A stretch of DNA of 64,000 nucleotides from Proteobacteria bacterium bin106 (GTDB lineage: Bacteria; Bdellovibrionota_B; Oligoflexia; Oligoflexales; Bin106): positions 1 to 64,000 of the forward strand of contig MPNI01000001.1 in NCBI GenBank assembly GCA_002238945.1. Direction: 5' to 3'. Shown one piece after another: positions 1 to 64,000 of the stretch. How positions within the stretch are numbered: the first letter of the stretch is position 1; every line of letters begins with the position of its first letter. Below the pieces are notes generated by a model. It was not told where the DNA came from and did no database searches. It was given only the letters and a program-made list of their open reading frames with translations. A program made the position numbers and the translations under genes.

Positions 1-331
1 AAACCTCTCTTGGCGATTGAGGATAACTGTTTGGATTTTCTACCTCAAATCTCCTCTCAGCAACAGCAGAGTTATGATCTGAGTCAGTTGTAACAATCCT
101 CCTTCTTTTTTTCTTACGGTTCGCATTTAACCCCATCTCTTCCATATATTTAGCCACAGTGTTCTTACAAACTGACTTCTCGGAAGTTCTAAGGGCATGG
201 AAGATCCTGGGAGATCCATAAGTACCATTTGATTGATCAAAAATTATTTCGAAAAAAAGATGTTCAACATCATAAATAAGATCACGCTTACTATTTGCAT
301 AGTCACCTAATGTCTTTAGGTTAATCCAGAT
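1..331 (-). mobile_element. IS3-family transposase OrfB fragment, runs off the window edge
   Basis: The minus strand has an open frame from about 331 to the left edge. It encodes the N-terminal part of an IS3-type OrfB. The recognisable part is the HTH_21-like stretch NGTYGSPRIFHALR, then KNTVAKYMEEMGLNA, a basic run, and TTDSDHNSAVAE, which in this family precedes the DDE integrase core. No start codon with a ribosome site is seen, and the frame is closed by TAA at 332-334. The last residues before the edge do not match the expected start of the integrase domain. A decayed or truncated element is therefore likely, but the missing left part prevents a firm decision. Confidence 0.7.
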
Positions 332-631
332 TTATGGTGATATCCAGATATCCATACAACCCACATAACAACAACCACGATAAACATGATTGATGTGACC
401 TTTAGAACTTACACATCAGCTGAGCTTCCAGATACTATATGATGAAAAAGAACTTTAAGTTCCAAAAAGTCTCTTACAGCGCTGGTACTTTACCTGGTAT
501 TTGACATCATCAAGCCTCATTTGAAGCCATCACAGTTTTGGATCAATACTGCTGTAGTGTTTAAAAAGTCTGCTATTTGACAACCATAACAAAAACGTCA
601 AAGCAGTGATCCTCCATCAAAATATATGTAT
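332..631. other. gene-free stretch beside the transposase remnant
   Basis: No convincing reading frame is seen on either strand; all frames are broken by stops. It probably holds decayed IS sequence continuous with the OrfB fragment to its left, but I found no inverted repeat to mark an end. Confidence 0.4.
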
Positions 632-665
632 AAAAAAAGTGGGAGAGCCAAAGCTACCCCCACTT
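632..665 (-). terminator. rho-independent terminator of the first solute-binding protein gene
   Basis: Read on the minus strand, AAGTGGGGGTAGC and GCTCTCCCACTT form a GC-rich stem, followed directly by a run of seven T. It lies 30 bases after the stop codon of the minus-strand gene. Confidence 0.8.
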
Positions 666-694
666 CCATATTCACCAAATGACACAAGACCTTG

Positions 695-2656
695 TCAGCC
701 TTTGCGCTTATAGGTTGTGTCCGTTATCTCCACTTTATCAAAACTCTTGCCCTCTTTTTGATAAGCTTGAAGCTTCTTAGACTCCTCTTCGTCAAACCAT
801 ATATACCGTAAAACCCCCTCATAAGGCAGACCTATACCCCATCCCCGTCTCTTTCCTGCAGGAGGATTGGGTAACTGCCATTGGCGCCATACCCCTAAAC
901 GTTGAATATCTGAATACAACCTTGGAGCATAAGGACCAATATCATGAATTTTCTTCAATATTTGTCGAGATAATTTCTGTTTTTCAGATAAATCAAGCGT
1001 ATCACGGTAGTTATTTATAAGTTTATCAAGATCCTTATCCTTAATTTTACTTATGTTATAACCCCCTTTCTTGTCTGCTTCAGCTGACAAGAAATACTCC
1101 CAATATTTTGGAGGAGGTGTGAGATCAGAACCAACGAATCGAACACGAATAACATCGTAATCACTCTCAACGATGCTTTTATACCAAGAATCTTTATCTT
1201 TTTTATTCAACGTTAAGTCAAATCCCACCTTCTTAGCTTCCTCACGAAGAAGAAGGAACTCTTGGTCATAATCTGCTCTGTAATAAAGAACGCTCACACG
1301 CAAAGACTTACCATCCTTAGCCCACACCCCTTTATCATTCAATGCATAACCTGAAGCCTTCATCAACTCAGAGACTTTTTTCTCATCAAAGGCTCTATAT
1401 TTAATGCTAGAATCAGAAAACTCTCCGTAATTAACATAAAATGCATTGAATCGAACTTGATCACCTCGATACACATCTTCAATGACTTTGGCATAGTTCA
1501 AAGCATGAGCAAATGCATGACGAACATTCGGGTCTTTCCAATGCTCATTTTCCGTATTTAACCATAACCCTCCTGTTCCCTCTGGGCCATTGAGATATAT
1601 TTTTATCTTTTTTATATATCCTTTTTTAAAACCATCCACTTGATCTATTTTGGTATACCAATTAGCAGGATCAATCAAATCATAAACATCCAACTTACCC
1701 CTAACAAAATGCTGCCAACGAGATTCTTCATCACGAATAACTTTATAATGAATATGATCAACATTATAAGAATTTTTAAAATATTTAAGATCCTTTGCCC
1801 ACCAATCCTTTTTACGAGAAAATTTTAGAAATTGAGACTTTTTAAAAGAGACGAGCTTATAAGGGCCTACATTGGGCTCAATTTTATAATTGTATTTTTT
1901 GGGCCAATTTTTATCCAGTTTATGGAAATGCTTTGGCACAGGTGCTATTTTACTACCAACTTTATCAATAAGCATCTCTTTAGGATAAGGTTTACCAGCT
2001 ACCACAGATATCACATCTTTTGCATGTACCTTTAAATCCGCCACATCGTCTGTATAAATGGCATTGACTCGAGGATCTACAATATGAGGTGATCGCTTAA
2101 ATTCTAAAGAAAAAAGATAATCATCTGTAGTTACAGGTTTACCATCAGACCAACGTGCATCAGGGTGTAATTTGAAGTATACAGTGACGTTATCTTTCGC
2201 TGCTGCCCAATGAGTAGCGAGTCCTGGTATAACACGACCTGTATTAGGATGAACGGCTGTTAAAGCGAGCATATTACGCAAAAAAGGAAAGGCTGTTTGC
2301 GCACTTGTCGAATTCTCTCCTACCACACGAAAGGTTTCCGGAAAATTAGGCAAAAAACTATGAAAAGTACCACCTTTTTTTGCTTTAGGATCTGTAAAGG
2401 TAGGATCCGAATCATTGGTTTCCCACACAAGACCATCTGGTAACTTAAAAGGTGTTTCTGACTTTTGTGAAGCTTCTTTAGAAGATACTGGAGAGGATTT
2501 TTCACTACCACTTGTCTCAGATTCTGAAGTGCTATTTTTCCCTGAGGCATCACCTTTTCCTGAGGCATCGCTTTCGTTTTTCTCCTCAGCAAACACACTC
2601 GATGAACTAAAAGACAGCAGTAGCATCCACACACACAATACGCGAATATTCATCAT
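695..2656 (-). CDS. YejA-like periplasmic solute-binding protein (SBP family 5)
   Basis: Binds oligopeptides or peptide-like compounds in the periplasm for an ABC importer; this role is inferred from the family. The protein has a signal peptide (MNIRVLCVWMLLLSFSSS, then VFAEE). A low-complexity Ser/Glu/Lys/Gly linker follows. The SBP_bac_5 domain has the YejA-type opening WETNDSDPTFTDPKAKKGGT, plus PGLATHWA and ARWSDGKPVTTDDYLFS. The length of about 650 residues fits YejA-type proteins, which exceed 600. The start is one of two adjacent ATGs (2656 or 2653) behind a GAGGGG ribosome site. No permease or ATPase gene lies nearby, so it is an orphan binding protein. A second, diverged copy lies at 47680-49512. 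The ligand is unknown. Confidence 0.85.
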   Translation of the reverse strand: MMNIRVLCVWMLLLSFSSSSVFAEEKNESDASGKGDASGKNSTSESETSGSEKSSPVSSKEASQKSETPFKLPDGLVWETNDSDPTFTDPKAKKGGTFHSFLPNFPETFRVVGENSTSAQTAFPFLRNMLALTAVHPNTGRVIPGLATHWAAAKDNVTVYFKLHPDARWSDGKPVTTDDYLFSLEFKRSPHIVDPRVNAIYTDDVADLKVHAKDVISVVAGKPYPKEMLIDKVGSKIAPVPKHFHKLDKNWPKKYNYKIEPNVGPYKLVSFKKSQFLKFSRKKDWWAKDLKYFKNSYNVDHIHYKVIRDEESRWQHFVRGKLDVYDLIDPANWYTKIDQVDGFKKGYIKKIKIYLNGPEGTGGLWLNTENEHWKDPNVRHAFAHALNYAKVIEDVYRGDQVRFNAFYVNYGEFSDSSIKYRAFDEKKVSELMKASGYALNDKGVWAKDGKSLRVSVLYYRADYDQEFLLLREEAKKVGFDLTLNKKDKDSWYKSIVESDYDVIRVRFVGSDLTPPPKYWEYFLSAEADKKGGYNISKIKDKDLDKLINNYRDTLDLSEKQKLSRQILKKIHDIGPYAPRLYSDIQRLGVWRQWQLPNPPAGKRRGWGIGLPYEGVLRYIWFDEEESKKLQAYQKEGKSFDKVEITDTTYKRKG

Positions 2657-2874
2657 GAAATCCCCTCTTGCCAAAAAACATAAACTATCATTTATTGAAA
2701 AACCATCACATGAGCCTAACTTGCTAAAACATCCGATCTCGATATGATAGTCAATGGCTTGATAGATAACAAGTCAAAATTAAAAATTCACCATTCATAA
2801 CAAAGACATATCTTCTTTGCCGCATAATACAGATACAAAAATACACACAAAAAAGATGGCTCACTGAGAAAAAA

Positions 2875-3852
2875 ATGACAAACACAACGCCCAAACAATA
2901 CATCATCTTTGGTGGTGCTTTTGATCCACCTCATTTAGGACATATGGACATTCTCCATGAACTCATCAAGCACTTTCCTCATGCATCTTGTATCCTCATA
3001 CCTAATTACATATCTCCTCATAAAACCATTCAGGCTTCCTTCACTCATCGTGTAGCCATGCTCAAACTAGCCCTTGCTGCCCGTGACCTATCCCAAAAAG
3101 TAACAGTGGATCATATAGAAAAAACCATCATTTCTCAAAGAGGTGCTCAGAACAGCCTTGAGCTACAGAACAGCCTTGAGCAAGAAAACAGCCCTGAGCT
3201 ACAGAACAGCCCTGAGCTACAGAACAGCCCTGAGCTACAGAACAGCCCTGAGCTACAGAACAGCCCTGAGCTACCAAGACAGCTACGAAACACCACCTGG
3301 CATACATTAAAGTCCCTCAAAAAAACATATGCCGCAAAGCTTATTTGGGTAATAGGCCAAGATCAGCTTATCACTCTCAAATCATGGTACCGAATAGATG
3401 ATATCTTTGGCCAAACTCAGTTTTGTGTACTCCCCCGAATACACACTTTCGATAATACCGCACCGTCTTATCCCTGTGATCATCACAATAGCTCTGAGGA
3501 CAATACAACCACTCTCCAACAAGACCTATTTCATACAATCACCCATCTCAATTACTGCTGGGATACACACCAAAAAATCATCTATAACCATCAACTGTGT
3601 CTTTATTGTTTTCACAAACAAACACCACACAAAGGACCACCCTTTAAACTACTGACTCTACAAGCAAAACCTGCAAGCATATCCAGTAGTCATCTACGCA
3701 AGCTCATTGCCAATCATTATCAAAACACCGCCCAGAAGAGTTCTATTGGCATAAAGAGTTCCAACAAGGATTATCCATGCCCTGATTTTGCCAGCACATT
3801 CCTCGAACAAAGTGTATGGCGTTACATTACTGATCATCACCTTTATATGTAG
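2875..3852 (+). CDS. nadD: nicotinate-nucleotide adenylyltransferase with a repeat insertion
   Basis: Adenylates nicotinate mononucleotide to deamido-NAD in NAD biosynthesis. The nucleotidyltransferase signature GGAFDPPHLGH is at residues 13-23. The later motifs WVIGQDQLITLKSWYR and ISSSHLRKLI correspond to the family's GxDxLxxxxxW and SSTxIR segments. The end, VWRYITDHHLY, matches the usual C-terminus. At 325 residues it is far longer than the usual 190-220. Part of the excess is an insertion at residues 92-133 of seven hexapeptide units (QNSPEL type), and part is a longer C-terminal half with extra loops. It is followed by rsfS, a widely conserved pairing. Catalytic residues look intact, so I expect an active enzyme with a surface loop expansion. 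Confidence 0.88.
   Translation: MTNTTPKQYIIFGGAFDPPHLGHMDILHELIKHFPHASCILIPNYISPHKTIQASFTHRVAMLKLALAARDLSQKVTVDHIEKTIISQRGAQNSLELQNSLEQENSPELQNSPELQNSPELQNSPELQNSPELPRQLRNTTWHTLKSLKKTYAAKLIWVIGQDQLITLKSWYRIDDIFGQTQFCVLPRIHTFDNTAPSYPCDHHNSSEDNTTTLQQDLFHTITHLNYCWDTHQKIIYNHQLCLYCFHKQTPHKGPPFKLLTLQAKPASISSSHLRKLIANHYQNTAQKSSIGIKSSNKDYPCPDFASTFLEQSVWRYITDHHLYM
3148..3273 (+). repeat. 18-bp in-frame tandem repeat inside nadD, seven units
   Basis: The unit is approximately CAGAACAGCCCTGAGCTA. The first three units carry substitutions, while the following ones are nearly identical. They encode xQNSLE or xQNSPE hexapeptides. The pattern suggests recent growth at the downstream end by slippage. Confidence 0.95.
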
Positions 3853-3940
3853 CTATATAGCTTTATTTCTAAAGAAACTCACTGATTTTTTTTAAAAATA
3901 TTGCTACACTGAGTTCGTCACCTCGCACGTGAAAGTCAGA

Positions 3941-3968
3941 TAGCTTCAAGTAGCTTCAAGTAGCTTCA
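3941..3968. repeat. 10-bp tandem repeat between nadD and rsfS
   Basis: TAGCTTCAAG occurs twice, followed by a partial third copy (TAGCTTCA). Confidence 0.9.
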
Positions 3969-4089
3969 CATAAAGAGAATCGTCAGGCACAGCAAGCAAA
4001 TACAATGAAAAGACAACGTAACAAGACAACATAAAAAAACTTTTAGGAATATTCTTTAATACATATTTTCAAAACACAAGGATACACCT

Positions 4090-4479
4090 CTGAGTCTTCA
4101 TCTTTTTCATCCCCATATTCTACGTCTTTGTAGAACCATTGAAGCTTGCAAAGGTTTTCATATTAAAATCTTAAAACGCCCTATCAACACCGTGTGTGAT
4201 CATCAAATCATGTGCTTTGGACGCTCAAGTCGTCATACCCAAGCCATTGTCAGAGAAGTTGCTCTTGTGGCAGAACAACATACTTCATTTCCATTACTTG
4301 CTGTGGAAGGATTGGACGTAGGCGAATGGATAGCCATTGACTTTGGCTCTTTAATTCTACATGTTTTCGATATAAGCTCATATGCCACCACCTTTAAAGA
4401 AGGTATGTGGCGCCATTTGGATACCATCGATTATCCAACATCCAGCGCTGAGGACTCTATCAGCCCATCTTTTCAATGA
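4090..4479 (+). CDS. rsfS: ribosomal silencing factor RsfS, probably with a CTG start
   Basis: RsfS (Iojap family) binds ribosomal protein L14 and blocks subunit joining when nutrients are short. Family features seen: FGRSSRHTQAIVREV, LLAVEGLDVGEWIAIDFGS and LILHVF, followed by a late Trp. The first standard start in frame is GTG at 4192, but starting there removes the first third of the domain. The open frame reaches back to 4060 and encodes a proper RsfS N-terminus (IEACKGFHIKILKRPINTV). It has no ATG, GTG or TTG there. CTG at 4090 has a good ribosome site (AAGGA, 7 bases upstream) and gives 129 residues, the normal length. ATT at 4117 is an alternative. It lies 23 bases before mutS and downstream of nadD. 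Confidence 0.8.
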   Translation: MSLHLFHPHILRLCRTIEACKGFHIKILKRPINTVCDHQIMCFGRSSRHTQAIVREVALVAEQHTSFPLLAVEGLDVGEWIAIDFGSLILHVFDISSYATTFKEGMWRHLDTIDYPTSSAEDSISPSFQ

Positions 4480-4502
4480 CCGTGCAGAGAGTGTGAAAAA
4501 CT

Positions 4503-7244
4503 ATGGGAGTAGATAACACCAAACTCACCCCAATGTTACAACAGTACTACAGCCTCAAGGAACACATTCCTCATGAAGCTGTGTTGTTTTTTCGTATGGG
4601 AGATTTTTACGAACTCTTCGGTGAGGATGCTGAATGGGTAGCGCCTCATCTCGGCATTGTTTTGACAACTCGACAAAACAGTGATCAAAACCGTATTCCC
4701 TTTTGTGGTGTACCTCATCATAGTGCCACCCATTACATCACCAAGCTCTTAGGGCTTGGCAAAAAAGTAGCCATTGCCGAACAAATCACCAAACCAGGCC
4801 AAGGAACTGGCATCCTTAAAAGAGACATTGTCCGTATCCATTCACCTGGCTGTAGCGATTTTGACACCTCTATTCACACAGAACATGCCTCGAGTTTAGC
4901 AGCCGTTTTTGAATCTTATAGCACCAGACGTTGGCATATATGCATATGCAATTACTCCACTGGAGAGCTACGCATCGGTGATGTGGATCATTGGAGTCAA
5001 GTGCTGAGCTACATAGGATTATTCTCTCCTCAAGAATTACTGATCCGGCGTTTTCAAAGAGAGCAGTTTGCCAAAGAACCTTTGATATCATCACAAAATA
5101 TCATCCTCTCAGACCTTCCCGAAACCACTCTCAAATCGTTATCTTCTTCAGAAATGACCAGCCATTCATCTCCTTTTATACAAGCACTCCTCAAAGCCTT
5201 AGAAGACTCGGTTGAATCTCAAGCACTCCTTCTAGCTGTGTTTTCTTATCTCAAAGAACTCGGCGCCATCGTGGATCATTTCAAAGCTCCTGCACCTCTA
5301 GATGATCCAGAATGTATGCAACTTGGTGATAGCACTATTCGTGATCTTGAAGTGATCACTTCTGCAAGCAAAACACGTCATAAGCATCCTCACAAAGGCA
5401 GCTTGCTTGCCATCATCAACCACACATCTACTGCCATGGGACATCGCCTTCTACAACAACGTTTGATCAGACCTTTTCAGCGCCAAGATATCATCGAAAA
5501 AGAACATGATCATATCGCCTATCTCATCTGCCAACCTACCTTGCTCCATCAACTCAAAGAAGGCCTCAAAGGCTTTTGTGACCTTGAACGTCTCCGTGCT
5601 CGAACTTGCAAAGGACAGCTCCAAGCAACCCATGCCTTTCAACTCAAAGACGCTCTTGAAGCAAGTGTCCGTATAGCTACACTCCTGGATTCCATAGATA
5701 AAGATGATACGGATACATCTAAGACTAAGACCTATTCATGGCAACAAGCCGCAACAGACCTTCACAAAGCCAACACTCCCTACACCCTCCTCCACAAAGC
5801 CCTTTCAAAACAAGATGACACAGGAAGTATCATCAATGAAGGATACTATCCCCAGCTTGATCAAGCCAAACAACAGCTTCAGCAAGCTAGCAACCGCATA
5901 AATGATTACGAAGACTCTTTACGTCAAAGTACTGCCATAGGCAGCTTAAAAATCCGCAATCACAAAACGTTTGGCCTATTGATTGAAGTCACAAAAACGC
6001 ATCAAAACAAGGTACCTTCAACATTTCGTTCCAAACAAACCTTAGTCAATGCCACACGTTACACCACGGACTTTCTTGAAGAACTCAGCTTAGAAATCAA
6101 CCAAGCCACAGAAAATACCCAGCTTTTAGAAAATGAAGCCTACACAAAGCTCACAGAAGAATTGCGTTCTTACCACTCTCTCTTTGCTCTTATAGCCAAA
6201 GTCATTGCCCAATTAGATGTATGGCTATCTCATAGCATCACCGCCATAAATAAAAACTACTCACGACCTCACATCATAGCTGATGCTAAAAGCTTGCATA
6301 TCCAAGGAGGTTTTCATCCTATGGTGGCAGAATACTGCACAACTCCTGGGGTTTCATCCACATTCACCACCAATTCTTTGCATCTGCAAGCTCCTCAAAA
6401 ACACGTGTTGATCACTGGGCCCAATATGGGAGGCAAATCCACCTTAATGCGTCAAACAGCGCTATGTGCTCTACTATGCCAAGCTGGCAGCTTTGTGCCT
6501 GCACAAAGCTGCCAGCTTCCTTTGTTTGATGCTATCTATACTCGCATCGGTGCTAGCGATGATTTGAGCCAAGGCAAATCTACTTTTATGATGGAAATGA
6601 GTGAGACTGCTCATATCCTCCATCGCGCTACTCAACATTCGTTGATCATTCTCGATGAGTTAGGAAGAGGCACTTCAACCACCGATGGTTTGTCATTGGC
6701 TTTTGCTATTCTCGAAGAATGTGCTCACAATATTCAAGGTTGGCTCTTATTTGCCACTCACTATCATGAACTCACCACTATGGCTCAACAATTACCATCT
6801 GTCAGATTGATGCAAACCGAAGTCCTCAGACAAGATGGAGAACTCATTTTCACTTACCGTATAACAGATGGGGTATGTTCTCACTCTTTTGGACTAGAAA
6901 CAGCTGCTCTTGCTGGCTTACCCCCTCAAGTACTGAAGCGAGCCAAACACCATCTTGCCCATTCTACCACTGACGCATCACGTGATTACTCTGATGATTC
7001 CTCCACACAGCATCACTCTCATCACTCAGATCCGCTACCAGCAAATATCCATACTAACTACCCAAAAAACTCACAAAACATCATCGAAGAACTCGCAAAA
7101 ATCGACACACAGACTCTAAGCCCTTTACAGGCTTTCCATATTTTGTTGGAATGGAAAAAGAAACATCATAAGGCAGAGACAACAACACCTTCAGATCCTA
7201 TATCACAACCGAGTCCTTCACATTCCCACACCTCTCTTTGTTGA
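4503..7244 (+). CDS. mutS: DNA mismatch repair protein MutS
   Basis: Recognises mismatches and loops and starts repair. The mismatch-binding motif F-Y-E is at residues 35-37 in FFRMGDFYELF. The connector, lever and clamp domains follow. The ATPase domain has Walker A GPNMGGKST at 639-647, the Walker B region IILDELGRGTST, and the conserved ATHYHELT. A long His/Ser-rich linker (about 820-860) precedes a short C-terminal helix. Its 913 residues are slightly more than the usual 850-880. It starts 23 bases after rsfS and is probably cotranscribed with it. All key residues seen are intact, which matters because the window is rich in short tandem repeats. Confidence 0.97.
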   Translation: MGVDNTKLTPMLQQYYSLKEHIPHEAVLFFRMGDFYELFGEDAEWVAPHLGIVLTTRQNSDQNRIPFCGVPHHSATHYITKLLGLGKKVAIAEQITKPGQGTGILKRDIVRIHSPGCSDFDTSIHTEHASSLAAVFESYSTRRWHICICNYSTGELRIGDVDHWSQVLSYIGLFSPQELLIRRFQREQFAKEPLISSQNIILSDLPETTLKSLSSSEMTSHSSPFIQALLKALEDSVESQALLLAVFSYLKELGAIVDHFKAPAPLDDPECMQLGDSTIRDLEVITSASKTRHKHPHKGSLLAIINHTSTAMGHRLLQQRLIRPFQRQDIIEKEHDHIAYLICQPTLLHQLKEGLKGFCDLERLRARTCKGQLQATHAFQLKDALEASVRIATLLDSIDKDDTDTSKTKTYSWQQAATDLHKANTPYTLLHKALSKQDDTGSIINEGYYPQLDQAKQQLQQASNRINDYEDSLRQSTAIGSLKIRNHKTFGLLIEVTKTHQNKVPSTFRSKQTLVNATRYTTDFLEELSLEINQATENTQLLENEAYTKLTEELRSYHSLFALIAKVIAQLDVWLSHSITAINKNYSRPHIIADAKSLHIQGGFHPMVAEYCTTPGVSSTFTTNSLHLQAPQKHVLITGPNMGGKSTLMRQTALCALLCQAGSFVPAQSCQLPLFDAIYTRIGASDDLSQGKSTFMMEMSETAHILHRATQHSLIILDELGRGTSTTDGLSLAFAILEECAHNIQGWLLFATHYHELTTMAQQLPSVRLMQTEVLRQDGELIFTYRITDGVCSHSFGLETAALAGLPPQVLKRAKHHLAHSTTDASRDYSDDSSTQHHSHHSDPLPANIHTNYPKNSQNIIEELAKIDTQTLSPLQAFHILLEWKKKHHKAETTTPSDPISQPSPSHSHTSLC

Positions 7245-7285
7245 CCACATCATTGTCTTTGTTACACTCTCAATTATGATCAATT

Positions 7286-7302
7286 ACGTTACGTTACGTT
7301 AC
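7286..7302. repeat. 5-bp tandem repeat upstream of pckG
   Basis: ACGTT occurs three times in a row and then degenerates. It lies about 20 bases before the pckG ribosome site, in the likely leader or promoter region. Confidence 0.8.
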
Positions 7303-7319
7303 ATTTATAAAGGATTGTC

Positions 7320-9092
7320 ATGAACACACCAAATCAAGCATTGAAACAATGGATTTCTCAAGCCCAACAACACCTCTCACCAGATCGTGTGGTTTGGTGT
7401 GATGGATCCCAAGCTGAACACAAAGCCATACTTGCAGGCATGGTGGAATCAAAGGAGATGATCCCTCTCAATAAAGACTCTTATCCTGACTGTTATCTCT
7501 ATCGTTCCCATCCAGATGATGTGGCCCGCGCAGAGCACCTTACGTATATTTGCACCCCCCATAAAGAAGATGCAGGAGCCAATAATAATTGGCTCTCCCC
7601 TAAGGAAGGACACCAACGTGTGGATCCTTTATTTAAAAACTGCATGCAAGGGCGAACCATGTATGTAATCCCTTACAGCATGGGACCTTGTGACTCACCA
7701 TATGCCCAATTCGGTGTGGAAATCACTGACAGCCCTTATGTGGTTGCCAATATGTACTTGATGACACATATGGGCAAAGAGGCCTTGGAATATATCGATA
7801 AACTCGATACCAACTTTGTACGCGGACTGCACTCCACAGGAGATCTTTCTAGCGAGCGCCGTTGGATTATGCATTTTCCAGATGAAATGATGATCAAAAG
7901 TTTTGGATCAGGATATGGTGGTAATGCTCTACTTGGAAAAAAATGTCATGCCTTACGACTAGCTTCCGTTCAAGCTAAGCAAGAAGGCTGGCTAGCTGAA
8001 CATATGTTGATTGTGGGTATTGAAAACCCCCAAGGTGAGAAAACCTATATTGCTGGCGCCTTTCCCTCAGCCTGCGGCAAAACCAATCTTGCCATGTTGA
8101 TACCGCCAAACACCTATAAAGGATGGAAAGTCTGGACCGTAGGAGATGATATTGCTTGGCTTCGCCCAGGTGCTGATGGCAGACTATGGGCTATCAATCC
8201 TGAGGCCGGTTTTTTTGGAGTCGCCCCTGGCACCTCCCAACAAACCAACCCCCATGCCTATAATATGCTGCACAGAAATGCTATTTTCACCAACGTAGCC
8301 ATGACACCCAACAAAGAACCTTGGTGGGAAGGCAAAGAAAAAGATGACAACACCACCACATCACTCACAGACTGGAAAGGGCAAACTCACACAGCCAGTA
8401 GCGCTACAACAGCTCCTATGGCTCATCCCAATGCCAGGTTCACTGTCTCGTGTCATAATTGCGATAGTTTTGAAAAGCCAGGAAAAGCTTACCAAGGTGT
8501 GCCTATATCAGCCATTCTCTTTGGCAGCAGACGACGTTCACTCGTACCTTTGGTTTTTGAAGCAAAAGACTGGCTTCATGGCGTTCTTACCGGCGCTGCT
8601 ATGTGTTCTGAAACCACAGCTGCCGCAACCGGCAAAGTGGGCGTTCTCCGCCATGATCCCATGGCTATGAAACCTTTCTGTGGTTATAACTTTGGAGATT
8701 ATTGGAATCACTGGCTTAAAGTTGGTACAAACCTCAGTCAACCGCCTAAAGTTTTCCATGTGAATTGGTTCAGACAAGATAGTCAAAACCAATATATGTG
8801 GCCAGGCTTTGGCGACAATATCCGTGTTCTCGAGTGGATTCTCAAACGCTGCCATAACCAAGTGGATTCTCAAGAAACCCCTCTAGGGGTACTGCCTCTT
8901 AAAGGAGACATCAATATTGAAAACACCACTGTTACAGGTGATACCCTCAACCAATTACTCACAGTAAATGGACCTGCCTACGCTGATCATCTCACAGAAG
9001 TTCATAACTTTTTCCAAACCTTTGCACCTCGCAATCCTCAAGCGCTTATGGACACATGTACAAAGATGATCAACCAACTGAAAAATTATTGA
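7320..9092 (+). CDS. pckG: phosphoenolpyruvate carboxykinase (GTP)
   Basis: Converts oxaloacetate and GTP to phosphoenolpyruvate, CO2 and GDP, the entry to gluconeogenesis. Its 590 residues and motifs place it in the GTP class, not the ATP class. The P-loop FPSACGKTN is at 248-256, with the active-site cysteine in it. Also present are GDDIAWL with the metal-binding Asp, NPEAGFFGVAPGT, and FGSRRRSLVPLVFEA. The ribosome site AAAGGA precedes ATG by 6 bases. Together with fadN-fadA and aconitase in this window, it suggests a life on amino acids and fatty acids with glucose made internally. That is an inference from gene content. Confidence 0.96.
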   Translation: MNTPNQALKQWISQAQQHLSPDRVVWCDGSQAEHKAILAGMVESKEMIPLNKDSYPDCYLYRSHPDDVARAEHLTYICTPHKEDAGANNNWLSPKEGHQRVDPLFKNCMQGRTMYVIPYSMGPCDSPYAQFGVEITDSPYVVANMYLMTHMGKEALEYIDKLDTNFVRGLHSTGDLSSERRWIMHFPDEMMIKSFGSGYGGNALLGKKCHALRLASVQAKQEGWLAEHMLIVGIENPQGEKTYIAGAFPSACGKTNLAMLIPPNTYKGWKVWTVGDDIAWLRPGADGRLWAINPEAGFFGVAPGTSQQTNPHAYNMLHRNAIFTNVAMTPNKEPWWEGKEKDDNTTTSLTDWKGQTHTASSATTAPMAHPNARFTVSCHNCDSFEKPGKAYQGVPISAILFGSRRRSLVPLVFEAKDWLHGVLTGAAMCSETTAAATGKVGVLRHDPMAMKPFCGYNFGDYWNHWLKVGTNLSQPPKVFHVNWFRQDSQNQYMWPGFGDNIRVLEWILKRCHNQVDSQETPLGVLPLKGDINIENTTVTGDTLNQLLTVNGPAYADHLTEVHNFFQTFAPRNPQALMDTCTKMINQLKNY

Positions 9093-9109
9093 TTATGTCG
9101 TATCTCTCT

Positions 9110-9142
9110 ATCATATAGTGCTGCTTAGCAGCACTATATGAT
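9110..9142 (+). terminator. perfect 15-bp hairpin after pckG
   Basis: ATCATATAGTGCTGC, a TTA loop, then its exact complement. It starts 18 bases after the pckG stop. No T-run follows, so it may stabilise the 3' end or act as a weak terminator; a protein-binding palindrome is also possible. Confidence 0.5.
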
Positions 9143-9317
9143 CATCATAGACAATATATGATCTAAACAAAGCTCTTTAGAGTTACGTTCATCTCTTTCT
9201 TTTTTTTCCTTAGATATGTTGATAAAAACATACAAAAAATTTTTACGTCTTTATAACAAAAAACTCTCAAATACCTTATTTTTCCACCCCACAATCTGAC
9301 TTTCTTACTTCAGGTAC

Positions 9318-9359
9318 AAAAAAAGCTTATCAAGAACCTCATAGAACTTGATAAGCTTT
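9318..9359 (-). terminator. rho-independent terminator of the 9424-11325 gene
   Basis: Read on the minus strand, AAAGCTTATCAAG pairs perfectly with CTTGATAAGCTTT over 13 bp across a 12-base loop. A run of seven T follows. Confidence 0.8.
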
Positions 9360-9423
9360 AAAAAGATACCACTCAGGTATATGGATTTTATCTATTTTTC
9401 CTAGTGTACTTATTTTTATTTTT

Positions 9424-11325
9424 TTATTTTGCAATGGCAACTTGATAACATGCTGCTGAACTAGATGCTGATGCTGAACCTGAAACCGGTAGACAATAAG
9501 ACATGTCTGCAGCTAAAGCAATATTTCCACCGCTTGCATGCAAAGCTAAAGTTTTCAGTACTGAAGGAACAGATGGCACCTTTAAAGAAATACTAGAATC
9601 AAGGGTGTTGAGTGAAGGCCAATAACTATCATAGACACTTACAGGAATAAAAGGCACAGGTTTTTGACTTGCGCTTTTAAAAACCTCAAGATCTACAACC
9701 GATTGGGATGAAGCATTATCCACAATGGCAAAGATAATGACCACACCAGCAACCAAGGATAGTCCCCAACCAAGATAAGTTCCTGCTTTAGCAAAAGATG
9801 ACCTAACACCGGCAAACGGGCCGCCGGCAGAAGAGATAACTTTACCGCTTTTTGAAACAGCAATGTTTGCTGATGGAGAAAGCGGCCTTGCTCCTACTGT
9901 TGAATCTAACACAGCTGCCACTTCATCTACCTTGCCGGCAACTGCCCTACCAGGCGACTTCTTAACAGCTGCAGCTTTAGCTAAATCATCAGCCACCTCT
10001 ACAGGACGAGTAAGAAGATCTAACTCTTTAGCTTGTCTTTCAAATCCTTCTAAAATAGCTTTGCGGTTTTTTGCGCTAAATCTATCTTGGAGTTTAGCAA
10101 AGTCAAGGGCATCGCTAACACGATGTAACTCCCCTTTTTCTCCAATGAGACTATAAACATTCACGCCATTTTTAAGGTTTTGAGAAACTTTGTTCTGCAG
10201 AGAAGTGAATTTTGCTTTAAGGTTATTAACGTATACAGGATTGGTGCGATGTGGAGCAACATCTCTACCAAACTCAATCTTATCCACTTCATCAAGCATC
10301 CAATGATCTTCCAAAGCACGCCACGCGACTACACCTTCATCAAATTCTCCCATAGCAATTTTACGTTTAATTTGTCTAGCCTGATGAGCAGCAGCGTCAT
10401 AGCGTGCCTTATTTTGTCTTGCAGCAGCGTCTTTTGCTCGTTTGGCTTTTTTCTCTTCTGCAAATCTTTGCCGTTGTTGTGCCATTCTTTGTTGAGCCAC
10501 AGCCGGATCAAGATTTGACATGACATCATCATAATCTACAAAGACATCAGCCATATCATTGAATTGCCAAAACGTCACATCATTATAAAATTGCGTCATA
10601 TCTTTGCTAATACCATTGATACTTCTGCCATTATCCAAGAGGTCTGTAGCTCGTTTTTTGAGAAGACCCCACGCTTCACCAGCTTGAGTTTTTAACAAAT
10701 CCAGATGTCTCGGTTCATTAAACATCTCTAACAAATCCAGATGCTCATTACCCTTGAAGGCATCACGACGAAACAAATCAGAAAACGCCATTTTGGCAAG
10801 CAAAGTTTGGTCTTGGTTGAGTAACTTAACAACTTTGTTCACATGATGACTCATGGCTGGGTTGTTGAGTTTAGCCTTGCTAAACCATCCTCCTAATGCA
10901 GCAGCACCAACTCCGGTGGTGGCAATGCGAAAGTTTTCAGGAAGCGATCCATGCTCAGCAAGATAATCAGCAGCAAGCTCTGCTTTAAGATTATCTATTT
11001 CTTGCAGATCTTCTGCCTCAAGAGCATCTTTTGTAAAAAAATCATATTTAACCGCACTGCCATCAGAAAGCTTCAAAGCAGCAACACATGAAGAAGCGTT
11101 TAACTGCTGAGGCGTTCCTAAGCACGTCACAAAGTGAAGATCTTCTCCGTGTTTTTGAAGCACCAATGAATAGGTACCATCATAAGCACCATGAAGGCTT
11201 GAGTCCGCTTTATCATACTCAAAAGCAGAAGGGCTCCGACATGACGAAAGCTGTAAAGCTATACTGACAATACTAAAGCTAGCAAGAAAAACTGTGATTT
11301 TGTGGCGTAACCTATAGAAAGTCAT
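9424..11325 (-). CDS. large membrane lipoprotein, founding member of a paralogous family in this window
   Basis: Function unknown. I start at the second Met (11325), because the paralogue at 40845 begins with the same MTF and an AGGA ribosome site stands just upstream. The lipobox is LSSC with Cys29. The mature protein opens with the family module TYSLVLQKHGEDLHFVTC and then NASSC (Cys68 and Cys80). A Gly-rich segment follows (GVGAAALGGWFSK), then a long helical region with MTQFYNDVTFWQ and a Lys/Arg/Ala-rich coiled-coil-like stretch. A transmembrane segment (YLGWGLSLVAGVVIIFAIV) lies near residues 515-535. The C-terminal domain of about 100 residues has VPFIPVSVYDSYWPSLNTLD and two late Cys. 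It is closely related to 40845-42617 along its full length. No enzyme motif was recognised. Confidence 0.8.
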   Translation of the reverse strand: MTFYRLRHKITVFLASFSIVSIALQLSSCRSPSAFEYDKADSSLHGAYDGTYSLVLQKHGEDLHFVTCLGTPQQLNASSCVAALKLSDGSAVKYDFFTKDALEAEDLQEIDNLKAELAADYLAEHGSLPENFRIATTGVGAAALGGWFSKAKLNNPAMSHHVNKVVKLLNQDQTLLAKMAFSDLFRRDAFKGNEHLDLLEMFNEPRHLDLLKTQAGEAWGLLKKRATDLLDNGRSINGISKDMTQFYNDVTFWQFNDMADVFVDYDDVMSNLDPAVAQQRMAQQRQRFAEEKKAKRAKDAAARQNKARYDAAAHQARQIKRKIAMGEFDEGVVAWRALEDHWMLDEVDKIEFGRDVAPHRTNPVYVNNLKAKFTSLQNKVSQNLKNGVNVYSLIGEKGELHRVSDALDFAKLQDRFSAKNRKAILEGFERQAKELDLLTRPVEVADDLAKAAAVKKSPGRAVAGKVDEVAAVLDSTVGARPLSPSANIAVSKSGKVISSAGGPFAGVRSSFAKAGTYLGWGLSLVAGVVIIFAIVDNASSQSVVDLEVFKSASQKPVPFIPVSVYDSYWPSLNTLDSSISLKVPSVPSVLKTLALHASGGNIALAADMSYCLPVSGSASASSSAACYQVAIAK

Positions 11326-11494
11326 TTGAAATAATCCTATGAAAAAAATAATAACCGAACATAACAAACAAACTACATACTCAAACCAAAGCCAGATAAT
11401 ACACTATTTCATTCTATTTTCAACCCATAGTCTTTCATCAGGCTGCATCTCGGCTCAACAGGACGGAACTTAAACATCTACTGTCTAAATGACT

Positions 11495-13291
11495 TTACCC
11501 ACTTGAACGATTTAACTCCAAATAATCCGGGTTTCTGCGAATCAACTGTGCATTTTCTAACTCTTCTAAATAAGACTGAACAATACGTTCAGCAAAACGA
11601 TTACCATGGTAAGAAACCATGAATTGATAAAGTTGTTTACGTAAAGCATCCAACTCTGAAGAATCTTTAGGAGGTATTAAGCTTTCAGCAGAAGGAGCAG
11701 AAAACTTAACAATTTTGATAATAAACCAATGGTTTCCTATTTTAAATGGACTATTAAGTAGCCGCTCTTTTGCCAAAGAAGAAGCCTTTGTATCTGTATC
11801 TGTATCTGTATCTGTATCTGTATCTGAGTTATCTTTATCTTCTTGTTTGGCGTTATCTTTTTCTGTCGATTTGTCTTTATCTTCTTTTACCACCGTTTTC
11901 AAGGATGTGTCACCTGCAAGCGTTTCTAAGATAGCACTGATAATACGATGAGCTTCTGCTTGGCTACTTTGTTCACTATGTTTTGTAAGTTGATTGACAA
12001 GGGTGGTGCTTTCCATGGCAGAAAACGATGCATTTTGCCACTCTTTAGCTTGAGAGTACTGGGTTGTGATATCTGTGTGTGTTTCATTGGAAAAATACAT
12101 ACGATGAATGTTTTTAGCCATGGTTTCAGCAGCTTGATTTTGTTTCCTAAGCAACAAGACATCTCTGCCAACCTCAGCCTTGCGCTTTTCATCAAAAACC
12201 GTTTGCTCTTTGGTACGAATATCCTCCACATAAGCAAGATGAAAACCAAAAGGGCTTTCGATGATGTCAGTCATGTGATCTTTATTTGTGGCAAAAACAC
12301 TTTCTGCAAAAGCAGCTGGACCTAAATTGGCTTTAAGCATCCATTGACTACCATCATCTGTCTTACTTTGAGAAGGCTGTTGATGAGCCGTACTTTGATG
12401 ACTAGAGTACTGTTTAGCTAGCTCTTGAAACGAGCCTTTTTTGGATAGCACTTGCGTGCGCAATGATTGAATCAACTCTTTAGCTTGTTTCTTTGAGCGT
12501 TCCTCACCAATAGCGTTGCGAGCTCCTTTGAAGGTTACAAGCATCTGTTTAATACGGCGTATTTCCTCTTCAGGGTAGAGATGTTTGTTAGCAACATAGT
12601 GATTATTAACCGCTGATTTACCCTCTGAACTCGCTAAAAACTCATCAAGCTCTTCTTGGCTAACAGTGGCTTCTATGCTTTGAGGGTTAATGTGGATATA
12701 AGATATCTCAACGTTGGCTTTTCCCAGAACCTGACGCAAGTGAGTGGTGGTTTTGATGGGTTGATAATAGGTGAGATTAAGATAATTTTGCATGTTGATA
12801 ATCGTGAGCTCACGACGTACTTCATCATAGAAAAGCTCTTCGGTATAGTTATAGCTATCAAGATAGTTACGAAAACTCTCTGCATCAAAACCTCCTGAGG
12901 CATTTTGAAAAGCAGGAACAGCATTAATCGCATCCAACACTTCTTGATGAGAAGCTCTCAGTCCTAGATTCAGTGCCATCTGATAGGCTGCACGTATTTG
13001 GATAAGTTGATTGATGATTTCAGCAGGAAGATTTTGGGCATCTGCATCCGATTGCCTATAACGTTGCTCACTATAGAAACGTGAGAACTCACGGCGTGTT
13101 ATATCTTCACCAGCAACACTTGCTGCTGGGCCACGAGGACCGCGAGGACCATAATCAGGAATACATACCCCAAAAAAGGTCATAGCAAATATAGCCGCTA
13201 TCAGTACGGTGTAGGGAATAAAGTAGCGGGTAAATTTCTTAGGTGTCACACCTGAGAGGGTCTGGCCCCTCCAACGTCCGAATATGCTCAC
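11495..13291 (-). CDS. ppiD: PpiD-like membrane-anchored peptidyl-prolyl isomerase/chaperone
   Basis: Helps newly exported proteins fold at the periplasmic face of the inner membrane (family role). It has a short cytoplasmic N-terminus, one transmembrane segment (YTVLIAAIFAMTFFGV), a SurA-type N-terminal chaperone domain, and a parvulin rotamase domain. The rotamase part is seen as RIKQMLVTFKGA, then GSFQELAKQYSS, GSQWMLKANLGPAAFAESVF and SPFGFHLAYVEDI. Next comes a charged low-complexity stretch with six Asp-Thr pairs, then a C-terminal helical region. The start is GTG with an AGGAGAG site 6 bases upstream. It is divergent from mreB across 177 bases. Its 598 residues are close to E. coli PpiD (623). 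A SurA-like protein with a membrane anchor is the alternative label. Confidence 0.85.
   Translation of the reverse strand: MSIFGRWRGQTLSGVTPKKFTRYFIPYTVLIAAIFAMTFFGVCIPDYGPRGPRGPAASVAGEDITRREFSRFYSEQRYRQSDADAQNLPAEIINQLIQIRAAYQMALNLGLRASHQEVLDAINAVPAFQNASGGFDAESFRNYLDSYNYTEELFYDEVRRELTIINMQNYLNLTYYQPIKTTTHLRQVLGKANVEISYIHINPQSIEATVSQEELDEFLASSEGKSAVNNHYVANKHLYPEEEIRRIKQMLVTFKGARNAIGEERSKKQAKELIQSLRTQVLSKKGSFQELAKQYSSHQSTAHQQPSQSKTDDGSQWMLKANLGPAAFAESVFATNKDHMTDIIESPFGFHLAYVEDIRTKEQTVFDEKRKAEVGRDVLLLRKQNQAAETMAKNIHRMYFSNETHTDITTQYSQAKEWQNASFSAMESTTLVNQLTKHSEQSSQAEAHRIISAILETLAGDTSLKTVVKEDKDKSTEKDNAKQEDKDNSDTDTDTDTDTDTKASSLAKERLLNSPFKIGNHWFIIKIVKFSAPSAESLIPPKDSSELDALRKQLYQFMVSYHGNRFAERIVQSYLEELENAQLIRRNPDYLELNRSSG
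11791..11826 (-). repeat. 6-bp in-frame microsatellite in ppiD, six units
   Basis: TATCTG (plus strand) occurs six times, encoding Asp-Thr repeats on the minus strand. The same hexamer is expanded to three units at 20573-20590 in an unrelated gene. Confidence 0.97.
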
Positions 13292-13396
13292 AAATAGCTC
13301 TCCTGTATCGAAAACAACATAAAAACAATATAAAACATCAAATAAAGATTATTGTCTTTGTAATTTAAAACAAAAACGTCATAATCCCTCATGTGA

Positions 13397-14500
<1,104 letters not shown>

Positions 14501-14571
14501 ACCAAAAGAGAGATAAAAAGATAAGCAAAACAAAAGAAAACAGAGATAAAAAATAGCAGGGACATAAAACA

Positions 14572-15552
14572 ATGTTGTTTTCATGGTTACCTCGTCTATC
14601 TCGCAGATCCTCACCATCTTTTATGAAAACGCACAAAGACTTAGCTCAAAAAGGCAGGAGCCTAGCTACAGGTGGTTCTCGTTTGCGAGGTTTGCAAACG
14701 AGAACCTTTCATAGGCCACGCAACTTAGTGGCTGCTAGCATTGTCTTATTGGTGGTGGTGTATTCCTCATCTCTCAAGCCCGTAACCGATCATAATCCTG
14801 TGCTCCACATCCTTTCAGCTCCAGGCGTATTTGTAGATGTGAGTTGGCATAAACTTACGGGATTTTTGGGTGGGATCTGGCAGAATTACATATATTTAAG
14901 AGGTGTTAAAGAGCAAAATCAACTCTTAGGCAAAGAAGTGGTGCAACTTAAAGGTCAGCTTATCGATCATCACTTACAGAGCCAAGAGATCAAGCGACTG
15001 AAATCTTTATTGGGATTTTCTCAATCATCGTCATCCATGTTGGTGGCTGCCAAGATCCTCTCTCGAGGACGTAGTGGTGGATTTGAGTATGTGCGTTTAT
15101 CTAAAGGGAAGAATCATGGATTAACTGCAGGTATGGCCGTACTTTCACAAAATGGTATTGTGGGCCATTTGATGCGTGTGGGTTCCAGTTACAGTGATAT
15201 CCAACTGATCACTCATGTGGGCTCCAGTATAGATGTGATCTTAGAGAGAACGCGTTTGCGAGGGGTCATCACTGGAACAGGCGGACTTACGTTACGGTGG
15301 TATCCTCGTGAAAGGCTAGATATTAAAATCGGTGACACATTGATCAGTTCAGGGTTGGTGGGAGCTTTTCCTCAAGACTTTCCTGTGGCTACTGTTAGCA
15401 AGGTCATTTATGGTATTGATCATGCTGCCCAGGAGGTATGGTTATTACCCACCGAAGATGTCAATACTTTGGAATACGTTTTTGTTTTAAAAGAAAACTC
15501 TCCTTTAGTAGAAGCTTTAAGCAAAGATAAAGGCCGTGTTCAATCATTTTAA
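14572..15552 (+). CDS. mreC: rod shape-determining protein MreC
   Basis: Inner-membrane protein whose periplasmic beta-domain organises the cell-wall elongation complex. It has a basic cytoplasmic tail of about 55 residues and a transmembrane segment (LVAASIVLLVVVYSSSL). A coiled coil follows (KEQNQLLGKEVVQLKGQLID), then the MreC beta-barrel domain: AKILSRGRSGGFEYVRLSKG, GLTAGMAVLSQNGIVGHLMR, RGVITGTG and GDTLISSGL. The length of 326 is typical. Downstream, mreD, pbp2 and rodA are absent; the next genes are convergent. Confidence 0.95.
   Translation: MLFSWLPRLSRRSSPSFMKTHKDLAQKGRSLATGGSRLRGLQTRTFHRPRNLVAASIVLLVVVYSSSLKPVTDHNPVLHILSAPGVFVDVSWHKLTGFLGGIWQNYIYLRGVKEQNQLLGKEVVQLKGQLIDHHLQSQEIKRLKSLLGFSQSSSSMLVAAKILSRGRSGGFEYVRLSKGKNHGLTAGMAVLSQNGIVGHLMRVGSSYSDIQLITHVGSSIDVILERTRLRGVITGTGGLTLRWYPRERLDIKIGDTLISSGLVGAFPQDFPVATVSKVIYGIDHAAQEVWLLPTEDVNTLEYVFVLKENSPLVEALSKDKGRVQSF
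14674..14706 (+). repeat. perfect 13-bp inverted repeat inside mreC
   Basis: GGTTCTCGTTTGC and its exact complement are separated by 7 bases, in the codons for the cytoplasmic tail. It could form a strong hairpin in the mreC mRNA about 100 bases after the start. Confidence 0.9.
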
Positions 15553-15612
15553 GTTTAAAAACGTAAGTTTGGACATACCTCACTTAGCTATTATCTAGTA
15601 GCTAGTAGCTAG

Positions 15613-17853
15613 CTATGAACTACCTGAACCACAAAACGTATCGAACCTTATTTTTTGTGCTTCTGACCATGACGATGTAACACTGTCACTAGCGCTACAT
15701 ACATCACGGTCCATGTGGTTGAGGCCTGCAAGACACTGTGTTTCATCTTCAATGGTTTTTAGTCCAAAGAGTTTTTCTAAAGCGCGTCTATTCTCAAGAC
15801 GTCTGGCTACGGTATCTGTATTGATATGGATATAATACAGACACAATGGTCCAGCTACACGAGAGGTATCGGGAAAGTCCCAACCGCCAAAGTTAGAAAC
15901 AGGCTGATCACCAACAGTTTCATCTGTTACAGAGTTCTGCCATTGATCGCTCACGGTTTCTGAAGTACCAGCATCAAATGCCAGTAATAATTGTCCAACT
16001 TTAGAAAATCTGCCACCTTTGTTTTTCAAAAAAGCACTTAGAGGACTTTTTACATACGCCACCTCACGGAGAAGAGTCTCCTCACCATGCCTTCCATCTT
16101 CAAGCTTTAAGGTCATTATCTCATTGAGAATACGTTCAGCCTCATGACCATCATTAAACGGATGACCATCACCTGCAGGAACAGCATGATGTGTGATTTT
16201 ATGCAGCTTTGGCAATAATGCAGCATCCACATCATCTGTACTCGCAAGCAGGGTAGAGAATGTATTGGCACTTTTACAATCAGTAGTAGCCGGTATCTCT
16301 CCATCAGTACCGGCAGCAGCAGCAAGCACCTGTTTGTAACATACAATGACGTCATCCGTTTTTACACGCTTCAAATACTGATTACGATGAGGTGCCTCTC
16401 CAGTGCCAGATCTAGTGGAAGGGGTAAGATTGATAATAAGTCTTTTTATCCTCGGATCTCCTGGTGCTCCTATAAATTCTGGAAATCCTGGTTTTGAAGC
16501 AAAGCCTTTAGCTATCCGACATTCTATAGAGGGATCATGAAGTGTTACTTGAGCGTGCTCGGCTTCTGTTGCTGGTAATGGCGCACCACTTTTTATGACT
16601 TTTTTAAAAGCCACCTTTCCAGCATGATCATTGGCACCACATGCTAAACTGGTCTTATTGAGGGGCACATGAAAATCACCATGTGAAAAGAAAGTTCCTG
16701 TGGGTTCATAACGAGTCCTTGCTGGGTCCGTGCTGCTGTCGATGATTTTATTCATTTTTGTATACGCCATATCCTGCTCACAAGTAACTTTAAGCTCTCT
16801 TTGGGCATAAAAAGATTTGGTGGCATGTGCTGGGCTATAGTCAAGAAATGTCTGCAGTGATTCCATCGTGTCTACTGTAGAAGCAGTGGCAGCATCTGCA
16901 CCACTAAAATCACTAAACGCTTTGATTTTATGAGAAGACTTTTGAATATCCTCCCAAGAAGCTCTGATGAGTTTATCGATATGCTCGCCGGACTCTGCAG
17001 AGAAAGTTTCACGATAGATATACTTTGGTTTCACACGCTCATTTGCACTGGAACTTAAGACAGTATCAGCAAAGTCGCTTGTAAGAACAACAGCAGCACA
17101 GTTGTTGTTGATTTGATAGATGGTATTTTTAAGAGAAGCTAAAATACCAAATCCTTTTGTTTGACTAGTGTAATCAACCTCTTCATTGAGAATTTTATCT
17201 AGTTCTGTAATAAGTTCTGTTTGCAATGCCACATGGCCCATAACAAGTTTTTTCTTCTGATCCTCCTGGAAATGTTCCTCAAGAATATGATCAACCGCTT
17301 TTTTACACTGATATTCAAGCCAACCATTTATGCCTCGAGTACCGATGCTTTCATGACTAAAAGAAATGATCTTATCTTCCACAGCTTTAGTTTGAGTTTG
17401 ACATGAGTTAGAATCAGCCGATGACACGTTATAGATAAGTTCATCAGCAAGCCATGCCTTTTGTTCGGTAACCCGACAGCTAAGAGCAGCAAGAACTGTG
17501 GTAATCTCCCGACTTCTTTCAATACTTTGCTCTGATCTGCCAGTTATACAATGATTTTTAGCAATCATGTTGCGATAAGCATTGAGCTCGACTGAGTACG
17601 AATTGACCTCATCTTCATCAGGATTAGACAGTTGCTTTTCCACCTTAGGAAGAGTCTTTGATGACTCCTTGTCAGGATCAACTACTGCTATTGCATCGGC
17701 ATTCTTCTCCACTACCGCTTTAGGCGTAGAAGTGGCATCTTCCCCCTCAGCGCAGCCATGAAACATCATGAACCCACAGAACAAAAAGCAATAGCTTAGA
17801 GCGTGTCTCATCCATGATCGAGGTTTTAAGCACAAACATTGTAACAGGGACAT
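15613..17853 (-). CDS. tandem lipoprotein paralogue 3 of 3, unknown function
   Basis: Not recognised. I start at MSLLQCLCLKP (17853), which aligns with the starts of the two upstream paralogues. The longer frame would run back into the neighbouring gene. It has a signal sequence (MRHALSYCFLFCGFMMFHGC) with a probable lipid-modified Cys in a loose lipobox, then an acidic linker and about 700 residues with at least 12 Cys spread throughout. Conserved landmarks: ITTVLAALSCRVTEQKAWL, SLKNTIYQINNNCAAV, YIYRETFSAESGEHIDKLIR, FSHGDFHVPLNKTSLACGA, SPLSAFLKNKGGRFSKVGQL, FGGWDFPDTSRVAGPLCLYY and CLAGLNHMDRDVCS. The Cys pattern suggests disulfides outside the cytoplasm. It is the last gene of a head-to-tail trio and ends convergently with mreC. 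No enzyme signature was seen. Confidence 0.8.
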   Translation of the reverse strand: MSLLQCLCLKPRSWMRHALSYCFLFCGFMMFHGCAEGEDATSTPKAVVEKNADAIAVVDPDKESSKTLPKVEKQLSNPDEDEVNSYSVELNAYRNMIAKNHCITGRSEQSIERSREITTVLAALSCRVTEQKAWLADELIYNVSSADSNSCQTQTKAVEDKIISFSHESIGTRGINGWLEYQCKKAVDHILEEHFQEDQKKKLVMGHVALQTELITELDKILNEEVDYTSQTKGFGILASLKNTIYQINNNCAAVVLTSDFADTVLSSSANERVKPKYIYRETFSAESGEHIDKLIRASWEDIQKSSHKIKAFSDFSGADAATASTVDTMESLQTFLDYSPAHATKSFYAQRELKVTCEQDMAYTKMNKIIDSSTDPARTRYEPTGTFFSHGDFHVPLNKTSLACGANDHAGKVAFKKVIKSGAPLPATEAEHAQVTLHDPSIECRIAKGFASKPGFPEFIGAPGDPRIKRLIINLTPSTRSGTGEAPHRNQYLKRVKTDDVIVCYKQVLAAAAGTDGEIPATTDCKSANTFSTLLASTDDVDAALLPKLHKITHHAVPAGDGHPFNDGHEAERILNEIMTLKLEDGRHGEETLLREVAYVKSPLSAFLKNKGGRFSKVGQLLLAFDAGTSETVSDQWQNSVTDETVGDQPVSNFGGWDFPDTSRVAGPLCLYYIHINTDTVARRLENRRALEKLFGLKTIEDETQCLAGLNHMDRDVCSASDSVTSSWSEAQKIRFDTFCGSGSS

Positions 17854-17920
17854 ATCTTTTCTTTTCCTTTTCTTCTTATCTTTTCTATTATCTCTACTTT
17901 TTTGAATAACCTCATGTAAC

Positions 17921-20122
17921 TTAACCACCTGAGTCGCAAAACGTCTCGAACCTTGCTTTTTCTTCTTGTGACCATGACGATGTAACACTGTCACTAACGC
18001 TACATACATCACGGTCCATGTGGTTGAGGCCTGCAAGACATTGTGTTTCATCTTCAATGGTTTTTAGTCCAAAGAGTTTTTCTAAAGCACGTCTATTCTC
18101 AAGACGTCTGGCTGCGTTATTTGCATTGATATGGATATAATACAGACACAATGGCCCAGCTACACGAGAGGCATCGGGGAAGTCCCAACCGCCAAAGTTA
18201 GAAACAGGCTGACCATCACCAGTTTCATCTGTTACAGAGTTCTGCCATTGATCGCTCACGGTATCTGAAGTATCAGCATCAAATGCCAGTAATAATTGTC
18301 CAACTTTAGAAAATCTGCCACCTTTGTTTTTCAAAAAAGCACTTAGAGGACTTTTTACATGCGCCACCTCACGGAGAAGAGTCTCATCACCATGCCTTCC
18401 ATCTTCAAGCTTTAAGGTCATTATCTCATTGAGAATACGTTCAGCCTCATGACCATCATTGAACGGATGACCACTGCCCTCATCATCATGTTTTGTGACT
18501 ATATGCAAACTTGACAATGAAGCCTCCACATCATCAGCATCATAAAGCATGTCAGTAAATGTATCGTCACAGTCAGTAACGGGCTGCGGTGTCTCTCCAG
18601 CAGGAACATCATTAGCAAGGACTCGCTTGTGGCATACAATGGCATCATGAGCTTTGAGGCGACTCAGATAATCACCTCGAGCAGGAGGACTTTCTCCATC
18701 TTCTCCACCTCTAGCTCTCGTATCAGGAGTAAGGTTGATAATAAGTCTAGAATCTTCTGGAGTGCCTATAAAAGTTGCAAAGTCTGTCTTTGGAGCATAG
18801 CCTTTGGCTATGCGACATTCCACAGAGAGCCCTCCTTCTGAATCTGAAACTACTGATGATGATGGGGATTGCTTTTTTATAACTCTTTTAAAAACAGCCT
18901 TTCCAGCATGATCATTGGCACCACATGCTAAACCGGTCTTATTGAGAGGCACATGAAAATCACCATGTGAAAAGAAAGTTCCTGTGGGTTCATAACGAGT
19001 CCTTGCTGGATTTGTGCTGATGATTTTATTCATTTTTGTATACGCAATATCCTGCTCACAAGTAACTTTAAGCTCTCTTTGAGCATAAAAAGATTTGGTG
19101 GCATGTGCTGGGCTATAGTCAAGAAATGTCTGCAGTGATTCAATCGTGTCTACTGTGGATGCAGTGGCAGCATCTGCGCCACTAAAGTCACTAAATGCTT
19201 TGATCTTATAAGAAGACTTTTGGATATCCTCCCAAGAAGCTCTGATGAGTTTGTCGATATGCTCGCCTGACTCTGCAGAGAAAGTTTCACGATAGATATA
19301 CTTTAGTTTCACACGCTCATTTGCACTGGAACTTAAGACAGTATCAGCAAAGTCGCTTGTAAGAGCAACAGCAGCACAGTTGTTGTTGATTTGGTAGATG
19401 GTGTTTTTAAGAGAAGCTAAAATACCAAACCCTTTTGTTTGGCTTTTGTATGGAACTTTTTTATTGAGAATTTTATCTAATTCTTTTGTGACTTTTGCTT
19501 CTAATACAGCATGACCATCAACGAGTTTTTTCTTCTGAGCGCTCGTGAATTTTTCATCAAGAATATGATCAACCGCTTTTTTACACTGATACTCAAGCCA
19601 ACCATCTACCCCTCTAGCAACAACTTTTGCATCACTAAAAGACATGATATCTTCGTCAACTTCATCCGCTTGAGTTTGACATGACTCAGAAGCAGCCGAT
19701 GACGCATAAATGAGTTCATCAGCAAGCCAAGCTTTTTGTTCTGTAACCCGACAACTAAGAGCAGCAAGAACTGTGGAGATCTCCTGACTCCTTTTTTTAC
19801 TTTGCGCTGTTTGGCCACTGATACAGTGATCTTGAGCCATCTTGTCACGAAAAGCATTGAGCTTGGTTGAATACGTATTGATCACTTCAGTTTTAGGATT
19901 GGGGAGTTGCTTTTTTGCACTCGTAGGAGCCTTTGGCCCTTCCTTTTCAGGATCAACTACTGAAGTTGCATCGAGATCATGATCCACCGCCGGTTTCAAC
20001 TTAGAGGTGGCTGCTTCCTCCTCAGCGCAGCCATGAAACATCATGAGCCCACAGAACAAAAAGCTATAGCTCAGAGCGTGTCTGATCAATAATAGAGGTT
20101 TTAAGCACAAACATTTTAACAT
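17921..20122 (-). CDS. tandem lipoprotein paralogue 2 of 3, unknown function
   Basis: A 733-residue paralogue of its two neighbours. The signal sequence is LIRHALSYSFLFCGLMMFHGC with candidate lipid Cys32, and the same landmarks run throughout. Its C-terminal third (from about GHEAERILNEIMTLKLEDG) is nearly identical to the downstream copy. The middle variable part (after SLECRIAKG-type sequence) and the N-terminal 130 residues differ more. This alternation of identical and diverged blocks suggests gene conversion. The spacer to the next copy (67 bases) resembles the spacer before this gene. It is a probable operon member. Function unknown; a secreted or surface lipoprotein is the safest description. 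Confidence 0.8.
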   Translation of the reverse strand: MLKCLCLKPLLLIRHALSYSFLFCGLMMFHGCAEEEAATSKLKPAVDHDLDATSVVDPEKEGPKAPTSAKKQLPNPKTEVINTYSTKLNAFRDKMAQDHCISGQTAQSKKRSQEISTVLAALSCRVTEQKAWLADELIYASSAASESCQTQADEVDEDIMSFSDAKVVARGVDGWLEYQCKKAVDHILDEKFTSAQKKKLVDGHAVLEAKVTKELDKILNKKVPYKSQTKGFGILASLKNTIYQINNNCAAVALTSDFADTVLSSSANERVKLKYIYRETFSAESGEHIDKLIRASWEDIQKSSYKIKAFSDFSGADAATASTVDTIESLQTFLDYSPAHATKSFYAQRELKVTCEQDIAYTKMNKIISTNPARTRYEPTGTFFSHGDFHVPLNKTGLACGANDHAGKAVFKRVIKKQSPSSSVVSDSEGGLSVECRIAKGYAPKTDFATFIGTPEDSRLIINLTPDTRARGGEDGESPPARGDYLSRLKAHDAIVCHKRVLANDVPAGETPQPVTDCDDTFTDMLYDADDVEASLSSLHIVTKHDDEGSGHPFNDGHEAERILNEIMTLKLEDGRHGDETLLREVAHVKSPLSAFLKNKGGRFSKVGQLLLAFDADTSDTVSDQWQNSVTDETGDGQPVSNFGGWDFPDASRVAGPLCLYYIHINANNAARRLENRRALEKLFGLKTIEDETQCLAGLNHMDRDVCSVSDSVTSSWSQEEKARFETFCDSGG

Positions 20123-20231
20123 GGATATATCTTTTCTTTTCCTTTTCTTCTCTTCTTATCATTTCTATTGCTTCTACTTTTTTGGATAACCTCATTTTAA
20201 GTTTCATATTCCAGATAAATTAACAAAAACC

Positions 20232-22487
20232 TCATTCTGAGTCGCAAAACGTCTCGAACCTTGCTTTTTCTTCTTCTGACCATGACGATGTAACATCATC
20301 ACTAACGCTACATACATCACGGTCCATGTGGTTGAGGCCTGCAAGACATTGTGTTTCATCTTCAATGGGATCTAGTCCAAAGAGTTTTTCCAAAGCTCGT
20401 CTATTCTCAAGACGTCTGGCTGCGTTATTTGCATTGATATGGATATAATACAGACACAATGGCCCAGCTACACGAGAGGCATCGGGGAAGTCCCAACCTC
20501 CAAAGCTAGAAATAGAAACAGACTCTTCACCAACAGTTTCTGTTACAGACTTCTGCCATTGATCGCTCACGGTATCTGTATCTGTATCTGAAGTATAAGC
20601 ATCAAATGCCAATAATAATTGTCCAACCTTAGAAAATCTGCCACCTTCATTTTTTAAAAAAGCACTTAGAGGACTTTTTACATTCGCCTCATCACGAGGA
20701 GTCTCACCGGCATGCTCTCCATCTGTAAGCCTTGGGGTCATTATCTCATTGAGAATACGTTCAGCCTCATGACCATCATTGAGAACCCCACCCGTAGGAG
20801 CACTACCCAGTGTGGTTTTATGCAGCTTTGACAATAATGCAGCATCCACATCATCTGTACTCGCAAGCAGGGTAGAGAATGTATTGGCAGTTTGACAATC
20901 AGTAATGGCCGGTGGGGAGTCTCCAGTAGCAGAAGGAATGGGTTTGTGGCATACAATGGCGTCACGAGTTTTTTCACGTACCAAATAATTATCGCGATTC
21001 CTAGGTAGTGATTCACTGCTAGTTCTTGTGGGAGGTTCGGCAGTGGAAGGAGTAAGATTGATAATAAGTCTGGAAGCTACTGGAGTGCCTATAAAGTTTT
21101 TAAATTTTGGCGCCTTTGGAGCATAACCTTTGGCTATGCGACATTCTATAGTGGCATCATGAGGTGTTATAGCTTCCGGCGTTGTTGCTGCTACCGCTGG
21201 TACTATGCCTGGTTCTGTCGCTGCCGATGATGTCACACCTTTTATAACTCTTTTAAAATTAGCTTCTCCAGCATGACCCTTTGTACCACATGCTAAAGCA
21301 GTCTTATTAAGGGGCACATAAAAGTTGCCATGTGAAAAGAAAGTTCCTTTGGGTTCATGACTAGTAGTTGCTGGATCCGTGCTGGTGTTAGTGATTTTAT
21401 TCATTTTCTTATACGCAATATCCTGCTCACAACCCGTTACAAGTATTCTTTGGGCATAAAACTTTTTGGCAGTATGGGGGCTATAGTCAAGAAATGTCTG
21501 CAGTGATTCAACTGTATCTACTGTGGACTCCGTGGCAGCATCTGAGCCACTAAAGTCACTAAATGCTTTGATTTTATGAGAAGACTTTTGAATATCCTCC
21601 CAAGAAGCTCTGATAAGTTTATCAATACGCTTGTCTGACTCTTTAAAGAAAGTTTCACGATAGATGTATCTTGGTTTCACACGCTCATTTGCACTGGAAC
21701 TTGAGACAGTATCAGCAAAGTCACTTGTAAGAGCAACAGCAGCACAGTTGTTGTTAATTTGATAAACGGTGTTTTTAAGGGAAGCTAAAATGCCATATCT
21801 TTTTACTTGGCTCTCGTAAGGAATAGCTTCATTGAGAATTTTATCTAATTCTGTTAAAACCTTTGCTTCCAATTCATCATTGCCATTTTCTAATTTTGTC
21901 TTCTCAGCACCATTGAATTTTTCATCAAGAATATGATCAACTGCTTTTTTGCACTGAAACTCAAGCCAGCCTTCTATTCCGTCATCGTCGATTTTTTTAT
22001 GAGTAAAAGAAAGGACCTTGTCATCGATGGCTTTGGTTTGAGTTTGACATGAGTTAGTATCAGACGATGACACGTTATAGATAAGTTCATCGGTAAGCCA
22101 TTCTTTTTGTTCAGTAATCCGGCAGCTAAGAGCAGCAAGAACTGCGGTGATCTCCTGACTCCTTTCTTTACGTTTCGTTGTATCGCCACTGACACAGTGC
22201 TCTTCAGCAGTCTTATCACGAAAAGCATTGAGCTTGGTTGAGTATGTATTGATATCATCTTCAGAACTAGAGAGTTGCAATATCGATTTAGGAGGAGTCT
22301 GTGGTGACTCCTCTTTAGGATCAGTTACTACGGTTCCGTTGGCATTCTTCGCTTTAGGCTTAGAGATGGCTGCTTCATCATCAGCGCAGCCCTGAAACAT
22401 CATGAAACCACAGAACAAAAAGCTATAGCTCAGAGCGTGCCTGATCAATGATAGAGGCTTTATACACGAATATTTTAACATGGGCAT
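20232..22487 (-). CDS. tandem lipoprotein paralogue 1 of 3, unknown function
   Basis: First gene of the trio, 751 residues (749 if the second Met at 22481 is used). The signal sequence is LIRHALSYSFLFCGFMMFQGC with an acidic linker after the candidate lipid Cys. It is more diverged from the other two than they are from each other. It has an extra Ala/Thr/Pro-rich loop near residue 450 and an expanded Asp-Thr run (DTDTDTVSDQ) where the others have a single unit. The shared Cys and the final CLAGLNHMDRDVCS motif are kept. The promoter should lie in the 554-base gap upstream, which separates it from the divergent fadN. Confidence 0.8.
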   Translation of the reverse strand: MPMLKYSCIKPLSLIRHALSYSFLFCGFMMFQGCADDEAAISKPKAKNANGTVVTDPKEESPQTPPKSILQLSSSEDDINTYSTKLNAFRDKTAEEHCVSGDTTKRKERSQEITAVLAALSCRITEQKEWLTDELIYNVSSSDTNSCQTQTKAIDDKVLSFTHKKIDDDGIEGWLEFQCKKAVDHILDEKFNGAEKTKLENGNDELEAKVLTELDKILNEAIPYESQVKRYGILASLKNTVYQINNNCAAVALTSDFADTVSSSSANERVKPRYIYRETFFKESDKRIDKLIRASWEDIQKSSHKIKAFSDFSGSDAATESTVDTVESLQTFLDYSPHTAKKFYAQRILVTGCEQDIAYKKMNKITNTSTDPATTSHEPKGTFFSHGNFYVPLNKTALACGTKGHAGEANFKRVIKGVTSSAATEPGIVPAVAATTPEAITPHDATIECRIAKGYAPKAPKFKNFIGTPVASRLIINLTPSTAEPPTRTSSESLPRNRDNYLVREKTRDAIVCHKPIPSATGDSPPAITDCQTANTFSTLLASTDDVDAALLSKLHKTTLGSAPTGGVLNDGHEAERILNEIMTPRLTDGEHAGETPRDEANVKSPLSAFLKNEGGRFSKVGQLLLAFDAYTSDTDTDTVSDQWQKSVTETVGEESVSISSFGGWDFPDASRVAGPLCLYYIHINANNAARRLENRRALEKLFGLDPIEDETQCLAGLNHMDRDVCSVSDDVTSSWSEEEKARFETFCDSE
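20573..20590 (-). repeat. 6-bp microsatellite in lipoprotein paralogue 1
   Basis: TATCTG occurs three times. The other two paralogues have one unit or none at the same place, which shows the expansion directly. Confidence 0.9.
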
Positions 22488-23041
22488 TGCTTTCCCTTTT
22501 CTTCTTATGTTCTCTCTACCTTTGTAGGGTCATTTCAAGTACCCCACACAACCTAATATCAAAACCCATTCTCAAAACCCATTCTCAAAACATAAAGTAT
22601 TGTGCTCGTCACATCGTTGTACATAGTCCGTACATTTGCGTATCGTCAAAATGGCTAAAAATATAACAACTATATGAAATTCCCTATTATAGTAAGCTCA
22701 TAGAAAAAAGCTTGCAGTTATAGACTTGCTTGTAAGAAGTGAGACACGTAAGATAATGCAGTCAGTAGTTAGGCTATGAGGGTGTGTTAAGGTCATAAAC
22801 GGCACATCTGTTCTACCCATCTGTTCTATTATGGGCTTTGTGGGAAGTTTATGGAAAATCTTTCATATAGCATTTAGCATATAGTTAGCATATAGATAAC
22901 CGTCACAGAAACCGTTACAACTTACAATGCATGGCTTTTTATGACACATACTCTAAAACACACCTTGTGTCAGGTGTTGATATGGCTTGAGTTTGAGATT
23001 TTATAGGCGGTGGGAATCTGTCTTTTTTTAGTGGAGGTTGT
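22488..23041. other. divergent intergenic region with a 13-bp direct repeat
   Basis: It separates the lipoprotein trio from fadN, so both promoters should lie here. AAAACCCATTCTC occurs twice in tandem at 22561-22586. Near 22870 a loose AGCATATAG repeat occurs three times. GTGGAGG just before 23042 is the fadN ribosome site. No gene is seen. Confidence 0.5.
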
Positions 23042-25495
23042 ATGGCAAAAAACACGAACAAATCGTTAAATATACGTACTGTAACAGTGATTGGTGCTGG
23101 AGTGATGGGCTCTCAGATTGCAGCGTACTTAGCTGATGTGGGTGTGGTTGTGCATCTGTTAGATGTGGCAGCAAAGGAAGGAGAAGGTAAGAGTCACAAT
23201 CATTCTAAGGTAGAAAAAAATGCGCGTGCTTTAGATGCCGTAGCTCGCCTGAAAAATCTTAAACCAGCACCTTATATGTCATGGCAAACGGTGAAATCTC
23301 GCATCATATGCGGAAATTTAGATGATGACTTAGAAGTTGTGGCAAAAAGTGATTGGGTGCTTGAGGCTGTTATTGAAAAACTGGAGATCAAGCAACAAGT
23401 GCATCGTCGTATTGCTGAGTATGCTCCTGCAGGTATACCTGTTACAACCAATACTTCAGGTATTTTACTTGCTGATATGATTCAGGGTTTGCCAGAACAT
23501 TATACGTCTCAGTTTTTTGCCACACATTTTTTTAATCCACCTCGTTATATGAAATTGGTGGAAGTGATATCTCATGATGCCACAGATAAAGATTTGGTGG
23601 ATGCTCTTTCTAAGTGGTTGGTCCAAACTTTAGGCAAGCATGTGGTGTTTGCTCAAGATACTCTGAATTTTATTGCCAATCGTATTGGTGTATTTGCATT
23701 ATTATCAGCAGCTCATCATGGCACACGTTTAGGGCTTTATCCTGAAACCGTTGATGTTCTTACAGGTAAGCTTATAGCTCGTCCTGCTTCAGCTACATAT
23801 CGCACCATGGATGTGGTGGGACTAGACACCTCAGCGTTTGTGGCAAAAAATGTTTATGATCATTTAAGCCAGGATCCTTACCATAGCCATTTCCGTATTC
23901 CTGAGTGGTTTGATCGTTTGATGGCAAAAGGGCATCTTGGCCAAAAAACTCAGTTCACGGGTGTGTATAAAAAAACCAAGGATGCCAAAGGTAAAACACA
24001 GATTTTAGCTTATCGAAAAGATACAGATGAGTATGTTCCTTCACAGCCTCAACCGGTATTATGGCTTGCTCAAGCACAGAAAACCAAAGATATTTTTGAT
24101 CGCTTACGTTTTATGATAGAGCAAAAAGATCTGGCAGGTGAGTTGGTGTGGCGTACTCTTAGTGAGCTTTTTTCTTATAGTTCTCTATTATGCGAAGAGA
24201 TCGCTTCATCGTCTCCATCAAAAGTAGATACAGCTATGCGTCATGGTTTTCAGTGGCAATGGGGTGTTTTTGAGATGTGGCAAGGTATGGGATTTCAGAG
24301 TGTCACTCAACGCATGATATCTGAGAATGTATTGCTGCCTGATTGGATCAAAGAACACGTAGGACATGAAGATTTTTCTTTTTATAAACCATGTCCACGC
24401 AGTGACACCTGGGCCTTAGGGCTTACACGTCAGGAATGGAATCCTGCAAAAAAGCAATATGTGGATATAGCACCACTCATTGACCATGTGACCTATTTGC
24501 CTCCACGTTCTTGCAAAGATGATCAACGCGTGATCAAAACCTGTTCCAGTGCGTCTTTATTGGATATGGGTGATGATGTGGGGGTTATCAACTTTCATAC
24601 CAAAATGAATGCTATCAATGGTGACGTCTTGGATATGTTGGCTGAAAGCATTGATTATGCCGAGGATCATTTGGCAGCTCTTGTGATAGCAAATGATAGT
24701 CGGGCATTTTCAGCAGGAGCTGATCTATCCATGATCCTGCGCTATATTGAAAACAAAGAATTCACCGCCATCGATGATGTACTTAAGCGTTTTCAAGGGG
24801 TAATGCAAAGAATCAAATATGCCCCCCTACCTGTGGTGTGTGCTCCTTATGGCATGGTGTTGGGTGGTGGTTGTGAAGTAACCATGCATTGCTCTCACAG
24901 GCATGTGGCTGCTGAAAGTTATATCGGCCTTGTGGAAGCAGGAGTGGGATTAATACCTGCTGCTGGAGGCAGTAAGGAACTAGCTTTAAGAAGTTACCGC
25001 TTAGCTGAGCAGTATCAGTGTGACCCCATGAAATTCCTTGAAAAAGCTTTTAAAACCGTAGCTACAGCTCAGGTTTCCACTTCAGGAGGTGAAGCCATAG
25101 AGTTGGGTTTATATCCAGAAAAAAACACCACTCTGAGTTTTTCAACAGACTGTCAGATTCAACAAGCCAAAGACATTGCTCTTCACAGTGCTTCATTGGG
25201 CTATGTTCCACCGCTAGCTACTGATATTAAGGTAGCTGGAGAGCCGGCCTTTGAAACCTTTAAGCTTGTACTCTACAACATGGTTGAAGGACGGATGGTA
25301 TCGCCTTATGATGCAGTGGTTGCTGAAAAACTCGCTTATGTATTGTCTGGCGGTGATGTCCGTGCAGGGTCAGTGGTGGATGAAAACTGGTTTTTACACC
25401 TTGAAAGAGCTGTATTTGTGGAGCTATGCCGACAAGAGAAAACCAAAGAAAGAATCATGCATATGTTGAAAACAGGTAAGCCTTTGAGAAACTAA
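23042..25495 (+). CDS. fadN: 3-hydroxyacyl-CoA dehydrogenase/enoyl-CoA hydratase, FadN type
   Basis: Catalyses the hydration and NAD-dependent dehydrogenation steps of fatty acid beta-oxidation. The NAD-binding dehydrogenase comes first (GAGVMGSQIAAYL at 18-30, TNTSGILLADM, ATHFFNPPRYMKLVEVI). Then come the C-terminal dehydrogenase domains (NFIANRIGVFALLSA). A crotonase domain sits at the C-terminal end (RAFSAGADLSMI near 555, VLGGGCEVTMHC, GLVEAGVGLIPAAGG). This order is opposite to E. coli FadB and matches Bacillus FadN (YusL). It is followed after 46 bases by a thiolase gene, as in Bacillus. At 817 residues it is close to FadN. The GGAGG ribosome site fixes the start. Confidence 0.93.
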   Translation: MAKNTNKSLNIRTVTVIGAGVMGSQIAAYLADVGVVVHLLDVAAKEGEGKSHNHSKVEKNARALDAVARLKNLKPAPYMSWQTVKSRIICGNLDDDLEVVAKSDWVLEAVIEKLEIKQQVHRRIAEYAPAGIPVTTNTSGILLADMIQGLPEHYTSQFFATHFFNPPRYMKLVEVISHDATDKDLVDALSKWLVQTLGKHVVFAQDTLNFIANRIGVFALLSAAHHGTRLGLYPETVDVLTGKLIARPASATYRTMDVVGLDTSAFVAKNVYDHLSQDPYHSHFRIPEWFDRLMAKGHLGQKTQFTGVYKKTKDAKGKTQILAYRKDTDEYVPSQPQPVLWLAQAQKTKDIFDRLRFMIEQKDLAGELVWRTLSELFSYSSLLCEEIASSSPSKVDTAMRHGFQWQWGVFEMWQGMGFQSVTQRMISENVLLPDWIKEHVGHEDFSFYKPCPRSDTWALGLTRQEWNPAKKQYVDIAPLIDHVTYLPPRSCKDDQRVIKTCSSASLLDMGDDVGVINFHTKMNAINGDVLDMLAESIDYAEDHLAALVIANDSRAFSAGADLSMILRYIENKEFTAIDDVLKRFQGVMQRIKYAPLPVVCAPYGMVLGGGCEVTMHCSHRHVAAESYIGLVEAGVGLIPAAGGSKELALRSYRLAEQYQCDPMKFLEKAFKTVATAQVSTSGGEAIELGLYPEKNTTLSFSTDCQIQQAKDIALHSASLGYVPPLATDIKVAGEPAFETFKLVLYNMVEGRMVSPYDAVVAEKLAYVLSGGDVRAGSVVDENWFLHLERAVFVELCRQEKTKERIMHMLKTGKPLRN

Positions 25496-25541
25496 CTTTC
25501 AGGTAAAAACTCATTTATTATCAAACTGAAGGAACATCATC

Positions 25542-26732
25542 ATGAGTGTACGTGCGGTTTATATTGTTTCTCCTTATCGCAGTGCCGTAGGCAAGGCCAA
25601 GAGGGGAAGTTTAGCTCACACCCGTCCCGATGATCTGTGCAGTGATGTTGTAACAGGAGTACTTAAGCGCACTCCTTCTCTAGATCCAGCACTGATTGAG
25701 GATGTGATTGTTGGTTGTGCAATGCCTGAAGCAGAGCAAGGCATGAATGTGGGGCGTGTCATCGCCTTATTATCTGGGTTGCCTTACAGTGTTCCTGGCT
25801 TTACAGTGAATCGACTCTGTGCTTCAGGACTACAGAGTATTGCCTTAGCAGCAGATCGTATTGCTAGCGGAGGCAGTGAATGCATTTTAGCTGGCGGCAC
25901 AGAATCCATGAGCATGGTGCCGATGATGGGCAATAAGCCGGTGGGTTCATTGCGTATAGCTGAAAACTACCCCAGTATCTATTTAAGTATGGGCTTAACC
26001 GCTGAGAAGGTATCTCAAAAATATCAGGTATCTCGAGAAGAGCAGGATCAATTTGCTTTTCATTCCCACCGTAAAGCTCTTCGTGCCATGGAAAACCACG
26101 ACTTTGACGAAGAAATCCTACCCATTACAGTAAAGCGCAAAACCGCCCATCTCAGTGATGGTAGTGTGCAAGAAGAAACCATGGTGTTTGATAAAGATGA
26201 AGGCCCTCGCGCTGATACCAACCTTGAGACTTTGGCAAAACTACGCGCTGTGTTTTTACGTGGTGGTGTGGTGAGTGCCGGTACGTCTTCACAAATGTCT
26301 GATGGTGCAGCTATGTGCTTGGTATGTTCAGAGGCATTTGTAAAAACACACAATCTTGCACCCATGGCACGTTTTGCAGGTTTTGCTGTGGCAGGTGTAC
26401 CGCCTCAGATTATGGGAATAGGTCCTATGGAAGCCATCCCTAAGGCTCTTAAAAAAGCTGGAATCAACCAAGACCAACTGGAGCGTATCGAACTTAATGA
26501 AGCTTTTGCTGCTCAATCCATTGCTGTGATCAACATTCTTAAATTGAATCCTGAGATGGTCAATCCCACCGGAGGAGCTATCGCACTCGGTCATCCTCTA
26601 GGAGCCACAGGTGCTCGCTTGACTTCTACGTTACTCCATGGTTTAAAGCGTCAGAAACAAAAATGGGGTATGGTAACCATGTGTATTGGTACAGGTATGG
26701 GTGCTGCAGGAGTATTTGAATCTTTGGTATAA
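25542..26732 (+). CDS. fadA: acetyl-CoA acyltransferase (3-ketoacyl-CoA thiolase)
   Basis: Final, thiolytic step of beta-oxidation. The acyl-accepting Cys is residue 93 in NRLCASGLQSIALA. The His motif GHPLGATGARL and the second Cys in CIGTGMGAA are present, as is the NEAFAAQ motif. Its 396 residues are a normal length. An AAGGA ribosome site lies 8 bases before ATG. It forms a two-gene unit with fadN. Confidence 0.95.
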   Translation: MSVRAVYIVSPYRSAVGKAKRGSLAHTRPDDLCSDVVTGVLKRTPSLDPALIEDVIVGCAMPEAEQGMNVGRVIALLSGLPYSVPGFTVNRLCASGLQSIALAADRIASGGSECILAGGTESMSMVPMMGNKPVGSLRIAENYPSIYLSMGLTAEKVSQKYQVSREEQDQFAFHSHRKALRAMENHDFDEEILPITVKRKTAHLSDGSVQEETMVFDKDEGPRADTNLETLAKLRAVFLRGGVVSAGTSSQMSDGAAMCLVCSEAFVKTHNLAPMARFAGFAVAGVPPQIMGIGPMEAIPKALKKAGINQDQLERIELNEAFAAQSIAVINILKLNPEMVNPTGGAIALGHPLGATGARLTSTLLHGLKRQKQKWGMVTMCIGTGMGAAGVFESLV

Positions 26733-27340
26733 TATGATCTTGACAGCCATGCAATAAACATTACTCTTGCCATCGTATGGTAATCGTTTGACACGTGATA
26801 GATAACAGGTTAGGTAGAAGATAAACAACTAAAAGCATTTGCGACAATTGGGGGCAATTGATGGCAAATAACCACCACATAGAACAAAATAAGAACAGAG
26901 AAAAAAAAATAAAATAAGAAGAATAATGGATGGAATAAGAAATAAGGCTAATGAGAAAATAAGAAATAAGTAAGAATGTAACATACAAAAATTATAACAA
27001 CATTTCATAAAACATAAAGATATACACAAATAAGTAGATAAATATAAAAATATAAGCAAAACATAAGATAACCACAATGTTGGTAAAAAAGTTAACAAAG
27101 ATAATAATAAAGATAAATAAATTGTTACACAAAAATAAATAGATAGCACATTAAAGTTACTAAGATATCCATAGAAATAGCCCCTGGATAGAAATAACAC
27201 ATAGAAATAACGAAAAAAAAATAACAAGTAGACGTAACAAGAAGTAACAAAAAGTATTGGTGTGTCATGCGTGTTTGATAAATCAAGGTTTCCAGGTGTG
27301 AAACTTTGTGGTGCACATTATTTTATTTGAGGTTGTGAGT
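26733..27340. other. A-rich, strand-asymmetric gene-free region
   Basis: From about 26880 to 27260 the plus strand is made largely of A with many AAATAAG, AGAAATAAC and AAGTAAC words and few C. Long frames on the minus strand here are products of this bias (Phe/Leu/Tyr-rich, no family features). The GAGG ribosome site of the next gene lies at the right end. A similar A-rich stretch occurs at 35820-36110. Confidence 0.6.
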
Positions 27341-28216
27341 ATGTTGACATCATTGTTGAGTATTATCCGTAATGGTTTTGTTGTTGCTATATTAATAGCT
27401 TTGTTCTCATCTGTAGCTCTTGGAGACGATCATGACGATGAAGAAGGTCAGGATAAGGATAAGAGTAAAGAACATGATGACCATCATGATCATGGTGAAA
27501 AAGATAAAGATAAAAAGTCTGACAAAAGTAACAAGGATGATGATGAGACCGACGATGACGAAGGTGAAGACGATGGGGATGATAAGGGTGATGATGATAA
27601 AGACGATGATAAAAAAGCAAAGAGTGATGCTAAGGATGTAAAAAAATCTGATAAAGCTGCCAAAGATGATAAAAAAGCAGAAGATGCTAAAAAAGATGCA
27701 ACAAAAGATGCAACAAAAGAATCTGATGAAGATAAAGCTAAAAAAGGTGATGCTAAAGAGTCTGACAAGAGTGCTACTCAGAAGAACAATGAGCAAGGTC
27801 AGCTACGCACCAAAACATGCGAATACACCATTACAGCTAACGATAGTATGCAGTTCAACATGAGCCATTTAAAAGTTGCAGCCGATTGTGCAAAACTCTC
27901 TGTGAATTTTAAGCATGTGGGAAGACTTCCTAAGGTTGCAATGGGGCACAACATCGTTTTTGCTGAAACAAGTAAAGTAGATGGTCTTATTAAAGCGGGT
28001 CTTCAAGCTGGTCCTTCTAAAAACTATATTCCAGAGTCTGCAGATGTTCTTGCAGCAAGCAAGTTATTATCAGGTGGCGAATCGGATACCGTCACGTTAG
28101 ATGTCACAGATCTTGCTAATAAAGATCTGATGTTTTTCTGCTTGTTTCCAGGTCATACAGCTGCCATGCGTGTACCTGTGACTTTTGAAAAATCAAAAAC
28201 CACTACAAACTCTTAA
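27341..28216 (+). CDS. azurin-like cupredoxin with a long Asp/Lys/His-rich linker
   Basis: Probable periplasmic blue-copper electron carrier. I start at the Met at 27341 (GAGG 8 bases upstream) because a signal peptide follows at once (NGFVVAILIALFSSVALG). About 110 residues of charged low-complexity sequence come next: first Asp/His-rich (DDHDDEEG, EHDDHHDHGE), then Asp/Lys, then Lys/Ala. The last 130 residues are an azurin domain. It has CEYTITANDSMQFN, the second disulfide Cys in AADCAKLSVNF, the copper His in VAMGHNIVF, and the copper loop MFFCLFPGHTAAM with Cys, His and Met ligands. Azurins normally carry no such linker. The linker may bind metal ions or keep the domain away from a surface; that is inference. 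Confidence 0.9.
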   Translation: MLTSLLSIIRNGFVVAILIALFSSVALGDDHDDEEGQDKDKSKEHDDHHDHGEKDKDKKSDKSNKDDDETDDDEGEDDGDDKGDDDKDDDKKAKSDAKDVKKSDKAAKDDKKAEDAKKDATKDATKESDEDKAKKGDAKESDKSATQKNNEQGQLRTKTCEYTITANDSMQFNMSHLKVAADCAKLSVNFKHVGRLPKVAMGHNIVFAETSKVDGLIKAGLQAGPSKNYIPESADVLAASKLLSGGESDTVTLDVTDLANKDLMFFCLFPGHTAAMRVPVTFEKSKTTTNS

Positions 28217-28260
28217 GCACATCATCATTAAGATTTAAGAACATAAGAAAAAACGTATAA

Positions 28261-28298
28261 AGAGTGTGGACGCTCTGTTGTATCCACACTCTTTTTTT
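28261..28298 (+). terminator. rho-independent terminator of the azurin gene
   Basis: AGAGTGTGGA and TCCACACTCT form a 10-bp stem, followed by seven T. Confidence 0.9.
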
Positions 28299-28386
28299 GT
28301 GTTCTATCGTATTCTAAGTATTCTAAAGCTTTGACATGTTCTTACTGATTTTTCATTGGATATGGAACACATACAGGATAAAAAAG

Positions 28387-28744
28387 TGGTGGAGCCGACG
28401 GGAATCGAACCCGTGTCCGAGATAGATCATGGAAAAGACGCTACATGCTTAGTTCTTGCAAAATCCTCTTGGTTAATACATACAAGAACACATGTATGTA
28501 ACCCGCAGTCTGATTGATCTTATGACTCACACTACAGACGGAAGTGAAAGTCACCAGCTGAAAAAATGACGAATCCTAGGAGATTTCAGCACTCTCCTGA
28601 TCATCGGCTACTTATTCTATTAAGCAGCTAAAGCTAAATTGTCGCCAATTAAGCTTGTTACATCGAAAAATTAAAGAGAACTCGATGCCAGCCTCTGCAT
28701 GCTCCTTAACTCATAACACTACTCGTCGAAGCCACTACGGCCCC
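28387..28744 (-). ncRNA. ssrA: transfer-messenger RNA (tmRNA)
   Basis: Rescues stalled ribosomes by trans-translation. Minus strand: the 5' end GGGGCCGTAGTGGCTTCGAC near 28744 and the 3' end GGTTCGATTCCCG...GGCTCCACCA near 28387 form the tRNA-like part, with CCA encoded. The tag reading frame ends in GDNLALAA and two stop codons (TAA TAG) at about 28617-28646. The resume codon is less clear; GTA ACA AGC TTA ATT GGC is the in-frame upstream sequence. The length of 358 is typical of one-piece tmRNAs. Confidence 0.95.
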
Positions 28745-28958
28745 ACACATATACTCAACGCTATCATACCTCGGATCATGACACCACGATCTATAGAGTC
28801 TGTGATAAAATTGTAGGTTTTTTGTCTTAATATCCTAGACGAAGCACATTATGAAACGTGATTTTGAAACACATAAAAACATTTAGGGAAAACTCTTCAT
28901 CAATCTACTTGGACTTACCCACAAACTCTTAAGAAAAAAGAGATATGTATAATGATAC

Positions 28959-31259
28959 TCAACCCATATTCTGCATAAGAGCATTGAGAGCTGAACCAGC
29001 TTGAAACCATTTGATCTGTTCAAGATTATAGGAATGCTTAGCCTGAATGCTTTCTTCTTTGCCATTGCTGTGATGGAGTATAACAGTGAGAGGTTGTTTA
29101 GGAGCAAAATCTGCAAGCCCAACAATAGAGATACGATCATCCTCTTGAACCTTTTGATAATCTTCACTATGAGCAAAAGTAAGGGCAAGAACACCTTGTT
29201 TTTTCAGATTAGTAGCATGGATGCGAGCAAAACTTTGGACCAACACACAAGAAGCACCCAAATGACGAGGAGACATGGCAGCATGTTCTCGTGATGAACC
29301 TTCACCATAATTCTCACCAGCCACAATGACCCATGGCTCACCAGCTTGCTTATAAGCCCTAGCTACCTGTGCACATCCTTCAAAAGGTGATGCATCCTTC
29401 ACATAATTGCGGGTTTTTCCCACCTCTTCTGAAAAAGCATGACGTGCTCCAATAAGAAGATTATCTGAAATGCGATCAAGATGACCACGATATCGCAACC
29501 ACCTACCTGCTGGAGAAATATGATCAGTAGTGCACTTTCCTGCAACTTTCATCAATAAACGATGCTTATGAAAGTCTTTATTATCCCATTTTTCAAAAGG
29601 CTCAAGAAAGGCAAGACGTTTGCTACCCGCAGCAATGTCCACAGCAGTGGTACTGGCTTTAGTAGAAGGATCTATATACCCATCTCTACTTATAGATAGC
29701 CCACCTTCAGGAAGCTCTCGACCTTCAGGAATTGTAAAGGAGATGAGTTTACCAGAAGCGGATGTGAGTTTTTGGCTGGTAGGATCAAAACTTAAAAGAC
29801 CACTGGCTGCATAAGCCACCACCATTTCAGGAGAGGTGATAAAACCCAATGTGGCTTTGTTAGCATCATTGCGGCCACGAAAGTTACGATTAAAAGATGT
29901 CACAATCGAGTTTTCTTCTCCCATTTCGATGTCATCTCGCTTCCATTGTCCAATGCAAGGACCACAAGCATTAGCTAAAATCACACCACCAAACTCTTCA
30001 AGAATATCGAGCATTCCCTCTTTTTGAACCGTATTATAAACCGTAGTAGATCCAGGAGTGATATAAAACGGCACCACTGCTCGACAACCATTAGCAAGAA
30101 GCCCTTTGACCACCGACACCGCTCGATAGATATCCTCATAAGAAGAGTTAGTACATGAGCCAATCAATGCTGCAGAGATCTTATTAGGATAATTGTGCTT
30201 TTGAACATCCTCTGACATCTGTGACACCGTTCGTGCCACATCAGGAGAATGAGGACCAACAATGTAGGGCTTAAGGGTGTTGAGATCAATATCAATGACA
30301 TCACTGTAATAAGCCTGAGGATTTTTTAATGCCTCATCATCTGGACGCAGATGATGAGAGTATTGATCAGCAAGATCAGCTATAAAACCACGCTCTGTAG
30401 CATGCAAATAATCACGCATTTTACTATCATAAGGAAATAGTGACGTGGTAGCACCTAACTCAGCACCCATGTTGGTGATAGTAGCTTTACCCGTACATGA
30501 TAACGATTCAGCACCACTGCCGATGTATTCAAAAATAATATCTTTTCCACCCTTTACAGTAAGGATGTCTAAGACCCTGAGAATCACATCTTTTGGTGAT
30601 GTCCAACCACTGAGTTTACCAGTGAGTTTAACAGCAACCACTTTAGGACGAGCCAACTCCCAAGGCATTCCCACCATGGCATCCACAGCATCAGCACCTC
30701 CCACGCCCACAGCCACCATACCTAACCCCCCAGCATTGGGAGTGTGGGAATCAGTACCAATCATTAACCCACCAGGATAAGCATAGTTCTCTAACACAAT
30801 TTGATGGATAATCCCCGAACCAGGAGCCCAAAAGCCAATCCCGTATTTCTCACTAGCTGAACGTAAAAAAGAAAACACCTCTTGGTTCTCTTTTTGAGCA
30901 AAATTGAGATCTAAATCTGCACCACTTCGAGCAAGAATAAGATGATCACAATGAACAGTGGAAGGAAGCTGCACATGCTCTTTGCCAGATTGGATAAATT
31001 GCAATAAAGCCATCTGAGCTGTAGCATCTTGCATAGCAAGACGGTCCGGTACAAGATGACAAAAATTTTGCTCCTCAAGAGACGTTTTAAGAGCTTGGGC
31101 ACTGTGAGCCACCAAAACTTTTTCTGCAAAAGTCATAGCCCGATTGGTCATTGCACGGTATTGAGATAACCGATCTTCCATACGCTGGTAAGTACGTAAC
31201 ACCAATTCTTCGGTGGTGGCTACATCCATGTTATAGCTGCTTGCCCCAGTAGAGCTCAT
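28959..31259 (-). CDS. acn: aconitate hydratase, mitochondrial type
   Basis: Interconverts citrate and isocitrate in the TCA cycle with a [4Fe-4S] cluster. The cluster Cys are in IGSCTNSSYED (near residue 370) and ANACGPCIGQW (near 432). The substrate-binding GTDSHTPNAGGLGM and the swivel-domain GEGSSREHAA are present. The 766 residues and N-terminus resemble the aconitase form found in mitochondria and some bacteria, not the longer bacterial AcnA (about 890) or AcnB. It is monocistronic as far as seen. An 8-bp repeat ends 58 bases upstream of the start to which it may be promoter-proximal. Confidence 0.95.
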   Translation of the reverse strand: MSSTGASSYNMDVATTEELVLRTYQRMEDRLSQYRAMTNRAMTFAEKVLVAHSAQALKTSLEEQNFCHLVPDRLAMQDATAQMALLQFIQSGKEHVQLPSTVHCDHLILARSGADLDLNFAQKENQEVFSFLRSASEKYGIGFWAPGSGIIHQIVLENYAYPGGLMIGTDSHTPNAGGLGMVAVGVGGADAVDAMVGMPWELARPKVVAVKLTGKLSGWTSPKDVILRVLDILTVKGGKDIIFEYIGSGAESLSCTGKATITNMGAELGATTSLFPYDSKMRDYLHATERGFIADLADQYSHHLRPDDEALKNPQAYYSDVIDIDLNTLKPYIVGPHSPDVARTVSQMSEDVQKHNYPNKISAALIGSCTNSSYEDIYRAVSVVKGLLANGCRAVVPFYITPGSTTVYNTVQKEGMLDILEEFGGVILANACGPCIGQWKRDDIEMGEENSIVTSFNRNFRGRNDANKATLGFITSPEMVVAYAASGLLSFDPTSQKLTSASGKLISFTIPEGRELPEGGLSISRDGYIDPSTKASTTAVDIAAGSKRLAFLEPFEKWDNKDFHKHRLLMKVAGKCTTDHISPAGRWLRYRGHLDRISDNLLIGARHAFSEEVGKTRNYVKDASPFEGCAQVARAYKQAGEPWVIVAGENYGEGSSREHAAMSPRHLGASCVLVQSFARIHATNLKKQGVLALTFAHSEDYQKVQEDDRISIVGLADFAPKQPLTVILHHSNGKEESIQAKHSYNLEQIKWFQAGSALNALMQNMG

Positions 31260-31285
31260 GATCGTCCTTTTTTATGGAGTTCTTT

Positions 31286-31317
31286 ATACAGATATACAGA
31301 TATACAGATATACAGAT
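31286..31317. repeat. 8-bp tandem repeat upstream of aconitase
   Basis: ATACAGAT occurs four times without interruption, followed by a T-run, within 60 bases of the aconitase start. Copy-number change could alter promoter or leader spacing. Confidence 0.95.
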
Positions 31318-31512
31318 TTTTTTTTCTTCTCTTAAATTCTTATCATAATTCTTATCATTCACATCACATCTCTATCTTAATATCCGTCGTTATAAACATT
31401 ATAAAACATAAGTTTGAAATGCTTTTATTCAAGATCTCATATCCAAGATCCTCTTTGAAACACAAAACACTTCAAGCACTTGTTTATACAACCCTACGAT
31501 ATACATACAACC

Positions 31513-34248
31513 CTACGAGGCTCCAAAAGTGAGCAATGTTTTTGTGATAGCTTGCTTTTGGAGCTCAAGAGCAGCTTGTTGCTGCTTAACATTTTCAATC
31601 ACCTGAGGATCCGCTTTACGTAAAAACCCTTGAGAAGACAGCTTCTTTTGGGTGTTGCCTAAATAAATTTCGACTTTCTTTTGTTTCTCTAAGTACACAT
31701 CTCTCTGACTTTCTATGTCTTCAGTTTTTTGAAGAGCTATGGCTATCTCAAAATGAGAAGAAACATCCACTAAAGCACATGGAGGCATCTTATCTTCTGT
31801 GGATATATCAATATGTGCAACCTGTGACAATGATGCCATCAAAGAAAGATGCTGGGAGGCTTCCAAATACGCGCGAGCTTGTGGGCTTACATTTTGAAGA
31901 TGACACCAAACATGTAATTGAGATCTTTCTTGTGAAGATAATTTTGCCAGAGTAGATGTTTGAATAAGCCGTCTTATGGAAGTGATCAATTCTTTACTAA
32001 CTTGCCAGCTTTGATATGCCTTTTCAAACTTTAACAAAGGAAGCTGAGATGGATATAAAGAAACACACAGGCCCTTGCTACGTTCTAAGTTAGGGTGTTT
32101 AGGAAAATAATGGATCAACTCTTCAGTAACAAAAGGAATAAGAGGATGGATCAAACGTAAAGCACACTCATAGACATACAACATCACCGAAAGATTTGTT
32201 GCTGTGGTGTGTGAGTCAGAGCTTTTTAAAGAAAATTTGCTCGCCTCAATACCCCAATCACATATGGAGTTCCAAATCAATTGATAGAGCGCCTTGTGCG
32301 CATCATGCATACGAAACGCCACCATGGCGTTATCAATAGTATGGCTTGCTTCATAGAGCTCATGCAAAAGGCCTTTGTGCCAAAGCTCTAAGGATTCTTC
32401 TTGCAGGGGCTCAATGGTTTTATCGTGGCAGTGACTGAGAAGATAACGTGCTCCATTCCAAAGCTTAGTAATAAAGTTTCTGCCAATGGCAAAATCTTTC
32501 ATCTCCATTTTGATTCTTCCACTCACAGGGGAAAGATGAGCGGCTGTATAGCGCAAAGCATCAGCGCCATACTGCTCGATAACATCAATGGGATCAATAC
32601 CATTACCCAGTGTTTTCGAAAACTTTTGGCCTTTCATATCACACACAGTGGCATTGAAATACACCTTGTTGAAAGGCAAAGTCCCTTGAAACTTAATCCC
32701 TGCCATCACCATACGTGCAACCCATTGGAAGATGATTTCAGATCCAGTGATGATAACATCACTAGGATAAAATCTTTCCAGTGTCGTGGTATCTTTTGGC
32801 CAGCCAAAAGGAGAAAGAGGCCATAACCAACTGGAAAACCAGGTGTCAAGAACATCTTCTTCTTGAATAATATGTGATGAGTTACATTTGGGACATCGAG
32901 TGGGATCTTCACTACTTGCAAAAACTTCCTTACATGCATCATTCTGGCAATACCAAATAGGAATGCGATGCCCCCACCATAGTTGTCGTGATATGCACCA
33001 ATCCTGGATGTTATCAAGCCAATAAAGCCAGGTTTTTTTCCATAACCCAGGATAGAAAGTAATAGCGTTATCTCTGGCAGCTTGTGCCACAGGAGCTGCT
33101 AAAGGTTCTGTTTTTACATACCATTGTGAACACAACTTAGGCTCAATTAAAGCTTTTGAACGATCCGAATGAGGAGCACTGTAACGATGAGGAGTGGAGG
33201 AATCAAACAGCCCTTTTTCTTTAAGAGCAGCTATCAATGACTTTCGTGCTTCAAAGCGATCCATACCACAAAAGGGCTCAGGGGCCTGGTCATTAAGTCT
33301 TGCTCGATCATCAAAAATGGAAATACTTTCCAATTGATGGCGTTTACCTATTTCATAATCGTTGGGATCATGGGCTGGTGTGATTTTAAGAGCTCCTGAG
33401 CCAAAATCTGATTTGACATAGGTATCTGCTATAACCGGTACTGTACGCCCACATAGAGGCACATGGACTTGAGAGCCAATATAACTCTGGTAACGCTCAT
33501 CGTCTGGGTGCACGGCCACAGCCACATCGCCAAATAAAGTTTCTGGACGAGTGGTAGCTACAGGAATAAAAGCCTTGTCTTGCTTGCCTTGATTGCAAAG
33601 AGGGTAACGAATTGTATAGAGATGTCCATTGATCTCTTTGTTAACAACCTCTTCGTCTCCAAGAGCTGTCATAAGAACAGGATCCCAGTTCACTAAGCGC
33701 AAACCACGATAGATCAGCCCTTCGTTAAATAACTGCACAAAAGCATGACGTACCGCATAAGAGCAATGACTGTCTAGAGTGTAAGTGAGCTGAGAGAAAT
33801 CACACGAAAAACCCATAAGACGAAATTGTTCAAGAATCTTTCCACCATAGGTCTCTTTCCATTCTTGAGCTCGCTTCACAAAAGCTTCTCTGCCGATTTC
33901 ATGCTTAGAGGTCCCTTCACTAGCCAATTGCTTTTCCACCATCATTTGAGTAGCAATGCCAGCATGATCAAGACCTGGCAGCCAACATGCAACTCCATCA
34001 CGCATTCTCCGCCACCGGATAACCCAATCCTGTATGGTATATCCCGTACCATGTCCCATATGCAGAAAAGATGTCACATTGGGAGGAGGCATCAAGATGG
34101 TATAAGGCTTATTGTGTTCTTTGCTGTGTTCTTTGCTGTGTTCTTTGCCGATCTCAAAGAATTTGTTCTTTCCCCAAACCCTCAGAATACGTGGTTCGTA
34201 TTCTTGGGGATTGGCTGCTTTAGGTAGTATTTCAGCAGATGTTTTCAT
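31513..34248 (-). CDS. valS: valyl-tRNA synthetase
   Basis: Charges tRNA-Val. Class I signatures: PPPNVTSFLHMGH with the HIGH-type HMGH at 63-66, and KFSKTLGN as the KMSKS loop near 541. The editing domain is present (TTRPETLFGDVAVAVHP), as is a zinc-binding-like Cys set (CQNDACKEVF, CPKC). The anticodon-binding domain and the C-terminal coiled-coil arm complete the protein. I start at ATG 34248; the longer TTG start at 34293 has no better ribosome site. The N-terminus carries an EHSK repeat (36-47) not usual in ValS. At 911 residues it is within the family range. Confidence 0.95.
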   Translation of the reverse strand: MKTSAEILPKAANPQEYEPRILRVWGKNKFFEIGKEHSKEHSKEHNKPYTILMPPPNVTSFLHMGHGTGYTIQDWVIRWRRMRDGVACWLPGLDHAGIATQMMVEKQLASEGTSKHEIGREAFVKRAQEWKETYGGKILEQFRLMGFSCDFSQLTYTLDSHCSYAVRHAFVQLFNEGLIYRGLRLVNWDPVLMTALGDEEVVNKEINGHLYTIRYPLCNQGKQDKAFIPVATTRPETLFGDVAVAVHPDDERYQSYIGSQVHVPLCGRTVPVIADTYVKSDFGSGALKITPAHDPNDYEIGKRHQLESISIFDDRARLNDQAPEPFCGMDRFEARKSLIAALKEKGLFDSSTPHRYSAPHSDRSKALIEPKLCSQWYVKTEPLAAPVAQAARDNAITFYPGLWKKTWLYWLDNIQDWCISRQLWWGHRIPIWYCQNDACKEVFASSEDPTRCPKCNSSHIIQEEDVLDTWFSSWLWPLSPFGWPKDTTTLERFYPSDVIITGSEIIFQWVARMVMAGIKFQGTLPFNKVYFNATVCDMKGQKFSKTLGNGIDPIDVIEQYGADALRYTAAHLSPVSGRIKMEMKDFAIGRNFITKLWNGARYLLSHCHDKTIEPLQEESLELWHKGLLHELYEASHTIDNAMVAFRMHDAHKALYQLIWNSICDWGIEASKFSLKSSDSHTTATNLSVMLYVYECALRLIHPLIPFVTEELIHYFPKHPNLERSKGLCVSLYPSQLPLLKFEKAYQSWQVSKELITSIRRLIQTSTLAKLSSQERSQLHVWCHLQNVSPQARAYLEASQHLSLMASLSQVAHIDISTEDKMPPCALVDVSSHFEIAIALQKTEDIESQRDVYLEKQKKVEIYLGNTQKKLSSQGFLRKADPQVIENVKQQQAALELQKQAITKTLLTFGAS
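34115..34150 (-). repeat. 12-bp in-frame tandem repeat in valS, three units
   Basis: TGTTCTTTGCTG (plus strand) occurs twice and a third time with one change. It encodes EHSK-EHSK-EHNK-like tetrapeptides just before the catalytic domain. Confidence 0.95.
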
Positions 34249-34405
34249 AAAGAATGTAGCGTTGAGAGATATAGAAATAGCTATGGTTATCAACGCATAT
34301 TAGCATCTAGCATAAACGTTTAGCAATGAATAATAGATGAGTTTTTGCATTCACTCAAACAGCTTTACTGGATGCTTTTGCAACTAAACATCACATATCA
34401 AAGAT

Positions 34406-35395
34406 CTATCTTTGATATGTTCTTTGTTGTTTAGAATTATTATGACGATTTCTTTTTTTGGGAGGGTTAGGGTCTCTGTTGCTAGATTCTTTAGGAGGAG
34501 TAGAGGCTCTATGAGTTGCCTCGCTGTTAGAGTCGCCTTGGTCGTCTTTAGAACCATAAGTAGGAACTTCCATAGACATAAATAACTCATCAATGTTACA
34601 AGCTTTCCCTACACATCCATAGATCTTTTGGATACGTTCAATATCCCCTCGAGAAACACGGCGGTTGGCAAGTCCCTCTCCAATAAGGAGAGAAGGATTC
34701 ATGATGGAGTAAGGATCTACAGCTGCAGGAATATGTCCCAACCCGAGAAGATGTCCCAACTCATGAAGTGCAAGAGATTCCATATCCACCACAGATCGTG
34801 AATCCGTTTCCATGGTGGCAAAACTATCAGCAATATTGTAGTTCTGATAATTGAAACGAATATCAGCCTTAGCTATGACCGATTTTCTTTTATCATGAAC
34901 TGGCCCCACGTTATCCCATATGGTAGTGGCAATAACTTGGTCTCCTTTACCTGTCTTGCCCCATACATCATCGCGATAATGGCCATTTATGCTATCTTCC
35001 AACGATGAATAAAGATCTTTGAAATCATCACCTGTTCTTGGGTCATCTCCGGTGAGTTGAAACAGCGGCTTTCCCACTGCGGTTTCCCAGGTTTTGATGG
35101 CATTCAAAATACCTTGTTTTTGCTGCTTCGTCATTTCTTGGGAAAATTGGTACGGTATAGGCAACTGTTCTCCCCAACCGCGAGGAGTATGAATACCAAA
35201 CATGGGCGATGATTCATCTAGTCCTTCCCCCGTAAAACTATGAGTACCTACATCACCTCCTATTTGAGCAGCAGGCCCACCATAATCGTTATCTAAAGAC
35301 ACCTGATACATCTTGGCACCACAGGCTACGAAGTTCATAAAGGCTGCAGCTATGGCAAATACTAAAGAAGAATACTTTACAATAGGCCTATTCAT
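34406..35395 (-). CDS. matrixin-like zinc metalloprotease lipoprotein
   Basis: Probable secreted or surface peptidase. I start at MNRPIVKYSS (35395; AGGAT 7 bases upstream). The lipobox is FVAC with Cys25. The zinc site HELGHLLGLGH is at 211-221, followed by the Met-turn SIMNPS (Met232). This is the metzincin pattern of family M10. Upstream, KADIRFNYQNYN fits the structural core that precedes the zinc helix. A disordered polar tail follows residue 270 (Ser/Asn/Pro/Lys-rich). No pro-domain Cys switch was recognised, so latency may be controlled otherwise. Substrate unknown. Confidence 0.85.
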   Translation of the reverse strand: MNRPIVKYSSLVFAIAAAFMNFVACGAKMYQVSLDNDYGGPAAQIGGDVGTHSFTGEGLDESSPMFGIHTPRGWGEQLPIPYQFSQEMTKQQKQGILNAIKTWETAVGKPLFQLTGDDPRTGDDFKDLYSSLEDSINGHYRDDVWGKTGKGDQVIATTIWDNVGPVHDKRKSVIAKADIRFNYQNYNIADSFATMETDSRSVVDMESLALHELGHLLGLGHIPAAVDPYSIMNPSLLIGEGLANRRVSRGDIERIQKIYGCVGKACNIDELFMSMEVPTYGSKDDQGDSNSEATHRASTPPKESSNRDPNPPKKRNRHNNSKQQRTYQR

Positions 35396-36369
35396 GATTG
35401 ATCCTAAAACAAAAGCTAACACGTAACATCACCGCTTCAAATATGCAGGTGTAGCTTCACTCCTCCTTAGCTCAGCCACACCACTTACTACTTACGGCAT
35501 TTTTTAAGACAACTTTTAGAGAAATGTATATGCGCACCCTTAATTATAACAATCATGACAAGTGCATCAGAAAGGTATGAGCGAGTCTATGACGGCATAC
35601 GCTTAGTTATCACAGCTAAAAACATCATCTGATGATGTGTTACGGAACATATCGTTATTGTTACAAGCTCAAAATAACGTGCCAAAAATATGTCACATAA
35701 AGGGTCCGTCTGATGAGTGAGATTGCTCGCAGACATCAAAGTCTCATTTGATCTCAATGACAAAGGATGCTATACTTACGGATTATAGTAGAGGTTATAG
35801 CTCTACTGTGAAAATAAGCAGATCGCGAGTAACGAAATACTGAACGAACAATAGTGAATTGAAGGAAAGAAGCTCATTATAGAAAACAGTAAACAAAGAT
35901 AAAGGTTGATAAAGAATAAAAAAACGCAATAAACGCTTGATGGAATAAAAAATACATGATTGCTATAATGACGAATCAGATAGTTAGCCACAGATAGTTA
36001 GCCACAGATAGTTAGGCAAGAACTAACCGACTGACTAACTGATCAGTAAGAAGCTAAGAAACAAAAAATGATAAAATAGAAGCAGCAAATAGAAGCAGCA
36101 AGGAAGAAACAAAAAAACAGGATAGAACTTGGGAAACATCTTGACATACCATCTGACAACATACAGTTTCACACCAACTGACAAGCAGTCCATCCTGCTG
36201 AACAATGCTTCTATGAGGTTAACTAAAAGCTCTCTTGAGCATCTAAGCATTCCGAATACGCATACTCACATGTTAGATGTTCCATCCAATCCACAAGCCG
36301 GTAAGCAAAAAAACCCTAAGAAAAGAAACTTGTGAAATAGAATTATGAATTTATAAAAAAGGTCATAAT
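35396..36369. other. long gene-free region with a 14-bp tandem repeat
   Basis: Nearly 1 kb between divergent genes without a supportable frame. At 35977-36018 a 14-bp unit (CAGATAGTTAGCCA) occurs three times, followed by CTAACT words in opposite orientation. The stretch 35820-36110 is A-rich on the plus strand. A short hairpin with CTGATGAG near 35711 was inspected as a ribozyme and rejected. AAAAAAGG before 36370 is a possible ribosome site for the next gene. Confidence 0.5.
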
Positions 36370-38412
36370 TTGAGTGCAAATCATCAAAAATCGCCAAGCC
36401 TTTTTTATAAGATAGCACCAATCATTTCGCATACATATCACACAAAACATCACACATCTTTTCATAAACGACACTCAGCCAGTGTAGATGCATCTAGCAC
36501 CCACCGGCTAAGTAACAAATATCTCTTATTATTCAGTTATATTATATGTATTCATCGATTCATAAAACGCATCAAACCCACAAATGTATGGGCCATGAGT
36601 GTTGTTTTGTGTTCCGTTTTTTTTTCTGGCAATGCTTTTTCTCAACATTCTTTACATTCTCTACATAAATCACATAAAAAACACAAACAAGATAAGAAGA
36701 TCGTACTATCAACAAAGCTCTCTAATGTACAAAAGTACGAAAAGATAAACCAAGATAGCTCTGATGTTTATCTTCTCGATCACTCTCAGGCAAACCACAA
36801 AAATCATGAGTTTTTAAAACCTTCTCGCCTAAGTTCTTTAAATTTTCAAAAGACACCCTCTCAAACACATGCCTCCTTCCCGATGCTAGCTTCTGCTGGT
36901 GCTTTGATGTTAAGAGGTGGCAATCTTAGCATTCCATTTGCTCGGATATTTACGCAAAAATCCCTACTTGTTTTGTCTGCTACAGCCATAAGTTATGCCT
37001 ATTTAAGGATAAAAAATTTAAAGATAAACAATAATGTTTTTTCTATGTCACTATACGAATCTCTTACTACAAGTATTGATCTTGATTATACGGACATAGA
37101 AGATAACCATCAATGGAAAGGACCTCAGAAAATTATGTGGCCTCCTCTATATGCCAATGATGAGGAAAATGAAGAATATAGAGATGTTACACTCAAAAAT
37201 CTTGAGCTTGAGTATGAAGAAAGCCCAAACGAAGACGTAGGGGTCTTTCGTGTAAGTGCTTTAACCGACATCCATCTACTGCCACGAACATCCGTAGAAG
37301 ATCAGAGTATATCTTCAGATAAGCTACGTTTTTTAAAACATGATAATTCCCTTATATCTTCAAAATTAACCAAAAATGTACTAAATTATATTACCAAAAT
37401 ATCTGGGATAAACCCTATAAAACGGCGAATAAACACTTCTACTCTCTATAGCAGAGTGATGGATTTTGTTAACATAGAGCTAAAAGGAGATGTATTTAGT
37501 GATACTTTATTACACACACCACCTCAAATTTATACGGATATATTTATTTGGCTTATATTAAACAATGACAGGAGTGCTTTATCTACCATTGCAGATAAGC
37601 ACCAACAAAATATAGACTTTGTGCAAAAGGTTGAAAAGCAGCTACTTTCATCTTTACGATTGTATATACTTGGCAAAGCCAATATATACAACACATCATC
37701 AACCAAGTCCTTAGCAGAGGCATATCGATTATTTTTAAAGACTTCTTTCATGAATGATTTTTATACTTTGCGCCATCGTCGCATTTTAGGATTTGTAGAA
37801 AATATTGATGATAATGTAACCCAAAAATTAGCTTATTTTTGGGACACATACATACAAGATGATCCTTATTTTAGTTATGTTTATCTTTCTTTAATGATGC
37901 CATTAAGTGAAAATATTTTGGCACGATCTTTTCAAGTATCTCCATTGCAAGTCTTTCAAGATAGAATGATGGTTTCTAAAGAACTGAATCAACTCTTACA
38001 AGAAGATACGTCCAAAGATTACTCACAAGGTGGAATTCATCAAAATGATGATTGGGGTATGGATAAAGAAACAAAGCGTCTTCGTGAGGATTTCCGTATT
38101 CTTAATCAACGCTATTTTGATACCTTTGCAAGTGACTTAACACCTCAAGAAGGTGTGGATTTGGTCAGGTCATTCCAAGAATCATACCTGGCGGGAGATA
38201 GCTACCTTGAAGATCTTTACAGATTCGGACTTCTGAAAAAACCAGCTCGTATATCTTATCTTGAAAAAACATACGGTTTAAGTTCAGAAGAGATTATCGA
38301 AGATATTGAAGGCCTTGAAGGCAGTCTTTATGAGTGTTTGGCTTTATTTACAGAACAACTTGTAAAAAAACCCAGCCATCATTCTTTGTTGCATTTACAG
38401 CAAGCTCAATGA
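36370..38412 (+). CDS. unknown exported or membrane protein
   Basis: Not recognised. The frame opens with TTG at 36370 behind AAAAAAGG. In that reading, 75 residues rich in His/Lys/Ser with one hydrophobic segment (YLLLFSYIICI) precede a second one. A simpler start is ATG 36595, which gives a signal peptide (MSVVLCSVFFSGNAFSQ), but its ribosome site is poor. Then come a His/Lys-rich linker (LHKSHKKHKQDKK), a hydrophobic pair near residues 175-215 (MLASAGALMLRGG, LLVLSATAISYAYL), an acidic region, and a helical C-terminal 400 residues without Cys. No enzyme motif was seen. It stands alone between long intergenic regions. Confidence 0.6.
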   Translation: MSANHQKSPSLFYKIAPIISHTYHTKHHTSFHKRHSASVDASSTHRLSNKYLLLFSYIICIHRFIKRIKPTNVWAMSVVLCSVFFSGNAFSQHSLHSLHKSHKKHKQDKKIVLSTKLSNVQKYEKINQDSSDVYLLDHSQANHKNHEFLKPSRLSSLNFQKTPSQTHASFPMLASAGALMLRGGNLSIPFARIFTQKSLLVLSATAISYAYLRIKNLKINNNVFSMSLYESLTTSIDLDYTDIEDNHQWKGPQKIMWPPLYANDEENEEYRDVTLKNLELEYEESPNEDVGVFRVSALTDIHLLPRTSVEDQSISSDKLRFLKHDNSLISSKLTKNVLNYITKISGINPIKRRINTSTLYSRVMDFVNIELKGDVFSDTLLHTPPQIYTDIFIWLILNNDRSALSTIADKHQQNIDFVQKVEKQLLSSLRLYILGKANIYNTSSTKSLAEAYRLFLKTSFMNDFYTLRHRRILGFVENIDDNVTQKLAYFWDTYIQDDPYFSYVYLSLMMPLSENILARSFQVSPLQVFQDRMMVSKELNQLLQEDTSKDYSQGGIHQNDDWGMDKETKRLREDFRILNQRYFDTFASDLTPQEGVDLVRSFQESYLAGDSYLEDLYRFGLLKKPARISYLEKTYGLSSEEIIEDIEGLEGSLYECLALFTEQLVKKPSHHSLLHLQQAQ

Positions 38413-38429
38413 GTTAGCTCTATAAGTGT

Positions 38430-38620
38430 CTGATTTCATCCTACACCCACCACCTGTAATGTGAGCTTCTAACAAAAAATCTCGTTCTTGGGCAATAGGC
38501 ACCTCTTTGTCTTTTATATGTGTTCTTTTTTACAACTGTTAAGTGCAAATAGGCTATAGGATTAGAAAAAACAAATGTTTACGTAAAAGAGATTTTACAC
38601 ATAAGTTCAGCCAAGAGTAT
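38430..38620 (-). pseudogene. decayed gene remnant, copy 1 of a pair
   Basis: The minus strand translates to broken fragments such as LFFLIL, KRTHIKDKEVPIAQERDFLL and AHITGGG, interrupted by stops. The same order (SNLI, KRTHI, QE, F, HIASGG) occurs with different stops at 56530-56690, and the DNA of both places is visibly similar. The parent gene is not recognised; a mobile element is a guess. Confidence 0.45.
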
Positions 38621-38722
38621 CTAAAGTGTGACTCAGTCACATCATCATACCAGATACTGCGCCCCATACTGCCGAATGGCTTATAATATAAGTAATGTAA
38701 GACCTTTTCTTTGGAAGAAAGC

Positions 38723-40327
38723 TTATGTAAGCATCTCATGACGCCAGCCAATTACATTTTGTTCTTCTTTACCAAAGGCAAGAGCAATAAGATGAATAGG
38801 CTTTTTAAGCTTTTTATAAGACTCACCATAACGTCGAGTTTTGATTTGTTTCATCGCTGAATCAAGCATCCTCTCACGTTCCTTTTCGCTTTTCGCCATC
38901 TTCAATTCAAAAATAAAAACTTGATCTGCATAAGTCACCGCAAGATCACACCGGCCCATTATAGTAGACCTTTCTGCCTTAATATCAAGGTTTGTAGAAG
39001 AAAGACCTGCATATAAAAATCTTGAATAACAATATTCATAGTAAAAATAAGATTTGCTGTCTTCTACCGGATTCCACTGATAAGGCACTCCTTCCAAAGC
39101 AGCGCAGAGATGGCCAACAAACTCCTCAAATTCGTTATTTTTCAGATACTTCGCTAGCATATTTTGGCAGTCATCATCGATTCGGTCTTGAGTAATATAC
39201 TCCCAAAAACCACTATCGAAACTTTCACGCACTTCAAGATTAGGATAATCTAAGCGATAGTATGTGCGATTATTTTTTCGAATTTTGTCTTGGATGGCAA
39301 GAAATCCTGACTGAAAGTACAGAGATTTTACTTTAACATTTTCTACATTAGATTTAATAAGATCCTGACGTGACACAAGACAATTTTCTAGTTGTAGCGG
39401 TCGAACTTTCTTTTGTATAAGATAAAAATAGAGATAGCGAGGCACTCCATCTTCAAGCCACCAATATTCAAATTCTTTGTTGGAAAAAAGTTTAAGAATC
39501 CCATGGGGGTTATAAACTTTTTCCTCTCCAAGCCAACTATAGCCGTTATACCATTTGCGAATTTCATCACGATCAAAATTCTTGATCTCATCTTCAAAAA
39601 CTGTATCTAATTCTTTATCTGTATATCCACAAATAGATGAATATTCCGGCTTTAAGCTGATATCAATAAGATGATTAAAACCTGTAAATACAGTCGACTT
39701 AGAAAACATGGTGATGCCAGTAACAAAGTGAAATCGAATGAACTTATGAGATGCTTTAAAAATACTGTAAAACCCTCTAAGAGTGGATTGATTTTTTTTA
39801 CTTATCTCTTTGTCTTCTAGAACATCCAAGAGAGGTTTATCATACTCGTCAATTAAAACAACTACTTCTGTCTTAGAGTTGATAGTATAGATATGTTCGA
39901 GAATATTTTGCATACGCTCAGCTTCGGAGAGCTTAAGCTCTCCAGAAACTACGATGTTATATTTTTTCTCTACACGATCTAAGAAGGCAAAAATCCGCCT
40001 TTCTAAATCATTTTCGTTAGTGTATTCTCTGCCACCAAAATCAATGATAAGTACGGGATACTTTTGAGACCAATCCCACTTATCATAGATATAAAGTCCT
40101 TTAAATAACTCCTTTTTTCCTTCGAAAAGACATTGCAAAGTGTTTAAAAAAAGAGTTTTGCCAAAACGACGGGGACGAGATAAAAAATAATAGCGTCCTT
40201 TTGTAATTGTAATGAGCTGGTGTAAAAACTGAGTTTTGTCTACATAGTAGCAGCCGTCCTTTCTAAGTGTTTCAAAATTTTGCTTTCCTAAAGGTAAAGG
40301 TAATTTCATAGTATCTTTTTTCTCCAT
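38723..40327 (-). CDS. AAA-ATPase-like protein with C-terminal PD-(D/E)XK nuclease domain
   Basis: A member of the common AAA-ATPase_like plus PD-(D/E)XK family (DUF1703 type), often multicopy and laterally moved. The opening LPLGKQNFETLRKDGCYYVD is the usual family start. A Walker A-like RPRRFGKT is at 51-58 and Walker B VVLIDEYD at 156-163. The nuclease core is GRCDLAV...VFIFELKM, with Asp461, Glu474 and Lys476. At 534 residues it is full length and intact. IS debris on both sides (38430-38620 and 40594-40743) supports acquisition by transfer. Its biological role is not established; defence or element control are guesses. Confidence 0.88.
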   Translation of the reverse strand: MEKKDTMKLPLPLGKQNFETLRKDGCYYVDKTQFLHQLITITKGRYYFLSRPRRFGKTLFLNTLQCLFEGKKELFKGLYIYDKWDWSQKYPVLIIDFGGREYTNENDLERRIFAFLDRVEKKYNIVVSGELKLSEAERMQNILEHIYTINSKTEVVVLIDEYDKPLLDVLEDKEISKKNQSTLRGFYSIFKASHKFIRFHFVTGITMFSKSTVFTGFNHLIDISLKPEYSSICGYTDKELDTVFEDEIKNFDRDEIRKWYNGYSWLGEEKVYNPHGILKLFSNKEFEYWWLEDGVPRYLYFYLIQKKVRPLQLENCLVSRQDLIKSNVENVKVKSLYFQSGFLAIQDKIRKNNRTYYRLDYPNLEVRESFDSGFWEYITQDRIDDDCQNMLAKYLKNNEFEEFVGHLCAALEGVPYQWNPVEDSKSYFYYEYCYSRFLYAGLSSTNLDIKAERSTIMGRCDLAVTYADQVFIFELKMAKSEKERERMLDSAMKQIKTRRYGESYKKLKKPIHLIALAFGKEEQNVIGWRHEMLT

Positions 40328-40593
40328 TGGTAATAATCTTGATTTTTTACCATCACTCTGGAATGGGATCTACGCCTAAATCCATCCCTCTTCTTATCGA
40401 CGGCCTCACCTCCTCATTATATTACTGTTTGATTCATTTGAGAGCAAGCTTTTCGCATAAGCTGCCTCAAATTGAGCAGCTAAAATCTTGCAAATACTGA
40501 AATATAAGGCACTGCCAATGCGCCAGGTTAGTGTGGATATTACAATATGGATTAAGTATAAGATAAAATCGGCTAAAAGAGTGTTTGTTTATC
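40328..40593. other. gene-free stretch upstream of IS debris
   Basis: No supportable gene. A minus-strand frame of about 60 codons without ATG lies at 40420-40580 and matches nothing I know. Confidence 0.4.
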
Positions 40594-40743
40594 ATGGAAA
40601 TCGATATGACAAAAAGAGATTCTTACAATGAAGAGTTTAAACGTGATGCTATCAACTTAAATGAGAAGCATGGAGTTAATATCGCTGCAAAAAATCACTT
40701 AAGATACACTTACTCGAACCGAAAAACAGGCGTTATTATATAA
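40594..40743 (+). mobile_element. IS3-family OrfA N-terminal fragment
   Basis: ATG 40594 (or 40606) opens MTKRDSYNEEFKRDAINLNE, the typical start of an IS3-type OrfA helix-turn-helix protein. After NIAAKNHL the frame departs from the family and stops at 40741-40743. It is a 49-residue truncated remnant. The OrfB fragment at 1-331 may come from a related element. Confidence 0.75.
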
Positions 40744-40844
40744 CAATGATTGTATCGTTACAAACTAGAGCTCTGTCTTAGCCTATGAGTAGCTGTACTT
40801 TGTTTTATCGTGTTAAAAGATAATTTTTTGTTAGGTGACATCAC

Positions 40845-42617
40845 ATGACTTTCCATAGCTTACGCCTTACGACTCTACTTACAAGTCTCAGCATCATCGT
40901 TTTAGTCTTGAAACTTTCTTCATGTCGGAGCTTTTCTGCTTTAGAGCAGAAGCAACCCACATCAAGTCTTCAAAGTGCTTATGATAACACCTATTCATTG
41001 GTGCTACAAAAACACGGCACAGACCTGCGCTTTGTAACCTGTTTAGGCACACCACAAAGTCTTAATGCCTCTTCATGTGTTCCTGCTCTAAAGTTCCAGG
41101 ATGACAGTGTGATTAACTATAACTTCCTGCCACAAAGCACTCTCAAACCCGAAGATACGGAACAAATTGAAACTCTAAAAGTAAAGATTGCCGAAGAATA
41201 TCGCAATGAACATGGAAAACTTCCCAAAAACTTCCACATTCTCACCGCTGGAATAGGTAGTGCTGCACTGGGAGGATGGATTGCTAAAGGGCAAAAAGCT
41301 GTTGCTACACATCAAAGTGCTCATATCCAAAAAGTTACCCAATTACTCAAACAAGACAAAGTTTTGTTGGCCAAACTCACATTTGCTGACCTCTTTCATC
41401 ATGATGCTTTCACAGGCAATGAACACCTAGAATTGCTCGATATGTTTGATGATCCAAAACGTCTCAATCAACTCAAAACACAGACATCTCAAGCTTGGAA
41501 TCTTCTCAAGAAAAGAGCCCGATTATTAGTTGGCACAAACAGAGATGTTAGCGGTATCATTAAAGAAATGACACAGTTCCATGATGATGTCACTTTCTGG
41601 CAAATTATCGACATGAGTGAACTTTCCGCAGATTACTACAATGTCATGGATGACATCACCCCTCCGAGCATCAAGCAAAGACTTGTGAATATGTCAAATG
41701 GTGCAAGAACGGCAAAAGACCAGATACGCTATAATGTTAAAGCTCGACAAAATAAAACACTCAAACATCTTGCTGCCACAGGAGGCTACGATAAGGCCGT
41801 TAAGATGTGGGAGAAGGTCAGTGATTGGATGGTGGATACTTCTGACAGCATAAGCTATGAAAAAGATTTACTTCCATTTAAAATGGAAAGTAGCAGCCTC
41901 CAAAGACTTAAAGTACAACGCGATAGATTACACCAACTAGCTTTGGATAAAATCCGAAGCGGAGAGAATGTCCAATCCCTGCTTGGAAGCAAAGGATCAC
42001 TACGTGAGGTTATCCGTAAACTTGGCACACATTTAGACACAGAGTCTAGCAGGATGTTTGCTGCACTTGAAACACAAGCTCTAAATAAAGGACTTCTTAA
42101 CTTCCCTACCACAGCTGTTAGAACAGACCGTGCAGCTCGTAGCTTACTCATCAATACAGCCACATCGGTAGCTCCTCAACAAAACACATCGTTGGTATCA
42201 AAATCCAGTAAATATATTTCTTCTAAAGGCCCCTTTTCTATGACAAAATTTCTCGGCTGGGGAGTGTCGTTGATTGGTGGAGCTATGGTTCTTTTTGCTA
42301 TTGTGGATAGTGCTGAGTCTAAAACGATAGTGAATCTAGAATCGCTTAACAAAGAAACCCAAAATTCCTCTGTGCCCTTTATTCCTGTAAGTGTTTATGA
42401 AAGTTATTGGCCTTCACTCAACACTCTTGATACCAATGTCACTTTAAAGGTACCATCTATTCCTTCAGTACTCAAAACCCTAGCCTTGCATGCAAGCGGT
42501 GGCAATGTGGTTCTAGCTACAGATATGTCTTATTGCCTACCTGCTCTTCAAACAGGCTCAGCTAATACTAATGATAGCCATCCATCTTCATGCTACCAAG
42601 TGACAGCCATAGAATAG
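40845..42617 (+). CDS. large membrane lipoprotein, close paralogue of 9424-11325
   Basis: Function unknown. The lipobox is LSSC with Cys27. The family module follows: TYSLVLQKHGTDLRFVTC with Cys66, then NASSC with Cys78. Next come EYRNEHGKLPKNFHILTAG, the Gly-rich GIGSAALGGWIAKG, and a helical region with GNEHLELLDMFDDP and MTQFHDDVTFWQ. One transmembrane segment lies near 469-487 (FLGWGVSLIGGAMVLFAIV). The C-terminal domain has VPFIPVSVYESYWPSLNTLD, VLKTLALHASGGN and two late Cys (SYCLP, SCYQV). It lacks the Lys/Ala-rich coiled stretch of its paralogue, hence 590 instead of 633 residues. The next gene, another family member, starts 126 bases downstream. Confidence 0.8.
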   Translation: MTFHSLRLTTLLTSLSIIVLVLKLSSCRSFSALEQKQPTSSLQSAYDNTYSLVLQKHGTDLRFVTCLGTPQSLNASSCVPALKFQDDSVINYNFLPQSTLKPEDTEQIETLKVKIAEEYRNEHGKLPKNFHILTAGIGSAALGGWIAKGQKAVATHQSAHIQKVTQLLKQDKVLLAKLTFADLFHHDAFTGNEHLELLDMFDDPKRLNQLKTQTSQAWNLLKKRARLLVGTNRDVSGIIKEMTQFHDDVTFWQIIDMSELSADYYNVMDDITPPSIKQRLVNMSNGARTAKDQIRYNVKARQNKTLKHLAATGGYDKAVKMWEKVSDWMVDTSDSISYEKDLLPFKMESSSLQRLKVQRDRLHQLALDKIRSGENVQSLLGSKGSLREVIRKLGTHLDTESSRMFAALETQALNKGLLNFPTTAVRTDRAARSLLINTATSVAPQQNTSLVSKSSKYISSKGPFSMTKFLGWGVSLIGGAMVLFAIVDSAESKTIVNLESLNKETQNSSVPFIPVSVYESYWPSLNTLDTNVTLKVPSIPSVLKTLALHASGGNVVLATDMSYCLPALQTGSANTNDSHPSSCYQVTAIE

Positions 42618-42743
42618 TCATAAAAGACTTACTACATAAACAAGAAATGATTCAAAACACCATGACATTTTCACCACAGCAACCACTGCATATATTTGAT
42701 AACAGCATGAACCATCCACAACAACATCATAAAGGAATGATCC

Positions 42744-43898
42744 ATGCATCCCCATTGCGGAGCTGTCGTGTTATGGGTACTGATATCTCTTATGGCGTCA
42801 TGGAGTTGCAAACTCTCACCAAGCCGTAATGAAGCAAATCTTAGTGCTGTTATAAGTGACACATATGTTCTTTCTCTCATAGATGCCTATCATTCTGATA
42901 ACCACTATGTTTTCTATATCTGTCCTAAACGCTCGGGTGTCAATTTTCAACAAAGCTTTCATCACGGGCAACTACAAAACCTCGGATGTGGTCCTGCTTT
43001 TATAGATGTTTTTGGCAGAGAAGAGCCCTATTATATTCCTAAGAACTTTATCACATCACAGAGATATCACTCATCTCCATGGGGAATATCAGCTCAACAA
43101 ACCCAAGAGCTCGAAACATCAGCTCCGTTACATATCATGCCCTTTTCCAGTGTTCATGCACAGATTATGTCTATTCGTTCAGGAATCATGACCTTTGGCT
43201 GGGTAATTTCAGCTCAAGGACGTTTAGCTGAAAGAATCGCTCAAAAAGGCTTAAAAAGAGGTATGGCTAGTGCTCAAGATGTGGGTAAAAGTGCCTATAT
43301 CACTATTCAAGGAAAACCCCATCAAAATAGCGACATACATGAAGCCTGCATAAATACCTTAAAAACCATCGCCACCACCACTAACCAACAAAGCACATCA
43401 GCTTTTGATGATGTTACAGAACAACTCATAGCAAGCCTTGATTCAGCCATTGAAACAAACTGCAAACACCTGAAAATATCCAGCAGAATCAGCTCTACAC
43501 CTGAGTCTACTTTAGTGGAAGCTTACTCCTATATTTTTACAACCAATACTTATAAAGTAAGTACTCTCAAAACCCCTATGCCTGAACTCTTAGAGACCAT
43601 CGCTGCTCTACTGTACAAACTCAATGCCTTTGAAGATCCCTTTGAAACCATCACAGACCCACAACTGCTCTATCCCATCAAACCCCAAATTTGCTTACCC
43701 ATTCACGCTCAAACCATCACTTCAGCATTCTGCTTACCATCAGAAATCTCATGGTCTTCAGCTAGTGCTCAACGTCTAGCACAAAAATGGTCCTGGAATA
43801 GCCAGCTAGGAAGATTCACCAGAACATTCCAAAGCCCTTCACCTCTTTCTGAAACCATTTATCATCGCAGATACAACTCCGCATCACAACGCCCATAA
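42744..43898 (+). CDS. family member with the N-terminal two-Cys module, lipoprotein
   Basis: Function unknown. AAAGGA lies 7 bases before ATG. The signal sequence ends in SWSC (candidate lipid Cys22). The module is DTYVLSLIDAYHSDNHYVFYIC (Cys60) and then GCGPAF with Cys82. A Gly-containing hydrophobic stretch (SGIMTFGWVISAQG) matches the Gly-rich segment of the larger paralogues. A helical region with two further Cys and a polar C-terminus follow. It has no C-terminal transmembrane domain. It probably forms a transcription unit with the gene before it. Confidence 0.75.
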   Translation: MHPHCGAVVLWVLISLMASWSCKLSPSRNEANLSAVISDTYVLSLIDAYHSDNHYVFYICPKRSGVNFQQSFHHGQLQNLGCGPAFIDVFGREEPYYIPKNFITSQRYHSSPWGISAQQTQELETSAPLHIMPFSSVHAQIMSIRSGIMTFGWVISAQGRLAERIAQKGLKRGMASAQDVGKSAYITIQGKPHQNSDIHEACINTLKTIATTTNQQSTSAFDDVTEQLIASLDSAIETNCKHLKISSRISSTPESTLVEAYSYIFTTNTYKVSTLKTPMPELLETIAALLYKLNAFEDPFETITDPQLLYPIKPQICLPIHAQTITSAFCLPSEISWSSASAQRLAQKWSWNSQLGRFTRTFQSPSPLSETIYHRRYNSASQRP

Positions 43899-43996
43899 TG
43901 GATATAACATCAAAGGGGAGCTGCTTCTTGGTTTGGTGATAGTGAGAGAACATAGCTCTCTTTTACTATCTAGGATAAGAAGGATGCGGAAAGAAG

Positions 43997-44444
43997 AGCT
44001 TTGAGTTTGCAAGTTTAGCTGTAAGCTGGATTCTGTCTTCACTTTTATACCCATGTTTACACATAGCATAAAAGTGGAGGCTATCATTTATCTTGGAGTA
44101 CAGTTACCTGCACCCTCATGCGATCTACCCAAGGCCACACCTGGCCGGTGCTTATTCTTTAGAATATGCCTTTGTTTGATCTTGCTTCAGATAGGGTTTA
44201 CCGAGCCAATATGTCACCATATCGCTGGTGAGCTCTTACCTCACCGTTTCAGCCTTGCCGGCTTATACACAAAATGTATTGCTTAGGCGGTTTACTTTCT
44301 GTTGCACTTTCCGTCGAGTTACCTCGCCTGGCCTTTAGCCAGTATCCTGCCATATGAAGTCCAGACTTTCCTCCTAACATATCTCAACAACTGTGTTCTT
44401 GAAAAGTTAAGCGATAGCCCGCTACACTTCACAAACTCAAAAGC
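43997..44444 (-). ncRNA. rnpB: RNase P RNA, bacterial class A
   Basis: Catalytic RNA that matures tRNA 5' ends. On the minus strand the P4 5' strand region GGAGGAAAGTCTGGACTTC is at 44356-44374. The conserved 3' part GACAGAATCCAGCTTAC is at 44021-44037. In between lie GGCGAGGTAACTCGACGG-like and GGTAAACCC segments. P1 is formed by TTTGAGTTTG (44432-44441) and CAAACTCAAA (44000-44009). The end points are set from P1 and may be a few bases off. Confidence 0.93.
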
Positions 44445-44661
44445 CCTTCTTTTAACTAAGCCCGTAAGCCATAAAGTCAAGAGATAATAGTTACTAAATA
44501 ATAAAACCAGACCGTTATAAAAACAGCAAAACCTATAACTATAGCATTTCAAAGTTCACTCAAAACAAACTCTTCTACCAACAAATAAAACAATAGCTAT
44601 TCTATTATAAGAGCCAAAACATAACAGAATAAGAAGCTCTCATAAAATCCAGTTGCAACAT
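44445..44661. other. gene-free stretch upstream of rnpB
   Basis: AT-rich; it should contain the rnpB promoter (minus strand). I see no gene. Confidence 0.4.
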
Positions 44662-44704
44662 AAAAAATCTTCCTTACAGATGGTGACATCATCTGTAAGG
44701 AAGA
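44662..44704 (-). terminator. rho-independent terminator downstream of the 44916-45716 gene
   Basis: TCTTCCTTACAGATG and its exact complement form a 15-bp stem with a 7-base loop. On the minus strand it is followed by TTTTTT. Confidence 0.85.
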
Positions 44705-44915
44705 CCGATAAGTACTACTAGATTGTGTGTATGTCAAAATACAGCCACACTGGGCTAGGACTTTACTATAAAGCTATATGTGATCATATTTAACAATGTG
44801 ATTCAATCAATATTTTGGCAAAGTCGTACACATTTTTATTTTGCAATGACCATGAAGTGAGTTGGGTGTTAATCCAAGCACATCACCGGCCACTTATTTA
44901 AGGAAACATCACCCA

Positions 44916-45716
44916 TCAGAAAGACCCCAACATGAAGATAGCACTCATGAAGGCAGCACCTATAATAATATACATAGCCCAAGTAAAAGAAGACATCATC
45001 TTACGAACAGCAGGAGAATCAGAAGACGTGCTGCTACCAAGTTGTCCCAGTGATGAAAACTCAGATTTTGCTAAATCTGAATCTACATAACTATCTGACT
45101 TCATTAGGTTTCCAAGGCCGCGGACGGCAAGAACTAATGAATCCACAGTCATTTCTCCTGAAATCATTGTTGCTAGCAATGCAAATGCATCACGAGAGGC
45201 CTTATTACCTCCACCTCCACCTCCAACTACCATTGATGCCAAATCAAGTCCCGTAACAACTCCCAAAAAGGCACTCTTTATCAAGCTTTGACTAGCTTGT
45301 TTGAGATCCATATCACTTATATCTGATTCATACAGTTGATTAAGTTGATCCAACCTTTGTGATAAAAAAGCTTGGCTCTCTTTATTTTGCAGATTTTGCA
45401 GAAACGTTTTGCTAACAGTAAGTGGTTTACCATCTGCTACTTTAAATGGACTTTCGCAATTGTCTACATCCACAGATGAAGCGTTATCGAGTTCTTGGGT
45501 TTCTAAATCACTTATAGAACATGAGTAAAAAGATACAGATGAAGAATCACTTTCTGCCTCTGCTATAACAAGAGCATAAGAGCCATTATGATCAGAAACT
45601 ATCTGAGGTAAGTCTAAATCGCTTGATTTCATCTCCGTACTAGCATAGCTGGTAGTTGTGGCAGTACAAAAAACAATAACTCCTAGCATATAGAGCCATT
45701 TTTCACAACTTCTCAT
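44916..45716 (-). CDS. short exported family member ending in a transmembrane helix
   Basis: Function unknown. Signal peptide (LYMLGVIVFCTATTTSYAS). The family module is GSYALVIAEAESDSSSVSFYSC (Cys66) and then VDNC with Cys87. A helical region and a loop of six Gly (VVGGGGGG) follow. The final 23 residues form a transmembrane segment (AMYIIIGAAFMSAIFMLG), exactly where the two large paralogues continue into a C-terminal domain, so this copy is truncated or minimal. Downstream, HFMVIAK followed by a stop (44838-44861) resembles the last residues of 9424-11325, perhaps a relic. An AAGGGG ribosome site supports the start. Confidence 0.75.
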   Translation of the reverse strand: MRSCEKWLYMLGVIVFCTATTTSYASTEMKSSDLDLPQIVSDHNGSYALVIAEAESDSSSVSFYSCSISDLETQELDNASSVDVDNCESPFKVADGKPLTVSKTFLQNLQNKESQAFLSQRLDQLNQLYESDISDMDLKQASQSLIKSAFLGVVTGLDLASMVVGGGGGGNKASRDAFALLATMISGEMTVDSLVLAVRGLGNLMKSDSYVDSDLAKSEFSSLGQLGSSTSSDSPAVRKMMSSFTWAMYIIIGAAFMSAIFMLGSF

Positions 45717-46085
45717 GATGGTTTCCCCTTAATGTTGTTTCAAAGTGTTATTACAAAGAACTCCCTCTGCAACCTTATAAACAAGTAGCGTAGCGATCCT
45801 ATAATCTCTCCTACCCTTTGTCAACAACTGAAACATAAAACAGAAATTTCGCGAAGTTCATGATAATCCGGCTTTAACTACTTGATAATGAAAGAATAGG
45901 GAAATATTTAGGTTACCTTGATCATTCTTAATCTTTTTAATAGATTAACATTGAACTCACCTTTTTTATGTGTTAGCTTTAGCGAACGTTTGCATATGTC
46001 ACCTAAAAGTGCACTTATCTTTTTACCGCCTAGTTCATAAATCTCATAATCATTTTTTCTCACTTTTCTCAAGGAGTTTGCTTTT
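45717..46085. other. divergent promoter region between two family members
   Basis: It holds no gene. It separates the minus-strand 44916-45716 gene from the plus-strand 46086-47564 gene, so both promoters should lie here. AAGGAG at about 46071 serves the right-hand gene. Confidence 0.5.
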
Positions 46086-47564
46086 ATGTATTGGTCCTAC
46101 CAAAAACACATAGTCACAACACTTTCCCTACTATGGCTTTGTATGTTCTCTTCGGCAGTACTCGCTAACAAAAAAAAGGACACAATTGAAAATTACTATC
46201 TTCTCAAAGACACCAATTCAACATTTACTCTAAGCTCTTGTGCTACAAGTAAGCTATCTGACAATCAACAAGTTGGAAGTGATTCCTGCTTTGCTGAAGC
46301 ATTCATCCCTCAAAATGAGGAGCTCTTAGCTCAACATTTCACAGAAGCTTATCATTCTGCAGCTGTCCTACCTGTTACAGGAGCGGCTCTTCTCGGTACT
46401 GCTGGTTCCTGGGGTAAGCATCTACATTGGCTACCCAAAAATTGGCTACCCAAAACGACACTAACACAGTGGGCTCTTTCTCTTGCTGGAGGAGCTGTGG
46501 TTGTGGGTTATCTAGCAGAAAAATTTGCTGCAAGCACAGAGGTTTTTCTTTCATCAAACACAGCTGGCAACAATGAACATGAAAGTCTGTCTACATTTAG
46601 CAGAGAATCGCTGCTAAGCTCAACATCACCTGACCCAAAACCCGTACCAGTGATGAATATAGACACAGAAACGCATTACACAGAAAGCAATAAAACACTC
46701 CTTTTTGAAAGCATGGACAATAAGGCTTTTGAAGCTTTATTGAACGCACGAAACATCAGAACTAAAGACTATCAAAGAGTCAAAGATGCTGTTATCACAA
46801 AGGCTATAAAGCTTCTTCATGTTCCTGGAATCTTCCCAGGTGATCATAAAAGAAATCTCTATAATGAGTATGTCCAAGAAAATAGTTCAGCTCTAGCAAC
46901 GGTAGAGCAAGGGCGACTAGAAACACAGGCAGCCAAAGCACAATCCCTTATCAGTGCTTCGTATCATTTCCTCGCTGATGTTTTTAAACTCATAAAATCT
47001 GGAACACTGAGACGATACCAAAGCCTCAATCTTGTTAAAGATGGATATGCTCTCTATACACGCCCATTATTGGTAAATATTGCTACACAGCTACCAAGTA
47101 TATTCGAAAAAACATGTGCCTCGTCACAGTTTAAAGACCTTCGTTTCAGGGAATGTTTCAAACTCTACAAGTACATTCTTAGCCTTAGCGAACTTAGCGA
47201 ATCCATAACGAAGGATAACACCCCCAATTATTCTCGATTAGAAGTCATGCACTCTATGATAGCATCGAAAATAGAAGCACGGAGAGGTTTCTACGCCGAT
47301 GATACCAAAAGACTTCTGTTTGCGGTTAGTAAATTTCATGACGATATGATGTGGTTCTCTTTTAGGATCTCCAGTGAAGATCAACTCAGTAGAGTGAGCC
47401 GAACAAGAATACTAGAGAGCTTGGTCACTGACCCCTCACAGTATCTCAATAACCACCCACAGGGGCCTTTCGATGCCGGAATATTCTATACTAACTCCTT
47501 CCTCGAAAGACATATCAGTACTTGCATAAAAAATAATCAAGTGCTCATGTTTGATTGCAGATAA
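46086..47564 (+). CDS. exported family member with the two-Cys module and a helical region
   Basis: Function unknown. Signal peptide (LSLLWLCMFSSAVLANKK). The module is YYLLKDTNSTFTLSSC (Cys52) and then SDSC with Cys68, followed by AEAF. Two hydrophobic Gly/Ala segments follow (LPVTGAALLGTAG, ALSLAGGAVVVGYLAEKF). Then comes a polar linker and a helical region of about 280 residues with KFHDDMMWFSFRIS, which matches QFHDDVTFWQI of the 40845 protein. It ends with two Cys (STCIKNNQVLMFDC). A direct repeat LPKNWLPK sits near residue 118. It lacks the C-terminal transmembrane domain of the large members. Confidence 0.75.
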   Translation: MYWSYQKHIVTTLSLLWLCMFSSAVLANKKKDTIENYYLLKDTNSTFTLSSCATSKLSDNQQVGSDSCFAEAFIPQNEELLAQHFTEAYHSAAVLPVTGAALLGTAGSWGKHLHWLPKNWLPKTTLTQWALSLAGGAVVVGYLAEKFAASTEVFLSSNTAGNNEHESLSTFSRESLLSSTSPDPKPVPVMNIDTETHYTESNKTLLFESMDNKAFEALLNARNIRTKDYQRVKDAVITKAIKLLHVPGIFPGDHKRNLYNEYVQENSSALATVEQGRLETQAAKAQSLISASYHFLADVFKLIKSGTLRRYQSLNLVKDGYALYTRPLLVNIATQLPSIFEKTCASSQFKDLRFRECFKLYKYILSLSELSESITKDNTPNYSRLEVMHSMIASKIEARRGFYADDTKRLLFAVSKFHDDMMWFSFRISSEDQLSRVSRTRILESLVTDPSQYLNNHPQGPFDAGIFYTNSFLERHISTCIKNNQVLMFDCR

Positions 47565-47668
47565 TAAGTACTGATGATTTTCTAACTTTTATGTGCCTCT
47601 TATGATGTCTCAAACAGCTCGAGTTTTGTTTAGCCAGATACGTAGAGCATATGGGGCATGTTTCTGTT

Positions 47669-47704
47669 CACCGATACCATCATTCTTTGAATGTGGTATC
47701 GGTG
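47669..47704 (-). terminator. hairpin overlapping the stop codon of the second YejA-like gene
   Basis: CACCGATACCA and its exact 11-bp complement flank the TGA stop (47680-47682). No T-run follows, so it is only a possible terminator or mRNA 3' structure. Confidence 0.4.
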
Positions 47705-49512
47705 ATGGTTACGCCCAAAAGAGACTGATTATCTTTTTGAGCTTTTTTAAGCTGAAGGTGTTCTTTAGGATCATGCCACATCCATGAGGTCATATGGTGT
47801 CCTTCTGGTGAAGAAAAACCAAAAATTTTTGATCCAGGAGGTGTAGGGAGCTTCCAACCTCGCCATAATCCCACTCTTACAAATGGAACCGAAAATCCTG
47901 GAATAAAAGCAGCTTCATTGTGAATAAAATGTAATATCTGCTTTGAAAGATCTGCTTTTTTGGTTTCATCCCATTCTTTATCATAATTATCTATCAGACG
48001 ATCTAATTGTGTGTTGTGTGAGGATGTTAAGTTATGTATGGGTTTTGATGTGGAGTGAAAGTATTCTCTATAATGGGGTGTGAGAGTTTTTGGACTAAGC
48101 ACCGAAACCACAGCATCGTATTTTTTTTGTTGTATCCTTTTGGCATATGTAGAAGGTGAGGTGAGATCAAGAATGATCTTTACACCTACTTTGCGAGCTT
48201 CTTCTTTCAAGATAGTTAGCCAGGGTGTGATGGAGCCATAGCCATAAAGAATTTCAACAGAAAAGATATCTTGGTCTTTCTGCCAATAGCCTTTTTTGCC
48301 AATGTGATAGCCATGTGCTTTCATAAGCTCACTAACACGTTGAGGATGGTATCTTCGTGCTTTGATAGTTTTATCAGAATAACTGCCATAGCCTGTGTAG
48401 AAGGCTTCAAGCCGTTTGTATTCACCGGCAAATATATGATCGATAACTTTTTGAAAGTGTAAACTATGACTAAAGGCTCTACGAAGTTGTTTGTTTTGCC
48501 AATGTGTTTGTTTTTGATTGAGAAAGATTAATCCTCCTCCATCTGGGGCGTTTGTATAAAGCCAAATTTTTTGAATGTAGCCTTTTGTAAATGCAGAATT
48601 ACGCGATTTTTCGTACCAATTATGGCGATCAAGAAGATTATATGAATGAATATCACCTTTAATAAAATGATTCCAAATAGCATCCTGATCTTTGATAACT
48701 GTATAGACAAGATGATCGATATTATAGATGTACTTAAAGTATTTAAGATCTTTAGCCCACCAATCATGCTTGCGAGATAATTTGAGATAGCTGCCTTTTT
48801 TGTATTCGCTGAGTCGATAAGCTCCGGTATTTGGAGCTATTTTCCAGTTATATTTTTTAATCCAATCTTTTGATACTTCATAGAAATGTTTGGGTTGTGG
48901 ACGAATATTGGTATGATGTAATAAAATCTTCTTACTGTAAGGTTGGTCAGTAGCAACAGAGATGATCTGAGGACTGTGTTTATACACCCCTTTGATAATG
49001 TTACCAAATAACTGATTATGCTCTGCAGAGAAGATATAAGGTGATGTCATCATTTCATAGGCAAAAAGGTAATCTTCAGCTGTTACCTTTTTACCATCAG
49101 ACCACCTAGCTATAGGAGATAGTTTATAAAACACCCGCTTATGACTTTTATCCACGGCCCAATGAGTGGCAAGTACAGGAATAAATGCCAAAGTGTTAGG
49201 ATGGTTAGTGAGAAGTTTGAGCTGATGAGCTCTTAGAAGTTGATTGGCTGAATGATGAGTGTTTAATCCAAAAGTACGAAAAGTGGTGGGAAAACTATAG
49301 AGGTAGCTATGAAATGTCCCTCCTTTTTGTGCACGTGGATCACCAAATTCTGCTGAACTATCATGACTTTCCCAGACAATATCTTTTAAAGCTGTTTCAG
49401 CAGAAACAAGTGGAGATAAAGGAGTTTTTGGGTTGGCATAACTCAGAGAAGTTGTTAGCAGCAGTACGTAACTCAAAGATATTTTTAGTAAAGTGTGCCA
49501 AAAAAAAGGCAT
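47680..49512 (-). CDS. YejA-like periplasmic solute-binding protein, second copy
   Basis: Paralogue of the 695-2656 protein. The signal peptide is LKISLSYVLLLTTSLSYANP. The SBP family 5 domain opens with WESHDSSAEFGDPRAQKGGT; ARWSDGKKVTAEDYLFAYE and NTGAYRLSEYKKGSYLKLSR follow. The C-terminus (VTITDTTFKE) also matches its paralogue. It lacks the Ser/Gly/Lys linker after the signal. No transporter genes accompany it; the TauE/SafE and DUF1634 genes upstream are a different system. An AAAGG ribosome site lies 7 bases before ATG. The ligand is unknown; peptides are the family expectation. Confidence 0.87.
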   Translation of the reverse strand: MPFFWHTLLKISLSYVLLLTTSLSYANPKTPLSPLVSAETALKDIVWESHDSSAEFGDPRAQKGGTFHSYLYSFPTTFRTFGLNTHHSANQLLRAHQLKLLTNHPNTLAFIPVLATHWAVDKSHKRVFYKLSPIARWSDGKKVTAEDYLFAYEMMTSPYIFSAEHNQLFGNIIKGVYKHSPQIISVATDQPYSKKILLHHTNIRPQPKHFYEVSKDWIKKYNWKIAPNTGAYRLSEYKKGSYLKLSRKHDWWAKDLKYFKYIYNIDHLVYTVIKDQDAIWNHFIKGDIHSYNLLDRHNWYEKSRNSAFTKGYIQKIWLYTNAPDGGGLIFLNQKQTHWQNKQLRRAFSHSLHFQKVIDHIFAGEYKRLEAFYTGYGSYSDKTIKARRYHPQRVSELMKAHGYHIGKKGYWQKDQDIFSVEILYGYGSITPWLTILKEEARKVGVKIILDLTSPSTYAKRIQQKKYDAVVSVLSPKTLTPHYREYFHSTSKPIHNLTSSHNTQLDRLIDNYDKEWDETKKADLSKQILHFIHNEAAFIPGFSVPFVRVGLWRGWKLPTPPGSKIFGFSSPEGHHMTSWMWHDPKEHLQLKKAQKDNQSLLGVTITDTTFKE

Positions 49513-49513
49513 A

Positions 49514-49894
49514 TCATATCCTTTGATGAAAAAGATAAATCATAACCAGAACCATAACAGGAAGAAACAATAAACATCCATTCCAGATATGTTTGTAAGA
49601 CCATAATTGTGGTTGTTTAAAAAAATAGACCATACGTAACCCTTGCCTGATGACAGGAGAAAGTACAATCAGTATGCCTAGTAAGGACGTGACTTGACTA
49701 GTCATATGCATAAGATCATTCTTTATGGTATGAGAAAAAAGAGACGTTGTCATAGCACTCTCACAGAGAACACTCTCACAGAGAAACCACACACTTCCTG
49801 AGATCACAAAAGCTACAATCAATGCTCCTAGAACATAGGTGTGGAGAAAAGATAGAGCTGTACTCTCAGTTGTTATATCAGTAGTTTTTTCCAT
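49514..49894 (-). CDS. DUF1634 membrane protein
   Basis: Small integral membrane protein with three hydrophobic segments (VLGALIVAFVISGSVWFL, VTSLLGILIVLSPVI, LLFLPVMVLVMIYLF). I start at MEKTTDITTE (49894; AGGGA just upstream), which overlaps the end of the TauE/SafE gene by 22 bases. DUF1634 proteins are typically encoded beside TauE/SafE permeases, as here, so a joint role in sulfur-anion or related transport is likely but unproven. A 15-bp tandem duplication encodes a repeated LCES. Confidence 0.8.
   Translation of the reverse strand: MEKTTDITTESTALSFLHTYVLGALIVAFVISGSVWFLCESVLCESAMTTSLFSHTIKNDLMHMTSQVTSLLGILIVLSPVIRQGLRMVYFFKQPQLWSYKHIWNGCLLFLPVMVLVMIYLFHQRI
49756..49785 (-). repeat. 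15-bp in-frame tandem duplication in the DUF1634 gene
   Basis: CACTCTCACAGAGAA occurs twice in a row, in the loop after the first transmembrane segment. Confidence 0.95.
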
Positions 49895-50673
49895 AGCATC
49901 CCTGAGATAGTACATAAAACACATGTAAGAGCTAAGCGTAACCATTTTTGATGAATTTGGGCACTAAGATGAGATCCTATGGAAGATCCTGCAAGGGTGC
50001 CTATGCTACAGATAGCACATATCTTCCAGTCTATGTGATCCCATAAAACATACCCCATGAGAGCTCCTGAACTAATAGATGCCATGCTGTAAGAACTGGT
50101 GGCTGTAGCTATATTTATGGGCAATTTTACCATGAGATGCAGTACCGAAACCAACAGCAAGCCAGAACCAATGCCCAAAGCACCTGAAGAGAGACCAGCA
50201 AAGCTAATAAATAAAGAACGCAGGCCCCACCAAGTGTTGTGCTGATAATGGGTTTGGTGGGATTGTTTGGTGTGTTGTGGGAAAAAATCATGATAACTTT
50301 TTTGCACATTATAAAAAAACAGGCCACTTAAAAAACAAGCCAGCAAGGTAAGAAGGATAGATGGAGTCAGCCAAGAAGCTAATAGAAAGCCAAAAAATCC
50401 AAATAAAGACCCAAGGCCTTCTATGTCTTTTGCCCAATCAAGATGGATAAGTCCTTGTTGATTTGAAGGTTGATGAGGGTCTGATTGGCGTAATTTTTTT
50501 TCACTCACCAATAAAGATGTCACAAGAATGCAAAACAGTGAGGTGGAGCACGCTACTTGCCATGAATACCCAGCTATGAGAGTGAGTATGGGGACAAGTA
50601 TAACCCCTCCTCCTATGCCTAATGTTCCGCCAAGAAAACCGGTAAGAAGGCCTAAACTTATCAGTAAAATCAT
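49873..50673 (-). CDS. TauE/SafE family permease
   Basis: Predicted inner-membrane permease for sulfite, sulfoacetate or similar organosulfur anions (family role). It has the duplicated DUF81 architecture: GFLGGTLGIGGGVILVPIL at the N-terminus, and SFAGLSSGALGIGSGLLLV with TSSYSMASISSGALMGY in the second half. The 266 residues contain about eight hydrophobic segments. It overlaps the DUF1634 gene and lies 63 bases after folA on the same strand, so thyA-folA-tauE-DUF1634 could be one transcript. Substrate not determinable. Confidence 0.9.
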   Translation of the reverse strand: MILLISLGLLTGFLGGTLGIGGGVILVPILTLIAGYSWQVACSTSLFCILVTSLLVSEKKLRQSDPHQPSNQQGLIHLDWAKDIEGLGSLFGFFGFLLASWLTPSILLTLLACFLSGLFFYNVQKSYHDFFPQHTKQSHQTHYQHNTWWGLRSLFISFAGLSSGALGIGSGLLLVSVLHLMVKLPINIATATSSYSMASISSGALMGYVLWDHIDWKICAICSIGTLAGSSIGSHLSAQIHQKWLRLALTCVLCTISGMLWKKLLI

Positions 50674-50736
50674 GTCTCACTCAAATACTCAAATAAGGAT
50701 AATCGAAGATAGAAGATGGAACAGGCATGCATTCTA

Positions 50737-51288
50737 TCAATGGATGCGTTTAAAAATGCGGGTACTCAAAGAGATGGTTTGAACAGAGCCACTGATATAG
50801 TGGTTCTTAGTGGGTGCAAAGCTTGCTGTTATGATGGATTCCTGCTCAAGTGTAAAGTCTTGCATGGAAACAGAGGGATAGTATGTATCACCCTCTATAT
50901 CTATAGAGAGCTGATTAAGATAGATACGCTGGATATAGGGCAAAGTGGCTCGGTAAACTTCTCCTCCGCCAATAATAAAAATACGACCGTTATCAGCGAG
51001 GCTTTTGGCATGTTCTATGGCTTCGTGGATAGATGAACAAACACTAACTTCGCTAGGTACAGAGAGCGAAGAACGTGATAACACGATGTTGCACCTACCT
51101 GGTAGAGGAGATGAAAGACTGTGCCAAGTCTTGCTTCCCATAATCACCGGTGAGCCTAAGGTGGTTTTTTTGAAATAGGCTAAATCTTCTTTGACATACC
51201 AAGGCATAACCCCCCCTTTGCCAATAACCCCTGCTTTGGTGATACAGACAATATGAGAGATGATGTAAGATACATTGGAGTTAGTCAT
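50737..51288 (-). CDS. folA: dihydrofolate reductase
   Basis: Reduces dihydrofolate to tetrahydrofolate, restoring the cofactor consumed by ThyA. Seen: GVIGKGGVMPWYVKEDLAYF with the acidic active-site residue, VIMGSKTWHSL, LPGRCNIVLSR, the NADPH-binding IFIIGGGEVYR, and IEGDTYYP. At 183 residues it is slightly longer than usual (about 160-170) at both ends. It starts 9 bases after thyA, the classic thyA-folA unit. Confidence 0.95.
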   Translation of the reverse strand: MTNSNVSYIISHIVCITKAGVIGKGGVMPWYVKEDLAYFKKTTLGSPVIMGSKTWHSLSSPLPGRCNIVLSRSSLSVPSEVSVCSSIHEAIEHAKSLADNGRIFIIGGGEVYRATLPYIQRIYLNQLSIDIEGDTYYPSVSMQDFTLEQESIITASFAPTKNHYISGSVQTISLSTRIFKRIH

Positions 51289-51297
51289 AGACTTGGA

Positions 51298-52092
51298 TTA
51301 CACAGATATGGGAGCTTTGATGTGAGGATGAAAACGATAGTTTTTGAGGGTGATATCATCAAAGGTAAAATCAAACACTTTTGTAACCTTAGGGTTTAAT
51401 TCTAAAGTAGGACAAGGATAGGGTGTGCGCAAAAGTTGTAATTTGGCTTGATCCATATGATTGTGGTAGAGGTGAACATCACCAAAGGTGTGAATAAATT
51501 CATGAGGCACTAACCCAAGTTCATGACCAATCATTGAGGTAAGGAGAGCATAACTGGCTATATTGAAAGGTACTCCTAAGAATACATCTGCTGAGCGTTG
51601 ATAAAGCTGACACGAAAGTCTTTGGTTTTCCACATAAAATTGAAAAAGAACGTGGCATGGTGGTAGATAAACGTCTTCTAACTCTCCAGGATTAAAGGCT
51701 ATGACAAGATGTCTTCTCGAATAAGGATTCTCTTTCAACCCTTGAATGAGGCGGCTTATTTGATCGATGGATTCACCTTGAGCTGTCTTCCAATCTCTCC
51801 ACTGAGCTCCGTAAATACGACCAACATTGCCGTGCTTATCAGCCCACGGTTCCCAAATCTTAACATTGTTTTCTCTGAGATATTCAAGGTTAGTATCTCC
51901 TCGCAGAAACCAAAGCAACTCATGGATCACTGAGCGAAAGAAGATCTCTTTTGTGGTAAGAAGGGGAAAGCCTTTGGATAAATCAAAACGCATCTGATAG
52001 CCAAAAACACTTCGAGTACCAGTACCGGTACGATCAGAACGATCGTTACCTTTGGCTATGATATGTTCAAGCAAATTAAGATATTGATACAT
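51298..52092 (-). CDS. thyA: thymidylate synthase
   Basis: Methylates dUMP to dTMP with methylenetetrahydrofolate. The 264 residues are exactly the E. coli length, and the active-site Cys is residue 146 in [30 protein letters not shown]-equivalent [13 protein letters not shown] and GDVHLYHNH are present. First gene of the minus-strand group thyA-folA-tauE-DUF1634. Confidence 0.97.
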
Positions 52093-52536
52093 GCTGACTC
52101 TGTTCTTTTTTTCATCTTAATCTGCTCTAGCAGACCTGTTGTGCCTATCTCTTGGCTATGGCCAAAAAACTCATATCATATATTCCGGTTTATCTCAAGA
52201 GCACCCCATGTTCTTTCTACCTCACTTTATAGAGTTATCATAGCAATTTCCTCAACGACTCAAACGCGGGAGGGTTTAGGGTTTAGGGTTTAGGGTTTAG
52301 GTGGTGGCGTAAATTGAAAACAGATATCTTACATCTTTTCTATTTTTTTGGAGTTAAACTCATTTAATAATTATTTTTCGTAAATTTACTAACTGATTAG
52401 TCCGATACAAGCCTTACGTAACGTGTTGTTTTAGCTCAGCACTTACGAGCTATTTATGTTCCATAAAGCAGCTCGTAACTCTACCTCCTTTTGAGACATA
52501 CATGAATCCATCAGCCAAAAAGACAATACTTTACCT
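52093..52536. other. divergent intergenic region with a telomere-like heptamer array
   Basis: No gene is seen. It holds the thyA promoter side and the promoter of the plus-strand 52537 gene, plus the repeat listed separately. Confidence 0.5.
52271..52301. repeat. 7-bp tandem repeat identical to the plant telomere unit
   Basis: AGGGTTT (TTTAGGG in another register) occurs four times without error plus AGG, inside an otherwise AT-rich intergenic region. Confidence 0.97.
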
Positions 52537-54447
52537 ATGAAAAAACACCATCACATCCTTATTACTCTTATGGTGTTATCTGTCGCTACCAGCTTGTGTG
52601 TCATCCCAGCCTGTAAACCTCAAAGAGGTGGAGTAGACACAGGCACCCCTTGTGGTGGTGCTGATGCCAGATTAGCCAGTAGTCAGGGTGGAGTCGCTAA
52701 AGTGCCCCTAAGTGTCTATCGTGGACTGAGCTACGGAGCACAGATGACTTGGGCAAACAACAAGACTAACAATGCCCCTACTATCCACTCTTGTGCATCA
52801 GTGGTTTCTCTTGAAGAAGAAAATGGAGAACTTGTTGCTTATGTGGCAACAGCTTATCACTGTGTTCGTAACATGGCAGAACAACAGGTGAGTGGAACAG
52901 TTAATGAGTATGCCTTGTACTTTAACATTGCTGCTGATGCTGACTGTCAAACAACAGAAGGAAAGAAACCTAACTATGTGAAAGTGGATTTTGATATCAA
53001 CAAATCAGAGTATCTAAGTAAGCTTGCAGCAAAAATACAGAATCTTAAATCTCAGAACTCAAGCATAAACATAGCCCAACACGATAGAGCATGGTTAGAG
53101 AAGAGTCTTGGAATGGTTGATGATTCTGATGAGAAACAGATGCTTGAAGATCTCAAAGGCAACCTTAAGTCACCAGAGGATATAGCTAATGATATCAAAC
53201 TGTTTAACCAAAGCTTTGACTATCATGTCTGTACCACGTCTCCTTTAGTAGCCACATCTAAAGCCAAACATCCCAGTTATGAGGATTTTCATCGTGTCAT
53301 AACATCATACAACGATAGTAGTCATAACATATCTAATGCCTGTTTTCTTTCAAATGATGTGGTGTTTTTAAAGATCAATCTCAACAAAACTATCCTTAGT
53401 TATGAATCTACTCATAAATGCCTCAAAACATCTCATTTAACAACAGAAATGTCTAATAATAACAAGCCTGTACCTCTTACATTAAACATAGGAAGCCATC
53501 CTAAGAACCAATCAGAATGGAGCAGGGCCGTTGTATCCTTTCACGATGAAGCACTGCAGTGGGATAGTCAAGAACAACAGAGTAGAGAGTGGAGAACGGA
53601 AAAACATCATCAAAATCTATATAGCAAAATAATGAATGAAACTTTTCATAAGTCTACAAATATCATCAATCAAGGTACAGAAAGTAAAGATGATGACTTG
53701 ATAGTGAATTTTCAAGAGATCATGGATTATAGTCAAGATCAACGTCATTTACGGTTGTTAACATTTTATAAAGATGGAGACAATGATCCTTATCAGTTCA
53801 AAAAATTAAAACTTAGTTATAGTAAAAACCAGCCCCAAATTGACGATGGTTTTATGGCGTTGTATGGCAGTGTTTATGGGATTGTTCTCAGAAAATGGGG
53901 CATTTCATTAATGCTATCAAGCCTAAAGGTTCATCCAGGATCCAGTGGTTCATTGATGATTTCTGGCAATGAAACAATCGGGTATGAAATCATGGCAGCT
54001 CTTTACTCCAAAGACGGACAGGAATACAGCACCGCTCATGGACCTATCGATAAGGCGGATTTTATTGGCCGGATGACACCGAGAACTGACACAACTCAAC
54101 CAAGTGATGATGATAATGATGAGAAGAGAGCATACTCAGGTACTTCAACATCCAAAACAACCCCAAGAGATAGCTCTACTCAACAAAGCACTGCTGTTGG
54201 TGATACGAAAAAACGTGAACCACAGTCCAATAGATCAGGCGATCTAAACCCTAATCCTCAACCTGTCGATAGACCGGATGTAGGTAAAGAAGATGAAGGT
54301 GAAGTAGCAGAAAACGAGCAACCAACCAACAACCAACCTCAACAGCAGGAAGAAAAAGGCGACGACGATAAGAATAGAGAGAATTTTTATAACATAAGAG
54401 ATACCGGTGAAGATGATGTGAGAGCGCGCGATTTTGGTTGTAACTAA
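52537..54447 (+). CDS. trypsin-like serine protease lipoprotein with a disordered tail
   Basis: Probable exported peptidase. Signal sequence ending in IPAC (candidate lipid Cys26). A chymotrypsin-fold triad is visible: His108 in ATAYHCV, Asp274 in NDVVFLKI and Ser470 in HPGSSGSLM. A long insertion of about 100 helical, charged residues separates His from Asp, and another separates Asp from Ser. Both are much larger than in ordinary trypsin-like proteases. Residues after about 510 are low-complexity (Ser/Thr/Gln/Pro/Asp/Glu). Cys86 and Cys109 could form the disulfide usual around the active His. The next gene encodes another small lipoprotein. Substrate unknown. Confidence 0.75.
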   Translation: MKKHHHILITLMVLSVATSLCVIPACKPQRGGVDTGTPCGGADARLASSQGGVAKVPLSVYRGLSYGAQMTWANNKTNNAPTIHSCASVVSLEEENGELVAYVATAYHCVRNMAEQQVSGTVNEYALYFNIAADADCQTTEGKKPNYVKVDFDINKSEYLSKLAAKIQNLKSQNSSINIAQHDRAWLEKSLGMVDDSDEKQMLEDLKGNLKSPEDIANDIKLFNQSFDYHVCTTSPLVATSKAKHPSYEDFHRVITSYNDSSHNISNACFLSNDVVFLKINLNKTILSYESTHKCLKTSHLTTEMSNNNKPVPLTLNIGSHPKNQSEWSRAVVSFHDEALQWDSQEQQSREWRTEKHHQNLYSKIMNETFHKSTNIINQGTESKDDDLIVNFQEIMDYSQDQRHLRLLTFYKDGDNDPYQFKKLKLSYSKNQPQIDDGFMALYGSVYGIVLRKWGISLMLSSLKVHPGSSGSLMISGNETIGYEIMAALYSKDGQEYSTAHGPIDKADFIGRMTPRTDTTQPSDDDNDEKRAYSGTSTSKTTPRDSSTQQSTAVGDTKKREPQSNRSGDLNPNPQPVDRPDVGKEDEGEVAENEQPTNNQPQQQEEKGDDDKNRENFYNIRDTGEDDVRARDFGCN

Positions 54448-54516
54448 TGCAATAACGAGCTCACATTTTGTTTAATAACGTAATGATATTATGTGGGTAA
54501 GATCAATGAGGTTAAG

Positions 54517-55134
54517 ATGGATATTCAAATAAAAAAAATGATTAGAGATAGATTATGTGTTTTAATGGTTATAATGGGATCCTTAACCATACTCATACTG
54601 CCTATGTCATGTCGCCCAGATATAGACACTACGCTAGATCCCAATAGCTCAAACTTGGAAAATTTTGGTGGTAGCACAGAAAACAAAAGAACTCAACCAC
54701 GGTATGTGCCAATAGAGGATAATCCTGGGTTATTGTACTATTATCGTTTCTTTCAATGTAATGATACAGACAATATAGAACCTATTCGAGAAATCGTAAC
54801 CGATGTTGAAATCAATGAAGTTTCTCGTGCTCAGCATTTTGCAGATAATGGACTGAACAAACATCATCAGTATTTAGATTGTCTACTTTGGTACCATAAC
54901 AAAGATGCTCTTTTCTTTGCTCAACGTAACTGTGGAATTAAGTTTTTTTGTAGTGTGGATATAATAAATCAAGGTGACTGCATAGAGAAACTTAATAGTG
55001 CTATTAAAACGATTACAGCAAAAGATAATGTATCTACCGACTATCTTCTAAATAGCCCATCTGATATAAATCATTCTGACCACCCTATTCAAAAAGTCTG
55101 CACAACTTTATATCCTCTGCCTGACCGATATTAA
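54517..55134 (+). CDS. small lipoprotein, unknown function
   Basis: Not recognised. I start at MDIQIKKMIR (54517), with GAGG 5 bases upstream; a GTG start at 54493 would add 8 residues. Hydrophobic signal with lipobox PMSC (LTILILPMSC). The mature part of about 170 residues contains six or seven Cys (FFQCND, DCLLWY, RNCGIKFFCSVD, GDCIEK, KVCTTLYP), which suggests a disulfide-rich extracytoplasmic protein. It follows the protease gene by 69 bases and may be cotranscribed. Confidence 0.7.
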   Translation: MDIQIKKMIRDRLCVLMVIMGSLTILILPMSCRPDIDTTLDPNSSNLENFGGSTENKRTQPRYVPIEDNPGLLYYYRFFQCNDTDNIEPIREIVTDVEINEVSRAQHFADNGLNKHHQYLDCLLWYHNKDALFFAQRNCGIKFFCSVDIINQGDCIEKLNSAIKTITAKDNVSTDYLLNSPSDINHSDHPIQKVCTTLYPLPDRY

Positions 55135-55142
55135 TACGCAAC

Positions 55143-55177
55143 AATAATCCCAAAAATGCTCTTTTTTGGATTATTTT
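55143..55177 (+). terminator. rho-independent terminator after the small lipoprotein gene
   Basis: AATAATCC, CAAAAA, a short loop, TTTTTT and GGATTATT form a stem; TTT continues after it. AT-rich but well placed, 9 bases after the stop. Confidence 0.65.
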
Positions 55178-55253
55178 ATCGGTAAAGATTTCGCACGTAG
55201 CTATTGACGTAAGTAGGTTGATTTTTAGTTTTAGATATGTTACCATCTATCCG

Positions 55254-55352
55254 TGTTACTCTATGTTGCTAGTCTTTAGCACTAGAGTGCCTCTCTAGAA
55301 GCCGGGCTTCAACTGTGAAAGGCAGACTGACTAAGTAATATAGACAGTAACA
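55254..55352 (+). ncRNA. putative structured RNA, unknown class
   Basis: A nested set of pairings in a gene-free region. TGTTACT (55254-55260) pairs with AGTAACA (55346-55352). TAGTC pairs with GACTA. TGCCT (55288) pairs with AGGCA (55320). Inside lies hairpin GAAGC-CGG-GCTTC (55298-55310), next to GCACT-AG-AGTGC (55279-55290). It is more GC-rich than its surroundings. I could not match it to a known riboswitch or to 6S RNA. It could be a small RNA or a leader of the gene at 55552. Strand chosen from that neighbour only. Confidence 0.4.
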
Positions 55353-55551
55353 AGCGTGCTGTGCATATTACAGAAGCCCATGATATGTGTTTCCTCAGTA
55401 AAGTCATGCATTGACAAGATTTTTCACTGTGATTTTTTGTCTATTCTATGCTTTCAATATAAGAATTTAGAGAAGCAAAGATTAAATGCATTTCTATATA
55501 TATAATGTCTTAATTTCTTTTTAAAATCATACAACAAAGGACAAAATAACT

Positions 55552-56400
55552 ATGAAATATGCTAAGTTCATTCGTGATTTTTATAATACAATAATATGCT
55601 CACTTCTCTTTCTTGCTGTCACTATGACAATACTACCCAGTTACTTATATGCTCAAGCTGAAACAAAGTATCACAACTATCCAAAAGGATGGGAACCTAA
55701 TGATAAATTATGCAGAAAAAGTATTAATAAAAATATTAGAATTACTGGCGTGAGCTTTGAAGCCGGTCCTTACGCAATTACACTTTTTGGTCTACAGCCT
55801 ACGTACTCTAGCAATTTAACGAGTGCTCAAAGAAATGCAAAGCTAAGGAATACAAAACTAAGTGACTATGGAAGATTTGGTGCAGTTTTTAGCGTCGGAA
55901 CAACTCCGTCGAGCGAAGATTGGAGGCTAAATTGGGAAAGTTATATGTTTAATCTCAACGATATTGCTCCATTTATTGTGTCTGAGGGAGTTGTGTACCG
56001 AACTAAGAGGATCACTGTAAATGGTGTCCGTGTGCCAGATGCTCCACTAAGAATTGAACATGGGAGCATACCCGAACCCGAATTTTCTGATTATATGGGA
56101 AAATACACTGACAAGGTGATGTTTCTTAATGGATTGTCATCAAAACATAACTATAGAGTCGGATTGCGTTTATGGATACCAGATGGTACATTCACAGACT
56201 GGAAAGGCTCCAAAAAAAAAGGAGATTCTGCTTTTTTACTTTTTAAGACAGCTTGCTTAGTTCATTATTTTCCTGTTGATCCAAGCCAAGTACGAAGTGA
56301 TGGTCGAGTATTACTCGACAAACGTTGGGTACAAGGGTATAAAGATTATGATAACAGATGGAGATTTATATTCGTAGTGGCGTCAGGGACAAGAAAATAA
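55552..56400 (+). CDS. exported protein of unknown function
   Basis: Not recognised. Signal peptide with a probable cleavage after YAQA (ICSLLFLAVTMTILPSYLYAQ). The mature part of about 245 residues is rich in aromatic residues and beta-strand-like alternation (GPYAITLFGL, GRFGAVFSVG, NYRVGLRLWIPDGTF, WRFIFVVASGTRK). It has two Cys, one near the N-terminus and one late, which could pair. A small secreted beta-rich protein is plausible. AAAGGA lies upstream of the start. Confidence 0.65.
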   Translation: MKYAKFIRDFYNTIICSLLFLAVTMTILPSYLYAQAETKYHNYPKGWEPNDKLCRKSINKNIRITGVSFEAGPYAITLFGLQPTYSSNLTSAQRNAKLRNTKLSDYGRFGAVFSVGTTPSSEDWRLNWESYMFNLNDIAPFIVSEGVVYRTKRITVNGVRVPDAPLRIEHGSIPEPEFSDYMGKYTDKVMFLNGLSSKHNYRVGLRLWIPDGTFTDWKGSKKKGDSAFLLFKTACLVHYFPVDPSQVRSDGRVLLDKRWVQGYKDYDNRWRFIFVVASGTRK

Positions 56401-56529
56401 TTTGACTTCAGTTTCTATTGATAAAATCTATGAAGATATGATAGTACTAAATTTTCAAGAGAAAAATGTTTAAGTTAAAGATGTTGTTCTCTTGATGTTT
56501 GGTTATAATCGTTTGTTCCGCAAACAAGC
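56401..56529. other. short gene-free stretch
   Basis: No gene or terminator is clear. Confidence 0.3.
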
Positions 56530-56690
56530 CTATGTATCCGATTATATTCTACGCCACCACTTGCAATGTGAGAGTTTCTATCAAAAAAACGTAGTTCTTG
56601 AGTATGTTATTACAGAGCCTCTATATGTGTTCTTTTGAACAACTTAAGATAAGAGCAAGTTATAAGATTAGAAAGAATAGAGTTATCCCC
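56530..56690 (-). pseudogene. decayed gene remnant, copy 2 of a pair
   Basis: The DNA is similar to 38430-38580: CCACCAC-TG-AATGTGAG, TTCTA-CAAAAAA, GTTCTTG, TATATGTGTTCTTTT and GATTAGAAA occur in the same order and spacing. Minus-strand translation gives SNLI, LKLFKRTHI, QELRFF and HIASGGVEYN with stops between. It is too broken to encode a protein. Confidence 0.45.
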
Positions 56691-57126
56691 AAAATATGGA
56701 TTAAACCTATATCCCCTAGTTACCCTCGTCTGATTATCTTCTTTGCCAAAAGCTATAGAGTTAAAGTAAAGCACAACAACTAAGGAGCAAAAGTAGTTAC
56801 AAGACGAGGTATCATCACTTTGATACTTCTCCTGAACACAGGTAGATTGTCGCACATCTCCATTGCCCTCATTTGTATCTTCACTTTGAGTTCGTGTTGT
56901 TAAAAAGTGTAGATGAAACCATTTTTTCTACGAAAATGAGTGAAGAAAGTGACATATTTAAGCATCAATAATTTACTGCTACAACTACTCTACTAGGAAA
57001 ATCTGCATCTGCCTCCAAAGAAGCAGAAGACGGATTTTCTCTGGTTTGCGGTGTAGCGTCATGACGATTAAAAGTCATTAGAGCAGAAAACACTGACTAA
57101 ATAATAAAGACAAGACACTTTTATAA
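56691..57126. other. gene-free region
   Basis: Frames of up to about 80 codons exist on the minus strand but show no family features or good start. Probably the upstream part of the decayed copy and its flank. Confidence 0.35.
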
Positions 57127-57606
57127 CTAAGATTTCTTAGAAGTGCCTTCCGAAAGACCATCAATGAAACCATCAACGAGGCCTTCAGCCATGCCTATAG
57201 CCATGCTCTTTTGAGAGAAGCCATCAGAAACGCCTTCAACGATACCTTTAGTGACCCCCTGAGCAACTCCTTGGGCAACTCCTTGAGCAATCCCTTTAGC
57301 GATGTTTTCTTGAGAAACACCTTCAGTTATATTTTGAGCCTTTCGAGCGATGCCCTCAGTAATGTCTTGAGCCTTTCGAGTAACACCTTCAGTAATATCC
57401 TGAGTTGTTTGAGTGACACCTTCGGTAATATCCTGAGTCGTTCGAGTAACACCTTCAGTAATATCCTGAGTCGTTCGAGTAACACCTTCAGTAATGTCTT
57501 GAGTCGTTTGAGAAAGACCTCGAGAAATGCTTTGAGCCCTTCGAGAGATGCCTTCAGGTGCCTTAAGCTTAATAGCTCTTTTTTTTAAAGATTTTTTAAT
57601 GTTCAT
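57127..57606 (-). CDS. 11-residue-repeat amphipathic protein
   Basis: Function unknown. ATG 57606 with AGGAG 6 bases upstream gives 159 residues; the longer frame lacks a site. It has a basic N-terminus (MNIKKSLKKRAIKLK) and no signal peptide. Six to seven 11-residue units follow (consensus TTQDITEGVTR or KAQDITEGIAR, residues 23-99). The second half has shorter GIAQGVAQGV-type repeats and ends in DGFIDGLSEGTSKKS. No Cys. Eleven-residue periodicity with Thr/Ala/Val/Ile alternating with Asp/Glu/Lys/Arg is the pattern of 11/3 helices that lie on membranes (as in synuclein, perilipin and some LEA proteins). A membrane-surface or stress role is inference. Confidence 0.7.
   Translation of the reverse strand: MNIKKSLKKRAIKLKAPEGISRRAQSISRGLSQTTQDITEGVTRTTQDITEGVTRTTQDITEGVTQTTQDITEGVTRKAQDITEGIARKAQNITEGVSQENIAKGIAQGVAQGVAQGVTKGIVEGVSDGFSQKSMAIGMAEGLVDGFIDGLSEGTSKKS
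57310..57540 (-). repeat. 33-bp tandem repeat encoding the 11-residue units
   Basis: Seven consecutive units; the central four are nearly identical in DNA while the outer ones have drifted, which suggests stepwise duplication. Confidence 0.9.
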
Positions 57607-58114
57607 ATACGTCTCCTTATAAAAAAATGTAACACTCATATATTAATATATTTCAATCATAATGTATCGATATGTGAGATTAACCAAAAAAATTAAGTCA
57701 CTAATTAATGTACTATTTCTTAACTAATACTCCTCTCTATTATGTTAGTCTTATACATTTATACAAATTTATCTATTATACCTTAACGGTATAATAAATT
57801 TAATCTTAAGACATAGTCATTTTAATGGAAAGTAAAGCCGTTTTTTAAAGATAACAAGTAACCATGAAAACTTTGACATCTGTGATATATTCAACTTTAT
57901 AAATCACATACAAGCTTAACTTTTGCTTTTTTAAATCATAAGATTTGTAGCTTTACTTATCTTTTGTAAGTTATGAGACTTGCATTAAGCTTAGCCAAGA
58001 AATAAAATCTCTTCAAAATTTCAGATATTAAAAATTTATATCATAAATAATTATGATTATTTTAAATAGCGATTAGTGAACCTACCCATAAAATCTGAGT
58101 TAAGTAGCACATAC
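57607..58114. other. AT-rich gene-free region
   Basis: It contains the promoter side of the 11-mer-repeat gene. A short inverted AT stretch TACCTTAACGGTATAATA lies near 57780. Nothing else is seen. Confidence 0.4.
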
Positions 58115-59062
58115 TCAATCTTTTTTACCTGAAACCATCATCGATACCACATTCAAAGAATGGTGGTATTTATGAACAGAAATATCACCTGCACTCTTAG
58201 AAGAAGCCAGACGTTGGCTTAGATCCTCCACCACCGTCACACTACGATGAATACCTCCGGTACAACCCACAGCAATCCGTAGATATGTACGGCCTTCGCT
58301 GCAATAATAAGGCAATGAACGGGCAATAAATTCTTCGAGATGATCCACATACTTATGATAACCGGGATCGGATTTCACATAATCCTGCACCTTTTCTTGA
58401 AGACCGCTGCACTGACGCAAAGAAGATTCAAAATAAGGATTTTTCAAAAAACGTACATCAAAAACAAGATCTCCAGGGATCATAGCTGTGTTTTTAAAAC
58501 CAAAGCTTGAAAACATCACAAGCAAAGGCATATGACTTTTAGCACTGCCATAGCGAGACACCATAAGATGCCCTAAGGCCTGAGGAGTTAAAGGAGAAGT
58601 GTCAATGACATGATGAGCTAAAGACTCTAAAGGCTTAAGAGCATGAACCTCATAAGCTATACACTCTTTTAAAGAAAGCACCTTAGCCATCCAAGGATGA
58701 GGACGACGAGTTACAGAAAAACGCTGTTCAAGAACATCTTTATGGGCTGTTAAAAACACCACCTCCACATCATAATCCTCACTGGTCTTGTGGATAATAT
58801 CTTGGAAAAAAGATAACTCACAAGGATGATGGGTGTGAATGCCGAAACAATAACCGGTAATGCGATGATAAGGCTTCTTATCATCATGGCCAGCCTCTGA
58901 AGCATCTCTTTCCATCTCTTGAACAACATGATGGACCAAATGAACAGGAAGATTATCCACCACAAAATAACCAAGATCTTGCAGAGCACGAAGGCAAGTA
59001 CTGATACCAGCACCACTTCTACCTAAAAGAAAAATCAGAGGTTTTTTCACTGGCTTTTTCAC
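58115..59062 (-). CDS. rapZ: RapZ-type nucleotide-binding protein with an altered Walker A
   Basis: In enterobacteria RapZ is an RNA-binding adapter that senses glucosamine-6-phosphate and guides RNase E to GlmZ; elsewhere the role is unclear. The N-terminal P-loop domain reads GRSGAGIST at 14-22, with Ile20 where the family has the phosphate-binding Lys. The following LRALQDLGYFVVDNLP is normal. The C-terminal domain keeps the conserved VGCTGGIHRSV and FDVRFLKNPYF. At 315 residues it is slightly longer than usual (285-300). It starts 14 bases after rpoN, the common rpoN-rapZ neighbourhood, but hpf and ptsN, which often stand between, are missing. Confidence 0.9.
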   Translation of the reverse strand: MKKPVKKPLIFLLGRSGAGISTCLRALQDLGYFVVDNLPVHLVHHVVQEMERDASEAGHDDKKPYHRITGYCFGIHTHHPCELSFFQDIIHKTSEDYDVEVVFLTAHKDVLEQRFSVTRRPHPWMAKVLSLKECIAYEVHALKPLESLAHHVIDTSPLTPQALGHLMVSRYGSAKSHMPLLVMFSSFGFKNTAMIPGDLVFDVRFLKNPYFESSLRQCSGLQEKVQDYVKSDPGYHKYVDHLEEFIARSLPYYCSEGRTYLRIAVGCTGGIHRSVTVVEDLSQRLASSKSAGDISVHKYHHSLNVVSMMVSGKKD

Positions 59063-59076
59063 TCGCTGCTTGGAAT

Positions 59077-60585
59077 TTATGAGACGAAACGACGACGACG
59101 TGATGAAGACAATATACCGAGTTGCTCACGGTATTTTGCCACAGTACGTCGGGCCACTCGAATCCCTTTTTGCCCAAGAAGATGCACCACTTTCTGATCT
59201 GATAACGGCTTCGTAGGATCCTCAGAATTAAAGATATCTTTGATCATTTGACGTACAGCCTCTCCAGCAATAGCCGAATCACTACCCTCCACTGAACGAG
59301 GCAGGCTAGCACTAAAAAAGTAACTTAACTCAAAAATACCACGAGGCGTTTGTATATACTTTCCTGTTACCACACGCGATACAGTAGATTCGTGGATCTC
59401 AATCTCTTCAGCCACATCACGTAATATCATCGGTTTTAGATAATGACTGCCCTTTAAAAAAAAGTCTTTTTGACGCCTAACAATCACTTCACTGACTTTT
59501 AAAATAGTTGACTCTCTTCTATGCAATGATTTAATCAGCCAAGCTGCTGAACTCAAACGCTCTTGCAAATAACTATGATCTTTCTTTTTGATCTTATCTT
59601 TATGTTTTTCTTTCTTCTCTTGCATACGCAAAGACATATTTTGATAATACGGAGACACTTTAAGCCGAGGAAAACCGTCTTCATTAGCCACCACTCGTAG
59701 CTCTCCTCCAAGCATCATCACTATCACATCCACAGATATGTATTGAGCCGGAGAACGCACAAAAGGACGTGCTGGAGTGGGTTCAAGTTCTAAAAGTAAG
59801 GCAATAGCTGCATCCACTCTCTTAAGAGATAAACCCAGATTTTTAGCAATACGTGGATAATTTTTTCTTTCTAATTCTTTCACCTGTGTGGCAATGATCT
59901 TTTTAAGATCTTGACTCTCACGTCCCCAACGTTTCATCTGCAACGATAGGCATTCAAAGAGATCCCGTGCGCCAATACCTTGAGGATCACACTGCTGGAC
60001 AATATGAAGGGCCTCTTCAACTTCTTTTTCTTCCACTCCTAGACGTTGTGCCATAGCACCAACAGCTTCATCAAAATAGCCGCGATGATCCAAATTACCG
60101 ATAATTTCTCGAGCAATAGCTAGGGTTTTACGAGGCAAATGCCATAAGGCTAACTGCCCAGCAAGGTGCTCTGTGAGGGTTATTTTGGCTGCAACTACTT
60201 GCTCATAATGCACAGCCTCCACACGATGTTTTGATGCTTGAGAAGACACTCTTTGTTGCACAGATTGTTGCACAGAGGACATCGCCTCTTTATGTCGAAC
60301 AAGAATATCCCAATCAACACTTTGATCTGTACTCTTCTCATCGACAATACCTTCTTTTTTGAGATCTCCTAAAATCGCTCGTTCTGTGTTGTTTTCTATT
60401 TTCGCAAGTGGCTCTTCAGGACCATAATCCTTCTCTTCTAAGGCAGGATTCTCAGACATCTGTGTCTGAATATACTGTTCCAAATCAAGCCGCGATAATT
60501 GCAACACCTTAATAGCTTGCTGCAACTGAGGCGTCATAGTCAGTTGCTGAGATAACTTAAGATTTTGCTCTATACCAATACCCAC
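59077..60585 (-). CDS. rpoN: RNA polymerase sigma-54 factor
   Basis: Directs polymerase to -24/-12 promoters that need AAA+ activators. The N-terminal Gln-rich activator-binding region is LKLSQQLTMTPQLQQAIKVL, followed by SRLDLEQYIQTQMSENPALE. The core-binding domain, the helix-turn-helix (EIEIHESTVSRVVTGKYI) and the RpoN box ARRTVAKYRE at 478-487 are intact. The 502 residues are normal. The GTG start has AGGGAG about 10 bases upstream. I saw no clear sigma-54 promoter in the window. Confidence 0.97.
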   Translation of the reverse strand: MGIGIEQNLKLSQQLTMTPQLQQAIKVLQLSRLDLEQYIQTQMSENPALEEKDYGPEEPLAKIENNTERAILGDLKKEGIVDEKSTDQSVDWDILVRHKEAMSSVQQSVQQRVSSQASKHRVEAVHYEQVVAAKITLTEHLAGQLALWHLPRKTLAIAREIIGNLDHRGYFDEAVGAMAQRLGVEEKEVEEALHIVQQCDPQGIGARDLFECLSLQMKRWGRESQDLKKIIATQVKELERKNYPRIAKNLGLSLKRVDAAIALLLELEPTPARPFVRSPAQYISVDVIVMMLGGELRVVANEDGFPRLKVSPYYQNMSLRMQEKKEKHKDKIKKKDHSYLQERLSSAAWLIKSLHRRESTILKVSEVIVRRQKDFFLKGSHYLKPMILRDVAEEIEIHESTVSRVVTGKYIQTPRGIFELSYFFSASLPRSVEGSDSAIAGEAVRQMIKDIFNSEDPTKPLSDQKVVHLLGQKGIRVARRTVAKYREQLGILSSSRRRRFVS

Positions 60586-60987
60586 GTTTCAACACTCCCT
60601 TATTCATCAAAGAATTCATCAAAGATCCAAGAAGCTATCACTACAGGTGTTACCACCTCGGCATTTTCTCAACTTTACCTAATTTTATAGAAAGCCCCCA
60701 TAGAAAGCATAGAGCATAACAGCCAAAGAATAAACGACCAACATAAAGCCATAAAGCTACTCACACATATGACATCCACAAAGATATACGGACAAAATTG
60801 CCTCTTGATACACAAACCAGCCGTAAACAGAAACTGATAAACTTGTCATGAGATAAAAGCGTGTTACGAGATGAAATGCTAAAGCGTAAATACTCTAAAC
60901 AATCTGAGATACATCCTCATAAGAGATACACCATCAGACAAACCAGAGTGACTGACAAAAAACGTGTAAGCAGGGAAGGGGCGCCAA
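60586..60987. other. divergent intergenic region upstream of rpoN
   Basis: No gene. It should hold the rpoN promoter and that of the plus-strand 60988 gene; AAGGGG lies 7 bases before 60988. Confidence 0.4.
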
Positions 60988-61596
60988 ATGCTGAGTTTAC
61001 TCAAGAGTAACGCACACAAACAAGATTTGTATACGTCTATGCCATCTCATAGCAAGCAACAACACCTTAAGATTCAGATCAAATCTAGGACGAGATGGGA
61101 TGAATGTGATTTTTGGATTGTATTCTATCGTCGAGGCACACTGAGTAACATGGAAGTGGTGAATGCCAAAACATTTACCGAAATTTTCCAAAATGTTATC
61201 CATCATGGCATCGATGATAATCGCCCTCTGATGTATGTGGATACATCAGTAAGAAAAGGGAAATCGCTTCATTTGCTTTTTTACCCAGAATCTTTATTCA
61301 CCACAGAAGACAATCGAGAAATGTGGTTAGAAAATCTTGTTTCCATGCTTATTGGCACCTATCCTAAAGCACTTGGGTTGTATTTTAGTGAAGAAATATT
61401 TGCCAAGCATGATATGAAACGTAACTTTGCACGTTTTATTGATCGCTTGATGGCAGAAAATGTCTATCTCAACCACCTCACCTTACTGGCTATCTTCCAG
61501 CCCTTTAATCATCTGCTCCAATCAGCAGAGTATGCTAAAGAACACCTCAACAACCAATATTCTATTTTCATCGATACCTCAAAATCCATGGGCTAA
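60988..61596 (+). CDS. cytoplasmic protein of unknown function
   Basis: Not recognised. AAGGGG lies 7 bases before the ATG. It is 202 residues long with no signal peptide or transmembrane segment. It is mixed alpha/beta by eye: CDFWIVFYRRGTL, NRPLMYVDTSVRKGKSLHLL, a Trp/Leu-rich helix (MWLENLVSMLIGTYP), and a second helical half (KHDMKRNFARFIDRLMAEN). It ends with SIFIDTSKSMG. It is convergent with the E2 gene (20 bases apart), so probably independent. Confidence 0.65.
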   Translation: MLSLLKSNAHKQDLYTSMPSHSKQQHLKIQIKSRTRWDECDFWIVFYRRGTLSNMEVVNAKTFTEIFQNVIHHGIDDNRPLMYVDTSVRKGKSLHLLFYPESLFTTEDNREMWLENLVSMLIGTYPKALGLYFSEEIFAKHDMKRNFARFIDRLMAENVYLNHLTLLAIFQPFNHLLQSAEYAKEHLNNQYSIFIDTSKSMG

Positions 61597-61616
61597 GAAC
61601 CCATTCATCGATACAC

Positions 61617-62966
61617 CTACAAACTATTTACGGTGTAGGTCTTTAGTTGCTTTTCAATACACCTTAAAAAATCTCCTGCATCTTTGCCATCAAGTAATCG
61701 ATGATCAAAAGATAATGTCAAAGTTGTGACATAAGAGCGCTTTAAACCTGAAACATGTTGCATATCGATAATATGATTGTCAAAAAGATCCTCAACATTG
61801 CTTTCAGCAAAGACAGGCTCATAGTGCGTTTGAATACGCCCCACACAAAGTATGGCCACTTGTGGTTGATGGATAATGGCTGTGGATTGTTCACAACCAA
61901 ACATACCAGGGTTGGATAGAGTGAAAGTGGCACCTTTCAAATGACTAGCAGCCAGCTTGCCCAAACGAGCTAAATGAGCGTATTCAGCAAGTTCTTTGCT
62001 GATAACAAAGATATCTTTTTTATCAACATGTTGCACAACCGGTACAATAATCCCGTGCTCTATAGCCACAGCACAGCCAATATGGATATCATCACGCCAT
62101 AAAATATCATGGCCTTCAATACAGGCATTAAAAAATGGATATTCCATGATGGCACAAGCAGAAGCCTTCATCAAACACGCACTGATACTGAGATTGTGCG
62201 CTGTTTGATTCTTATAGGTGAGTAAAGAGGTCATATCCACATTCACCGAAGTACTCACATGAGGACTCTCACGCAAAGATGCACTCATACGACGAGCAAT
62301 AATACGTCTCATGGAAGATAAAGGCTGGCGACGTACTTTCACGCCCTCAAGATACTCATCTCTGTCATTATAAAGCTTTCCCTTACAAGATGTCCTATCC
62401 GTCTCACTGCCCAAAGCAGCATTATCTTGCTTACGACTGCGAAGGTAATACGCCTCTACTTCTGAAGCTGTAATACGCTGCAAAGAGGATTTAGGTTGCC
62501 GTTTTACCACCATCTCAGGTAAAGAAACATGAAGCTCCAAGGCCCGCTTTTTTGCATAAGGAGATATCACCACTCTATGTGACAAAGAAGATGGAGATGA
62601 GGATGAAGATAATGAAGGAGCATGACTCGTAACATGATGCGATGTATTATCTAGAAGATCCTGTGCAGAGTCTTGTGTGTTACGAGCATTAACCTCACTC
62701 AGAAAGCTTGCCAAAGGACTGTCAGGTTGGCTACTCAGATAAGCCACAACACTATCCACACTCACTTCATCGCCTTCACTCACCAAGGTTTTACGCAAAT
62801 AACCGGTGGCAGGAGAAGGCACTTCACTATCTACTTTGTCTGTGGATATTTCAAAAAGAGGTTCGTCTTTTTGAACCTTTTCTCCCAGTTCTTTAAGCCA
62901 ACCTTTAAATGTCCCTTCATGAATCCCCTTACCCAAAGAGGGAAGATGGATAACCGTAATAGACAT
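61617..62966 (-). CDS. 2-oxoacid dehydrogenase E2 component (dihydrolipoamide acyltransferase)
   Basis: Transfers the acyl group from the lipoyl arm to CoA. The lipoyl domain has EISTDKVDSEVPSPATG with lipoylated Lys44. A Ser/Pro/His-rich linker follows. The E3/E1-binding domain is ISPYAKKRALELHVSL. The catalytic domain begins MRRIIARRMSASLRES and has SFDHRLLDGKDAG with His422 and Asp426. 449 residues, one lipoyl domain. It follows the E3 gene by 48 bases on the same strand. Pyruvate, branched-chain and 2-oxoglutarate complexes cannot be told apart from this window; the E1 genes lie outside or elsewhere. Confidence 0.9.
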   Translation of the reverse strand: MSITVIHLPSLGKGIHEGTFKGWLKELGEKVQKDEPLFEISTDKVDSEVPSPATGYLRKTLVSEGDEVSVDSVVAYLSSQPDSPLASFLSEVNARNTQDSAQDLLDNTSHHVTSHAPSLSSSSSPSSLSHRVVISPYAKKRALELHVSLPEMVVKRQPKSSLQRITASEVEAYYLRSRKQDNAALGSETDRTSCKGKLYNDRDEYLEGVKVRRQPLSSMRRIIARRMSASLRESPHVSTSVNVDMTSLLTYKNQTAHNLSISACLMKASACAIMEYPFFNACIEGHDILWRDDIHIGCAVAIEHGIIVPVVQHVDKKDIFVISKELAEYAHLARLGKLAASHLKGATFTLSNPGMFGCEQSTAIIHQPQVAILCVGRIQTHYEPVFAESNVEDLFDNHIIDMQHVSGLKRSYVTTLTLSFDHRLLDGKDAGDFLRCIEKQLKTYTVNSL

Positions 62967-63014
62967 CTACTTTCTCCTAAAAGCCTGGCTATCAAGAAAG
63001 TTCTTAAACACATC

Positions 63015-64000
63015 TCAAAGATGTAAAGGTTCTGATAAAGCACCATGAGCCACCTCACTGATACTTTCAGAGATGGTAGGGTGAGGGCGAATAACAGCAG
63101 CTAACTCTTCAAGAGTTGCCTCAAGAGACATCCCTAAAACACACTCAGAGATCATCTCCGTAGCCCTGGCACCAACAATATGCACACCGAGTAATTCCAA
63201 CGTCTCAGGACAGCTCAGTAATTTCATAAATCCACTGGCAGCATGCTCAATCTTTGCCTTAGCCATCACAGAAAAAGGAAATTGCGTGGCTTTGTAAGGC
63301 CTGTTTTGAGCTTTAAGATCTTCTTCAAGAGCTCCCACTGCAGCAATCTCTGGATACGTGTATATACATAATGGATTATGAGCATAACAAATAGGTTGAG
63401 GGTTTTTAGCTAAAATCACCTCCACCACATGCATAGCTTCCGCAGATGCCGTATGAGCTAGAGAAGATGTGGAAATAAGATCACCCACTGCATATATCCC
63501 CTCCACAGAACTGCGATAGTGAGCATCCACTTTCACAAAACCAGCCGCATCCGTAACCACACCCACATCTTCAAGGCCTATACCAGTACTCACCGGCTTA
63601 CGACCCACAGCCACAAGAATGTTTTGACAATAGATATCTTCTTTATACTGTATTTTTTGTTGCTTATATTTCTGTTGCTTATATTTCTGTGATTGGGACT
63701 CCAAAGTAACCTTTAATTCATGACCCAATTCATGACCTCGTTCATGATCTCCTGTGGAAAGTTTTTTTACAGTGTGAGCAAGAGTTTGGGTGTGAATGGT
63801 GATATCAAATATCTTCCAAAAACGCACCAATTCTTTAACACACTCCCTATCAAACGTAGCAAGAATGTGATCAGCAGCCTCAACCACGGTCACTTGACTA
63901 CCCATCATGCCAAAAAGACTGGCAAACTCCATACCGATCACACCACCACCGATGATACATAAGCTTTTAGGTACTGCAGGAATATCTAATATGGAATCTG
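63015..64000 (-). CDS. lpdA: dihydrolipoamide dehydrogenase (E3), C-terminal two thirds
   Basis: Reoxidises the lipoyl arm of 2-oxoacid dehydrogenase complexes with FAD and NAD. The gene runs off the right edge; the visible part starts within the NAD-binding domain (SLCIIGGGVIGMEFASLFG). Then come VAVGRKPVSTG, the FAD-binding GIYAVGDLI, the dimerisation domain (YTYPEIAAVGA), and the catalytic pair HPTISES. A loop near the NAD domain is enlarged by two tandem repeats (GHEL and KYKQQ units). It is directly upstream of the E2 gene, so they are a unit. Confidence 0.93.
   Translation of the reverse strand, partial: DSILDIPAVPKSLCIIGGGVIGMEFASLFGMMGSQVTVVEAADHILATFDRECVKELVRFWKIFDITIHTQTLAHTVKKLSTGDHERGHELGHELKVTLESQSQKYKQQKYKQQKIQYKEDIYCQNILVAVGRKPVSTGIGLEDVGVVTDAAGFVKVDAHYRSSVEGIYAVGDLISTSSLAHTASAEAMHVVEVILAKNPQPICYAHNPLCIYTYPEIAAVGALEEDLKAQNRPYKATQFPFSVMAKAKIEHAASGFMKLLSCPETLELLGVHIVGARATEMISECVLGMSLEATLEELAAVIRPHPTISESISEVAHGALSEPLHL
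63659..63688 (-). repeat. 15-bp in-frame tandem duplication in the E3 gene
   Basis: TGTTGCTTATATTTC (plus strand) occurs twice, encoding KYKQQ twice. Confidence 0.93.
63717..63752 (-). repeat. 12-bp in-frame tandem repeat in the E3 gene, three units
   Basis: TTCATGAYCYMR-type units (plus strand) occur three times, encoding HERG, HELG, HELK. Only 28 bases from the 15-bp duplication. Confidence 0.9.

Follow-up and report, generated by a model that had tools for sequence, protein, structure and literature searches.

A lineage-restricted family of exported, predicted lipid-anchored proteins sharing a two-Cys N-terminal module in an Oligoflexales genome

We analyzed the first 64,000 nucleotides of contig MPNI01000001.1 of Proteobacteria bacterium bin106 (hereafter the window), where an initial annotation had singled out five genes as one undescribed family of secreted proteins opening with a common two-Cys module. 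The genes, their coordinates and all five Cys pairs (66/78, 60/82, 66/87, 52/68 and 68/80) were correctly identified, the 68/80 numbering of the last gene presuming the ATG at 11325. Each gene is named here by the first coordinate of its span, and the features of the locus are as follows.

9424-11325, minus strand: 9424 gene, subfamily A, 633 aa counted from the ATG at 11325
9436-9651, minus strand: 9424 gene, C-terminal module (YCLP...C)
11032-11202, minus strand: 9424 gene, N-terminal two-Cys module (Cys68/80), profile match
40845-42617, plus strand: 40845 gene, subfamily A, 590 aa, with lipobox, N-terminal module, two hydrophobic segments and C-terminal module
40923-40925, plus strand: 40845 gene, Cys27 of lipobox LSSC, predicted to be lipidated, from a lipobox scan
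40962-41132, plus strand: 40845 gene, N-terminal two-Cys module (Cys66/Cys78), profile match, a beta-hairpin in the isolated-module model
41232-41285, plus strand: 40845 gene, first hydrophobic segment (aa 130-147), predicted TM1, weak by hydropathy
42252-42305, plus strand: 40845 gene, second hydrophobic segment (aa 470-487), predicted TM2 by hydropathy
42378-42605, plus strand: 40845 gene, C-terminal module, Cys564/Cys583 (YCLP...C)
42744-43898, plus strand: 42744 gene, 384 aa, with near-lipobox ASWSC (Cys22), Cys60/82 module and C-terminal tail with Cys317/330
42834-43043, plus strand: 42744 gene, N-terminal two-Cys module, profile match
44916-45716, minus strand: 44916 gene, subfamily B, 266 aa, with N-terminal module and three hydrophobic segments
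45396-45605, minus strand: 44916 gene, N-terminal two-Cys module (Cys66/Cys87), profile match
46086-47564, plus strand: 46086 gene, placed in a separate family C, with a signal peptide of the non-lipid type and two Cys pairs, Cys52/68 close to the N-terminus and Cys480/491 at the C-terminal end

The 40845 and 9424 genes are full-length paralogues with about 50% identity, and the bin106 genome holds four further full-length subfamily A paralogues of this pair. It also holds about 17 paralogues of 44916, a few weak ones of 42744, and nine copies of family C in all, including 46086. The genes were described as clustered, which is true only loosely, as the copies are scattered over many contigs. 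When all five proteins are aligned over their full length, just six columns remain invariant, including those of Y-x-L and of the two Cys.

Several other genes of the window and the genomes drew our attention. On the minus strand, 15613-22487 carries a tandem trio of paralogous, lipoprotein-like genes (733-814 aa, 66-73% identical to one another); the two searched against Pfam have no family there. Three more tandem lipoproteins (L097:556-4212) share a ...MLWLIDNSGSM... segment resembling a vWA domain, and a gene in the congener (L254:6339-7463) looks related to them. The minus strand of the window further encodes an exported M10 matrixin-type metallopeptidase (34406-35422) and an AAA-ATPase_like plus PDDEXK_9 protein (38723-40327), of which a similar-looking copy lies on contig C82 (L104:13927-15489). 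On the plus strand, a protein that is NadD-like by eye (2875-3852) carries about six in-frame ELQNSP-type repeats inserted mid-protein.

We compared the N-terminal modules using profiles from which signal peptides were excluded, scoring each gene with a profile built without its own subfamily. In this leave-one-family-out test, 9424 scores 39.0 bits, 40845 37.1, 44916 30.6 and 42744 26.2, far above the best shuffles at 4.5-7.3 bits, so that the claim of a shared module holds for these four genes. The top-scoring "controls" (genes in L226, L227 and L234) turned out to be members absent from the member list. Profile-profile comparison by hhalign links the subfamily modules to one another, with E-values of 4.5e-8 between A and B, 5e-11 between A and D, and 1.2e-11 between B and D. 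Cross-family hmmsearch gives mostly 13-40 bits for models A and D on the other subfamilies and for model B on D, against best shuffles of 6-13 bits, and only 3-9 bits for model B on family A. The module spans 65 residues with a mean column identity of 23-25%. Taken together, these comparisons make it very probable that the genes 40845, 9424, 42744 and 44916 form a single undescribed family; its proteins are exported and predicted to be membrane proteins, and almost all are predicted lipoproteins. When the final module profile is used, the highest scores outside the family, 7.6-13.6 bits, belong to further exported proteins that might themselves be remote members, and a background at about 5-6 bits comes next. 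Three short lipoproteins of about 260-275 aa near members (L225:388-1215, L225:3101-3898 and L223:6478-7263) reach 9-14 bits against the module profile; they too could be more distant relatives.

The fifth gene, 46086, behaves differently. It scores 9.7 bits (E 0.04) in the leave-one-family-out test, where the best shuffle reaches 8.1; its family matches the module by hhalign at 30% probability with a score of 19.9, the highest of 200 column shuffles being 18.2. It could be a diverged branch of the same family without a lipid anchor, since both the gene and its family profile rise above every shuffle and since Y-x-L, F-x-x-x-C and a second Cys follow one another in the same order, with hydrophobic segments and a terminal Cys pair after them. 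However, the hhalign probability is low, the final profile gives 46086 only 5 bits and its paralogues lower scores still, and the C-terminus of family C has no match to the C-terminal module of A, B, D or E by hhalign (probability 0.1-0.6%). We therefore consider a single five-gene family a reasonable but minority reading, and 46086 probably lies outside the four-gene family. Since its membership is unproven, the proposal of the initial annotation stands as to an undescribed, exported and diversified family limited to one lineage, which agrees with the missing library matches, the restricted range and the species-wise radiations described below, and falls short as to all five genes forming one family.

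The motif F-x-[DN]-D-[VM]-x-[FW] had also been put forward as a shared element. The strings are present, but their conservation fails: the motif is retained only in 40845, 9424 and their nearest paralogue, the three remaining A paralogues having lost it, while the F-x-[DN]-D string of the 46086 family sits elsewhere, at the end of the protein. Because of this loss and this different relative position, we treat the resemblance as coincidence and rejected it as a family mark.

A simple pattern scan finds a lipobox ahead of the module in 79 of 87 members longer than 150 aa, with a median of 12 residues in between, compared to 69 of 368 other ORFs. Of the eight members left over, several show a near-miss such as WSC. 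Among the window genes, 40845 and 9424 have a lipobox and 42744 has the near-miss WSC; in 44916 an ordinary signal peptide takes its place, and the lipobox is missing from the closest paralogue of 44916 as well. The frequency of the lipobox indicates that nearly all family members, with 44916 among the exceptions, are probable lipoproteins whose N-terminal Cys is predicted to be lipidated. In E. coli, an Asp right after the lipid Cys is an inner-membrane retention signal. Here, Asp directly follows the lipid Cys in only 2 of the 79.

Most members close with a second conserved module at the C-terminus, usually [YH]C[LV]P followed by a second Cys. It is present in 40845 and 9424, the CLP...C tail of 42744 aligns poorly to it, and 44916 lacks a C-terminal Cys module. 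By hhalign, this module connects A (E-value 1.4e-7), D (1.1e-7) and B (6.5e-5) to set E, the members remaining outside subfamilies A, B and D. The link runs through set E, since direct pairwise comparisons of A, B and D by hhalign stay below significance. In the second taxonomic family, the region is recognizable without its Cys pair, at 25.9 against a shuffle maximum of 10.3.

By hydropathy, 56 of 64 members carry two hydrophobic segments in the region that separates the two modules. What had been described as a Gly-rich hydrophobic segment is the first of these and corresponds to the predicted TM1; the majority of members also possess the second. By the same measure the predicted TM1 is weak in 40845, 9424 and 42744, and the hydrophobic segments of 42744 are weak altogether. 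The stretch separating the two segments can be as short as a few residues or as long as about 600 and is poor in Cys, with 0.11 per 100 aa versus 1.70 in the C-terminal tail. The inner flanks are more positive than the outer ones in 41 of the 56 (Wilcoxon p 3e-5, a test that lacks independence because the sequences are related). From the flanking charges and the near-absence of Cys between the segments, together with hydropathy, we predict a lipid-anchored protein with two TM segments and both modules outside, a topology we consider likely. The N-terminal Cys would be lipidated at the outer face of the cytoplasmic membrane and the N-terminal module held by a disulfide staple outside the cytoplasm; TM1 would then enter, the middle part would be cytoplasmic, TM2 would exit, and the C-terminal module would sit outside beside the N-terminal one. 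That both the family and this topology are correct is also, jointly, a rather likely proposition. For nearly all members, a predicted lipid anchor and predicted membrane spans thus replace the description "secreted". An 801-aa lipoprotein on contig C82 of genome G000 (L220:5200-7605) carries an S41 peptidase domain, then the two-Cys module, hydrophobic segments and an FYCVP...C tail; this fusion is suggestive as to the role of the family but isolated.

An AlphaFold2 model of full-length 40845, based on an alignment of four window sequences, is poor (mean pLDDT 47.6) and shows a beta-stranded module and helical residues 159-414. The isolated 40845 module is modeled better, at a mean of 68 with block means of 70-82 over residues 11-60, as a beta-hairpin in which the first Cys ends the second strand and the second Cys comes after a short turn. 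This placement suits a putative disulfide staple.

Searches of Pfam, NCBIfam, PHROGs and PADLOC return no family match above cut-off except Peptidase_S41 in one member, where it is confined to the extra N-terminal part of L220:5200-7605. We found no sequence or fold relative of the family in the PDB, Foldseek of the module giving no relative and no E below 2.6, and the literature we searched holds nothing on such a family. Within the libraries and literature searched, neither the family nor its two-ended layout seems to have been described.

Whole-genome profile searches find the module at about 42 places in the bin106 genome, at 30 in its congener, and at 19 and 11 in a pair of genomes belonging to another family of the order. 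Because a few rows are gene halves or short fragments, the number of genes is somewhat smaller than the number of places. One further match (L275:1172-1999) comes from another family of the class, in a different order; this single distant protein has the family layout by eye, with lipobox, module, hydrophobic stretch and tail. The module was not found in the other 53 of 58 phylum genomes (profile search, E <= 0.001) or in 30 genomes of other phyla (E <= 0.01), the latter being weak evidence taken alone. As judged from profile matches, the range is limited to two families and one outlier.

In a tree of the module, copies group by species, requiring 6 changes versus 22.6 when shuffled, although the tree is built on few columns and has many open forks. 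This grouping far above chance indicates that each lineage expanded its own set. The dN/dS of paralogue pairs is 0.26-0.63 over whole genes, indicating that most copies are maintained under purifying selection. On contig C1 of genome G004, the module places at 1356377 and 2706145 share score and frame length, as do those at 2001604 and 2209747 (frames of 727 aa and 100 aa, respectively), which suggests recent duplications or assembly repeats. ORFs that are transposase-like by eye lie near gene clusters of subfamily B and family C (L086:14356-14781, L088:5156-6928 and L092:4188-5858). A conserved linkage of module genes to PEPCK and the cell-shape genes (mreB/mreC, PBP2), hinted at by the window and by genomes G004 and G012, was rejected: in the congener no module gene adjoins PEPCK or shares the mreBC contig, and in G004 MreC is located elsewhere.

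We found no domain or partner, and no conserved neighborhood around the family copies, that would hint at a function. A role in the envelope is plausible, judging from export signals and topology. The outside modules might bind an envelope partner or ligand, with the variable middle linking that binding to the cytoplasm; the copies would make up a set of diversified receptors or scaffolds in the envelope, duplicating and diverging in each lineage. Such a set fits best with the conserved ends and interchangeable middle, the lipid anchoring, the likely membrane passage and the lineage-specific repertoires, and we propose it tentatively. The full version, a receptor family restricted to one small phylum whose lipid-anchored, membrane-spanning members would carry an interchangeable cytoplasmic domain between two disulfide modules on the outside, with dozens of copies built up separately in each lineage, is more speculative still. 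If true, the receptor reading would amount to a new architecture for transmembrane signaling or envelope scaffolding.

Alternatively, these proteins may be outer-membrane surface lipoproteins, adhesin-like or antigen-like, whose variation serves contact with a host, a prey organism or a neighbor; their hydrophobic segments would then be amphipathic, or buried within a soluble fold, and would not span a membrane. The many diverged lipoprotein copies per lineage and the rarity of Asp after the lipid Cys agree with this. However, the two hydrophobic segments of most members, their positive-inside pattern and the Cys-poor middle point to membrane passage, and the whole-gene dN/dS values show no sign of diversifying selection, making a surface role unlikely. 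Less likely again is an immunity or self-protection repertoire against envelope-acting toxins of neighbors. The repertoire-like expansion, together with fragmented genes and transposase-like ORFs in the vicinity of certain subfamily B copies, would be in keeping with such a function, but there is no PADLOC match, no toxin gene adjoins the inspected copies, the two queries tried have no phage or plasmid match, and long cytoplasmic middles are unexpected in simple immunity proteins. A phage or plasmid origin was rejected, with tblastn giving nothing for 40845 in plasmids or for 44916 in phages and no PHROGs family matching. Finally, a mere chance likeness of the module among exported proteins, to which its low identity might point, is highly improbable; in four of the five genes the profile evidence already contradicts it, as leave-one-out scores far exceed shuffles with signal peptides excluded and the profile recovers the same architecture in other genomes while finding none in the 53 phylum genomes and the 30 from other phyla.

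The family brings together about a hundred previously uncategorized proteins from four genomes under one testable topology. Some 40 exported copies are a large investment for a 2.6 Mb genome, and so high a copy number is probably a reflection of the way these bacteria deal with their environment. With the profile and the two-ended layout, annotators can recognize proteins missed by every library searched.

The closest parallels in layout and in expansion come from two known systems. The CyoA-type cytochrome oxidase subunit II is a lipid-anchored protein with a TM hairpin. Like it, members of the present family are predicted to have a lipidated N-terminus outside, two TM helices and a C-terminal domain outside. 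Unlike it, they have no copper or oxidase domain, show no sequence relation to it in Pfam or the PDB, occur in many copies, and carry a long variable stretch between the helices and Cys modules at both ends. As a kind, an expanded lineage-specific lipoprotein family is already known. The paralogous lipoprotein families of Borrelia, for example PFam143 (PMC8877311), likewise consist of many diverged copies in one lineage; they differ in belonging to another phylum and in showing no sequence relation in Pfam, whereas the family described here carries hydrophobic segments and conserved Cys modules.
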